DNA of 35,437 bases from the IMG/VR virus record IMGVR_UViG_3300024520_000031, positions 1-35,437 of that record; one strand, given 5' to 3'. Shown here piece after piece: positions 1 to 35,437 of the stretch (position 1 is its first letter; each line of letters starts with the position of its first letter). The notes under the pieces were generated by a model. That model had not been told where the DNA came from. It saw nothing but the letters and a program-made list of their open reading frames with translations, and searched no databases. Source of the stretch: a virus. A program made the translations under genes and the position numbers.

Positions 1-127
1 GGTGCTTTTGCTCACGAAATACAGGACGCCAGCTAATGACTATCAAACGATTTGAAGTAATGGAAGACCCAAGCTTTTCACATAATGGTGATACTTTTTA
101 CCTAGGCGATATCCGAAGCCATGAAGA
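1..127. repeat. Terminal overlap, left copy
   Basis: These 127 bases are repeated exactly at 35311-35437. The left copy starts inside the last codons of the 34978-35346 gene and runs into the 36-245 gene. This shows a circular contig opened at an arbitrary point. A length of 127 equals a common maximum assembly k-mer, so it is most likely an assembly overlap and not a biological terminal repeat. Confidence 0.95.
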
Positions 128-245
128 CGGGCAATATTTTATCGATTTAGGTTGGGCCAAATGTGCTGAAACAGGCAAGCAAGGCGAACGAATAGAAGGG
201 GTTAACACTATTCAACCAAAATCGGTTATTCAAGAGTCTAAATAA
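36..245 (+). CDS. Hypothetical protein, 69 aa
   Basis: I do not recognise the family. The protein is short, acidic and mixed alpha/beta, with no membrane segment or signal peptide. Its ATG overlaps the stop of the preceding virion-type gene (TAATG, read across the circular junction at 35344-35348), and its own stop is directly followed by the ATG of the next gene. It therefore belongs to the late operon that leads into the packaging genes. The first 92 bases are repeated at 35346-35437 because of the contig overlap. Confidence 0.75.
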   Translation: MTIKRFEVMEDPSFSHNGDTFYLGDIRSHEDGQYFIDLGWAKCAETGKQGERIEGVNTIQPKSVIQESK

Positions 246-557
246 ATGACAACTCTCACTCTTGCAGCAGGTAATTCTATTTATGTGCAGATTACTTTAA
301 CTAATCCTATAACATCGGCTTTCATTAATGATGCCACTGTGACGGGTGAGATTAATAATACTAATGGCGGTGAGGCGATTGCTTCATTCTCAATGCCTTA
401 TGTAACTGCCAGTGATGGTTTATACAGGGCAACATTAACACCTGATGCCGATATCATAGACGGCAAGACTTATAATGTCGTTATTGACTCAGTAGGTGCA
501 GATTCATTAATAGGTCATTGGACTTGTCCGGTAACAGCGGCTAAGTTAGTTTGCTAA
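246..557 (+). CDS. Hypothetical beta-rich late protein, 103 aa
   Basis: The protein alternates short hydrophobic strands with Gly/Asn/Asp turns and is rich in Thr and Val, which suggests an Ig-like or similar beta-sandwich. No catalytic motif or signal peptide is visible. It begins directly after the TAA of the previous gene and its own TAA overlaps the ATG of the next gene (TAATG at 555-559), so translation is probably coupled. A small structural role is inferred only from fold character and from its place between virion genes and the terminase. Confidence 0.7.
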   Translation: MTTLTLAAGNSIYVQITLTNPITSAFINDATVTGEINNTNGGEAIASFSMPYVTASDGLYRATLTPDADIIDGKTYNVVIDSVGADSLIGHWTCPVTAAKLVC

Positions 558-763
558 TGAGTAAGGGAAGCGATAGAAGGCCAAGACAAGTATCAGTAAA
601 TCAATATAGCAGTAATTGGGATAGAATATTTAAGGACTCAGAGAGTCAAAAACCAGCGCGGGGCGCAAATGACAGCATCAGCAAAGACAAGAATAAGGGG
701 CCTCAGGCAAGACGAACTCCGAGAGAAGTTAAGGGCGGGGGGTCACTTACAGCAAATAACTAA
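557..763 (+). CDS. Small basic protein upstream of terminase, 68 aa
   Basis: I start at ATG 557, which overlaps the previous stop; an in-frame TTG at 551 is less likely. The N-terminus (MSKGSDRRPRQVS, then a Tyr/Asn/Trp-containing segment ending in RIF) resembles short conserved phage proteins often found just before small terminase genes. The C-terminal half is Lys/Arg-rich and low in complexity. Its last 95 bases are also read in another frame as the start of the 669-965 gene, so the tail may be constrained by that overlap. The function is unknown. Confidence 0.6.
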   Translation: MSKGSDRRPRQVSVNQYSSNWDRIFKDSESQKPARGANDSISKDKNKGPQARRTPREVKGGGSLTANN

Positions 764-965
764 AAACATTGAGGAAATCAATATTCTCGATGTCAAAGAT
801 AAAACCTTTAAAAACTCACTTGAAAAGCTCAAGACTACAACTGACTACCAGTTCAAACTACTTAATAAATACCTACCCGATTTAAGAAGCACTGAGCTAA
901 CAGGCGAATTAGGATTGGTAGCAAAAGAATTCTCAGATATGTATAGCGACCAAGACGATGAGTAA
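669..965 (+). CDS. Probable terminase small subunit, 98 aa
   Basis: The candidate role is recognising phage DNA and recruiting the large terminase to the procapsid. The sequence has a charged helical N-terminus (QDELREKLRAGGHLQQ, about residues 14-29), a central helix and a segment reading KLLNKYLPDLRSTELTGE near residues 65-82. That last pattern is typical of TerS-like phage proteins, where it links helices to an acidic tail. The gene lies immediately before TerL. It starts inside the preceding gene, with a 95-base overlap, and no good alternative start exists before the conserved helix. The family call rests on pattern and position. Confidence 0.6.
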   Translation: MTASAKTRIRGLRQDELREKLRAGGHLQQITKNIEEINILDVKDKTFKNSLEKLKTTTDYQFKLLNKYLPDLRSTELTGELGLVAKEFSDMYSDQDDE

Positions 966-1032
966 CCGAAATAACTCTTGTTGGTGGCAAATGCGTAAAT
1001 ATTATTACGAAGCGTTCAATGGCGACTCTTAA
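958..1032 (+). CDS. Possible 24-aa leader peptide overlapping TerL start
   Basis: An ATG at 958, overlapping the end of the TerS-like gene, opens a 24-codon frame rich in Trp, Tyr and Asn. It ends 11 bases inside the terminase large subunit gene. It bridges the 53-base gap between TerS and TerL and could couple their translation, since TerL has no clear Shine-Dalgarno sequence of its own. It may equally be a chance frame. Confidence 0.25.
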   Translation: MSNRNNSCWWQMRKYYYEAFNGDS

Positions 1033-2386
1033 CCCTAAGCTTAAAGATTTCTGGCTAGACGATAAAGGCAAGTTGCGCAAAGCTAGAAATAGAGTATTAC
1101 ATGGCGGGCGTACATCGTCTAAGTCATGGGAATTAGCCGGTAGAGCGTCCCAGCTAGGCCAGAAGTATAGGACACGCTTTCTATGCGTTCGTCGATTTCA
1201 GAACAAAATCAAAGAATCTGTCTACACCTTAATTAAAAACCAAATCGATAACTTTGGATTTCAAGGTTACGATGTCCAAGCTTCCACTATTAAACATTCA
1301 AATGGTAGCGAGTTTGTATTCTATGGTATTGAAAGAAATATCGAGGAAATCAAATCGTTTGAGGGCGCAGACGTATTATGGGTAGAAGAGGCTCAGAACT
1401 TAACCCGCGACCAATGGGATATTTTAGAACCGACTATTCGTAAAAAAGGTTCGGAAATATGGTTAAGCTTTAACGGTCGGTTAGTAACTGACTTTGTTTG
1501 GCAGTACTTTATTGTTAACACCCCTAAAAATACCATTGTTCGACATATCAATTACACTGACAACCCATTTCTATCTGAAACGATGATGGAAGTTATCGAT
1601 GAATTAAAGGCTAGTGATTATGACAGATATGAACACGTCTATTTGGGAAAGCCATTAAGTGATAGCGAAAAAACGATTATCAAAAGGAAATGGCTAGATG
1701 CGGCGGTTGATTTTCATCTTGAATATGATGGCGATATGACTGGGCAAAAAATAGTTGGCTATGATGTAGCTGATAGTGGGGATGATTTAAACTCTAAAAC
1801 TCTAATGGATGGTTCCGTTTGCCTTTATTGTGATGAATGGAAAGGTGGAGAAGATGAATTAACTAAGTCGGCTAAAAATGTTAGAATGATGGCAAAGAAG
1901 AATGATGCTTTGATTATTTATGATTGTATTGGAGTTGGCGCTGGCACCGGAAGCACATTAAATGATTTAGATTATCGTAACCATGCTAAATTTAACGCGG
2001 CTGGCAAGGTGATTAAACCTATAAGAAAGTATGAAGGTATTAAGCAAAAGGATTTTTTCAGTAACTTAAAAGCGCAGGCGTGGTGGTTAGTTGCCGACAG
2101 GTTGAGAAAAACTTATGATTACAAGGTAAACGGCAACCATAAACACCAATCCAGTGATTTGATATCAATTAGCAGTAAGATAAATAACATTGAAGGTTTA
2201 TTGACTGAGTTATCAACTCCGTTTAAGGATTTCGATAAGTCGGGACGGGTAAAAGTTGAGAGTAAAGCGGATTTAAAAGACAGGGGCGTTAAGTCGCCAA
2301 ATAAAGCAGATAGTTTTATAATGGCGGCTAGTAGAAGTTTAGTTAGTCAAAGCAAAGTTAACGAGTTAGATATTACAGGGTTTTAA
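1019..2386 (+). CDS. terL: Terminase large subunit
   Basis: This is the ATP-driven DNA packaging motor and headful or site-specific nuclease. The Walker A-like loop is GGRTSSKS at residues 29-36. Walker B with the catalytic glutamate is VLWVEEAQ at 119-126, and a coupling-type SFN is at 150-152. The C-terminal RNase H-like nuclease shows GYDVADSGDD (247-256, metal ligand D249), IIYDCIG (299-305, D302) and a final Asp near residue 433. This layout matches the PBSX-type Terminase_3 family, and 455 residues is a normal length. The gene ends two bases before the portal ATG. It acts at the procapsid portal. Confidence 0.95.
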   Translation: MATLNPKLKDFWLDDKGKLRKARNRVLHGGRTSSKSWELAGRASQLGQKYRTRFLCVRRFQNKIKESVYTLIKNQIDNFGFQGYDVQASTIKHSNGSEFVFYGIERNIEEIKSFEGADVLWVEEAQNLTRDQWDILEPTIRKKGSEIWLSFNGRLVTDFVWQYFIVNTPKNTIVRHINYTDNPFLSETMMEVIDELKASDYDRYEHVYLGKPLSDSEKTIIKRKWLDAAVDFHLEYDGDMTGQKIVGYDVADSGDDLNSKTLMDGSVCLYCDEWKGGEDELTKSAKNVRMMAKKNDALIIYDCIGVGAGTGSTLNDLDYRNHAKFNAAGKVIKPIRKYEGIKQKDFFSNLKAQAWWLVADRLRKTYDYKVNGNHKHQSSDLISISSKINNIEGLLTELSTPFKDFDKSGRVKVESKADLKDRGVKSPNKADSFIMAASRSLVSQSKVNELDITGF

Positions 2387-2388
2387 TT

Positions 2389-3750
2389 ATGCCAGTTAAT
2401 ACAAAATACAAAGGATATGATGAAGAGGTTAAGAAATCTGAAAAGGTACGGGACTTCTTTGGTGGTGAAATAAGCGTTAAAGCTAAAGGCGAGACTTATT
2501 TACCAAGATTGACCGGCCAAACCAAGTCTCAGTATGGCGCCTATTTGAGTCGAGGTTCATTAGTTCCCGCAGTCAAGCCAACCGTTAGCGCGGTAGTAGG
2601 TGCGATTATGAGAAAAGCCCCAGAGGTCACTACATCACTAGCAGGGTCAGAGGAGAGTATTGATGGCGAAGGGCAAAATTTAGAGTTATTTGTAAGTGCC
2701 GCAATTAAAGAATTATTATTGTCGGGCGGTGTCGGCCAGCTAGTTGAGTGGGATGATGAAGAAAATCGGGCTATAGTTAAAACCTATGCCAAAGAGTCGC
2801 TAATCAATTTTAGCCATGATTATATTGTTTTATCTCAAACTTACACCGTTAGAAGTGATAAGGATAAGTTTGAGGAAGAAGTAAAAATTGAATATTTGGA
2901 GCTTACTTTTGATGAAAATGGATTTTATATTCAGAATATTTGGAGACAATCAAAAACAGGGTGGGGCATCATAGAAACAATAACCCCCACCAACCGAGGT
3001 GAAGCTATGACCGAGCTACCTTTTGTTTTTACAACAGTTGACGGGTTAGGTATTAAGCAGTCCGACCCGTTGTTAATGAATTTGGCTAATGTCAATCAAA
3101 ATCAATATACTTTATCCACTGACCAGCGACATGGGCTACACTGGACCGCTCTCCCTACTTTATTTTTATTTGGCGAGTTGCGTGACGAGGATGGAAAAAA
3201 GAAACAAATAAAAGTAGGTGCAGGAAGTTTTAACCACGTTGAGGATACTGACGCTAGGGCTGAGTTAATTGAATTTACAGGGGCCGGATTAGGTGCCGTT
3301 AAAGATGTTATCGACAGTGATATTGCTACGATGGCTAGTATCGGCGCAAAGATGCTAACAAGCGACCAAGGCGGAGTAAAAGCAGCCGAGACAGCTAGAA
3401 TTGACGCTTCTAGTGAAACAGCTACTTTAGCAACCATTGCCAATGCTATGGACTTAATGGTTAATGAGTTATTCGGAATCATGGACGAGTGGAGCGGCAA
3501 CTTTGCAGGTAATAGCACATTCGCCATTAACCGAGATTTCATCGATGTTAAAGTTGACCCTCAAGCATTAAGCGCTTATTTACAAACTTATTTATCTGGC
3601 GGCATGAGCTTGGATACTTTCTTGCACTTATTATTTAAAGGGGAATTATTGCCGAAAGGTATCACGCCAGAAGATGAGGCCAACAGAATAGACCAAGGCG
3701 GCAATGATTTCGAGGATAACGAAGCCCAAGAAGATGATTTTAACGGATAA
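2389..3750 (+). CDS. Portal protein (DUF4055 family)
   Basis: The portal forms the dodecameric channel at the capsid vertex through which DNA is packaged and to which the neck attaches. The sequence matches the DUF4055 portal family: an N-terminal segment with a conserved YLPRL and AYLSRG region (about 37-56), and a central LPTLFLFG strand followed by the G-A-G-S-F and FTGAGLGA loops (about 255-305). A long helical region with SDQGGVKAAETARI (about 325-338) is followed by an acidic C-terminus. It sits directly between TerL and the minor head gene, as expected. Confidence 0.88.
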   Translation: MPVNTKYKGYDEEVKKSEKVRDFFGGEISVKAKGETYLPRLTGQTKSQYGAYLSRGSLVPAVKPTVSAVVGAIMRKAPEVTTSLAGSEESIDGEGQNLELFVSAAIKELLLSGGVGQLVEWDDEENRAIVKTYAKESLINFSHDYIVLSQTYTVRSDKDKFEEEVKIEYLELTFDENGFYIQNIWRQSKTGWGIIETITPTNRGEAMTELPFVFTTVDGLGIKQSDPLLMNLANVNQNQYTLSTDQRHGLHWTALPTLFLFGELRDEDGKKKQIKVGAGSFNHVEDTDARAELIEFTGAGLGAVKDVIDSDIATMASIGAKMLTSDQGGVKAAETARIDASSETATLATIANAMDLMVNELFGIMDEWSGNFAGNSTFAINRDFIDVKVDPQALSAYLQTYLSGGMSLDTFLHLLFKGELLPKGITPEDEANRIDQGGNDFEDNEAQEDDFNG

Positions 3751-3766
3751 GAAACAAACGTAAACA

Positions 3767-4555
3767 ATGCCTAATGTAATAGATATATATACTCGTCACG
3801 GCCATTTTGTCGAGCGGTATAAGACTGGCCAATTCAATAAATTTTTGCCATTCCTTGAAAGGGTAAGGCGGGATTTGCGGGCGGAGCTATTAAAAACAAC
3901 CACGGTTAGAAGTCAAGCGATTATCAATAGAAAGCTTAAAGACATTGAGGCAATGGTTGCCTTTCATTTTCGAGGGTTTACCGACCAACTAAGTGAGCAG
4001 TTAGATTTGTTTGCGGTAAGCGAGGCCAATTTTGGAATGAAGGCGTTAGGTAATGATTTTGACGCCCCGACCCCCGCCTTATCTAGGTTGAAAGCAGCCG
4101 TCAATTCACGACCATTTAACAATCGACTACTTAGAGACACGCTAAATGATTTCAGTAAGCAGCAAGCAAAGCTAATTAGAGGCGCGGTATCAATGGGTTT
4201 CTTTGAGGGTAAAACGACACCTCAAATTGTTAAGGATGTGATAGGGACGGCAAGCGCAAAGTTTAAAGACGGCACTATGAATATCTCAAGCACTAGCGCC
4301 TCGCGAATGGTCAGAACGTCGATTAATCACGTGGCAGCGGTTGCCAAAGATAAGCTATACCAAGATAACATGGATATTATCTCCCACTACGAATGGGTAT
4401 CAACTTTAGATACTAGAACCAGCGATATTTGCCAAAGCTTAGATGGTAACATTTACCGAGTAGGTAGAGGGAGATTGCCACCAGCGCATCCAAATTGCAG
4501 AAGTACGACAGCACCTATATTATTTGATGATCCTAAGACTAAGGGGAGTTTATGA
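3767..4555 (+). CDS. Minor head morphogenesis protein (SPP1 gp7 / Mu gpF type)
   Basis: The 262-residue protein has a helical N-terminal two-thirds and a C-terminal signature: TLDTRTSDICQSLDGNIYRV, then LPPAHPNCRS (about residues 210-245). The D-x-R-x-S-x-x-C and HPNCR elements are diagnostic of the phage Mu gpF-like / SPP1 gp7 head morphogenesis domain. Members bind the portal and are packaged in small numbers in the head, where they affect DNA retention or ejection. Its stop overlaps the next start (ATGA). Confidence 0.88.
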   Translation: MPNVIDIYTRHGHFVERYKTGQFNKFLPFLERVRRDLRAELLKTTTVRSQAIINRKLKDIEAMVAFHFRGFTDQLSEQLDLFAVSEANFGMKALGNDFDAPTPALSRLKAAVNSRPFNNRLLRDTLNDFSKQQAKLIRGAVSMGFFEGKTTPQIVKDVIGTASAKFKDGTMNISSTSASRMVRTSINHVAAVAKDKLYQDNMDIISHYEWVSTLDTRTSDICQSLDGNIYRVGRGRLPPAHPNCRSTTAPILFDDPKTKGSL

Positions 4556-4746
4556 CCACATACAGGCAGTTTTTAAAGGCGCAGTCAAAAGAATTCACTA
4601 ATGAAGCATTAGGAAAAAAAGATGCGGATTTATTTGAAAAAGGCGACCTATCGGTCACTCAATTTAAAGAACGGGCAAATGCGCCTATGAGCCTAGCCGA
4701 GCTAGAATCAACGCATGAACTATCAATAACTAATCCAGAGGATTAA
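4552..4746 (+). CDS. Hypothetical head-operon protein, 64 aa
   Basis: This is a short, charged, helical protein that starts with an ATGA overlap on the minor head gene and ends three bases before the scaffold ATG. It has no membrane segment or recognisable motif. The position suggests an accessory head-assembly factor, but nothing in the sequence identifies one. Confidence 0.65.
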   Translation: MTTYRQFLKAQSKEFTNEALGKKDADLFEKGDLSVTQFKERANAPMSLAELESTHELSITNPED

Positions 4747-4749
4747 ATA

Positions 4750-5457
4750 ATGTTAAAATCTAAGTTAGATCAAACAGCTTTTGACGGCTTAAACGAGGTC
4801 GAACAAACCTTTTACAAACAGGTTGACGATGGTTATCAGCTAGAGGTTGAAGGAATGGTCGACAAATCAAAAGTCGATGAATTTAGAGCCAGCAATATAA
4901 CTCTAATGAAAAACCAAGAACAGTATAAAGATATTGATATGGATGAAATTAGAGAGCTTCAAGCTAATAAGCGTAAATTATTAGACGCTGAGTTTATCAA
5001 TAAAAAGGACTTCGACGGACTTATAGAGTCTCGAACCAAGGCAATAGTATCGAATTATGAGGCTAAGATTGCCACATTAACCGACTCAGTTAATAACACT
5101 AGCGACAATTACAATTCAGTTGTCAGCAAGTACGAGATTGAGGGCGCGGCCAATCATGCGTTTACTAAACATAAAATCTCACCTGATGCCCACGAGGCAG
5201 TAATGGCCCAAGTTAAGGCTAAATTCTCTATTGATAACGGGTCGGTTATTGCCAAAGAAGGTGATTTAATTGTCGCAGGTGAGAATGGTAATTTAACGGT
5301 CGATGAATTTGTTTCGGGTATGCCTGAGATATTCAAGATTCAATCAACCGGCGGTCGTGGTGGTGGTGGTGATGGTCAAAACAATGTCGCTAAATCAAAT
5401 AACACAGGTTTATCTCAAATACATTCGGGGCTTTCTAAGCTAAGAGCTGGCGGCTAG
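4750..5457 (+). CDS. Probable capsid scaffolding protein
   Basis: The 235-residue protein is predicted as mostly helical, with a heptad-like coiled-coil segment (about 60-125). A C-terminal module has a hydrophobic strand pair around ENGNLTVDEFVSG (about 178-190), then a Gly-rich, basic tail. This arrangement (coiled coil, small helical domain, flexible Gly tail) and the location immediately before the major capsid gene are typical of scaffold or prohead-core proteins of siphoviruses. It would assemble inside the procapsid and leave before packaging. No protease motif is visible in it or beside it. Confidence 0.72.
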   Translation: MLKSKLDQTAFDGLNEVEQTFYKQVDDGYQLEVEGMVDKSKVDEFRASNITLMKNQEQYKDIDMDEIRELQANKRKLLDAEFINKKDFDGLIESRTKAIVSNYEAKIATLTDSVNNTSDNYNSVVSKYEIEGAANHAFTKHKISPDAHEAVMAQVKAKFSIDNGSVIAKEGDLIVAGENGNLTVDEFVSGMPEIFKIQSTGGRGGGGDGQNNVAKSNNTGLSQIHSGLSKLRAGG

Positions 5458-5477
5458 TCTTTTTAATAGTTTTAAGC

Positions 5478-5483
5478 TATAAT
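5478..5483 (+). promoter_or_regulatory. TATAAT box upstream of major capsid gene
   Basis: A perfect -10 hexamer lies 21 bases after the scaffold stop, in one of the few intergenic gaps of the late region. No good -35 box is present at 16-18 bases upstream (around 5454-5461), so the promoter may be weak, activator-dependent or not real. It would give the capsid gene a separate transcript. Confidence 0.4.
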
Positions 5484-5490
5484 TCAGTAA

Positions 5491-5558
5491 GGCCTCAGTG
5501 GGGCCAAAAAATACATACTAGCGGCGCTAGGATTTAATTATAAATCTTGGCGCGTTTT
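5491..5558 (+). promoter_or_regulatory. Hairpin-rich leader of capsid gene
   Basis: Three structures lie in this gap. The first is a 6-bp stem at 5491-5496/5500-5505 with an AGT loop. The second is a 5-bp stem at 5518-5522/5526-5530. The third is a 13-bp stem (two G-U pairs) at 5524-5536/5541-5553 with loop ATTA, followed by GTTTTG. The second and third overlap and exclude each other. The third looks like a weak intrinsic terminator, an mRNA 5' stabiliser or an RNase processing site. It ends 38 bases before the capsid ATG. Confidence 0.6.
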
Positions 5559-5591
5559 GTGCCTTGAATATAAACTTTTGAGGTACAAAAA

Positions 5592-6530
5592 ATGACTACA
5601 CAAACACTCGCGGAAGCGCAAAAACTTATCAATAACGAGATCGTCGCCGGAGTTGTGGCCGATGTTATTACTACTAACCCTATCTGGCAAGTAATGCCTT
5701 GGAATTCATACACTGGTCAAGCTATTTTAGTTAACCGTGAAAATGCTCTTGGTGATGCTCAGCATTTAGCGATTGGTGGAACAATTACAGCCAAAGCAGC
5801 CGCAACTTTTACCCAAGTACCATTTACAGCAGTTACCACAGTCGGTGATGCTGAAATGAATGGATTGGTAAAAGTTCAATCATCTAGCGCAGGCGTTGAC
5901 CAATTAGCCGTTGAAATTAGCTCAAAAGCTAAATCAGTCGGTCGATTACTACAAGCTGGTATGGCTACTGGTACGGGTATTTCCCCAGAATTGCACTCTT
6001 TGCACACTTTAGTTGATGCGGGTCAATATACAGCGGCAAGTGCTGGTCAGGCTTTAAGCTTTGAATTGCTTGATGAGGTTCTTGATCTAGTTAAAGCGAA
6101 AGATGGTCAAGTCGATTGGTTGATGCTCCCCGCTCGAACTCTCCGCGCTTACCGCACATTAGTTCGCGCACTAGGTGGGATTAATGAAACTGTAGCTTTC
6201 GATATGGGTAACGGTCGAAGTAGAAATGTTGATGTGTATAACAATATTCCAATGTTTCAAAATGACTACTTATCGACAACTGAAACGGCAAACGGCGCGG
6301 CTCTGACGACCGGCGCGTTAACTTCTGTTTATGCTGGTTGTTGGGATGATGGCTCTAACAAAGTCGGCGTATCTATGATTCATCCAGAAGGCGCACCAGT
6401 TGGTTTTGATGTTAGTATGGTTGGCGAGTCTGAAACCAAGGATGAGGAAATTGTACGAGTTAAGTCTTACAGTAACTTCGTGAACTTCAACCGTAAAGGC
6501 GTAGCTCGACTTACTTCTATCAATAACTAG
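5592..6530 (+). CDS. Major capsid protein (HK97-fold type)
   Basis: This is the most abundant virion protein and forms the icosahedral shell. It has 312 residues. Recognisable features are an N-terminal helix (TLAEAQKLINNEIVAGVVAD), a long beta region with alternating Gly/Ala loops resembling the E-loop and P-domain, and a C-terminal strand with NFVNFNRKGVARLTSI. The last pattern is common in HK97-like capsid proteins of siphoviruses. There is a good Shine-Dalgarno (TTGAGG) 9 bases upstream. The gene is flanked by a promoter-like element with a stem-loop leader and a strong terminator, consistent with independent high expression. There is no long N-terminal delta domain, in keeping with a separate scaffold gene. 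Confidence 0.88.
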   Translation: MTTQTLAEAQKLINNEIVAGVVADVITTNPIWQVMPWNSYTGQAILVNRENALGDAQHLAIGGTITAKAAATFTQVPFTAVTTVGDAEMNGLVKVQSSSAGVDQLAVEISSKAKSVGRLLQAGMATGTGISPELHSLHTLVDAGQYTAASAGQALSFELLDEVLDLVKAKDGQVDWLMLPARTLRAYRTLVRALGGINETVAFDMGNGRSRNVDVYNNIPMFQNDYLSTTETANGAALTTGALTSVYAGCWDDGSNKVGVSMIHPEGAPVGFDVSMVGESETKDEEIVRVKSYSNFVNFNRKGVARLTSINN

Positions 6531-6543
6531 TTTTAATTGCTAC

Positions 6544-6577
6544 ATGGGTCTGGCTTATCGCTAGGCCCATTTTATTT
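6544..6577 (+). terminator. Intrinsic terminator after capsid gene
   Basis: The arms ATGGGTCT and AGGCCCAT pair (6544-6551/6563-6570), with G-U tolerance, and the stem can extend inward three more pairs to a TTATC loop. The stem is followed by TTTTATTT. This is the clearest Rho-independent terminator in the window. It would end or reduce transcription after the capsid gene. Confidence 0.82.
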
Positions 6578-6594
6578 AATCAGAGGGTAAGAAT

Positions 6595-6804
6595 ATGTCA
6601 AATGAAGAAAATAAACCAACAGAAGACAAACAAGTCAAGATTACTTTTGATGCTGATACAGTAGGAGCGGCAGAAGATTATAAAAGAATTTATGGTGTTG
6701 AGGTTGAAGCTATTTCAAAAGATGGTGAATTTACTGGCAAGTTTTCTGGTAAATGTGCGGAATCCGTCAAGAAAGCTTTAGTCGCAGCAGGTAAGGCCAA
6801 GTAA
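6595..6804 (+). CDS. Hypothetical protein after capsid, 69 aa
   Basis: The small protein has a charged, disordered N-terminus (about 1-15), then a beta/alpha stretch ending in a Lys/Ala helix. It has a Shine-Dalgarno AGAGGG 9 bases upstream. It lies just after the capsid terminator and before a stretch that looks like a decayed coding region. One possibility is that it was once longer and read on into that stretch through a since-lost base at its stop. Its function is unknown; a head decoration or neck accessory role is guessed from position only. Confidence 0.65.
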   Translation: MSNEENKPTEDKQVKITFDADTVGAAEDYKRIYGVEVEAISKDGEFTGKFSGKCAESVKKALVAAGKAK

Positions 6805-6955
6805 TATCGGTATTAAACCCAGACTTTCCCGCACTTACAGAGGACGGGGTAACAAAGTTTTGCAATATACCTATCAGCGGTAATTATTCACTTTATGCGG
6901 AACATTAATACCAGTAACTGCAGCTAACCCGCTAGGTTTTACGACAGAATATTAA
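6795..6955 (+). pseudogene. Possible decayed or frameshifted virion gene
   Basis: No ordinary frame opens here, yet two consecutive frames look coding. The frame of 6810-6908 reads VLNPDFPALTEDGVTKF and onward to SGNYSLYA, then stops. The -1 frame then reads GTLIPVTAANPLGFTTEY (about 6899-6955). Restoring one base near 6896-6900 joins them into one plausible beta-rich protein. Restoring another near 6802 would fuse it to the 6595-6804 gene. No slippery heptamer is present at either break, so decay is favoured over programmed shifting. Confidence 0.4.
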
Positions 6956-6976
6956 TTATATAATTGAGGGCTTGAA

Positions 6977-7459
6977 ATGGCTTTAATAATTGAAGATGGA
7001 ACAATTGTGGCGAATGCGAATAGCTATGTAACGGATGCCGAATTTACGGATTATGCCGATAGCCGCTTGATTGATTACCCATTAACGCCGGAAGCTAGAG
7101 AGCCTTTAATTATTAAAGCAATGGATTATCTCGAAACTCAGAGTTACGCGGGTAATCGAACTGATGGCGCAGAGCAATTATTTTCATTTCCTCGTGTAGG
7201 CGTTTGGGCTAACGACCGTTCCATTGCTTCGGACGAGGTGCCAAGAGAGATTAAAAATGCTCAGATTGAGGCAGCTTTTGAACTTAGCACCCAAGAGTTA
7301 TTAATCAATTCAAGTGTTCAAAATGTACAACGCGAAAAGCTAGACGTATTAGAAGTATCATACTTTAAAGGTGGAAGCAGCCCGAAAATAAGATTAGACA
7401 AGGTTAATCGATGGCTAGCCCCTTTCTTGGTTGATACAAATGAATTGGTACGAACTTAA
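6977..7459 (+). CDS. Head-tail connector (DnaT-like / Ad1 type)
   Basis: The 160-residue protein resembles the phage adaptor family annotated as DnaT-like. It has an opening EDGTIVANANSYVTDAEF, a helical core with MDYLETQSYAG and a central FSFPRVGVW motif (about 71-79), then a helix rich in Glu/Ala and a C-terminal RWLAPFL. Such proteins form the first neck ring below the portal. Its stop overlaps the start of the next neck gene (TAATG). There is a Shine-Dalgarno GAGGG upstream. A TATAAT-like run lies 12 bases before the start but has no -35 partner. Confidence 0.75.
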   Translation: MALIIEDGTIVANANSYVTDAEFTDYADSRLIDYPLTPEAREPLIIKAMDYLETQSYAGNRTDGAEQLFSFPRVGVWANDRSIASDEVPREIKNAQIEAAFELSTQELLINSSVQNVQREKLDVLEVSYFKGGSSPKIRLDKVNRWLAPFLVDTNELVRT

Positions 7460-7830
7460 TGGCTGCCAGAGAAAGCTTTATTAGCCTAGCTGATAAGATG
7501 CTGAACGCTTCATTTAAGGCGTTTAATAGGCCCGTTACTTTTGAGCAAGAATCACAAACAAGCGATGGTCAAGGCGGCCACGCTTTAGCATGGTCCAATT
7601 TTGCGAGCGTTGATGTTTTTATTTTCCCAATGAAGGCTCAAGAAAAAATACAGGCTGGTCGGCTAATAACGGACCAAATGTTTAACGTCCATTTAAAGCC
7701 TATCACTGGGTTAGATACTAAAATGAAAATGATTTATAACGGTGAAGATTATCAAATTAGGTCAATTGAGAATATTGCCGAGTCTGATATCTGGTTAAAA
7801 GTAACAGCCGAGAAGGGTGTGGCTCAGTGA
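7459..7830 (+). CDS. Head closure / stopper protein
   Basis: This 123-residue protein matches the phage head-tail joining fold (SPP1 gp16-like). It has FNRPVTFEQES near residue 22, a Gly/Gln turn, then alternating strands with GEDYQIRSIENI (about 92-103), typical of the stopper beta-barrel. It would form the second neck ring that closes the packaged head. It overlaps the next gene by four bases (GTGA). Confidence 0.75.
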   Translation: MAARESFISLADKMLNASFKAFNRPVTFEQESQTSDGQGGHALAWSNFASVDVFIFPMKAQEKIQAGRLITDQMFNVHLKPITGLDTKMKMIYNGEDYQIRSIENIAESDIWLKVTAEKGVAQ

Positions 7831-8267
7831 CGGGCGCGGTAAAGGTTAGAGGTGCTGAATTATTACAAAAGGCGCTAAATTCTTTTGCCTTGAATTTAGA
7901 TAAGGCGGTTGATGATGCGGTCAGAATTACCGCTATTAAAGTTAATCAAACAGCTATCACAAATATTAAAACGGTTTCTCATGGCGGGAAATTTGTCACG
8001 AGAACCAAAGACGGCAAGACTCACGAAATAAGCGCGCCCGGAGAGGCTCCCAATAGCGATAATGGCGACTTAATCCGCTCGGTAACATTCTCACATACAA
8101 AAGGGTCTAAAATTGCCCTAGTTGGAACTAACCTAGATTACGGTGCTATACTTGAGACAGAAAAAAACAGACCATGGTTAGAGCCAGCAAAAGAAAGTGA
8201 AGAAAAAAGCTTTGTCGATAACATGAAAACAGCTATCGAGTTACAGGTTAAAAAGGCCGGAAAATGA
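7827..8267 (+). CDS. HK97 gp10-like tail completion protein
   Basis: The start is GTG 7827 inside the previous stop, so translation is coupled. The 146 residues have an N-terminal helix (GAELLQKALNSFALNLDKAVDDAV) and a GGKFVTRTKDGKTHEISAPGEAP loop. It ends with a strand pair through VGTNLDYGAILETEKNRPWLEPA, the classic signature of the HK97 gp10 / minor tail completion family. It acts at the head-tail interface. Confidence 0.83.
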   Translation: MTGAVKVRGAELLQKALNSFALNLDKAVDDAVRITAIKVNQTAITNIKTVSHGGKFVTRTKDGKTHEISAPGEAPNSDNGDLIRSVTFSHTKGSKIALVGTNLDYGAILETEKNRPWLEPAKESEEKSFVDNMKTAIELQVKKAGK

Positions 8268-8650
8268 ACGAAATATTTACAGCGGTTTACATGAGATTAT
8301 CATCTACCTTGTCGGTTGATGTATTCGATCACGTTCCGCAAGATTACAATGTATTTCCCTACGTGAGAATTGATCCTTTAACCAATAACAATAATGATAC
8401 AGATTTTGAAACAGGGTTTATCTCAACAGTCCAGATTATAGGTTTCAGTCAGTATAAAGGGTCGCAAGAGGTCGCACTATTGAACTCAGATATTTATGAT
8501 GCTTTACACCGATACGCATTGCCGGATACTTTAAGTTTCGGAATTTCGACAATCCATCAAACATTTAGTACAATAGCACTCGAACCAGACGGAAAGACAA
8601 GACAAAGCATCCAAAGATTCACAATTATATTCGAGCCATTACCGGCTTAA
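8264..8650 (+). CDS. Tail terminator (DUF3168 type)
   Basis: The 128-residue protein begins with a helix (IFTAVYMRLSS) followed by VFDHVPQDYNVFPYVRID (about 20-37), the hallmark of DUF3168 / gpU-like tail completion proteins. The ring it forms caps the tail tube and joins it to the neck. It has an ATGA overlap with the previous gene and is followed by the tail tube gene after 17 bases containing GAGGA. Confidence 0.82.
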   Translation: MNEIFTAVYMRLSSTLSVDVFDHVPQDYNVFPYVRIDPLTNNNNDTDFETGFISTVQIIGFSQYKGSQEVALLNSDIYDALHRYALPDTLSFGISTIHQTFSTIALEPDGKTRQSIQRFTIIFEPLPA

Positions 8651-8667
8651 TAACAGAGGACTAAAAA

Positions 8668-9075
8668 ATGGCTATAGGTATCGCAATTGAAGGACGGAAT
8701 GTTCTTGTAACAACGGGTGACGGCTCACTCGTTGGACAACTTTCAAAAAACTTATCATTTAATAACGAATTATTAGATACGACTGATGATGATTCGAGCG
8801 GGTGGTCGGAACGTGCCGCACAAGCTGGATTAAAATCTCTTGAAATGGGGTTAAATGGGTTGCTTAAAAACCTTGAATTAGTCGGCTTATACTTCGGAGC
8901 AAGTCAAGCGGTCGAGGTTGTCTGGATTTTCCCGGACGGCGTGACAACTCCCTCGACACTAACATTCGATGCCATGCTGTCAAGCCTATCGATTTCTGGC
9001 GATTCAAATTCGGGCATGACTTGGGATGCTTCATTACAATCTAGTGGCGAACCTGTTTGGGTTGCGGGTACATAA
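8668..9075 (+). CDS. Major tail tube protein
   Basis: The 135-residue protein matches the TP901-1 / lambda gpV-like tube family. It has an N-terminal strand with NVLVTTGDGSLVGQLSKN, a DTTDDDSSGWSERAAQAG loop that is the family signature (about 37-54), and a terminal LSISGDSNSGMTWDASLQSSG strand pair. It stacks as hexameric rings to form the tail. Its position between tail terminator and chaperones is canonical. Its TAA overlaps the next ATG. Confidence 0.88.
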   Translation: MAIGIAIEGRNVLVTTGDGSLVGQLSKNLSFNNELLDTTDDDSSGWSERAAQAGLKSLEMGLNGLLKNLELVGLYFGASQAVEVVWIFPDGVTTPSTLTFDAMLSSLSISGDSNSGMTWDASLQSSGEPVWVAGT

Positions 9076-9422
9076 TGGCTATTCGCAAACCAATCAAGCT
9101 TACTTGGGACGGTGAAGAGTATAAAATCATTGTTAATATGCTCTTGATTGAGCGTATCGACGATGAGGTTAATATTTTAAAACTAATCTCAATGGATAAA
9201 GACAGCGCCTCGATTGTTAAAATATCAAAGTTCTTATGGGCTTTACTTGATGAAGCGGGCGCGGGTGTTTCTTGGGAAGAGGTTTATGAAGGGTTAGGAG
9301 ATCCAGACAATATTGATAAAGATGATTTATATAAAGTCATTCAGGAAATAACCCCAATGTTGCTACCTCAATTCAAAGTCGTAGCAAAAAAAAAGACAAC
9401 GAAACGCAAGAAAAAGAAATAA
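9075..9422 (+). CDS. Tail assembly chaperone, gpG-like
   Basis: I start at ATG 9075, overlapping the tail tube stop; an upstream in-frame TTG at 9057 is not needed. The 115-residue zero-frame product is helical, with an acidic middle and a very basic end (KKKTTKRKKKK) that follows a nine-base A run. In this gene position it should bind the tape measure protein and tail tube subunits during tail assembly. A portion of ribosomes is expected to shift frame at 9389-9395 to make the longer product. Confidence 0.83.
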   Translation: MAIRKPIKLTWDGEEYKIIVNMLLIERIDDEVNILKLISMDKDSASIVKISKFLWALLDEAGAGVSWEEVYEGLGDPDNIDKDDLYKVIQEITPMLLPQFKVVAKKKTTKRKKKK

Positions 9423-9631
9423 GTCGTTATCCTTGGGATAGCGTATACCAAGCAATAGTCGGCCATTATGGAGTAGCACCTAGCGAGTATTGGCAAATGA
9501 CTATTGCAGAATTAGAGATAGTTCACGAATCCAAACGCTCCAAGATGATCGGCAATATCCATGAGGACGATTATAAAAAAATGTCTGATCGTCAAGACGC
9601 TCTTGAATCGCAAGGCATCAAAGTTTTATAG
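9075..9631 (+). CDS. Tail assembly chaperone, gpGT-like frameshift product
   Basis: The -1 frame is open from the A run through 9631 and has no start codon of its own. With a slip at 9389-9395 (9395 read twice) the product is about 185 residues. The added domain contains RYPWDSVYQAIVGHYG and a later SEYWQMTIAELEIVHES, typical of the C-terminal gpT-like domain of such chaperones. It occupies what would otherwise be a 219-base gap before the tape measure gene. The two products together load tail tube subunits on the tape measure. Confidence 0.88.
9389..9395 (+). other. Programmed -1 frameshift site A AAA AAG
   Basis: The heptamer A AAA AAG is in the correct register for the zero frame (AAA 9390-9392, AAG 9393-9395). 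It is the most efficient known -1 slippery sequence in E. coli-type ribosomes. It is part of a run of nine A residues. I see no strong stem or Shine-Dalgarno-like stimulator right next to it. Confidence 0.9.
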
Positions 9632-9641
9632 GGGTTAAATT

Positions 9642-11591
9642 ATGGCTACCACGATAGTTGGGGCTTTAAGCGTAGAAATCACAGCGGACGTACAAGGCGT
9701 TAAAGACGGCCTAAAAGCTACCGGCGAAGCTTTAAAGCTATCAGGTAAGAAGTTAAGGGAAAGCTCTAATAAGTGGGGTAAGTGGGCCGTTGCCGCAGCC
9801 GCAGCAACTACTGTAGTAACCGCCGCAATAGTCAAATCAAATCTGACATCCATCCGAGAGTTAAAAAATGTTGCCGAAGCGGCTAACACAACCGTTAAGG
9901 CTTTCCAGCGCGGGGCATTCGCTGCTGAGGAATTCGGAATATCTCAGGAAAAATATGGGGATATTTTAAAAGACACCAGTGATCGAATAGGTGATTTCCT
10001 TATCACTGGTGGCGGTCCAATGGTTGACTTCTTTGAGAAGATAGCGCCAAAGGTGGGGATAACTGCGGAAGCGTTTAAAGGTCTATCCGGCCAAGAATCG
10101 CTAGGTCTGTATGTTAGCTCTTTAGAAAAAGCCGGAGTCTCACAGAACGAAATGGCTTTTTTTATGGAAGCGCTCGCAAGTGATTCAACAAGATTAACCC
10201 CTCTATTTAAAGACAATGGCAAAGCATTCAACGCGCTAACTAAAGAAGCCAAATCTTTAGGAATAGGCTTATCAAATGTCGATGTAGCTAAAGCTGAATT
10301 GGCAACCGAATCACTCCAAAAAACAAGCGGTATAATTGACTCAATGGCCAAACAGTTAACAGTTGAGCTAGCGCCCCTTGTCGCAGCCGTTGCCGACGGC
10401 TTTGTTGATATGGCTAAGGAGTCAGGTGGAGCAAGTCAGTTTATTAAAGACGGTATTGACGGCGTTATTACTGTAGTAGGAATATTCGCAGATGGCCTCC
10501 ACGGAATAAAAGTTATATTTAAAGTCCTAGAAGCTGCGGCTATTGGCTATTCTGCTTTAGTGGTGAGTGTATTCGAGGGGGTTGTCAATACGATTGCGGG
10601 CGCTATTGATGGTTTAGTCGGGATTGCTAACAGAGCGATCAGTAGCATTAATGAAATATTTGATACCGGAATATCGGAAATCCCAGAGGTCGGAAGTACA
10701 GCCTTTGTAAGAAGTATTAATGAGGTTGGAGAAGGTATGCGAGAAATGGTATCTGATACCAACGCCGAGCTTCACGAGTTAGCAATGGAAGGGCTGCCAA
10801 GCGAGCAAATAAAACAATTTGCTGATGAGGCTATTGTCGAATATGAGCGGGTAGCAGCAGCAAGGGCGGCATTAACTGCGAAAGCGGAAGATGCCAGAGA
10901 AGAGGATGAGGGTATAGGGACCTCACAGGTTGAAATATACGAAGCTGAAACAATTGGCTTGCTTGAAGCTATGAGTTTAAGATTCGCATCACAAGAAGAA
11001 ATGGAGTTGGTCCACCTTGCGCGCGAAAGAGAGGCGTTGACCGCTCACTTAGCGGCGAATAAGGAATTGACAGCGGAGCAATCAGCGGCACTGGTTGAAA
11101 TCAAGCAAGCGGAAGAGGATGCAAAAAGAGCAATCACTTTAAACGCGGTGCAGGCAGGTTTTCAAGCTTTAGCTAAGAATTCTAAAAAGGTTCAAGGGCT
11201 TATGAAAACAGTTGCTATCGCTCAGGCTTTAATCAAAGGAAAACAGGCGGCGGTTGATGCTTGGCAGGCGGGCATGAGTACCGGCACCCCGTGGGCGCCA
11301 ATTGTGGCAGCGGCTTATACTGCGGCAAGTATTGCCAATACAGGATCAATGATCGCAGGTATAAGAAGTTCGGGAAGTAGTTCATCGTCCCCTAGTGCCA
11401 GCTTACCATCCGTACCAACAGGCGGGACAGTGCCGGGCGGGTCGACTGGACAGCCAGCGGCAGCACAACAACCGCAAGCAATTTCTGTTAATATACTTGG
11501 AGAAGGTTTACTCTCAACCGATCAAGTTCGCGGCCTAATGGGTCAGATTAACGATCAATTAGGTGATGGCCTACAACTAAACGTAAATTAA
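9642..11591 (+). CDS. Tail tape measure protein
   Basis: The 649-residue protein sets tail length and may take part in DNA ejection. The N-terminus (GALSVEITADVQGVKDGLKATGEAL) is the usual TMP opening. It is followed by an Ala-rich hydrophobic segment (about 48-65), helical regions, a long hydrophobic stretch near 290-335, coiled-coil charged helices (about 390-510) and a Gly/Ser/Pro-rich linker (about 580-625). At the usual 1.5 A per residue this predicts a tail of about 95-100 nm. It follows the frameshifted chaperone gene by 10 bases, the standard order. Confidence 0.92.
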   Translation: MATTIVGALSVEITADVQGVKDGLKATGEALKLSGKKLRESSNKWGKWAVAAAAATTVVTAAIVKSNLTSIRELKNVAEAANTTVKAFQRGAFAAEEFGISQEKYGDILKDTSDRIGDFLITGGGPMVDFFEKIAPKVGITAEAFKGLSGQESLGLYVSSLEKAGVSQNEMAFFMEALASDSTRLTPLFKDNGKAFNALTKEAKSLGIGLSNVDVAKAELATESLQKTSGIIDSMAKQLTVELAPLVAAVADGFVDMAKESGGASQFIKDGIDGVITVVGIFADGLHGIKVIFKVLEAAAIGYSALVVSVFEGVVNTIAGAIDGLVGIANRAISSINEIFDTGISEIPEVGSTAFVRSINEVGEGMREMVSDTNAELHELAMEGLPSEQIKQFADEAIVEYERVAAARAALTAKAEDAREEDEGIGTSQVEIYEAETIGLLEAMSLRFASQEEMELVHLAREREALTAHLAANKELTAEQSAALVEIKQAEEDAKRAITLNAVQAGFQALAKNSKKVQGLMKTVAIAQALIKGKQAAVDAWQAGMSTGTPWAPIVAAAYTAASIANTGSMIAGIRSSGSSSSSPSASLPSVPTGGTVPGGSTGQPAAAQQPQAISVNILGEGLLSTDQVRGLMGQINDQLGDGLQLNVN

Positions 11592-11605
11592 GGAGTGGCT
11601 AAATA

Positions 11606-14600
11606 ATGGCTATCAATACAGAAACACCCGTAAATCCAGAAATCCCAAATAGCAAAACAACGCAAGGCCAAAGCGATGCCGTTAATCCGTCGGCAAAATC
11701 AACACAAGGCCAAATCGATGCGGGCAATCCAAACTTTATTGTTAGTGGCGATGTTACAAACGCGCTTTTATGGTCAGAGCAATTCGAGCAACCTGCATGG
11801 GTTAAAACAAACGCAGATATCGAGACTGATGCTTTCCTATCCCCTGATGGAGTTAATACAACCGCCGATAAGTTAATACCAAGCGGCACAACTGTTACCG
11901 CAGAAAAACTATTAACTCAAAATGTAATGTTTGAGGGTGGGGATTATACGCTATCGATATACGCTCGACTTGATGTAAGATTTCATCTATCAATAGCAAT
12001 AGATGACGGCGTTAATGATGTTTCAATCGGTTACGATATTTTAAACTCAATAACAATAGCAGCCTCACTAACACCGACAACGCCGGATTCATGGGATATC
12101 GAGGTACTCAGCGACGGGTGGCGAAGGATCTCAATTACCCAAAACGTCGGGGTTGGATTAGGGAATATTAAAATCGCGATGGGTGTCAGGGATAATTTTG
12201 CCTATGTTGACGCAGCGCCAAATGGTTTTTACCTATGGGGCGCACAATTAGAAAAAGGCTTAGTGGCCGGGGATTACGTTAAAACAACAGCAACACAAGC
12301 CATGATCGGCGGGATTGCCTTTCCCGATATCCCAAACAGTAAAACAACAACGGCCCAATCCGATGCGGTCAACCCTATTTCAAAGACCGTAGGTAGTGAG
12401 GTTGGAGCAGCCAATCCTAATGCGGTAGTCAATAGCGTGGTTCAAAACTTATTATTTTATTCGGAAGAGTTGGACAACAATATTTTTTGGACAAAAGCTT
12501 TTTCCTCAGTAACAGCTAATCAGGTGATATCACCTAACGGCGACTTGACCGGCGACGAATTAAGTGGGGGCGTTTCACAAAATCCACACTATGCCTATCA
12601 AGTTCTAGGTGAGATTGAGGGCGGTATTTACACCTTTTCGGTTTATGTTAAATCCAATCTAAGAGATCAAATATCCTTAGTTATTGGGGACGGTGAAACT
12701 TTTGTGTCAGGCGGTTTCGATTTAACGCTTGAAACATTTATTCCGGGATCTCATGCTGCGGCTGACAATCAAACGATTTTAAATGTTGGGGATGGGTGGC
12801 ACCGATGCTCAATTACTTACAATTTACCAAGTGGGGGCGGTGAGGTTCAAGTTCGATTAGGTCTTGATGGTAGTTTTGATTACAGCTCGGGCGATGCGGG
12901 GGGCATGTTTATCTGGGGCGCTCAGTTGGCGCAATCAACTCTATCAGGAGTTTATACCAAAACAACTGACACACCATTATCAAGCAATGATATATTGCCA
13001 CCGAATTCGGTTAGCTCTATAGTTAGCACTAGCTCTGCGGCCCCAAACAGCCCTACAGACATAGCGATTTCTGAGCCAGTAGCCCCTAACAATTTGATCG
13101 GCCAACCTCAATCAACAATGCCTAGATCATTAACGCCATTAGTCGCAATGAGTTTTGATAGCGGAAAATATTCACAAAATGGGAGTCCTGTTTTATTTGA
13201 TGATTTGTTCACCTATGCTCGACCTAGCTCAGCGACTTTTATGAATAGACGAATTGTTAACAATAAAGCGGAATACTTTCTTGATACTCAATTTGTTGGG
13301 GATGCTGAGAATCTTATATCTCATTCTGAAAATATCGCGCATAGTGATTGGATTAAATTATTTATATCAACGACCGAAGTACCGGTTGAGAATGTAAACG
13401 GTGATTTGACAGCTTACAAAGCTATTCCAACTAGTGATACGCGATTTCATACAATAAGAAACCCGTTTGATGCTATCGGCCTTTTACCCTATACCTATTC
13501 AGTCGATTTTAAATATGCGGGCCACAGGTACACACAAATCACGTTAAGCGGTGCGTTTGGTGCGGGGGACCATTATGCAATTTTTGATATCCTTTCCGGG
13601 ACTATTACGTCAACCGTGGATTGCTCCCCTAAAATTGAAAGTCTTGGGGGTGGTTGGTGGCGTTGCTCAGTCAGTCGTACAACTTCGTCAAGCGCGGCTG
13701 GTGATTTTATTATACATGCCGCAGAGACAGGCATATCGGGAGAAAATGACCAATGGGCAGGTAATGATGTTGATGGTTTCTTGATATCAAGGGCGCAAAT
13801 AGTACAAAGCGCAATAGAGCTACCGTACATCAAAACAGCATCAACAGGGGTTATTAAATCATTCACGGAAGCACTAAGGATTGAATACAGCTCAACGACA
13901 GGTGAAAATCTTGGCGTATTAATTGAGGGCGGTAGTACAAATTCTAACCTATGGTCAGAGGAGTTTGATCGGGCCGAATGGACAAAAAATAATTCCTTGG
14001 TAACAGCGAACGCAACGACAGCGCCAGATAATGTTAATTCAGCGGATTTGGTCGAAGCGAGCTTAACAGCAACAACCGCCCCAAGAGTAAGCAGCTTTAA
14101 TGGTGCGTTAATTATTCAATCGGGTGAGGTTTACACAGTCAGCGCCTTTATTAAAAGAAAAGAAGTGTCATTAATTCAAATTTGGTTTAATACGGGGGCG
14201 GTATCTAATAACCCAAGAGTTAACTTTGATCTAATCTCAGGCACAATAACGGCGCAGGATGCCGATATCGATAACGCCCAAATAACCCCACTTAGTAATG
14301 ATTGGGTTAGAATATCGGCAACTATAACTATGGCGACAGTTTCCTTGATCCCTTATTTTCAAGCGATCAAATCCCCAACCGCATCAAGAAATTTATCCGA
14401 AGCGTGGACGGTTGGCGAAGGTTTTTATATTTGGGGCGCTCAAATTGAAGAACTACCATTGGCATCAAGCTACATAAGAACAGAAGGCTCAGCGGTCACA
14501 AGGGCAGGTGATGAATTAAGCTTGCCTAGCGCGGGCAATTATAACCAATCATCAGGAACGATCACGGCTCAATCTGATATGACTAACCAAGGCGCGAACC

Positions 14601-14956
14601 AGATAATTGTTAGCGTTGATGCTGGCACAGATAACGATCGTGTGGAGCTATTTATTGACTCGTTGTCAAAGGTAGCTACATTTATCAAAAACTCAGGCGC
14701 AACCGTAGCAAATATAACAGGGGCCGCAGACATAAGCTTCGAGGAAGAGATAGAACTATCATTGACGTTTGATTCAGGCGTGGTGTTTTATGAGGATAGT
14801 ATATCAATAGGTAGCGACCCCTTAACCAATATGCCAGCGTGTACAACGATTAACATAGGCCGAAAATTCGATGGCAGTAGCTTATTGTTCGGCCACATAA
14901 AAACACTATCAATCTACGACAAAGCCCTAACCGCTCAAGAGGTAGCATTCTTATGA
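11606..14956 (+). CDS. Large tail fibre/tip protein with four lectin-like repeats
   Basis: The 1116-residue protein contains four related modules of about 175 residues, at about 52-228, 281-455, 569-745 and 780-960. Each begins with an N-L-x-x-S-E-x-x-D/E...W motif and has a DGW-R-x-S-x-T middle. Each ends in F-x-x-W/R-x-A-Q-x-E-x-x-x-x-x-x-Y-I/V-x-T. These fit carbohydrate-binding jelly-roll domains found in phage tail proteins. Modules 1 and 2 are preceded by similar linkers containing PNSKTT and SDAVNP. Residues 525-565 carry a TYARPSSATF segment common in tail proteins. The end (971-1116) resembles a LamG/concanavalin domain. A surface-glycan-binding role is inferred. Confidence 0.72.
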   Translation: MAINTETPVNPEIPNSKTTQGQSDAVNPSAKSTQGQIDAGNPNFIVSGDVTNALLWSEQFEQPAWVKTNADIETDAFLSPDGVNTTADKLIPSGTTVTAEKLLTQNVMFEGGDYTLSIYARLDVRFHLSIAIDDGVNDVSIGYDILNSITIAASLTPTTPDSWDIEVLSDGWRRISITQNVGVGLGNIKIAMGVRDNFAYVDAAPNGFYLWGAQLEKGLVAGDYVKTTATQAMIGGIAFPDIPNSKTTTAQSDAVNPISKTVGSEVGAANPNAVVNSVVQNLLFYSEELDNNIFWTKAFSSVTANQVISPNGDLTGDELSGGVSQNPHYAYQVLGEIEGGIYTFSVYVKSNLRDQISLVIGDGETFVSGGFDLTLETFIPGSHAAADNQTILNVGDGWHRCSITYNLPSGGGEVQVRLGLDGSFDYSSGDAGGMFIWGAQLAQSTLSGVYTKTTDTPLSSNDILPPNSVSSIVSTSSAAPNSPTDIAISEPVAPNNLIGQPQSTMPRSLTPLVAMSFDSGKYSQNGSPVLFDDLFTYARPSSATFMNRRIVNNKAEYFLDTQFVGDAENLISHSENIAHSDWIKLFISTTEVPVENVNGDLTAYKAIPTSDTRFHTIRNPFDAIGLLPYTYSVDFKYAGHRYTQITLSGAFGAGDHYAIFDILSGTITSTVDCSPKIESLGGGWWRCSVSRTTSSSAAGDFIIHAAETGISGENDQWAGNDVDGFLISRAQIVQSAIELPYIKTASTGVIKSFTEALRIEYSSTTGENLGVLIEGGSTNSNLWSEEFDRAEWTKNNSLVTANATTAPDNVNSADLVEASLTATTAPRVSSFNGALIIQSGEVYTVSAFIKRKEVSLIQIWFNTGAVSNNPRVNFDLISGTITAQDADIDNAQITPLSNDWVRISATITMATVSLIPYFQAIKSPTASRNLSEAWTVGEGFYIWGAQIEELPLASSYIRTEGSAVTRAGDELSLPSAGNYNQSSGTITAQSDMTNQGANQIIVSVDAGTDNDRVELFIDSLSKVATFIKNSGATVANITGAADISFEEEIELSLTFDSGVVFYEDSISIGSDPLTNMPACTTINIGRKFDGSSLLFGHIKTLSIYDKALTAQEVAFL

Positions 14957-15378
14957 AACAGTTTATTTTAAAAATCCCAGAAGGGACAAGCGCGGAAGAT
15001 TTTAGCCCCGCAATGAAAAAAGCGGTTAAGTCAGTAAACGCCGTATTTCCTAGTGGGCGCATAGTTGGTACTAAGGCCGTTGATGGTTACGAGTTAAAAC
15101 TTATTATAGCCTCAACAACAGGCGAAGCATTAAACAGTCTTTTCGAGTATGGCGTCCATTCATTCGATAAAGATGGTGAACCAATAACTACCGATTTAGG
15201 CTTGCAAGATTGGGCGGTGTTGGCTGAGGAAGGATTGCAGATTGACCAAGGGCCAATACTTGATTATATGGTTGATGTGGTATCATACGACCAAGAAGGC
15301 GATGAGATTTCAAGTGAACCCGTTGTTGATGTTACCAATAAACTTCAAACCTACGCCGGGCGAAAGTGGACTTATTAA
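14953..15378 (+). CDS. Hypothetical tail-region protein, 141 aa
   Basis: The start is ATGA, overlapping the fibre gene stop. The protein looks like a small alpha/beta domain (residues 1-65, KQFILKIPEG and so on) followed by a Trp-containing acidic region and a short C-terminal beta domain. It has no signal or membrane segment. Its position between the fibre-like gene and the Dit-like gene suggests a tail-tip component or assembly factor, but I recognise no family. Confidence 0.65.
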   Translation: MKQFILKIPEGTSAEDFSPAMKKAVKSVNAVFPSGRIVGTKAVDGYELKLIIASTTGEALNSLFEYGVHSFDKDGEPITTDLGLQDWAVLAEEGLQIDQGPILDYMVDVVSYDQEGDEISSEPVVDVTNKLQTYAGRKWTY

Positions 15379-15400
15379 CAATTAAATCGGATGATATAAA

Positions 15401-16159
15401 ATGATTCAAACCAACCCTATACCAACCGATAACCCAAGCGGTGCGCTAATTGGATACATTGATTTAATCACTGGCTCAGTACCAAGTGCTGAAAAAGCAC
15501 TAACGCCTAACACCTACGAGCGGCATACAATCATTGCGGGCACGTTCACGCTTAAATTTCAATTATCAACAATAGCGGCAATTGATTATATTGCTATTGC
15601 GGCTCATACGTTCAGTGGTGAAACGATAGATATTCAAACAGCGGAAACTATCGGCGGGGCGACTACTCATGTAGAAACTGTTTCGCCTGTCACAAATGGA
15701 GCGATAATGATCAATTTTGATCCTGTTACTGTAGAAGAAATTATATTGACAGGCACATTATCAGAGAGTGTTGAAATGGGGGTTATTAGAGCGGGTCCAG
15801 CTTTGCAAATGCCAAGGAATATTTATGGCGGTCACAGTCCAGCAAGTCTATCCCAAAAAACAAAATATCAATCCGTCCGGTCAGAGTCAGGAAATTTTTT
15901 ATCGAGAAATATTGTTAGGCAAGGATTAGAAACGGAATTTAATTGGCAAAATTTAGACGTTGATTGGTATAGACAATCATTCCAGCCGTTCGTGTTGGCA
16001 GCTAGATTACAGCCGTTCTTTATAAAGTGGCGTCCTGATCACCATGCTAACGAAGTTATATATGCTGAAACAAGCGGTGACATATCCCCAAGCAATCAAG
16101 GCGGCGGCAACCGCTTAATTAATGTTAGCCTATCGGTAAAGGGTCACGCTGATCTATGA
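15401..16159 (+). CDS. Distal tail (Dit-like) protein
   Basis: The 252-residue protein is beta-rich with a jelly-roll-like N-terminal half (about 30-130). A C-terminal segment reads NWQNLDVDWYRQSFQPFVLAA, then FFIKWRPDHHANEVIY (about 183-224). That pattern recurs in tail proteins placed between tape measure and hub. Such proteins form the hexameric ring at the tail end that carries the hub and receptor-binding parts. It has an ATGA overlap with the large tip gene, which argues for a shared assembly step. Confidence 0.62.
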   Translation: MIQTNPIPTDNPSGALIGYIDLITGSVPSAEKALTPNTYERHTIIAGTFTLKFQLSTIAAIDYIAIAAHTFSGETIDIQTAETIGGATTHVETVSPVTNGAIMINFDPVTVEEIILTGTLSESVEMGVIRAGPALQMPRNIYGGHSPASLSQKTKYQSVRSESGNFLSRNIVRQGLETEFNWQNLDVDWYRQSFQPFVLAARLQPFFIKWRPDHHANEVIYAETSGDISPSNQGGGNRLINVSLSVKGHADL

Positions 16160-18513
16160 GTTATGATAATTTACGAACGGAATACACAAAAGAGCATATT
16201 TATATTGTTGAAATCGATCTTGATTATTGCACTTTAACCAGCGGGGTCGGCCCCTGTACGGCTACGGAAACAGGGGATGATAAGTGCTTTAATACATTTT
16301 CAAATACTAATGATGCGGCCAATTTTGACAAAGGAATAAAAACTTATCGGTTTTGTGAGTCAAGAAGCCCGCACCCCATAGGTATGTCAGCATTAGATAT
16401 AATTCCCTCAATAAAATCAGTTAGTGTCGCAGCTTCAAAAATTGATATAAAAGGCGGGCTAGGTGTTAGGGCAAGCGTTAACATATCGTTTAGCGATCAT
16501 CCACATTCAGACATAGGGATTGATAAATACGTTGACGAAAGAACTTGGATAGCATCAGACCGCGGCACGTTTTGGACAAAATTAAGAGCTAGAAACCCGA
16601 ACTATCAAAACAGACCGCTCAGGGTTTTATCGGGCTATCTGGCTAATGGGGAATACGACCCTGTAAATTTTACAACTCGCTATTATATTATTGATAAAAT
16701 GAATGTTTCAGGCGGTCAGGCCACAATTACAGCTAAAGACCCGCTAAAACTGGCAAACAACAAGAAAGCTCAAGCCCCCGCACCAAGTACCGGAACACTG
16801 ACAAGTGACCTTGTTATCGCGGGAACGTCGGCAACGCTAACACCGTCTGGGGTTGGTAATTTAGAATACGATACTAGCGGGTGGGTATCAATTGGGAAAG
16901 AAATTTGTAGTTTTACAAGGGTTGCTGATACCTTAACTTTAGTCAGGGCGCAAAAAAACACGCTTGACGAAGGCCATAGTTCAGGTGATACGGTTCAACA
17001 ATGCCTAGAATATGCAGGCGTCACAAGAGGCCAGTTAGACTTTATTGTTAATGACCTGATAACTAATTTTGCCAATATTGATACAGCGTTTGTTCCCTTG
17101 GCGGCATGGGATGCGGAAGTCGGGACGCATTTATCAGGCTTATTATCTGGATTTATAGCTAAACCTTTCGACGTTAATAAATTATTAGTAGAGCTTGCCG
17201 AAAGTATGCCGCATTATTTGTGGTGGGATGAGCGGAGCGCAACGATACAGTTAACAGCTCTAAAAGCCCCCGCAACCAATGCCAATGTGCTAGGTGAAGC
17301 AAACGCATTGATTGAAGATTCGGTTAAAACTACTGATGCTACAAACATGAGAGCGTCAACGGTTTTTGTAAATTTTGGACAAGTTAACCCGATTAAAAAA
17401 TTAGATGATCCTGAAAATTATCTACAAACTTATATAAGGGTTGATGTAAACTCTATCTCAAAGTACGGATCAAATGAGATTAAAGTTATTAATTCGAGAT
17501 GGATTAGTGACACCAATAAAGCCGCAGCATTACAACTAGGCGCTCTGTACGGACGAAGATTTGCAGACATCCCCCGAAAAATCAATTTCTCTTTAGACTC
17601 AAAAGATTCTAGTTTATGGATAGGTCAAAATGCCTGTACAAACCATCGTGATATCGTAGATGCCACTGGGGCACCGATTGATTTATTATTTCAAGTCATA
17701 AGCTCAAAAGAATCTAAAAACTTTGATTATGAGGGGCTTGAGTATACTTATGGCGATGCGTTGCCAGAGGATGAAGGCGGTGGAGATCCAGATACCGACC
17801 TAGTAATATTTGGCTCAAACCAATTAAATATTAATTTAAGGACCGCCTTTGACGGACCTAACGGTTTATATCCAACGCCTGATGCCACAACAAAAGCCAA
17901 ATTTGTAGTGGAAGCTGGCGTAGTAATGGGCGGCTCTGTTTTAGGCTCACCGAGTATTGTCACTGGAGAATGGCCCGCAGGCGCGACCGTCACTATTCAA
18001 AATTCGGGTTTTATTGTGGGTCGCGGTGGTCAAGGTGGGAACGGGTTAATTCCCCCGTCAACAGGAGACTCTCAAGCAGGTAGTGACGCTATTGAAATGA
18101 ACTTTGACCTAGAAATAATTAACTTAAACATCATTGGCGGTGGCGGTGGTGGTGGTGGTGAGGGCGACATAGCCAGCAAAGGCGCAGGCGGCGGCGGTGG
18201 TGCGGGCGGCAATGTTGGATTCGGCGGTTATAATTACAATGTGACGGGGTCTGCTGGATCAGGGGGGCGGGGGCATGCTTCACAACGCGGAACTACTGAG
18301 CTTGGGGGTTTAGGGGGGTTAGGGCCACCAAGAGGAATGGGCAACCCCGGACTTGTGGAAGGTGGTGCGGGCGGTGACTTAGGGCAATCGGGCGCAAATG
18401 GAATCTCAGGCGACACCGTTGGGTCAGGATCAGCAGCGGGAAACGCCATTACTACCAATGGATTCACATTAACTCAAACAACGCCGGGCGATATCCGTGG
18501 GTCTATTGTTTAA
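16156..18513 (+). CDS. Tail-tip hub with C-terminal polyglycine adhesin domain
   Basis: Residues 1-540 (of 785) form a hub-like region with six Cys in the first 75 residues, an ERTWIASDRGTFW motif near 128 and strand-rich repeats. From about 550 comes NQLNINLRTAFDG, then TVTIQNSGFIVGRGGQGGNG (about 615-634). After that are Gly tracts, including eight consecutive Gly (about 662-669), separated by short variable loops until 785. This matches the polyglycine receptor-recognition domains known from T-even gp38-like adhesins and from tips of many siphoviruses. Loops between Gly tracts would decide host receptor. It is the last late gene before the early promoter. Confidence 0.78.
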   Translation: MSYDNLRTEYTKEHIYIVEIDLDYCTLTSGVGPCTATETGDDKCFNTFSNTNDAANFDKGIKTYRFCESRSPHPIGMSALDIIPSIKSVSVAASKIDIKGGLGVRASVNISFSDHPHSDIGIDKYVDERTWIASDRGTFWTKLRARNPNYQNRPLRVLSGYLANGEYDPVNFTTRYYIIDKMNVSGGQATITAKDPLKLANNKKAQAPAPSTGTLTSDLVIAGTSATLTPSGVGNLEYDTSGWVSIGKEICSFTRVADTLTLVRAQKNTLDEGHSSGDTVQQCLEYAGVTRGQLDFIVNDLITNFANIDTAFVPLAAWDAEVGTHLSGLLSGFIAKPFDVNKLLVELAESMPHYLWWDERSATIQLTALKAPATNANVLGEANALIEDSVKTTDATNMRASTVFVNFGQVNPIKKLDDPENYLQTYIRVDVNSISKYGSNEIKVINSRWISDTNKAAALQLGALYGRRFADIPRKINFSLDSKDSSLWIGQNACTNHRDIVDATGAPIDLLFQVISSKESKNFDYEGLEYTYGDALPEDEGGGDPDTDLVIFGSNQLNINLRTAFDGPNGLYPTPDATTKAKFVVEAGVVMGGSVLGSPSIVTGEWPAGATVTIQNSGFIVGRGGQGGNGLIPPSTGDSQAGSDAIEMNFDLEIINLNIIGGGGGGGGEGDIASKGAGGGGGAGGNVGFGGYNYNVTGSAGSGGRGHASQRGTTELGGLGGLGPPRGMGNPGLVEGGAGGDLGQSGANGISGDTVGSGSAAGNAITTNGFTLTQTTPGDIRGSIV

Positions 18514-18560
18514 AACTATCAACCATTAACAACTATAGATAATTAGTATCAAAATAACTA

Positions 18561-18598
18561 TTGATGTAATTAAATACTTAGGTATATAATTACATCAA
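18561..18598 (+). promoter_or_regulatory. Early promoter embedded in inverted-repeat operator
   Basis: TTGATG (18561-18566) and TATAAT (18585-18590) are 18 bases apart. A perfect 12-bp inverted repeat, TTGATGTAATTA at 18561-18572 and its complement at 18587-18598, spans both boxes with a 14-base centre. A protein bound to either arm would cover the -35 or -10 box. The promoter drives the early operon starting at 18620. The neighbouring RHH protein is the obvious candidate ligand, making an autoregulatory loop. Confidence 0.8.
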
Positions 18599-18619
18599 CC
18601 AGACGAACTAAGGAATAAA

Positions 18620-18808
18620 ATGAAAAAAGAAGTATATAAAGGTCCGGGCAGACCGTTAATGGGTGAGGAAGGTCGCAAGCCGGTCCATGCGTTAGTTAAA
18701 CCTTCCACTATTGAGGCGTTAGATGCTTGGGGTCCATCTAGGGGTATTTGTATTGATAATCTCGTTGAGCGCGAAATAGAGCGTTTATACTATAACTCAA
18801 AGGGGTGA
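18620..18808 (+). CDS. Ribbon-helix-helix transcriptional regulator
   Basis: The 62-residue protein has a basic, flexible N-terminus (GPGRPLMGEEGRK), then a short strand PVHALVKPS (about 23-31). Two helices follow (STIEALDAWG; CIDNLVEREIERLY), the strand-helix-helix layout of Arc/CopG-type repressors, which bind DNA as dimers. It is the first gene after the palindromic early promoter, 21 bases past the right arm, with AAGGA upstream of its ATG. Autorepression of the early operon is inferred. It is unlike CI-type HTH repressors and does not by itself imply lysogeny. Confidence 0.65.
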   Translation: MKKEVYKGPGRPLMGEEGRKPVHALVKPSTIEALDAWGPSRGICIDNLVEREIERLYYNSKG

Positions 18809-18811
18809 TTT

Positions 18812-19018
18812 ATGATTATGTATAAAGTAACGAATAGCGGCGTGTGGGAAAAGATGGTTTTTAAAGTTACTAAAAATGCGGTCTTTTATTTCAGAACAAA
18901 AAAGATAGACGGAAAAATAAGAAGCCAAAAAGAATTAAAAAACACAAGCGGACATGATTGGTTTGACAGCAAAAAAGAAGCGGATAAGAGTTACGAGCAA
19001 AGAGTGTCAAGAAAATAA
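18812..19018 (+). CDS. Small basic early protein, 68 aa
   Basis: The protein has about 25% Lys/Arg, a beta-rich start (YKVTNSGVWEKMVFKVTKN) and a charged tail. AGGGG lies 6 bases before ATG 18812; a second in-frame ATG at 18818 is possible. It follows the RHH gene after three bases. Such small basic products of early phage operons often act on host nucleic acid machinery, but no motif identifies a target here. Confidence 0.65.
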   Translation: MIMYKVTNSGVWEKMVFKVTKNAVFYFRTKKIDGKIRSQKELKNTSGHDWFDSKKEADKSYEQRVSRK

Positions 19019-19044
19019 ACAATAGCAAAAAGGGAGAGTTAACA

Positions 19045-19242
19045 ATGGATATAATAGAAAGAGAAGTAAAAATAAAAATGGTTCGATTGCGTATATTAAA
19101 AAGCCTTAAAGATAGCATGGAGAAACAGGTAAAAGAGGATAGGGATTTATTTTATATTGATAGAATGGACGGCCTCAATAGACAAATTGAGGCTTTAACC
19201 TATATGATAGACTTTACAATTGACGACATATTAGCGGGATGA
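19045..19242 (+). CDS. Small helical early protein, 65 aa
   Basis: The protein is predicted to be almost entirely helical with strong charge alternation, consistent with a coiled coil. It has a clear AAAGGGAG Shine-Dalgarno 9 bases upstream. No family is recognised. It lies in a run of six tiny early genes (18620-20226) that look like host-takeover accessory genes. Confidence 0.65.
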   Translation: MDIIEREVKIKMVRLRILKSLKDSMEKQVKEDRDLFYIDRMDGLNRQIEALTYMIDFTIDDILAG

Positions 19243-19249
19243 TAAAAAA

Positions 19250-19525
19250 ATGAGTTATAAAAAAGCGATACACAATTCTTTAAAACGTGGCGATTCTATT
19301 GGCCGCGTGATCGATATAGGCGTAAAGGCTGATTTAGAAGTTGAATTATACGAAAAGCGCCTAAATAAAATGCGCCAAGAATGTGAAATAATAGAGGACA
19401 AATACAAAAAAATACTTGAAAGCATTAATTGTTTTGTTGACGAATGGATTGAGTCGGGAGATTCACAGCTAAAAATAACAGCAATGATTGGGCAAATAGT
19501 AAAGGGAAAAAATGAAACAGAATAA
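19250..19525 (+). CDS. Coiled-coil early protein, 91 aa
   Basis: The first 30 residues are basic (KKAIHNSLKRGDSIGRVIDIG), then a long amphipathic helix from about 25 to 65 (VELYEKRLNKMRQECEIIE and onward) suggests a coiled coil. It starts 8 bases after the previous stop and overlaps the next small gene by 14 bases. The function is unknown. Confidence 0.62.
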   Translation: MSYKKAIHNSLKRGDSIGRVIDIGVKADLEVELYEKRLNKMRQECEIIEDKYKKILESINCFVDEWIESGDSQLKITAMIGQIVKGKNETE

Positions 19526-19676
19526 TAAAATATGGTTTGTTTCTTACGTCCGAAATAGCGCCCAAGAGCCAAAAATAAGGTGTTGTCAAAAAGTACAAGA
19601 AAGCCAAGTAAGTAGTCTTAAATCAGCACTAGAAGCAGATAGCCAAATATCTAACATCAAAGTAACTGAGGGTTAA
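19512..19676 (+). CDS. Small early protein, 54 aa
   Basis: The ATG at 19512 is preceded by AAGGG with 5-base spacing inside the end of the previous gene, and the frame stays open for 54 codons. The product begins MKQNNKIWFVSYVRNSAQEP and contains a CC pair. It fills what would otherwise be a 150-base gap and is flanked by four bases before the next ATG. It is likely real, with unknown function. Confidence 0.55.
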   Translation: MKQNNKIWFVSYVRNSAQEPKIRCCQKVQESQVSSLKSALEADSQISNIKVTEG

Positions 19677-19679
19677 ATC

Positions 19680-19874
19680 ATGACTGATAATTTAAGTTTA
19701 AATGGATCCGGTGGGATAACTAGAAGAATGACAGACAAAGAAGAATTAGCCGAGTTAACCAAGAAGTATAATAACTTGCGTGATGGTGTTGAGGATATAA
19801 TTAAAGGCGGTGACGCTAAGACGGTATTGTTTATTCAGATTGAAGTATTACAACAACTACTAAAGGAAGAATAA
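19680..19874 (+). CDS. Small acidic early protein, 64 aa
   Basis: The protein has a Gly/Ser-containing N-terminus (LSLNGSGGITRRM) followed by a helical Glu/Lys-rich body and a Leu-rich C-terminus. GAGGG lies 6 bases upstream of the ATG. No recognisable domain is present. It is part of the small-gene run of the early operon. Confidence 0.62.
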   Translation: MTDNLSLNGSGGITRRMTDKEELAELTKKYNNLRDGVEDIIKGGDAKTVLFIQIEVLQQLLKEE

Positions 19875-19877
19875 GTA

Positions 19878-20054
19878 ATGATACAAGCAAGTGAGGACAT
19901 CGTTAATTGTGAGGATTGTGACTCTCTATTCATAATTGGCGATCAATATACACAGTCAGAGGATGGATGGTTCTGCTCTCAAGGTTGTTATGAGTATTTT
20001 ATTGAAGATAATGAAATAAAGTTGATAAAGGGGGTGAAAAGTGAGTATATTTAA
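19878..20054 (+). CDS. Small four-cysteine zinc-ribbon-like protein, 58 aa
   Basis: The frame gives CEDC at residues 11-14 and CSQGC at 33-37, a spacing that fits a zinc ribbon or treble-clef knuckle. A Trp-Phe pair just before the second knuckle supports a compact fold. It starts 3 bases after the previous stop and overlaps the GTG start of the next gene by 14 bases. Such mini zinc proteins are common in phage early regions. The partner is unknown. Confidence 0.6.
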   Translation: MIQASEDIVNCEDCDSLFIIGDQYTQSEDGWFCSQGCYEYFIEDNEIKLIKGVKSEYI

Positions 20055-20226
20055 AGTTAAAATTAGAAAAGAAGAGTTTGCTAGCGGCGTTAAAAATATA
20101 TTACTAACAACGAGAAACGGACACCAATGGTCAGGCGGTATTCCATTAACTATTGATGAATTAAAAGAAGTAGCAGACGAAATAAATAAGTTTCTTGAAT
20201 TAAATTTGATAAAGGATGATGAATAA
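20041..20226 (+). CDS. Small early protein with GTG start, 61 aa
   Basis: The GTG at 20041 has a strong Shine-Dalgarno (AAAGGGGGTG), which decides the start. The protein has two N-terminal strands (IFKVKIRKEEF, ILLTTRNGHQWSGG) and a C-terminal acidic helix. The -35 box of the next promoter lies inside its last codons. No family is recognised. Confidence 0.6.
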   Translation: MSIFKVKIRKEEFASGVKNILLTTRNGHQWSGGIPLTIDELKEVADEINKFLELNLIKDDE

Positions 20227-20234
20227 ACTATAAT
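20206..20234 (+). promoter_or_regulatory. Strong sigma70-like promoter before replication genes
   Basis: TTGATA (20206-20211) and TATAAT (20229-20234) are separated by exactly 17 bases, a near-consensus promoter. Transcription should start at about 20241, directly at the 5' side of the folded leader. It drives the initiator, helicase loader and methyltransferase genes. Confidence 0.85.
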
Positions 20235-20240
20235 TCTACC

Positions 20241-20317
20241 ACGCGGATAGTCAGCTTCGAAACCTGATGAAACCTTTGCCCTGAGTGTTCCGCGCGTATT
20301 TCTTTTAAGGGCCAAAA
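20241..20317 (+). ncRNA. Structured 5' leader RNA, copy A
   Basis: The outer stem pairs CGCGGA (20242-20247) with TCCGCG (20289-20294). A downstream pairing of GCCCT (20278-20282) with AGGGC (20308-20312) crosses it in a pseudoknot-like way. The ordered words GGATAG, TCGAAA, CCTGA, then TATTTCTT and AAGGG are shared with the leader at 26653-26727. It lies between a strong promoter and the initiator gene. A cis-regulatory element or processed small RNA is possible; no known riboswitch class fits. Confidence 0.5.
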
Positions 20318-20335
20318 TTTACTTGGGGCTTCAAA

Positions 20336-20998
20336 ATGCATTACTACCAATTCAATATAGGCGATTACGCAAAAAGCACAAAGTATTTAGATCCAATGGA
20401 GGATTTAATATATAGGCGCTTGCTCGATATTTGCTATGACACTGAAAAACCACTACCCAATTCTATCGATAAAATAACTAAATTAGTTGGTTTAAAAAAT
20501 AATACTATAGAAACCCAAGCAATTCTCAATGAGTACTTTAAATTAACAAAAAACGGATACATTCAGAAAAGAGTCAACAAAGAATTAAGTAAGTACCGCG
20601 CAAAGGCAGACAGCGCAAGGGTTAACGGGAAAAAAGGTGGTAGACCTAAAAAAACCCAGTCGGTTAATTTAGCTAACCCACCACTAACCCAGTCGAAAGC
20701 TAAACAAGAACCAATAACCAATAACCATAAACCAATAACCAATATAAAAGAAAAGATAAAGCGGTTTACACCGCCATCCATTGAAGAGGTTAAAATTTAT
20801 TGTAATGAAAGATTAAACTTTGTTAGCCCTCAAGACTTTGTTGATCATTATGAATCTAACGGATGGATGAGAGGTAAGACAAAAATTAAAGATTGGAAAG
20901 CTTGCGTTAGGACTTGGGAGAAAAACGCAGCGCCAAAAAAAGGATCTTCGAGAACAATCAACAACCTCTCAGAATGCGAGGCGTTTATCAATGAATGA
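20336..20998 (+). CDS. DUF1376-type replication initiator
   Basis: Residues 1-85 match the DUF1376 winged-helix type: MHYYQFNIGDYAKSTKYL, LIYRRLLDICYDTEKPLP, then a KLVGL helix. A basic linker (RVNGKKGGRPKKTQ) and a repetitive Asn/Pro segment (about 120-140) follow. The C-terminal domain has FVDHYESNGWMRGKTKIKDW, typical of phage replication proteins such as YdaU and lambda O-like initiators. It probably binds the phage origin, perhaps the repeats within its own gene. It overlaps the helicase-loader-like gene by 8 bases. Confidence 0.78.
   Translation: MHYYQFNIGDYAKSTKYLDPMEDLIYRRLLDICYDTEKPLPNSIDKITKLVGLKNNTIETQAILNEYFKLTKNGYIQKRVNKELSKYRAKADSARVNGKKGGRPKKTQSVNLANPPLTQSKAKQEPITNNHKPITNIKEKIKRFTPPSIEEVKIYCNERLNFVSPQDFVDHYESNGWMRGKTKIKDWKACVRTWEKNAAPKKGSSRTINNLSECEAFINE
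20709..20744 (+). repeat. Iteron-like repeats, candidate replication origin
   Basis: The 15-base word starting AACCAATAACCA occurs at 20709-20723 and 20730-20744, 21 bases apart (two helical turns), with a further half-copy between. An AT-only-rich run follows (ATATAAAAGAAAAGATAAA). Repeats inside the initiator gene next to an AT-rich tract mirror the lambda origin inside gene O. Confidence 0.5.
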
Positions 20999-21548
20999 TT
21001 CAAATAAGAAAGAATTCGCAATTTTATTTTATACAACTGGTGAGCTTTACGACAAATCGGTTAGTAAAGAATTGCTACGAATGTATTTTGGCATACTAAA
21101 AGAATTTTCTATTGATCAAATCAAATCAGGGCTAACAAAGCACGCATTAGACCCAAAACACGGTACATTCTTTCCAAAACCAGCCGACATAGTGCGAAAT
21201 ATCGACGGACAGCAACGATCAGCTACAGATAGGGCTTTGGTTGCATGGATGGAAGTTGAGGCCGCTATCGCCACCGTAGGCTCTTACGGAACGCTTAATC
21301 TAAAAGATAAGCAAGCACTGATGGCCGTTAAATCAATGGGAAGTTGGCAGCACCTTTGCGCTACTGATAGAAGTAAGCTTGCATTTAAACGGCAAGAATT
21401 TATAGCAAATTATAACGCGATAGAAAAAACGCCACTTGATAGCCTACCTGAAAGCTTACCCGGAATAAAGGAGTTGGAAAATCAAAGAAATTCAGGGCAG
21501 GGCGGCGCAGCAGGACTACTAAAGAAGCTTGATGAGAGAATAAATTGA
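20991..21548 (+). CDS. Helicase-loader-like replication protein (lambda P / DUF6475 type)
   Basis: The 185-residue protein starts with a helical domain (LYDKSVSKELLRMYFGILKEF), then HGTFFPKPADIVRNIDG (about 57-73), the most recognisable segment of phage replication P-like proteins. A second helical domain with a QHLCATDRSKLAFKRQEF stretch follows. It likely recruits the host replicative helicase to the origin defined by the upstream initiator. The order initiator then loader is as in lambda O-P. The stop overlaps the TTG start of the first methyltransferase. Confidence 0.68.
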   Translation: MNDSNKKEFAILFYTTGELYDKSVSKELLRMYFGILKEFSIDQIKSGLTKHALDPKHGTFFPKPADIVRNIDGQQRSATDRALVAWMEVEAAIATVGSYGTLNLKDKQALMAVKSMGSWQHLCATDRSKLAFKRQEFIANYNAIEKTPLDSLPESLPGIKELENQRNSGQGGAAGLLKKLDERIN

Positions 21549-21558
21549 TTAACTTAAT
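21535..21558 (+). repeat. 24-bp direct repeat at methyltransferase 1 start
   Basis: These 24 bases recur exactly at 22293-22316, 758 bases away. Each copy spans the end of one gene and the first four codons (TTG-ATT-AAC-TTA) of a methyltransferase. Recombination between copies would cleanly delete or exchange the first methyltransferase gene. Confidence 0.9.
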
Positions 21559-22306
21559 AAAAGATGATTGTTTAAATGCTATGGCAGGCATGGAAGATGG
21601 TTGTGTAGATTTAACCGTAACATCACCGCCATACGATAATTTAAGAACGTATAAAGACAGTCTAGAGTGGGGGGGGCATATTTGGAAGCCTATTTTAGAG
21701 CAGCTTTACAGAATTACAAAAGATGGTGGCGTTGTGGTGTGGGTTGTTGGGGATGCTACTATAAAAGGCAGCGAGACTGGCACGAGCTTTAAGCAGGCAT
21801 TGTTTGCTATGGAGTGCGGGTTTAACTTGCATGACACGATGATTTACCAAAAAGCCCAAGCGTGTTTCGGCAGTAATAAATGCTACTTGCAAGCTTTTGA
21901 GTATATGTTTATTTTTAGCAAGGGTATTCCCAGTGTATTGAATTTTATACGTGACCGACCAAACAAGCGTAGCGGCGTGGAAAGTATGGGTGCTGGCGGG
22001 TTGGGTGTTGATGGCAGCAAAGCCAAGAGAATAAAAAAAGAAATGGGCGCCACAGGTAAGCGTAAAAACGTCTGGGAGTACGGGGTAGGCGGCGGCAAAA
22101 CTGGACACCCCGCCGTTTTTCCTGAAAAGCTAGCCAATGACCACATTATTTCGTGGAGCAACGAAGGCGATACAGTGTTTGATCCCTTTATGGGTAGCGG
22201 CACAACTGGCAAGATGGCGAAACTTAACAAACGTGCCTTCATTGGAATAGAAAAGGTTGAAGAGTACTTTAAAATTGCACAAGATAGAATTAAGAGAATA
22301 AATTGA
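21545..22306 (+). CDS. Beta-class DNA methyltransferase, probably N4-cytosine
   Basis: The enzyme transfers a methyl group from S-adenosylmethionine to an exocyclic base amine. The catalytic motif IV, TSPPY, is at residues 26-30, and the AdoMet-binding motif I, DPFMGSGTTG, is near the C-terminus (213-222); this order is the beta class. SPPY is usual for m4C enzymes, although some m6A enzymes share it. It has 253 residues. The TTG start lies in a TTGA overlap with the loader gene. No restriction enzyme is adjacent, so it is an orphan, self-protective enzyme by inference. Confidence 0.88.
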   Translation: MINLIKDDCLNAMAGMEDGCVDLTVTSPPYDNLRTYKDSLEWGGHIWKPILEQLYRITKDGGVVVWVVGDATIKGSETGTSFKQALFAMECGFNLHDTMIYQKAQACFGSNKCYLQAFEYMFIFSKGIPSVLNFIRDRPNKRSGVESMGAGGLGVDGSKAKRIKKEMGATGKRKNVWEYGVGGGKTGHPAVFPEKLANDHIISWSNEGDTVFDPFMGSGTTGKMAKLNKRAFIGIEKVEEYFKIAQDRIKRIN

Positions 22307-22316
22307 TTAACTTAAT
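22293..22316 (+). repeat. 24-bp direct repeat at methyltransferase 2 start
   Basis: This is the second copy of the repeat at 21535-21558. It includes the last codons of methyltransferase 1 and the TTG start of methyltransferase 2, so both genes have identical translation-start surroundings. Confidence 0.9.
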
Positions 22317-23217
22317 GCTTGGCGATTGCCTTGAGAGAATGAAAGAGATACCAGATGGTAGTGTTGATATGGTTTTGACTGACCCGCCTTATGGTACGAT
22401 GAAAAATGCGCAGCTCGATGGGTATAAGAATAATAAAACAAGTTGGGATACGTTAAAAACAAGTTGGGATACGTTAATTGATCAAGAAAAAATGCTAGAA
22501 GAATGTAATAGAGTTTTACGAGTTAATGGATCACTACTACTATTTGCTCAAGACCCCTTTACGGGGGATTTAATGACAAAACAGCACGGAAACCTACCAT
22601 TTAGTTATAGAATGACATGGTTAAAAGATCATTTTGCCAATGCGTTAATTGCAAAAAAATCGCCTTTAAATTACACAGAAGATATATGTGTATTTTTTAA
22701 AAAGTATGACACGCTAAACCAACACTCTTTGCGTGAATACTCTAGGAAGCTAATTTCTGACAGCGATACAAACCTTAAAAAGATTAATGAAGACTTGGGA
22801 CATAGAAGGTTTGAGCATTTCGCTTACACTGATTCAACTCAATTTGGCTTATGCACTGAAAAAACTTATTTGCAGTTTTTAGATTTCTATAGAGTTAAAA
22901 AATTCAAACCTTACTCGGAGCTGGTTGAGATAAATAGACGCTTCGCTAGACGCTTCAACCTACCAGAAGGACAAAAGTTCAAACCTAATGTATTGCAATA
23001 CAAAAAAGATTACACAGGGCTACACCCAACACAAAAGCCCGTTGCTTTGCTTGAAGATTTAATCAAAACCTACACCAACGAAGGCGAAACGGTTTTAGAC
23101 TTTACAATGGGTAGCGGTACAACAGGCGTGGCTTGTAAGAACATGGGCCGCAGCTTTATTGGCATAGAACTAGATGAGGAATACTTCAAGATTGCACAAG
23201 ATAGAATTACAAGCTAA
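22303..23217 (+). CDS. Beta-class DNA methyltransferase, probably N6-adenine
   Basis: Motif IV is DPPY (27-30) and motif I is DFTMGSGTTG (266-275), again the beta order. DPPY points to adenine N6 methylation. The start TTG 22303 is chosen because the first residues (MINLMLGDC) fit the family and because it sits in the same TTGA overlap as the upstream enzyme. It has 304 residues, longer than enzyme 1 in the central target-recognition region. Residues 45-58 contain a tandem KTSWDTL duplication from a 21-base DNA duplication, just after motif IV. The C-terminus is clearly related to enzyme 1 (YFKIAQDRI in both). Confidence 0.9.
   Translation: MINLMLGDCLERMKEIPDGSVDMVLTDPPYGTMKNAQLDGYKNNKTSWDTLKTSWDTLIDQEKMLEECNRVLRVNGSLLLFAQDPFTGDLMTKQHGNLPFSYRMTWLKDHFANALIAKKSPLNYTEDICVFFKKYDTLNQHSLREYSRKLISDSDTNLKKINEDLGHRRFEHFAYTDSTQFGLCTEKTYLQFLDFYRVKKFKPYSELVEINRRFARRFNLPEGQKFKPNVLQYKKDYTGLHPTQKPVALLEDLIKTYTNEGETVLDFTMGSGTTGVACKNMGRSFIGIELDEEYFKIAQDRITS
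22435..22476 (+). repeat. 21-bp tandem duplication inside methyltransferase 2
   Basis: Two identical 21-base units (22435-22455 and 22456-22476) encode KTSWDTL twice, in frame. Related enzymes as I recall them have one copy followed by IDQ. It looks like a recent slippage event that the enzyme may tolerate, or that may change activity. Confidence 0.92.
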
Positions 23218-23252
23218 CGGCCTAGAAAGGCTTAAAAAATTAAGGGGTTAAT

Positions 23253-23801
23253 ATGGGTGATTTAATTAGTTCAGATTTAAAGGATGATATGAAAAATTCA
23301 TGGAGTACCGATTTGCGAGTGGTTAACGCGATGGATAGGGAGTTTGATTTTGATTTAGATGCGGCGGCGAATGACAGTAATCATAAATTTACCCCTTATC
23401 TAACAAAAGAAGATGACGCTTTAGCGGTTGATTGGAGTGAGATAGAACTTAGTTATAAAGGTAGTGAGAGCTTTGTTAAAACTGTTTGGATTAACCCGCC
23501 TTATGGCCGGGGAATGATTAAAAAATTCATGGGTAAATGTATTGAGCAAAAAGAAAAAGGCGTAACCAGTGTTTTATTGGTACCCGCAACGCTCGACGCT
23601 CAATGGTTGCCTATTCAGGAAATATCAGAAATAAGAATTATTACTGGTGGGAGATTGAGTTTTGCTCATCCGACAACGGGCAAAAAAATTGCCGGAAATA
23701 CTAAAGGGTCGATGTTTGTAATATTCAGACCGTCAAAAATGCCATGTACAATTAGATTGATTGACCGTGACGAGCTTATTAAATCAAACAAAGAAGATTA
23801 A
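23253..23801 (+). CDS. Phage Dam-type DNA N6-adenine methyltransferase
   Basis: The 182-residue protein matches the phage N-6-adenine methyltransferase family (PF05869 type). It has an N-terminal DSWxTP-like segment (SWSTDLRVVNAMDREFDFDLDAA), the catalytic VWINPPYGRG (about 75-84), then SVLLVPATLDAQWL and a TGGRLSFAHPTTGK loop. Such proteins are common in T1-like and other siphoviruses and often methylate GATC. A 35-base gap with AAGGGG precedes the ATG. It is the third methyltransferase in the block. Confidence 0.88.
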   Translation: MGDLISSDLKDDMKNSWSTDLRVVNAMDREFDFDLDAAANDSNHKFTPYLTKEDDALAVDWSEIELSYKGSESFVKTVWINPPYGRGMIKKFMGKCIEQKEKGVTSVLLVPATLDAQWLPIQEISEIRIITGGRLSFAHPTTGKKIAGNTKGSMFVIFRPSKMPCTIRLIDRDELIKSNKED

Positions 23802-23818
23802 CCAATAAAGGAAAGATA

Positions 23819-24127
23819 ATGTTAATAACGACAAATAAATCAAGTGATAAAACATGTGAGGCTTGTGGCTTAAATGGTGAAGCAATTAAAGTATCAAGTC
23901 AAACGGACGCTCAAAAGTATCACGGTTTGCATAGTTTTGTGATGTGGGCTTGTGATAGATGTTTAAGCAATCCACTAAAAGAAGTGATTAACGCGCCCCC
24001 GCAACGCGAGTCACAACAGGATTTAATAGTTAGGCTGATGGATGAATACAAGGAAATGGGGGATAGTTGCGTGTCTGCAAAGGAAGTATTAAATGATATT
24101 TTAAAAATAATAGAGGCTGGCGAATGA
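23819..24127 (+). CDS. Zinc-knuckle hypothetical protein, 102 aa
   Basis: CEAC (13-16) and CDRC (45-48) form a plausible zinc ribbon in the first half. The second half is helical and acidic. It lies between the Dam-type gene and a small acidic gene, with AAGGA upstream of the ATG and an ATGA overlap downstream. No specific family is recognised. A nucleic-acid or protein-binding role is possible. Confidence 0.66.
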   Translation: MLITTNKSSDKTCEACGLNGEAIKVSSQTDAQKYHGLHSFVMWACDRCLSNPLKEVINAPPQRESQQDLIVRLMDEYKEMGDSCVSAKEVLNDILKIIEAGE

Positions 24128-24426
24128 ATAATTATATAGTTATAGACGAGAAAGCATATAAAGTCGCAGAGGCAGACGAGTTTTTTAGATCAATCAATGC
24201 GTGGCTTGAAGATGATGAAACGCCAACAAGCTTGGGGCTACTTGAAACTATAGAGGGTCACTTAGTAATGGTCGATAAATCGTATGAAAAGCAGGAAGAT
24301 ATAGTTTTAGGTGAGAACGAGAGAGTGTTTAAGTTTGAAAGCGTACAGATAGTTCAAAAAGTTGTCGATAGCTGCGTTATTAAGCCGGGGTTTGTAACAG
24401 TCGATCATCCTAACTTATGGCATTAA
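24124..24426 (+). CDS. Acidic hypothetical protein, 100 aa
   Basis: The start is ATGA, overlapping the zinc-knuckle gene. The protein is acidic, mixed alpha/beta, with no membrane segment. Small acidic proteins in phage early regions sometimes mimic DNA or inhibit host enzymes. That is only a possibility here, suggested by composition and by the neighbouring modification genes. Confidence 0.62.
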   Translation: MNNYIVIDEKAYKVAEADEFFRSINAWLEDDETPTSLGLLETIEGHLVMVDKSYEKQEDIVLGENERVFKFESVQIVQKVVDSCVIKPGFVTVDHPNLWH

Positions 24427-24462
24427 TCAAACAAAGAGAGCAGTTAAATGAAATTAGAATGT

Positions 24463-24542
24463 GCTTTAGGGACAGAGCAAGGGACAATCTAGGATGCTTT
24501 TTTAGAAGTTTGTCCTTTGAGGTGCGCTTTAGGGACAGAGCA
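24463..24542 (+). repeat. REP-like repeat pair with hairpin potential
   Basis: The 17-base word GCTTTAGGGACAGAGCA occurs at 24463-24479 and 24526-24542. Each copy can form a 6-bp stem around an AGGGAC loop. Between them GGACAA (24482-24487) can pair with TTGTCC (24509-24514), enclosing a T-rich loop. The word resembles the GGGACAGA-type palindromic repeats mobilised by REP-associated (IS200-like) transposases in gammaproteobacteria, from memory. No transposase is present. The whole gap 24427-24579 has no convincing gene, only a 14-codon frame at 24448. Confidence 0.5.
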
Positions 24543-24579
24543 TTTAAGATAACTAATAACTTTATATAGGTAATAAACA

Positions 24580-24765
24580 ATGATAAGTAATATTTTTAAA
24601 ACATTAATTAAGATTTTATTGTTACCAATAACTATTCCATTACTGGCAATAACTGCCGCAATTGAGTACGCAACAGATAGTGACTGGGAGTTTTGGTTTA
24701 TGTTTAATCGCACAGTTATTAATTTGTTACCGTTTATTGGTAAAGAAATCAACGACAATAGGTAA
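24580..24765 (+). CDS. Small membrane protein, 61 aa
   Basis: One long hydrophobic segment (about 8-30, ILLLPITIPLLAITAAI) and a weaker second (about 38-54) predict an inner-membrane protein. It lies just after the REP-like repeats and before a secreted protein gene. The two may form a small membrane/periplasm module, for example in exclusion of other phages, but this is inferred only from topology and position. Confidence 0.6.
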   Translation: MISNIFKTLIKILLLPITIPLLAITAAIEYATDSDWEFWFMFNRTVINLLPFIGKEINDNR

Positions 24766-24812
24766 TACCATATTGCTAACACCAGCAAAATGGCTAAACG
24801 AGGTAATAAACG

Positions 24813-25274
24813 ATGAAGATATTAATATTAACAATAGCAATACTAATGAGTGGTTCGGCGTTGGCAGATTGGCGCGTATATTCAAGCAATGACGAATTAA
24901 CCGATAAATCAGTTTTGATAGTCTCAACAGTTGCAGTTTCAAGCCATCATCCGTATAGGCCAAGGCTAATGATTCGGTGCGTCGATAATCAGAATCTAAG
25001 TGTTTTTATCATCGGCGGTTATTTTAGAAAATACATTGATGCTAAATATCGAATTGATAAAGGCGAAGTAGTGCCAATCCTCGCAAAAAGATCGACTGAT
25101 AGAAAGTCTTTGTTTTTAAAAGGTGGGCCAATGGTTAATTTTGTCGATGCGTTAAAAAGTAGCAGTCGGTTAGTTGTCAGGACGAACGATAAGAGAATTG
25201 TAACTTATAAGTTTAAAACTAAAGGTTTGCGGGCAGCATTAAAGAATAGAAATGATCAATGTTTTAACAGTTAG
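24813..25274 (+). CDS. Secreted VasI-like protein
   Basis: The 153-residue protein has a clear Sec signal peptide (MKILILTIAILMSGSALA, cleavage before DW). The mature part starts DWRVYSSNDELTD and contains MIRC followed later by a C-terminal QC, plus SLFLKG and a TKGLRAAL segment. This pattern fits the VasI (type VI secretion-associated) and related phage periplasmic family, whose two Cys probably form a disulfide. In a phage early region such a protein could block superinfection or modify the envelope. Its true role is unknown. Confidence 0.66.
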   Translation: MKILILTIAILMSGSALADWRVYSSNDELTDKSVLIVSTVAVSSHHPYRPRLMIRCVDNQNLSVFIIGGYFRKYIDAKYRIDKGEVVPILAKRSTDRKSLFLKGGPMVNFVDALKSSSRLVVRTNDKRIVTYKFKTKGLRAALKNRNDQCFNS

Positions 25275-25284
25275 GCAATAAACG

Positions 25285-25332
25285 ATGAGTGATAAATGGA
25301 TAAGTGTTGACGATGAATTGCCAAAAGTTTAA
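25285..25332 (+). pseudogene. Truncated remnant of a DUF551-like gene
   Basis: A 15-codon frame reads MSDKWISVDDELPKV and stops. The word WISV-x-D-x-LP is the characteristic N-terminus of DUF551 proteins common in enterobacterial phages, normally followed by GQ-x-VLVY. The remainder is missing, and the cytosine methyltransferase gene begins 18 bases later, so the methyltransferase may have replaced it. Confidence 0.55.
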
Positions 25333-25349
25333 CAGCATAGGGGAAGATA

Positions 25350-26213
25350 ATGAATGTGCTTAGTTTGTTTGATGGAATGTCGTGCGGTCAAATCGCTTTA
25401 GAAAGGGCGGGAATAAAAGTTGATAACTATTATGCTAGCGAGATTAAAAAACACGCCATAGCAACCACGCAGGCAAACTACCCAAGCACGATACAAGTTG
25501 GTGACGTTACCAAGATAAACGCAAGCGATTTACCGAAAATAGACTTGCTGATAGGCGGATCGCCTTGTCAAGATTTCAGTCGCGCCCACTCAGAGAGAAA
25601 AGGTTTGGCTGGCGAAAAGTCTAGTTTGTTTTTTGAGTATGTTCGCATACTTAACGAGCTAAAAGCGTTAAACCCTGATTTATTGTTTTTGTTAGAAAAT
25701 GTGATCATGGATGATTATGGTTATTCGTTCATATCTAACGAGCTTAATTGTGACCCTGTAAGAATTAATAGCGAGTTGGTATCTGGGCAATTAAGGGATA
25801 GACTTTACTGGACAAATATTAAACCATATTCAGTTGATTTTTTTGGGCGATTAGTCTCAAACATAAAACCGCCAAAAAACAAACTAATTCAACTAAGCGA
25901 TATTTTGACCGATGGATATACCGATAGGAGAAAAAGCCGCGCGTTGCTAGAAAGCGACAGCCGGCCTCTAGCAAGTCAAGATAAGATGTGGCATAGATAT
26001 AAAAGTGCAGGCTTCACAACGGTTATATACAATGATAAATCCTTAAATTGGGAGAAGGGCCTTAGATACCTAAATCAAACAGAGTTAGAGCGCCTACAAA
26101 CGGTTCCGAAGGGGTACACAAAAAACTTGGCAAGAAACCACGCGGCGTGTTTATTAGGTGATGGTTGGACGGTGGACGTTATAGCGCACATATTTAAAGG
26201 GTTAAATAGGTAA
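25350..26213 (+). CDS. DNA C5-cytosine methyltransferase (Dcm/DNMT3-like)
   Basis: Motif I SLFDGMSCGQIAL (5-17) binds AdoMet. Motif IV GGSPCQDFS (69-77) holds the catalytic Cys73. Motif VI is LLENV (114-118) and motif VIII is QLRDR (147-151). Motif IX/X is ELERLQTVP and LLGDGWTVDVIAHI near the end. At 287 residues it is compact, leaving only about 70 residues for target recognition, as in phage and DNMT3-like enzymes. AGGGGAAG precedes the ATG. It is the fourth methyltransferase of the phage and the only C5 type. Confidence 0.95.
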   Translation: MNVLSLFDGMSCGQIALERAGIKVDNYYASEIKKHAIATTQANYPSTIQVGDVTKINASDLPKIDLLIGGSPCQDFSRAHSERKGLAGEKSSLFFEYVRILNELKALNPDLLFLLENVIMDDYGYSFISNELNCDPVRINSELVSGQLRDRLYWTNIKPYSVDFFGRLVSNIKPPKNKLIQLSDILTDGYTDRRKSRALLESDSRPLASQDKMWHRYKSAGFTTVIYNDKSLNWEKGLRYLNQTELERLQTVPKGYTKNLARNHAACLLGDGWTVDVIAHIFKGLNR

Positions 26214-26218
26214 TAGAT

Positions 26219-26509
26219 ATGAGTGATAAATTAAACAAAACACTAAAAGAGCGCAGCGAGAAGTACGGAAGCTTTACGGGTTATTGTAAATATGCAAGCC
26301 AATTAAAATTAGTTATTGAGGAATCCCGATTAAATGGAAGTATTGACGCGCTCCACGCCGAGGCGCTTGACATGATATTTAGCAAGATAGCTAGGATATT
26401 GAATGGCGATCCAGATTACGTGGATAACTGGCATGATATCGCGGGCTATGCTCAATTGGTCGAGAATGAAATAATTAAGGGTAAATCGAATGATCGACAT
26501 ACAGCATAA
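26219..26509 (+). CDS. DUF6378-type phage protein
   Basis: The 96-residue protein contains RSEKYGSFTGYCKYASQLK, then HAEALDMIFSKIARILNGDP and YVDNWHDIAGYAQLV. Those three blocks define the phage family I know as DUF6378. Function in the family is unknown; conserved His/Asp/Glu residues suggest a possible metal- or nucleotide-related role. It starts five bases after the methyltransferase stop and overlaps the next small gene by 20 bases. Confidence 0.8.
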   Translation: MSDKLNKTLKERSEKYGSFTGYCKYASQLKLVIEESRLNGSIDALHAEALDMIFSKIARILNGDPDYVDNWHDIAGYAQLVENEIIKGKSNDRHTA

Positions 26510-26645
26510 AAAAGCCTGTTTGCGTAGACATTACGAGAATATGACCAAGGGTAGAGTGATGTCGCTAAGAAGCCAATTATCAAAAAAGGACTACTTGAGA
26601 CTGATAAAAAGAGTCAATTACGCGAAGAAATATAAGTTTATATAA
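26490..26645 (+). CDS. Small very basic protein, 51 aa
   Basis: The frame from ATG 26490 codes for a protein with about 16 Lys/Arg in 51 residues, starting MIDIQHKKACLRRHYENMTK. It is preceded by AAGG with suitable spacing within the previous gene. The next promoter's TATAAT overlaps its stop. It may bind nucleic acid; nothing more can be said. Confidence 0.5.
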   Translation: MIDIQHKKACLRRHYENMTKGRVMSLRSQLSKKDYLRLIKRVNYAKKYKFI

Positions 26646-26646
26646 T
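26618..26646 (+). promoter_or_regulatory. Promoter before HNH gene
   Basis: A perfect TATAAT at 26641-26646 lies 17 bases after TTACGC (26618-26623), which is a poor -35 box. Transcription would start near 26653, at the 5' edge of the folded leader B. The distance from box to leader is the same as for leader A. Confidence 0.55.
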
Positions 26647-26652
26647 ATAGCT

Positions 26653-26727
26653 TGTTGAATCCGGCTAGATTTAGCGATCGAAAGCCTGAACCCTAAACAG
26701 GTCGCCGGTATCTCTTCATTTAGGGTT
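26653..26727 (+). ncRNA. Structured 5' leader RNA, copy B
   Basis: The 3' strand CAGGTCGCCGG (26698-26708) can pair stepwise with CCTG (26685-26688), GCGA (26674-26677) and CCG (26661-26663). The nine-base loop AACCCTAAA (26689-26697) is perfectly complementary to TTTAGGGTT (26719-26727). The second pairing would tie up an AGGG ribosome-binding word before an ATG at 26730. Ordered words shared with leader A (20241-20317): GGCTAG, TCGAAA, CCTGA, TATCTCTT, TTTAGGG. Confidence 0.5.
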
Positions 26728-26747
26728 GAATGCTTAGGGTATTTGCC

Positions 26748-27233
26748 ATGATTACACAGCAAGAAGTTAAAAGTTTATTTAATTACAATCCCCATACTGG
26801 AATATTAACAAATAAAATCAAGCGAGGCTCGAATGGTTTTAAGGGGGCGCACGTCGGATCTAACTGTAAAGAGTACCTCGTTACCACTATTAACCGAAAA
26901 CGGTACAAGGTTCATAGGGTTATTTATCTTTTTATTTATGGGTATATTCCTCAAATAGTCGACCACAAAGATGGAAACAAGCAAAACAATAAAATAGAAA
27001 ACCTTAGACCGGCGACGCCGTCTGAAAACCAAAGAAATAAAGGTATAAGCAGAAATAACACCAGCGGGGTTAAAGGGGTTACATGGTATAAAAACTGTAA
27101 ATTATGGAGAGCGCAGATAAGAGTAAATGGCAAGCGTATACATCTTGGTTATTTCAAATCTATTGATAGAGCAAGCGTAATAATGGAAGAAGCAAGAAAG
27201 GTGCACCATAAAGAGTTCGCCAATAACGGGTAA
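26748..27233 (+). CDS. Free-standing HNH endonuclease with AP2 domain
   Basis: The nuclease core is VHRVIY (H56), IVDHKDGNKQNNKIENLRP (D72-H73, N80/N81, N85), a beta-beta-alpha metal motif. Residues about 104-155 form an AP2-type DNA-binding domain (SGVKGVTWYKNCKLWRAQI and GKRIHLGYF). I start at ATG 26748, after TTAGGGT, because the family begins MITQQEV-like; an in-frame ATG at 26730 would add six residues. Such genes behave as homing endonucleases in phages. No intron or interrupted gene is visible nearby. Confidence 0.88.
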   Translation: MITQQEVKSLFNYNPHTGILTNKIKRGSNGFKGAHVGSNCKEYLVTTINRKRYKVHRVIYLFIYGYIPQIVDHKDGNKQNNKIENLRPATPSENQRNKGISRNNTSGVKGVTWYKNCKLWRAQIRVNGKRIHLGYFKSIDRASVIMEEARKVHHKEFANNG

Positions 27234-27259
27234 AGGTTATAAGTTTACTTAGATAACGC

Positions 27260-27287
27260 TTGCATTAGCTAATGATTGCGTTATAAT
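27260..27287 (+). promoter_or_regulatory. Promoter before 27337 gene
   Basis: TTGCAT (27260-27265) and TATAAT (27282-27287) are 16 bases apart in the 103-base gap after the HNH gene. Transcription would start near 27294, at the tandem repeat. It probably drives the recombination operon downstream. Confidence 0.7.
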
Positions 27288-27295
27288 AGCTACAA

Positions 27296-27333
27296 CTTGA
27301 ACGAAAGGCGAAAACTTGAACGAAAGGCGAAAA
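27296..27333 (+). repeat. 19-bp tandem repeat in an early leader
   Basis: Two perfect copies of a 19-base unit (27296-27314, 27315-27333), each carrying GAAAGGCGAAAA, lie between the promoter and ATG 27337. The unit contains an AAGG Shine-Dalgarno-like word. The second copy is correctly spaced for the ATG; the first would be a decoy or spare site. Confidence 0.9.
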
Positions 27334-27336
27334 CAA

Positions 27337-27471
27337 ATGAAAGGATTATTTCAGAGAGTAGAAGGTAGAATTTGCGAGTGTAAATATAATAAAGGGCATG
27401 GCGAGGCATGGTTTAATAGGTTGAATAAAAAGTACGGAGAAAAGCTAGAAAATGCTTCTAAAAGAATTTAA
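27337..27471 (+). CDS. Small basic protein, 44 aa
   Basis: The frame begins MKGLFQRVEGRICECKYNKG and is rich in Lys, Gly and Arg, with a C-x-C pair. It is the first gene after a good promoter and a duplicated ribosome-binding region, and it overlaps the next gene by 20 bases. It is likely real. The function is unknown. Confidence 0.55.
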   Translation: MKGLFQRVEGRICECKYNKGHGEAWFNRLNKKYGEKLENASKRI

Positions 27472-27679
27472 AAATAAATATTTCAGAACCGGCAAAGAGT
27501 TAGCTTTGGCTATGGATATATCAGAGGTACAGCTAATCAATATGATTAACAAATACAACATTGAAATAGTTGAAACTAAAAGCGGTGATTGGGTAACTTT
27601 AAGCAAAAATACTAAGACCATTAAAAAAGAATCAATAAAACAAGTGAGTGTGCTGACGAAAAACGCACATCGCCATTAA
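27452..27679 (+). CDS. Small helix-turn-helix-like protein, 75 aa
   Basis: FRTGKELALAMDISEVQLINMINKYNIEI (about 11-39) has the spacing of a helix-turn-helix with a short turn after MDIS. It is followed by a two-strand wing (VETKSGDWVTLS) and a basic tail. This is compatible with a small winged-helix DNA-binding regulator, perhaps of the recombination operon. The family is not recognised with certainty. Confidence 0.58.
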   Translation: MLLKEFKNKYFRTGKELALAMDISEVQLINMINKYNIEIVETKSGDWVTLSKNTKTIKKESIKQVSVLTKNAHRH

Positions 27680-27750
27680 ATAAAAGAAAGCGCGGTAAAG
27701 TTCATCACTAGAGGTTAACAGGCAACTAATTTAAACAAAAGGTTAATAAC

Positions 27751-27972
27751 GTGGAATACATAGCAATCACAGTATTAGTACCAGTCAACGAAATATGTAC
27801 AGAAGGCAGTATTGTAAAAACAATTCCTGAGACATCGACCGACCCCAAAGAATCCTTTGTTGATACTTTAGAGTTTGGATTGCCGTGGTGTGAGTATGAT
27901 GTTGTAGCCGTTGCTGATGGTAGCGAAGAATCGCTGGATGATTTAATTATAGAACGGAGCAAAGAGATATAA
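27751..27972 (+). CDS. Acidic hypothetical protein, GTG start, 73 aa
   Basis: The start is GTG 27751, with AAGG 8-11 bases upstream. The protein is acidic with an N-terminal strand (EYIAITVLVPVNE), a middle loop with PETSTDPKESF and a C-terminal acidic helix. Its TAA overlaps the next ATG. The function is unknown. The 71-base gap before it shows nothing distinctive. Confidence 0.6.
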   Translation: MEYIAITVLVPVNEICTEGSIVKTIPETSTDPKESFVDTLEFGLPWCEYDVVAVADGSEESLDDLIIERSKEI

Positions 27973-28073
27973 TGGCGAAAATAAAGAATATTGTTAGCGT
28001 AACGCTAGCAGTAATACTGTCGGTAGTGGTTATATTTTTAATGATGGCCGAACCTTTTTGGTGGGCGGTATGA
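27972..28073 (+). CDS. Single-pass membrane peptide, 33 aa
   Basis: The frame opens with TAATG and closes with an ATGA overlap on the next gene, tight coupling that argues it is expressed. After MAKIKN it has a hydrophobic stretch of about 20 residues (IVSVTLAVILSVVVIFLMMA) and ends FWWAV. The predicted topology is N-in with a short periplasmic tail. The function is unknown. Confidence 0.55.
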   Translation: MAKIKNIVSVTLAVILSVVVIFLMMAEPFWWAV

Positions 28074-28270
28074 GAGCAATAGAAAGGGCGCTTAGCGATG
28101 CCGAGATACAAGAAATGGTCATTGCTAGAATGTGGATAGATGGCGATTGTTCAGAGTGGGATGCGAGGCGCTCTTGTAGTATCCAGCAGTTAGATTTTAA
28201 AAAGGTTGAAGAATTCCACGGCCAATTTTATCACGAACAAGAATGCAAAAGCGCAGGGGTTAAAATATGA
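28070..28270 (+). CDS. Hypothetical protein, 66 aa
   Basis: I start at ATG 28070 in the ATGA overlap; an upstream GTG at 28058 would add four residues. The protein is helical and charged, with Trp-rich DGDCSEWDARRSCS and a C-terminal YHEQEC. It contains three Cys and two His that could bind zinc. It overlaps the ERF gene start by four bases (ATGA). Confidence 0.6.
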   Translation: MRAIERALSDAEIQEMVIARMWIDGDCSEWDARRSCSIQQLDFKKVEEFHGQFYHEQECKSAGVKI

Positions 28271-28824
28271 GTTTAGGTGAGTTATTAAGTAAAATTCAAC
28301 AATCTTTAAAGGTTCCAAAAACCCGAGAAAATAAATTCGGCGGTTATTTTTATAGGAATCTTGAAGATATAATGGAAGCGGTGAAGCCTTTACTTGGAGA
28401 GGGTTATCTAGTATTTTCGGATAAGGTTGAGCAAATAGGCGATCAACTTTACGTTGCGGCCACTGTCACGCTTTACTTGGACCGTGAAGCTTTGTCGGCC
28501 ACTGGGTACGCTAGGGAGACAATGGATAAAAAGAAATACGATTCGTCCCAGTTAACGGGGTCGGCCAGCTCGTATGCTCGAAAACAGGCGGCTAACGGGT
28601 TGTTCTGTCTTAATGATATTAAAGATCCTGATACTACAAATAATCAGGAATCTAAGCCAGAAAAAGAAGAAATTAATTGGTACAACGATTTCGATAGTCA
28701 AAAAGATTGGATGATTAAGCAGATAGCCAACGGATCAACGGCTGATAAAATTATAAATTCACTAAAATCTAAAGGCTACGCATTAAGTAAAAAAGTAAGC
28801 GAGCAAATAAAGGGGTTGGATTAA
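28267..28824 (+). CDS. erf: ERF-family single-strand annealing recombinase
   Basis: The 185-residue protein matches the P22 Erf family: ELLSKIQQSLKVPKTRENKFGGYFYRNLEDI near the N-terminus, then VTLYLDREAL and the signature TGSASSYARKQAANGLFCLNDIKD (about 96-119). It would anneal complementary single strands in phage recombination, working with the SSB encoded 0.6 kb downstream. The C-terminal 60 residues are a separate, charged helical region. It is followed by the Gp157 gene through a TAATG overlap. Confidence 0.92.
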   Translation: MSLGELLSKIQQSLKVPKTRENKFGGYFYRNLEDIMEAVKPLLGEGYLVFSDKVEQIGDQLYVAATVTLYLDREALSATGYARETMDKKKYDSSQLTGSASSYARKQAANGLFCLNDIKDPDTTNNQESKPEKEEINWYNDFDSQKDWMIKQIANGSTADKIINSLKSKGYALSKKVSEQIKGLD

Positions 28825-29318
28825 TGAGATTATACGAGTTAGCAGATACATATCAAAAAGCATTAATTGATTTATCAGAGATTGAAGGGTTAGACGATCA
28901 AACAATAGCCGATACTCTTGAGGGTTTAGAAGGTGAGCTTATTGATAAAGCAAAAAATGTAGCAGCCTACTTTCAAAACTTAGACTCTGATGTCATTCAA
29001 CTTAAAGATGCAGAATCAAGAATAAAGGCCAGAAGAATTGCGAAAGAAAAAGAGAGTCAAGGACTAAAGGATTATCTGCGGTATAATATGCAGATATCTA
29101 ATATTAATAAGATTGAATGCCCAGAGTTTAAAGTAACTCTTGGAAAGCCTAGCCAAATCGTAGAGGTTATCGATGTTGATATGTTAGACATTGAAATGGT
29201 AACGGTAAAAACAACGAAAACAGCAAACAAGGCGCTAATAAAAGCAATAATAAAAGGTGGTCAAGATGTACTGGGAGCTAAGCTGGTTGATGGTAAGGCA
29301 AGGCTAACTATTAAATAG
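28824..29318 (+). CDS. Siphovirus Gp157-family protein
   Basis: The 164-residue protein fits the Gp157 family (PF05565 type). It has MRLYELADTYQKAL, an acidic helix, AESRIKARRIAKEKESQGLKDYL (about 64-86), then strands with CPEFKVTLGKPSQIVEV and a C-terminal GAKLVDGKARLTI. Family members accompany ERF or RecT genes; a role in phage resistance or recombination has been suggested, but the mechanism is not known. Its position between ERF and SSB is typical. Confidence 0.88.
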   Translation: MRLYELADTYQKALIDLSEIEGLDDQTIADTLEGLEGELIDKAKNVAAYFQNLDSDVIQLKDAESRIKARRIAKEKESQGLKDYLRYNMQISNINKIECPEFKVTLGKPSQIVEVIDVDMLDIEMVTVKTTKTANKALIKAIIKGGQDVLGAKLVDGKARLTIK

Positions 29319-29326
29319 GTGAAGTA

Positions 29327-29470
29327 ATGGCAACAGCAAAAACAAGAGAATCACAATCTCAAGAACGAGCAAGGCAAAAACGCATTGACGGCGTTGAAGA
29401 TACAAATACATTTAACGGGGTCATTAAAGCCCACGTAAAAGCAACCGGGAGTTTAAGAAATGGCAAGTAG
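29327..29470 (+). CDS. Small basic protein before SSB, 47 aa
   Basis: The ATG at 29327 follows GGTGAAG, and the 47-codon frame ends 11 bases inside the SSB gene. The product is rich in Lys/Arg/Gln/Ala ([19 protein letters not shown]) and fills the gap between Gp157 and SSB. It has no known family. It could be a small DNA-binding factor or simply couple SSB translation. Confidence 0.5.
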
Positions 29471-29939
29471 AGGCGTAAATAAAGTTATCCTTGTAGGTAA
29501 TTTGGGCCAAGACCCGGAGGTCCGACATACTCCCGCAGGTCAAATTATCACAACAATAAGTATCGCAACCAGTGAAAGCTGGAAAGACAAAAATAGCGGT
29601 CAAACGCAAGAAAAAACTGAGTGGCATAGAGTTGTATTCTTTGGAAAGCTGGCAGAAATCGCAGGGGAGTATCTAAAGAAAGGCTCTCAGGTTTATGTTG
29701 AAGGGAAATTACAAACCCGCAAATGGCAGGATAAGCAGGGCCAAGATAGGTATACAACCGAGGTTATAGTCGATGGATTTGACGGTAAAATGCAAATGAT
29801 AGGCGGGAAAGGTGAAGAAAATAAACCTAATCCACAGCAAGCGCCACAACCACAACAAAGGAAAAAACCCGAGTCTCAAAACGAGCAGCAGGGCGGTATA
29901 GACTTCGATAGTTCGTTTGATGATGATATACCTTATTAA
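29460..29939 (+). CDS. ssb: Single-stranded DNA-binding protein
   Basis: Residues 1-108 form the OB fold: [20 protein letters not shown], then [43 protein letters not shown] and the [10 protein letters not shown] strand. A Gln/Pro-rich linker follows. The acidic tip is [12 protein letters not shown]. The last residue is Tyr where nearly all bacterial SSBs have Phe (DDDIPF), which may weaken or alter binding to host repair partners. The 159-residue length is standard. It works with ERF in annealing and with replication forks. Confidence 0.95.
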
Positions 29940-29948
29940 ATTAAATCA

Positions 29949-29979
29949 CTCGTCACTTACTAGCAAATGACGAGCTATT
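29949..29979. promoter_or_regulatory. Palindromic repeat, copy 1
   Basis: A 26-base near-palindrome (29949-29974) with 7-bp perfect arms CTCGTCA/TGACGAG is centred on CTAG. It is followed by CTATT. The 31-base element aligns with 30680-30710, sharing CGTCACTTACTAG exactly and about 23 of 31 positions overall. The rest of the gap up to 30077 shows no gene. It could be an operator for a dimeric regulator, or a weak terminator after ssb. Confidence 0.6.
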
Positions 29980-30077
29980 TCTAATTGTGGTTAGTGGTAG
30001 GTGGTTATCGAACCCATTTATTAACCCGCATGAAACCCACTAGATTAGCTATCTATAAATATTGAGAGGGCAAGAAA

Positions 30078-30476
30078 ATGAAACAAACTCAATTAATAAG
30101 GTTTGGCGATTATACCGATATTCAGAAGTCAAGAGCGGCCGAGTTCATACTTAACTTATGTATTGACCAAAAAAACGAATACAGAATTACGGTTGAGAAA
30201 TACAAAGAAAATAAAACCTCTGAGCAATTAGGTTATTATTGGACAGCAATCATTCGAGTTTGTATGGATTGGCAAGGGTTAGCTAAAGATGACGCTGATG
30301 TCTGGTTAAAGGAAAAATGCGCTATCCCTAGAATTATCACAATAATGGGCGAAACATTCGAAATTCGTGCGTCGATTGCTAAGATGAAAATTGACGAAAT
30401 GTCACGGTACATTGACGATTGCGTAAATTTCATGGGTACTCATGGGCAATATACACCGCCACCAACGAGGCGGTAA
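30078..30476 (+). CDS. NinB-like recombination protein
   Basis: The 132-residue protein has an RITVEKYKENKTSEQLGYYW segment (about 36-55), then VCMDWQGLAKDDADVWLKEK and ITIMGETFEIRASIAKMKIDEM (about 93-114), ending in a Tyr/Pro-rich tail. The layout resembles NinB (lambda Orf) type recombination mediators that bind SSB and single-stranded DNA. Its neighbours are SSB and NinG, as in lambdoid nin regions. Similarity is partial, so the call is tentative. A TATAAA word at 30053 is a weak -10 candidate. Confidence 0.5.
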   Translation: MKQTQLIRFGDYTDIQKSRAAEFILNLCIDQKNEYRITVEKYKENKTSEQLGYYWTAIIRVCMDWQGLAKDDADVWLKEKCAIPRIITIMGETFEIRASIAKMKIDEMSRYIDDCVNFMGTHGQYTPPPTRR

Positions 30477-30478
30477 TA

Positions 30479-30658
30479 ATGAAATCAGAATCTCAATATA
30501 TCCTAACTAGAATGGACTGCGACTTAAAGAGAGTTATGGAGTTGTGTATTTTAGCCAAACTAGATAGCAATGACGTTCGACGGGTCGGGACCAGCTTAAA
30601 CGCATTATCTAAAGAGTTAAAGCTTTTCACAAGGCAGGTAAAGCGGGCAAAAGTATAG
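30479..30658 (+). CDS. Small helical protein, 59 aa
   Basis: I start at ATG 30479, two bases after the previous stop; the longer frame from 30419 would run 58 bases back into the NinB-like gene and is less likely. The protein is helical, with a basic C-terminus (LFTRQVKRAKV). It is encoded between the NinB-like gene and the second palindromic repeat. The function is unknown. Confidence 0.55.
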   Translation: MKSESQYILTRMDCDLKRVMELCILAKLDSNDVRRVGTSLNALSKELKLFTRQVKRAKV

Positions 30659-30665
30659 GCGCCTA

Positions 30666-30717
30666 CAATATTCAATAGCACGTCACTTACTAGTAAGTGT
30701 CAAACTATTGAATATTG
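30666..30717. promoter_or_regulatory. Palindromic repeat, copy 2, in a long hairpin
   Basis: The core CACTTACTAGTAAGTG (30684-30699) is a perfect 16-base palindrome. It is enclosed by 13-bp inverted-repeat arms at 30666-30678 and 30705-30717. The core plus flanks align with the element at 29949-29979. The hairpin is followed by A-rich, not T-rich, sequence, so it is not a + strand intrinsic terminator. It sits 20 bases before the NinG start and may be an operator or cruciform. Confidence 0.65.
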
Positions 30718-30737
30718 AATGAAAAAAAGGTGTGACA

Positions 30738-31343
30738 ATGGATAGAAAAGAAGTAAAAACCAAACCATGCCCTATTTGTGGAGATACCAATTTTAAAAAG
30801 TGGTCGACAACACAAAGAGTCTGCGGGGCTATAGTTTGCGCTTTGGAGTGGAACAGGCAAAAAGACAGGCAAAAAACAGCAAAAAAAGCCAGAGCCGATC
30901 TAGTCGCATTCAAAGGAAATGATTTATCTTGGCAGCACAAGCAAACTCAAAAATCATTTAATAAACTTAGAAAGCTGCAAGAGTTTAAATGGTTTAGTGA
31001 TCGAGGGTTAGAACCAGTATGTATCTCATGCGGAGGTAAAAACATGGATTGGTGCTGCGGTCATTATAAAACGGTTGGCTCTCAAGGTTCGTTACGGTAC
31101 GATTACGACAACACGAAATTACAATGTAATCGATATTGTAATAAAGGATTGAGCGGAAATATCAACGGCAATCGAACCAGCCGAGGGTATTTAATAGGGC
31201 TGCATGATAGATTTGGCAAAGAGGAAGCAGAAAGAATAATACTTTATTGCTCAAAGGATAATGTTAAAAAGTGGACTTGTGAAGAATTAGGAGAAATGCG
31301 GAAGTTATTCAATAGGGAGATTAGAGAGCTAGAATCAATTTGA
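30738..31343 (+). CDS. ninG: NinG (Rap) recombination nuclease
   Basis: I start at ATG 30738; a GTG at 30732 is too close to the AAGG ribosome-binding site. The protein matches NinG/Rap: KPCPICG (C11, C14) and RVCGAIVC form an N-terminal zinc region, followed by a Lys-rich helix. The second half has CISCGGKNMDWCCGHYKTVGSQGSLRYD and then LQCNRYCNKGLSGN, an HNH-like zinc-bound nuclease. Lambda Rap cleaves Holliday junctions and D-loops. At about 200 residues it is standard. Its TGA overlaps the next promoter's -35 box. Confidence 0.92.
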   Translation: MDRKEVKTKPCPICGDTNFKKWSTTQRVCGAIVCALEWNRQKDRQKTAKKARADLVAFKGNDLSWQHKQTQKSFNKLRKLQEFKWFSDRGLEPVCISCGGKNMDWCCGHYKTVGSQGSLRYDYDNTKLQCNRYCNKGLSGNINGNRTSRGYLIGLHDRFGKEEAERIILYCSKDNVKKWTCEELGEMRKLFNREIRELESI

Positions 31344-31368
31344 ACAGAAGGCATAAGTTCATTATAAT
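31340..31368 (+). promoter_or_regulatory. Promoter of lysis genes
   Basis: TTGAAC (31340-31345) and TATAAT (31363-31368) are exactly 17 bases apart. Transcription would start near 31375, about 25 bases before the first lysis-region gene. The -35 box overlaps the ninG stop. Confidence 0.75.
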
Positions 31369-31399
31369 AAGTATAACTTTTAATCTAAAATAGAATATT

Positions 31400-31738
31400 A
31401 TGGAATACGCCGAATTATTACATTATCTAGCAGAGGGGTTAATATTAATTCTCGCTTTTAATGTTAGAGTGCTTTTTTTACGCATAGATAAAAACGAGGA
31501 TAAACACGTCGAGCTAACAAAGGATATGATTAGAGCACATAAAGGATTTGAGGCACAGCTTGCTAAATTGAGAGAAGATATGCACCGTGAACTAAAGGCG
31601 GTATATTCTCACTCTGATGGATTAGTGGAGAAATTACGAAACGAGATTAACGATCAAGGTCGGGCAATACGCGCAGAAATGCGGGAGAATTCCGACAAAG
31701 TGCAAGAGTTAATCATTAAATCGGTCCATCCAAAATGA
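31400..31738 (+). CDS. Membrane-anchored coiled-coil protein, 112 aa
   Basis: One transmembrane segment (about 8-28, LAEGLILILAFNVRVLFL) is followed by a long charged helix (about 30-105), probably a coiled coil facing the cytoplasm. It has little ribosome-binding sequence and follows a promoter closely. As first gene of the lysis block it could be a holin partner, an antiholin or an exclusion protein. No family is recognised. It overlaps the DUF5675 gene by four bases (ATGA). Confidence 0.6.
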   Translation: MEYAELLHYLAEGLILILAFNVRVLFLRIDKNEDKHVELTKDMIRAHKGFEAQLAKLREDMHRELKAVYSHSDGLVEKLRNEINDQGRAIRAEMRENSDKVQELIIKSVHPK

Positions 31739-32115
31739 TACGACTAAGGCGGTGGGGCAACCCAGATTGCACAGTGGGGCGGTTATTCTTTGAGAATTTT
31801 CAATGCTTCACGCTCGAAAAGCCTTGGTTAGACAATCAAGAAAACATTTCTTGCATTCCCGTCGGGGAATATTGCTATTATAGCCGCACAAGCACAAGAA
31901 ACGGCAAAGTCCTACAATTGGAAAACGTAGAAGACCGTACTTCAATACAAATTCATGCCGGTAATTACATTAACCAAACTCAAGGTTGCATACTTGTAGG
32001 CGATTCGATTAGATTATTAAATAATGATAAAATACCGGATGTGGCGAACTCACGAAATACTTTAACCAATTTATTGGAATTGGCCGGAAAGAGTGGAGTT
32101 ATTCAAATAAGATGA
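31735..32115 (+). CDS. DUF5675 protein, candidate endolysin
   Basis: The 126-residue protein shows the DUF5675 signature: VGRLFFENFQCFTLEKPW (14-31), IPVGEY (41-46) and IQIHAGNYINQTQGCILVGD (71-90). The H74...C85 arrangement with GC resembles the catalytic His-Cys of L,D-transpeptidase folds. No lysozyme, amidase or other standard endolysin is seen in the genome. It sits between a membrane protein and a holin-like gene, so it is the best candidate for the peptidoglycan-acting lysis enzyme. It has no signal peptide, so release would need a holin. Confidence 0.72.
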   Translation: MIRLRRWGNPDCTVGRLFFENFQCFTLEKPWLDNQENISCIPVGEYCYYSRTSTRNGKVLQLENVEDRTSIQIHAGNYINQTQGCILVGDSIRLLNNDKIPDVANSRNTLTNLLELAGKSGVIQIR

Positions 32116-32309
32116 AGCACTTAAAAAAATGCCATAAATCAAAAACGATGCGTTTGGCCGCTATACTGGCAATTACAGCAACAACGCTAGAATACTTTCC
32201 TATACTTAAAGCCTTTCTAGGTGAGAATTACCAACCAGCATTATTCGTACTTTCTGTTACCGTTGCGGTTCTAAGGTTTTATACTGACAGGCCACTGGCC
32301 GAAAAATGA
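32112..32309 (+). CDS. Holin-like membrane protein, 65 aa
   Basis: After a strongly basic start (MKHLKKCHKSKTMR) come two hydrophobic segments (about 14-34 and 43-59), with the short tail RFYTDRPLAEK. Size, charge and topology fit small two-TM class II holins of lysis cassettes, and RFxTDRPL-type tails occur in phage holin families. It overlaps the DUF5675 gene and the i-spanin gene by four bases on each side, so the three are coupled. Confidence 0.7.
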   Translation: MKHLKKCHKSKTMRLAAILAITATTLEYFPILKAFLGENYQPALFVLSVTVAVLRFYTDRPLAEK

Positions 32310-32542
32310 TTGATAATATTAAGAGGTATTTAAAATTAGGCTTGGCGGTAGTTGCCAGTGTTTTCTATTTAATGATTAAATCCAAAAATAAGAAAATCGA
32401 TAAGCTAGAAAAGGATAACGCGGTAAAACAAAAAAAGATTGATATCGATGAAGCCATGACAGCCGCCGAGGTTGTGGCGCGCGAACGTGCAATTATTGAA
32501 AAAGAGAAAAATGACGGGGTAGATTGGCGTGATAAAATATAG
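32306..32542 (+). CDS. Rz-like i-spanin
   Basis: The 78-residue protein has an N-terminal membrane anchor (about 10-25, LGLAVVASVFYLMI) followed by a charged periplasmic coiled-coil helix (KKIDKLEKDNAVKQKKIDID). It would span from the inner membrane and bind its o-spanin partner to fuse inner and outer membranes at lysis. It is short compared with lambda Rz but within the range of phage spanins. It overlaps the Rz1-like gene by 14 bases. Confidence 0.8.
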   Translation: MIDNIKRYLKLGLAVVASVFYLMIKSKNKKIDKLEKDNAVKQKKIDIDEAMTAAEVVARERAIIEKEKNDGVDWRDKI

Positions 32543-32774
32543 CTTAATACTTTTACTTTCTGGATGCGCTTCAATTAATCTGGTTGCCGTTCATCGACCA
32601 CTTAATCTTGATAATCCTTGCAACTTTGAAAAATTTACAGAGCATGAAAAAACCTCAATGATTAAAATGGTCGGTCAAAAAATAGCTAGAAATCAGGAGA
32701 ATTGCAGAATCACGCAAAGGATGAACGACGACATTTTAAAAGAACATAACAAGGAACACGACAATGATTTATAA
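32529..32774 (+). CDS. Rz1-like o-spanin lipoprotein
   Basis: The start is GTG 32529, inside the i-spanin gene in another frame. The signal peptide MIKYSLILLLSG ends in a lipobox LLSGC with lipidated Cys13. The mature part (about 69 residues) is a periplasmic helix-rich domain. This is the hallmark overlapped Rz/Rz1 arrangement and proves a Gram-negative host with an outer membrane. It overlaps the next gene by 11 bases. Confidence 0.83.
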   Translation: MIKYSLILLLSGCASINLVAVHRPLNLDNPCNFEKFTEHEKTSMIKMVGQKIARNQENCRITQRMNDDILKEHNKEHDNDL

Positions 32775-33147
32775 TTTAATTGAAACAGCGACAGGCAGAA
32801 ATCACAGCCAAACCACAGTCCCAATTTTAGCCCCAATGGCGGGCTTCCATGTTGTAGAAACCGCCGATAATGTTGGCGCATGGAATGAGCAAACCCTACA
32901 ATTTGACCCATACCCAATAAATAAAAAATCACAAAAAGCAGCTTTTTTTAAGCGGGTCGGTATTAGCTTGTTCGGCAAAGTAGTTATCGCGTCAAAAAAT
33001 GACATCGAAATAGAGATATTGCTAGGCTACATTAACGGCTTAGATATTGTTGACTTTGATGATCCCGAGTTTGTATATGCTTTAGAGCTATTAGTAACAA
33101 AGGGTATCTGGACTGAGGAAGAGAAAGACGGTGTTCTAAATGTCTGA
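32764..33147 (+). CDS. Hypothetical late protein, 127 aa
   Basis: The protein has an N-terminal Ser/Thr/Pro-containing strand region, with AGFHVVETADNVGAWNEQTLQFDPYP at about 25-50, then helices (KKSQKAAFFKRVGISLFGKVV) and an acidic tail. A mixture of a Trp/Pro-rich opening and a helical body recalls small tail-fibre assembly or baseplate accessory proteins, but no family is recognised. It overlaps the neighbouring genes on both sides, joining the lysis block to the late structural genes. Confidence 0.6.
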   Translation: MIYNLIETATGRNHSQTTVPILAPMAGFHVVETADNVGAWNEQTLQFDPYPINKKSQKAAFFKRVGISLFGKVVIASKNDIEIEILLGYINGLDIVDFDDPEFVYALELLVTKGIWTEEEKDGVLNV

Positions 33148-33970
33148 CTTTAGCTTAGTGGGCGGCGGTGCGGATTGCCTTGAGGCTGGATTTGATTATT
33201 CGGCCACCTTACCGACCATAATCACCGGCTCGGCAACAAGTAATGAGGTTGGGGCGTATGTTGAACTATTATCAGCAGCAAGTAATGACGCGCCAAGCGC
33301 CGGAGTTATTGTTACCTGTAAGGTTCCCGTTGCAGCGACTCAAGGAGATATTTTTATAAATATTGCAATTGGTGACGCTGGTAGTGAGCAGGACATTATA
33401 AGTAATTTGTGGCTACCAAGCCAACAAGCGTCAGAAATAGGAACTTATGTTTTTAATTTTCCCATTTCGGTTCCTAGCGGCGTTAGGATTTCAGCCAACC
33501 TACAAGGAAGTACGACAGCTAAAACTTACGGTGTTAATTTAAGCCTAGTTAGAGGGAGCTTAAACGCCAACTCTTTGCGGGTCGTAGATACCATTGGCGC
33601 AAACCTAGCGACTACGGACGGGGTGACAGTTAACACATCAGCGACGATTAACACGTTTGGGTCATGGACAGAAATCACACCATTAGCCCCGGAAGCTTAC
33701 AAAGGGTTCATAGTTGCGGCACATAAAGTCGATGGCTCAATGTCTGATATGAACCAAACTTACCAGATTGCACTAGGCAGCTCAGGAAATGAGGAAGTGA
33801 TTTATTCAGGCCATACAATCAGACCTACATCTATTGAACTGGTAGTAGGCTCAATATCGCCATTCATACCTGTTAGTATTGCGTCAGGCGTCAGAATATC
33901 AGCAAGGGTCCAATCGACGAGTACCAACGCCGATGGAAATTTAGATTTTGTAATTTATGGGATACGATAA
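33140..33970 (+). CDS. Beta-rich virion protein with duplicated domain
   Basis: The 276 residues form two similar halves (about 1-130 and 145-276). Each holds a W-or-F strand, an IxIAxGxxGxE/Q-type strand (INIAIGDAGSEQDII; QIALGSSGNEEVIYS) and an (P/S)xSxxSGVRISAxxQ(G/S)(S/T) strand. This points to a duplicated beta-sandwich, usual for decoration or fibre-associated proteins. No enzymatic motif is visible. Its stop overlaps the next ATG. Confidence 0.6.
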   Translation: MSDFSLVGGGADCLEAGFDYSATLPTIITGSATSNEVGAYVELLSAASNDAPSAGVIVTCKVPVAATQGDIFINIAIGDAGSEQDIISNLWLPSQQASEIGTYVFNFPISVPSGVRISANLQGSTTAKTYGVNLSLVRGSLNANSLRVVDTIGANLATTDGVTVNTSATINTFGSWTEITPLAPEAYKGFIVAAHKVDGSMSDMNQTYQIALGSSGNEEVIYSGHTIRPTSIELVVGSISPFIPVSIASGVRISARVQSTSTNADGNLDFVIYGIR

Positions 33971-34293
33971 TGGCGATAATAGCAAGCGGAACACTGACAC
34001 CAGCAGGAGCAGGCGAAGAACAATTTAATGGCGCAGATATAACCACTACAGGTGCACTGGTTATTTATGTCGATTTAAGTTCAATGATTTTAGGTGATCA
34101 TGTGATCATTAAGGCTAAGCGAAATGTTTTAATTGGTGGTACTGTTAGAACGGTATTCGAAGGGAGTTACGCGCATACTGGAAATGGTATTATTGCGTCA
34201 ATCCCCCTTAACAACGAGTTCGACGCATCATTTACAGTGGAGTATAAGGCAGGAACACCAACCGCGCTACCGTGGTCTATTGAGTCCCTATAA
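33970..34293 (+). CDS. Small beta-rich virion-type protein, 107 aa
   Basis: The protein is almost all strands (IIASGTLTPAGAGEEQFNG, TTGALVIYVDLS, and so on) with Gly/Thr turns, resembling a beta-sandwich or jelly-roll domain of virion accessory proteins. It starts in a TAATG overlap and is followed immediately by the next ATG. A structural role is inferred from the neighbouring gene types. Confidence 0.58.
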   Translation: MAIIASGTLTPAGAGEEQFNGADITTTGALVIYVDLSSMILGDHVIIKAKRNVLIGGTVRTVFEGSYAHTGNGIIASIPLNNEFDASFTVEYKAGTPTALPWSIESL

Positions 34294-34959
34294 ATGAGCA
34301 TAAGGCATACAGCGTTTTTTGTTTCTGAGGTTGACGGCTCCCCCGCTATTTTACCCCAAGGGCTAGCCAATGAGGTAAGTCTTAGCGAGCCAACAGTAAC
34401 CCAAGGCCATGTATTATCGACCGATAGTGGTAGTCAAGCACAATTAATTGAGCAATCAATCTTAACTCAAAATAGCGCGTTATCGGTTAATGCTATAGGG
34501 CAACCCCAAACTATTGAACAATCTTTATTAGCACAAAATCATATTTTACTGGTTAACGCCCTCAATCAAATACAATTAATTGATGAACCAATATTATCGA
34601 TTGCGGGAGCTTTAACCGTACAGGGGATAATTCAAGACCAATCAGTATCAATCGCCACAATTATACAAAAACATTTTTTGACTACTGATAATTTAACTCA
34701 ATCACAAATAATTGAAAACGTCACACTAAGCAGCGGGCCGTCAATTGTTGTAAGTAACATTGAGCAATCGCAATCAGTATCTGAACCAAGCATAACTCAG
34801 TTAAATATTTTGGTTGTTGACGATATAAGCAACGCCCAAATATTAGGCGCAGTCAATTTTGGTAGTGTAGTGGTTGGGTATATGAAAGGCGAACTTTCTA
34901 TTATTTCAGCCCATAATGGCGTATTATTGGTGACAAACGCTACAACGGGCAAATTCTAA
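34294..34959 (+). CDS. Virion-type protein with seven 22-residue repeats
   Basis: From residue 29 to 182 the protein consists of seven consecutive 22-residue units (29-50, 51-72, 73-94, 95-116, 117-138, 139-160, 161-182), with a partial eighth. Each unit has a hydrophobic x-I-x-E/Q strand, a turn with L-x-Q, a second strand (I/L-L-x-V) and an ending x-Q-x-Q. The fixed period with alternating small hydrophobics suggests a beta-solenoid or stacked beta-hairpins. Similar repeats occur in phage tail or capsid fibre proteins. The last 35 residues are a separate hydrophobic beta cap. Confidence 0.68.
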   Translation: MSIRHTAFFVSEVDGSPAILPQGLANEVSLSEPTVTQGHVLSTDSGSQAQLIEQSILTQNSALSVNAIGQPQTIEQSLLAQNHILLVNALNQIQLIDEPILSIAGALTVQGIIQDQSVSIATIIQKHFLTTDNLTQSQIIENVTLSSGPSIVVSNIEQSQSVSEPSITQLNILVVDDISNAQILGAVNFGSVVVGYMKGELSIISAHNGVLLVTNATTGKF

Positions 34960-34977
34960 CTTTAAGGAGCTTATAAA

Positions 34978-35346
34978 ATGGCTAAAAGAATACCAGACTC
35001 TAATATTGATTTAATGTTAGATATCACAGAAGGGGATAGCGTTCATGTTTGTAGCGCAGAACCCACAACTTACACCGAAGCGGTAACTACTTTTAATTTA
35101 GCAACCGAAGCCATAACAGGCGGCAATTATACCAAAGCTGATGGCGATGTCAGTGGACGAAAAAATACTTTAACTCCGGGGACGGCTGCGAGTATCACAG
35201 CAACCGGAACAGCCAACCATGTGGCAGTAACCACTTTATCAGGAACAGTACTTGAATTAGTAACGACTTGTACACCACAGGCGCTAACTTCGGGCGGGAC
35301 CGTTGATATTGGTGCTTTTGCTCACGAAATACAGGACGCCAGCTAA
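34978..35346 (+). CDS. Small virion protein, 122 aa
   Basis: The protein opens AKRIPDSNIDLMLDITEGDSVHVCSAEP and continues with Thr/Ala/Gly-rich strands. This is a pattern I associate with short conserved structural proteins near phage fibre or capsid genes. An AAGGAG ribosome-binding site lies 10 bases upstream. In the circular genome it is followed directly, by a TAATG overlap, by the 36-245 gene. Confidence 0.66.
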   Translation: MAKRIPDSNIDLMLDITEGDSVHVCSAEPTTYTEAVTTFNLATEAITGGNYTKADGDVSGRKNTLTPGTAASITATGTANHVAVTTLSGTVLELVTTCTPQALTSGGTVDIGAFAHEIQDAS

Positions 35347-35437
35347 TGACTATCAAACGATTTGAAGTAATGGAAGACCCAAGCTTTTCACATAATGGTG
35401 ATACTTTTTACCTAGGCGATATCCGAAGCCATGAAGA
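35311..35437. repeat. Terminal overlap, right copy
   Basis: This is identical to bases 1-127. It contains the end of the 34978-35346 gene and the first 92 bases (35346-35437) of the 36-245 gene, which is cut by the window end. Remove one copy to obtain the 35,310-bp circle. Confidence 0.95.

Follow-up and report, generated by a model that had tools for sequence, protein, structure and literature searches.

Two related palindromic elements in the recombination gene cluster of a phage genome resemble operator-like sites

What role could be played by two related palindromic elements that lie on either side of a ninB-like gene, just ahead of ninG, in the recombination gene cluster of a phage? The window analysed here is the whole of IMG/VR virus record IMGVR_UViG_3300024520_000031 (35,437 nucleotides), whose first 127 bases recur exactly at the record's end (1-127 = 35311-35437), so that it probably represents the complete genome, its ends overlapping. 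The selection of open reading frames is restricted to the plus strand (65 ORFs of at least 40 codons, covering 94.7% of the genome), and all nine minus-strand ORFs of at least 90 codons overlap plus ORFs. Among phage records, those nearest to the terminase come from phages of Vibrio and Pseudoalteromonas, with an identity of about 59%.

The region runs, in order, through ERF, Gp157, a 47-codon ORF, ssb, a first element (copy 1), ninB, a small ORF, a second element (copy 2) and ninG, followed by genes that we read as of lysis type, one of them with a DUF5675 match. The ERF, Gp157, SSB and NinG products pass their Pfam cut-offs. Copy 1 is preceded by ssb (29460..29939, plus strand; Pfam PF00436, E 1.5e-40). 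Between the copies lie a divergent gene for a NinB/Orf-like recombination mediator (30078..30476, plus strand; PHROG 72, E 3.2e-10), whose product scores 20.4 bits against the Pfam NinB model, under the 23.8 cut-off, and has no tblastn match at 1e-5 in phage records, and a small ORF (30479..30658, plus strand) with no Pfam match and, searched from codon 30485, no PHROG match; its ATG at 30479 was assigned by reading, the automated ORF list placing the start at a TTG at 30419. The gene ninG, for a Rap-like endonuclease, occupies 30738..31343 on the plus strand (Pfam NinG, E 8.8e-22; PHROG 171, E 7.7e-29), its frame starting at GTG 30732 in the automated list. From the erf start to the ninG start only two gaps are 45 nt or longer, measuring 138 and 73 nt, and both contain an element, in agreement with the sequence-only reading, an earlier description of this DNA, which had placed the elements in the largest gaps of the recombination module.

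According to PMC4118853, the ninR module of lambda carries orf/ninB and rap/ninG. The present locus resembles that module in having ninB upstream of ninG, with proteins that match the family models (NinB under the Pfam cut-off), and differs from it in the high divergence of ninB and in the extra ORF and copy 2 gap that precede ninG. In three other loci (L008, L009 and L012), ninG follows its upstream neighbour either with an overlap or after a gap of 2-11 nt; that neighbour is named NinB in L012 and is unnamed in L008 and L009.

Copy 1 (29943..29980) is an imperfect, CTAG-centred dyad with 19-bp half-arms in the ssb-ninB gap (dyad score 11). Copy 2 (30666..30717) is a 52-base nested dyad with an interrupted middle (dyad score 18), in which a perfect CTAG-centred palindrome of 16 bases (30684-30699) lies inside perfect 13-bp arms (30666-30678 and 30705-30717), exactly as previously described. 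The kinship of the two elements also held, 31 of 40 bases (78%) being identical between 29940-29979 and 30670-30709 at an offset of 730, although the coordinate pairs first given for them (29949-29979 and 30680-30710) were mutually off by one. Both contain the left half-site CGTCACTTACTAG on the plus strand, at 29951..29963 in copy 1 and 30681..30693 in copy 2. The copies stand in direct orientation around ninB and the small ORF and, as dyads, align in inverted orientation as well.

The similarity between the two gaps (17.5) was equalled in none of 2000 dinucleotide shuffles of both gaps, the maximum being 12. When 16 of the 18 gaps in the gap list were compared, these two formed the best-matching pair (17.5 direct, 18.5 inverted; 10.5 for the next pair). 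The dyad score of copy 2 was reached in 0 of 200 genome shuffles (shuffle maximum 13), that of copy 1 was matched by 44 of 200 and does not exceed chance alone, and a perfect palindrome of 16 bases or longer appeared in 117 of 200 shuffles, which is not unusual by itself. What is significant is therefore the pair and the 52-base nesting, and not the perfect palindrome. The four best dyads of the genome (both copies, 18561-18598 and 27253-27284) all fall in non-coding gaps of the plus-strand ORF selection.

Read from the centre outwards, the four half-sites of copies 1 and 2 give the consensus CTCGTCACTTACTAG, with 7 of the first 13 positions invariant in all four half-sites and the remaining 6 kept in three of four, so that the elements possess the repeated half-sites with dyad symmetry that characterize operators. 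At positions 3, 6, 9, 11, 12 and 13, one half-site deviates and its partner retains the consensus letter; the Watson-Crick pair is lost at all six, with 0 compensating changes in the inner 13 pairs. Since letters persist where pairing breaks, uncompensated, half-sites read by a protein are favoured, and we take this comparison of just two copies as weakly favouring a protein-binding dyad over a conserved plus-strand hairpin. In the outer part, copy 2 has 13 perfect pairs (14-26) and copy 1 retains pairs 16-19, pair 19 being the sole two-sided change with pairing kept (A-T to C-G).

Our preferred reading, at a probability of roughly 0.4, is that the two dyads are operator-like sites for one dimeric protein, located in gaps of a same-strand cluster and modulating transcription of ninB-orf-ninG. 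It builds on what is directly observed of the dyads, their kinship, their position and their half-site consensus, and we arrive at it because the kinship exceeds chance, the half-site letters are kept, the best dyads lie in gaps, and one of these dyads, at 18561, contains a promoter match. Under such a scheme, erf, gp157, the 47-codon ORF, ssb, ninB, orf and ninG would form one operon; a single dimeric DNA-binding protein, encoded by the phage or its host, would bind both dyads; and the bound dyads would modulate transcription through ninB-orf-ninG. Small putative DNA-binding proteins of the phage are encoded at 18620-18808, 27452-27679 and 29327-29470. The outer arms of copy 2 are not accounted for by a single dimer site, and these perfect arms probably contribute, in addition, a hairpin in the RNA where the ninG message begins. 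If the elements are bound by a regulator, ninB-ninG would come under separate control inside a recombination gene cluster.

In phages, operators are imperfect dyads to which small repressors or activators bind as dimers. The two elements resemble them as imperfect intergenic dyads with a half-site consensus common to two sites of the same gene cluster, and depart from them in that no promoter was found at either site and that copy 2 has long perfect outer arms. Of the three roles that the sequence-only reading had proposed, operators are the best supported, by the half-site consensus and the kept letters; against them stands the lack of any plus-strand sigma-70-like promoter match over copy 1 or copy 2 in a sigma-70-type scan. 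The only promoter match overlapping either copy is a weak one on the minus strand, at copy 2 (30738-30711). Allowing up to 3 mismatches, the 13-mer CGTCACTTACTAG has 14 matches in the genome, consisting of the 4 half-sites and 10 others with 3 mismatches each, the latter to be compared with a chance expectation of 6.2 (sd 2.4). No further strong copy of the 13-mer was found in the genome, so that none of the regulator promoters has a clear operator of this kind.

The dyad at 18561-18598 has 17-nt arms that are 94% complementary and contains the promoter match TTGATG-18-TATAAT; it precedes a 62-codon ORF that is ribbon-helix-helix-like by reading, with no Pfam or PHROG match, and is possibly an autoregulated early promoter. 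Its arrangement suggests that dyads of this phage can coincide with promoters, and lends weak support to the operator reading because promoter matches occur genome-wide at shuffle level (41 vs 41.2 and 50 vs 50.7). The other gap dyad, at 27253-27284, runs into TATAAT. Beyond it, at 27289-27326, stand two 19-nt repeats in tandem that end in ACTTGAACGAAAG; the stretch 27253-27326 has no entry in the promoter scan. Downstream of ninG, in the gap before the lysis-type genes (31340-31389), overlapping plus- and minus-strand promoter matches (10/12 each) mark a possible late promoter.

The main rival to operators is a role as RNA, chiefly for copy 2, in which the elements would be stem-loops of the plus-strand message serving, where one gene adjoins the next, its processing, its stability or the insulation of translation, much as RNase III sites do in phage operons; we consider it possible, though less probable than the operator reading. 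Irregular hairpins of RNase III type occur in phage polycistronic mRNAs, as at the early sites of T7. Copy 2 resembles them in lying between genes and in its nested stem, which an internal loop interrupts, and it closely precedes a ribosome-binding site, stopping 10 nt short of the AGG (30728-30730) of the likely ninG site. The folding energy of its plus-strand RNA is -20.1 kcal/mol (z -6.4), a value that 0 of 200 shuffles reached, and this stable fold would be expected to form just upstream of the ninG ribosome-binding site. Copy 1 departs from such hairpins in its weakness on the transcribed strand, the matching 66-nt frame reaching only -9.8 kcal/mol (z -1.4), which 20 of 200 shuffles equalled or bettered, and the stretch 29939-30077 as a whole being unremarkable (z -0.3), even if the copy 1 region attains -14.9 on the plus strand in a different 60-nt frame. 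The inner pairs also differ between copies, with no compensation beyond pair 19 of the outer part. When 60-nt stretches of both strands were ranked genome-wide, the plus reading of copy 2 fell outside the best 24 and its minus reading came fifth. A described RNA family was rejected as an identity for the elements, Rfam giving no match up to E 1 in 29300-31000.

Both copies fold better as minus-strand RNA (-22.6 kcal/mol, z -5.2 for copy 2; -17.6 kcal/mol, z -4.0 for copy 1). All five transition-type mismatches within the 19 pairs are A.C on the plus strand, hence G.U on the minus, and 4 of the 6 broken inner pairs become G.U in minus-strand RNA; with so few cases, this asymmetry toward the minus strand is suggestive at most. 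Together with the better folds, it is the reason for considering that the structured form could be the minus strand, either in a transcript antisense to ninG-ninB that ends at copy 1 or as a bottom-strand single-stranded hairpin for SSB/NinB/NinG, which we regard as improbable.

The same strand bears on termination. The sequence-only reading had stated that the elements do not look like intrinsic terminators, which is borne out for copy 2, unlisted as such on either strand; for copy 1, the scan lists a terminator-like site in the minus-strand reading, with a 12-pair stem and the tail GATTTAATTT. On the plus strand copy 1 forms a 7-bp stem followed by CUAUUUCUAAUU. Copy 1 could accordingly be a weak, possibly bidirectional terminator after ssb, with copy 2 as a related relic, an explanation that we judge unlikely: no minus-strand gene that it could serve was identified, the longer minus-strand ORFs all overlapping plus ORFs as given above, and the scan finds no more terminator-like sites in this genome half than shuffling would give (13 vs 12.6 expected). 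Elsewhere in the genome, terminator-like hairpins at 5524-5553 and 6544-6570 flank a 312-codon ORF (5592-6530) that, by its position, is probably the major capsid gene.

A shared function in recombination was the remaining theme of the sequence-only reading, which had proposed a cruciform substrate for NinG or a recombination hotspot. NinG matches were present in 16 loci, 15 of which had upstream DNA (only 147 nt in one), and none of these 15 testable loci has a dyad score of at least 11 or the 13-mer with up to 2 mismatches upstream of ninG, the best values being a dyad score of 8 and a 13-mer with 3 mismatches. After ssb, the dyad is absent from all 4 loci with enough DNA, out of 5 (best score 6), and among the loci examined, ssb and ninG matches never occurred together. 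Close relatives sharing the gene order of this phage were not found. A cruciform or single-strand hairpin on which NinG, or the SSB/NinB machinery, acts would agree with the elements adjoining ssb, ninB and ninG, and with the folding of both copies as single-stranded DNA, which beats shuffles (z -2.7 to -6.7; 0 to 2 of 200 as good). Their absence upstream of ninG in all 15 testable loci argues against it and leaves the cruciform proposal without evidence. Moreover, Rap/NinG is described in PMC4118853 as a DNA branch-specific endonuclease, and for this reason NinG would presumably not need a particular sequence. We hold this explanation to be the least probable by far.

The elements could also be relics of a module-exchange border, such as a duplicated linker imported with a ninB cassette, or mark recombination joints; their direct orientation either side of ninB and the small ORF is compatible with this. 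The sole NinB relative found (74% identity; L003, the same contig as L104, IMGVR_UViG_3300022690_000657) sits among different neighbour genes, which points in the same direction. Similarity to that relative is, on the other side, confined to ninB at this locus: within window 26001-32000, L003 shares DNA similarity over the ninB body (30094-30452) and one fragment (26332-26485), stopping short of the elements. No element lies around its ninB (the ninG start there was placed by reading), and the core is missing from the entire 42-kb contig even when up to 3 mismatches are allowed. In the terminase relatives (84, 77 and 66%), the stretches compared contain nothing similar to window 26001-32000. 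In the lambdoid nin region, boundary sequences lie at gene borders; the elements are similar to these as a short repeat at gene borders of a nin-type region, and dissimilar in their strong dyad symmetry and in not being found in other phages. Because they were not found in other phages, there is no sign of shared foci for exchange, and the hotspot proposal finds no support, given the different neighbours of the only NinB relative found and the limits of its DNA similarity. Border relics are in our view slightly less likely than a terminator. A terminator, a module-border relic and a NinG substrate all rank as less likely than the operator and RNA hairpin readings, and a cruciform substrate, a telomere and a shared recombination hotspot lack support.

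The core scan covered 93 of 95 loci, L001 and L002 (the window itself) being excluded. When up to 3 mismatches are allowed, the 16-mer occurs in L004 (2 mismatches) and, with 3 each, in L010, L035 and L045; the 13-mer, allowed up to 1 mismatch, occurs in L004 (0) and in L087 and L089 (1 each, identical sequence), and the 26-mer in L004 alone, with 5 mismatches. Dyad scores of at least 12 are found in 7 of the 93 loci (L013, L014, L025, L035, L040, L042 and L046), all of which lack the core sequence; a strong dyad in itself does not therefore set this phage apart. In viral contigs, from which records very close to the window may have been withheld, two patterns of the element core returned 0 matches each and the loosest third pattern 5 scattered ones (L099-L103), none in a contig with a NinG or NinB match; these overlap stop-to-stop open frames of at least 90 codons in L099, L101 and L103, cover the last 9 bases of such a frame in L100, and touch none in L102. 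The species genomes contained 1 exact match, which falls within an open frame in a Bacilli MAG; a repeat of REP/BIME type, or another host genomic repeat, would be expected in many copies in a host genome. Phage records matched the elements at E of at least 4 only, and plasmid records had no match to copy 2. The database matches are loose or chance hits in scattered places.

Among the papers listed in our literature search, which covered nin-region boundaries, NinG and NinB, hairpins between phage genes, and inverted repeats close to ssb or ninG, no title or abstract opening describes such elements. The elements are absent from all relatives that could be examined. They look like regulatory sites or RNA hairpins and, as a whole, like a trait private to a single phage lineage that answers no long-standing question; most probably they are private elements with an ordinary type of regulatory role.

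Two further identities were considered and rejected. A protelomerase telomere-resolution palindrome was discarded as PF16684 finds nothing in the record, a model that matches 1 of 14 control genomes. Integron attC sites have the core site motif GTTRRRY, which by reading is absent from both strands of the gaps 29940-30077 and 30659-30731.

Two observations concern other parts of the genome. Four methyltransferase-type genes lie within 21545-26213, namely two N6/N4 methylases, one of Dam type and one of C5-cytosine type (Pfam families, assigned to genes by reading). Near the record's start, positions 1-84 of L093, a relative, are identical to window 44-127 (84 nt) within a full matching stretch (44-943) of 79.8% identity, the identical part being a conserved region upstream of the terminase gene.
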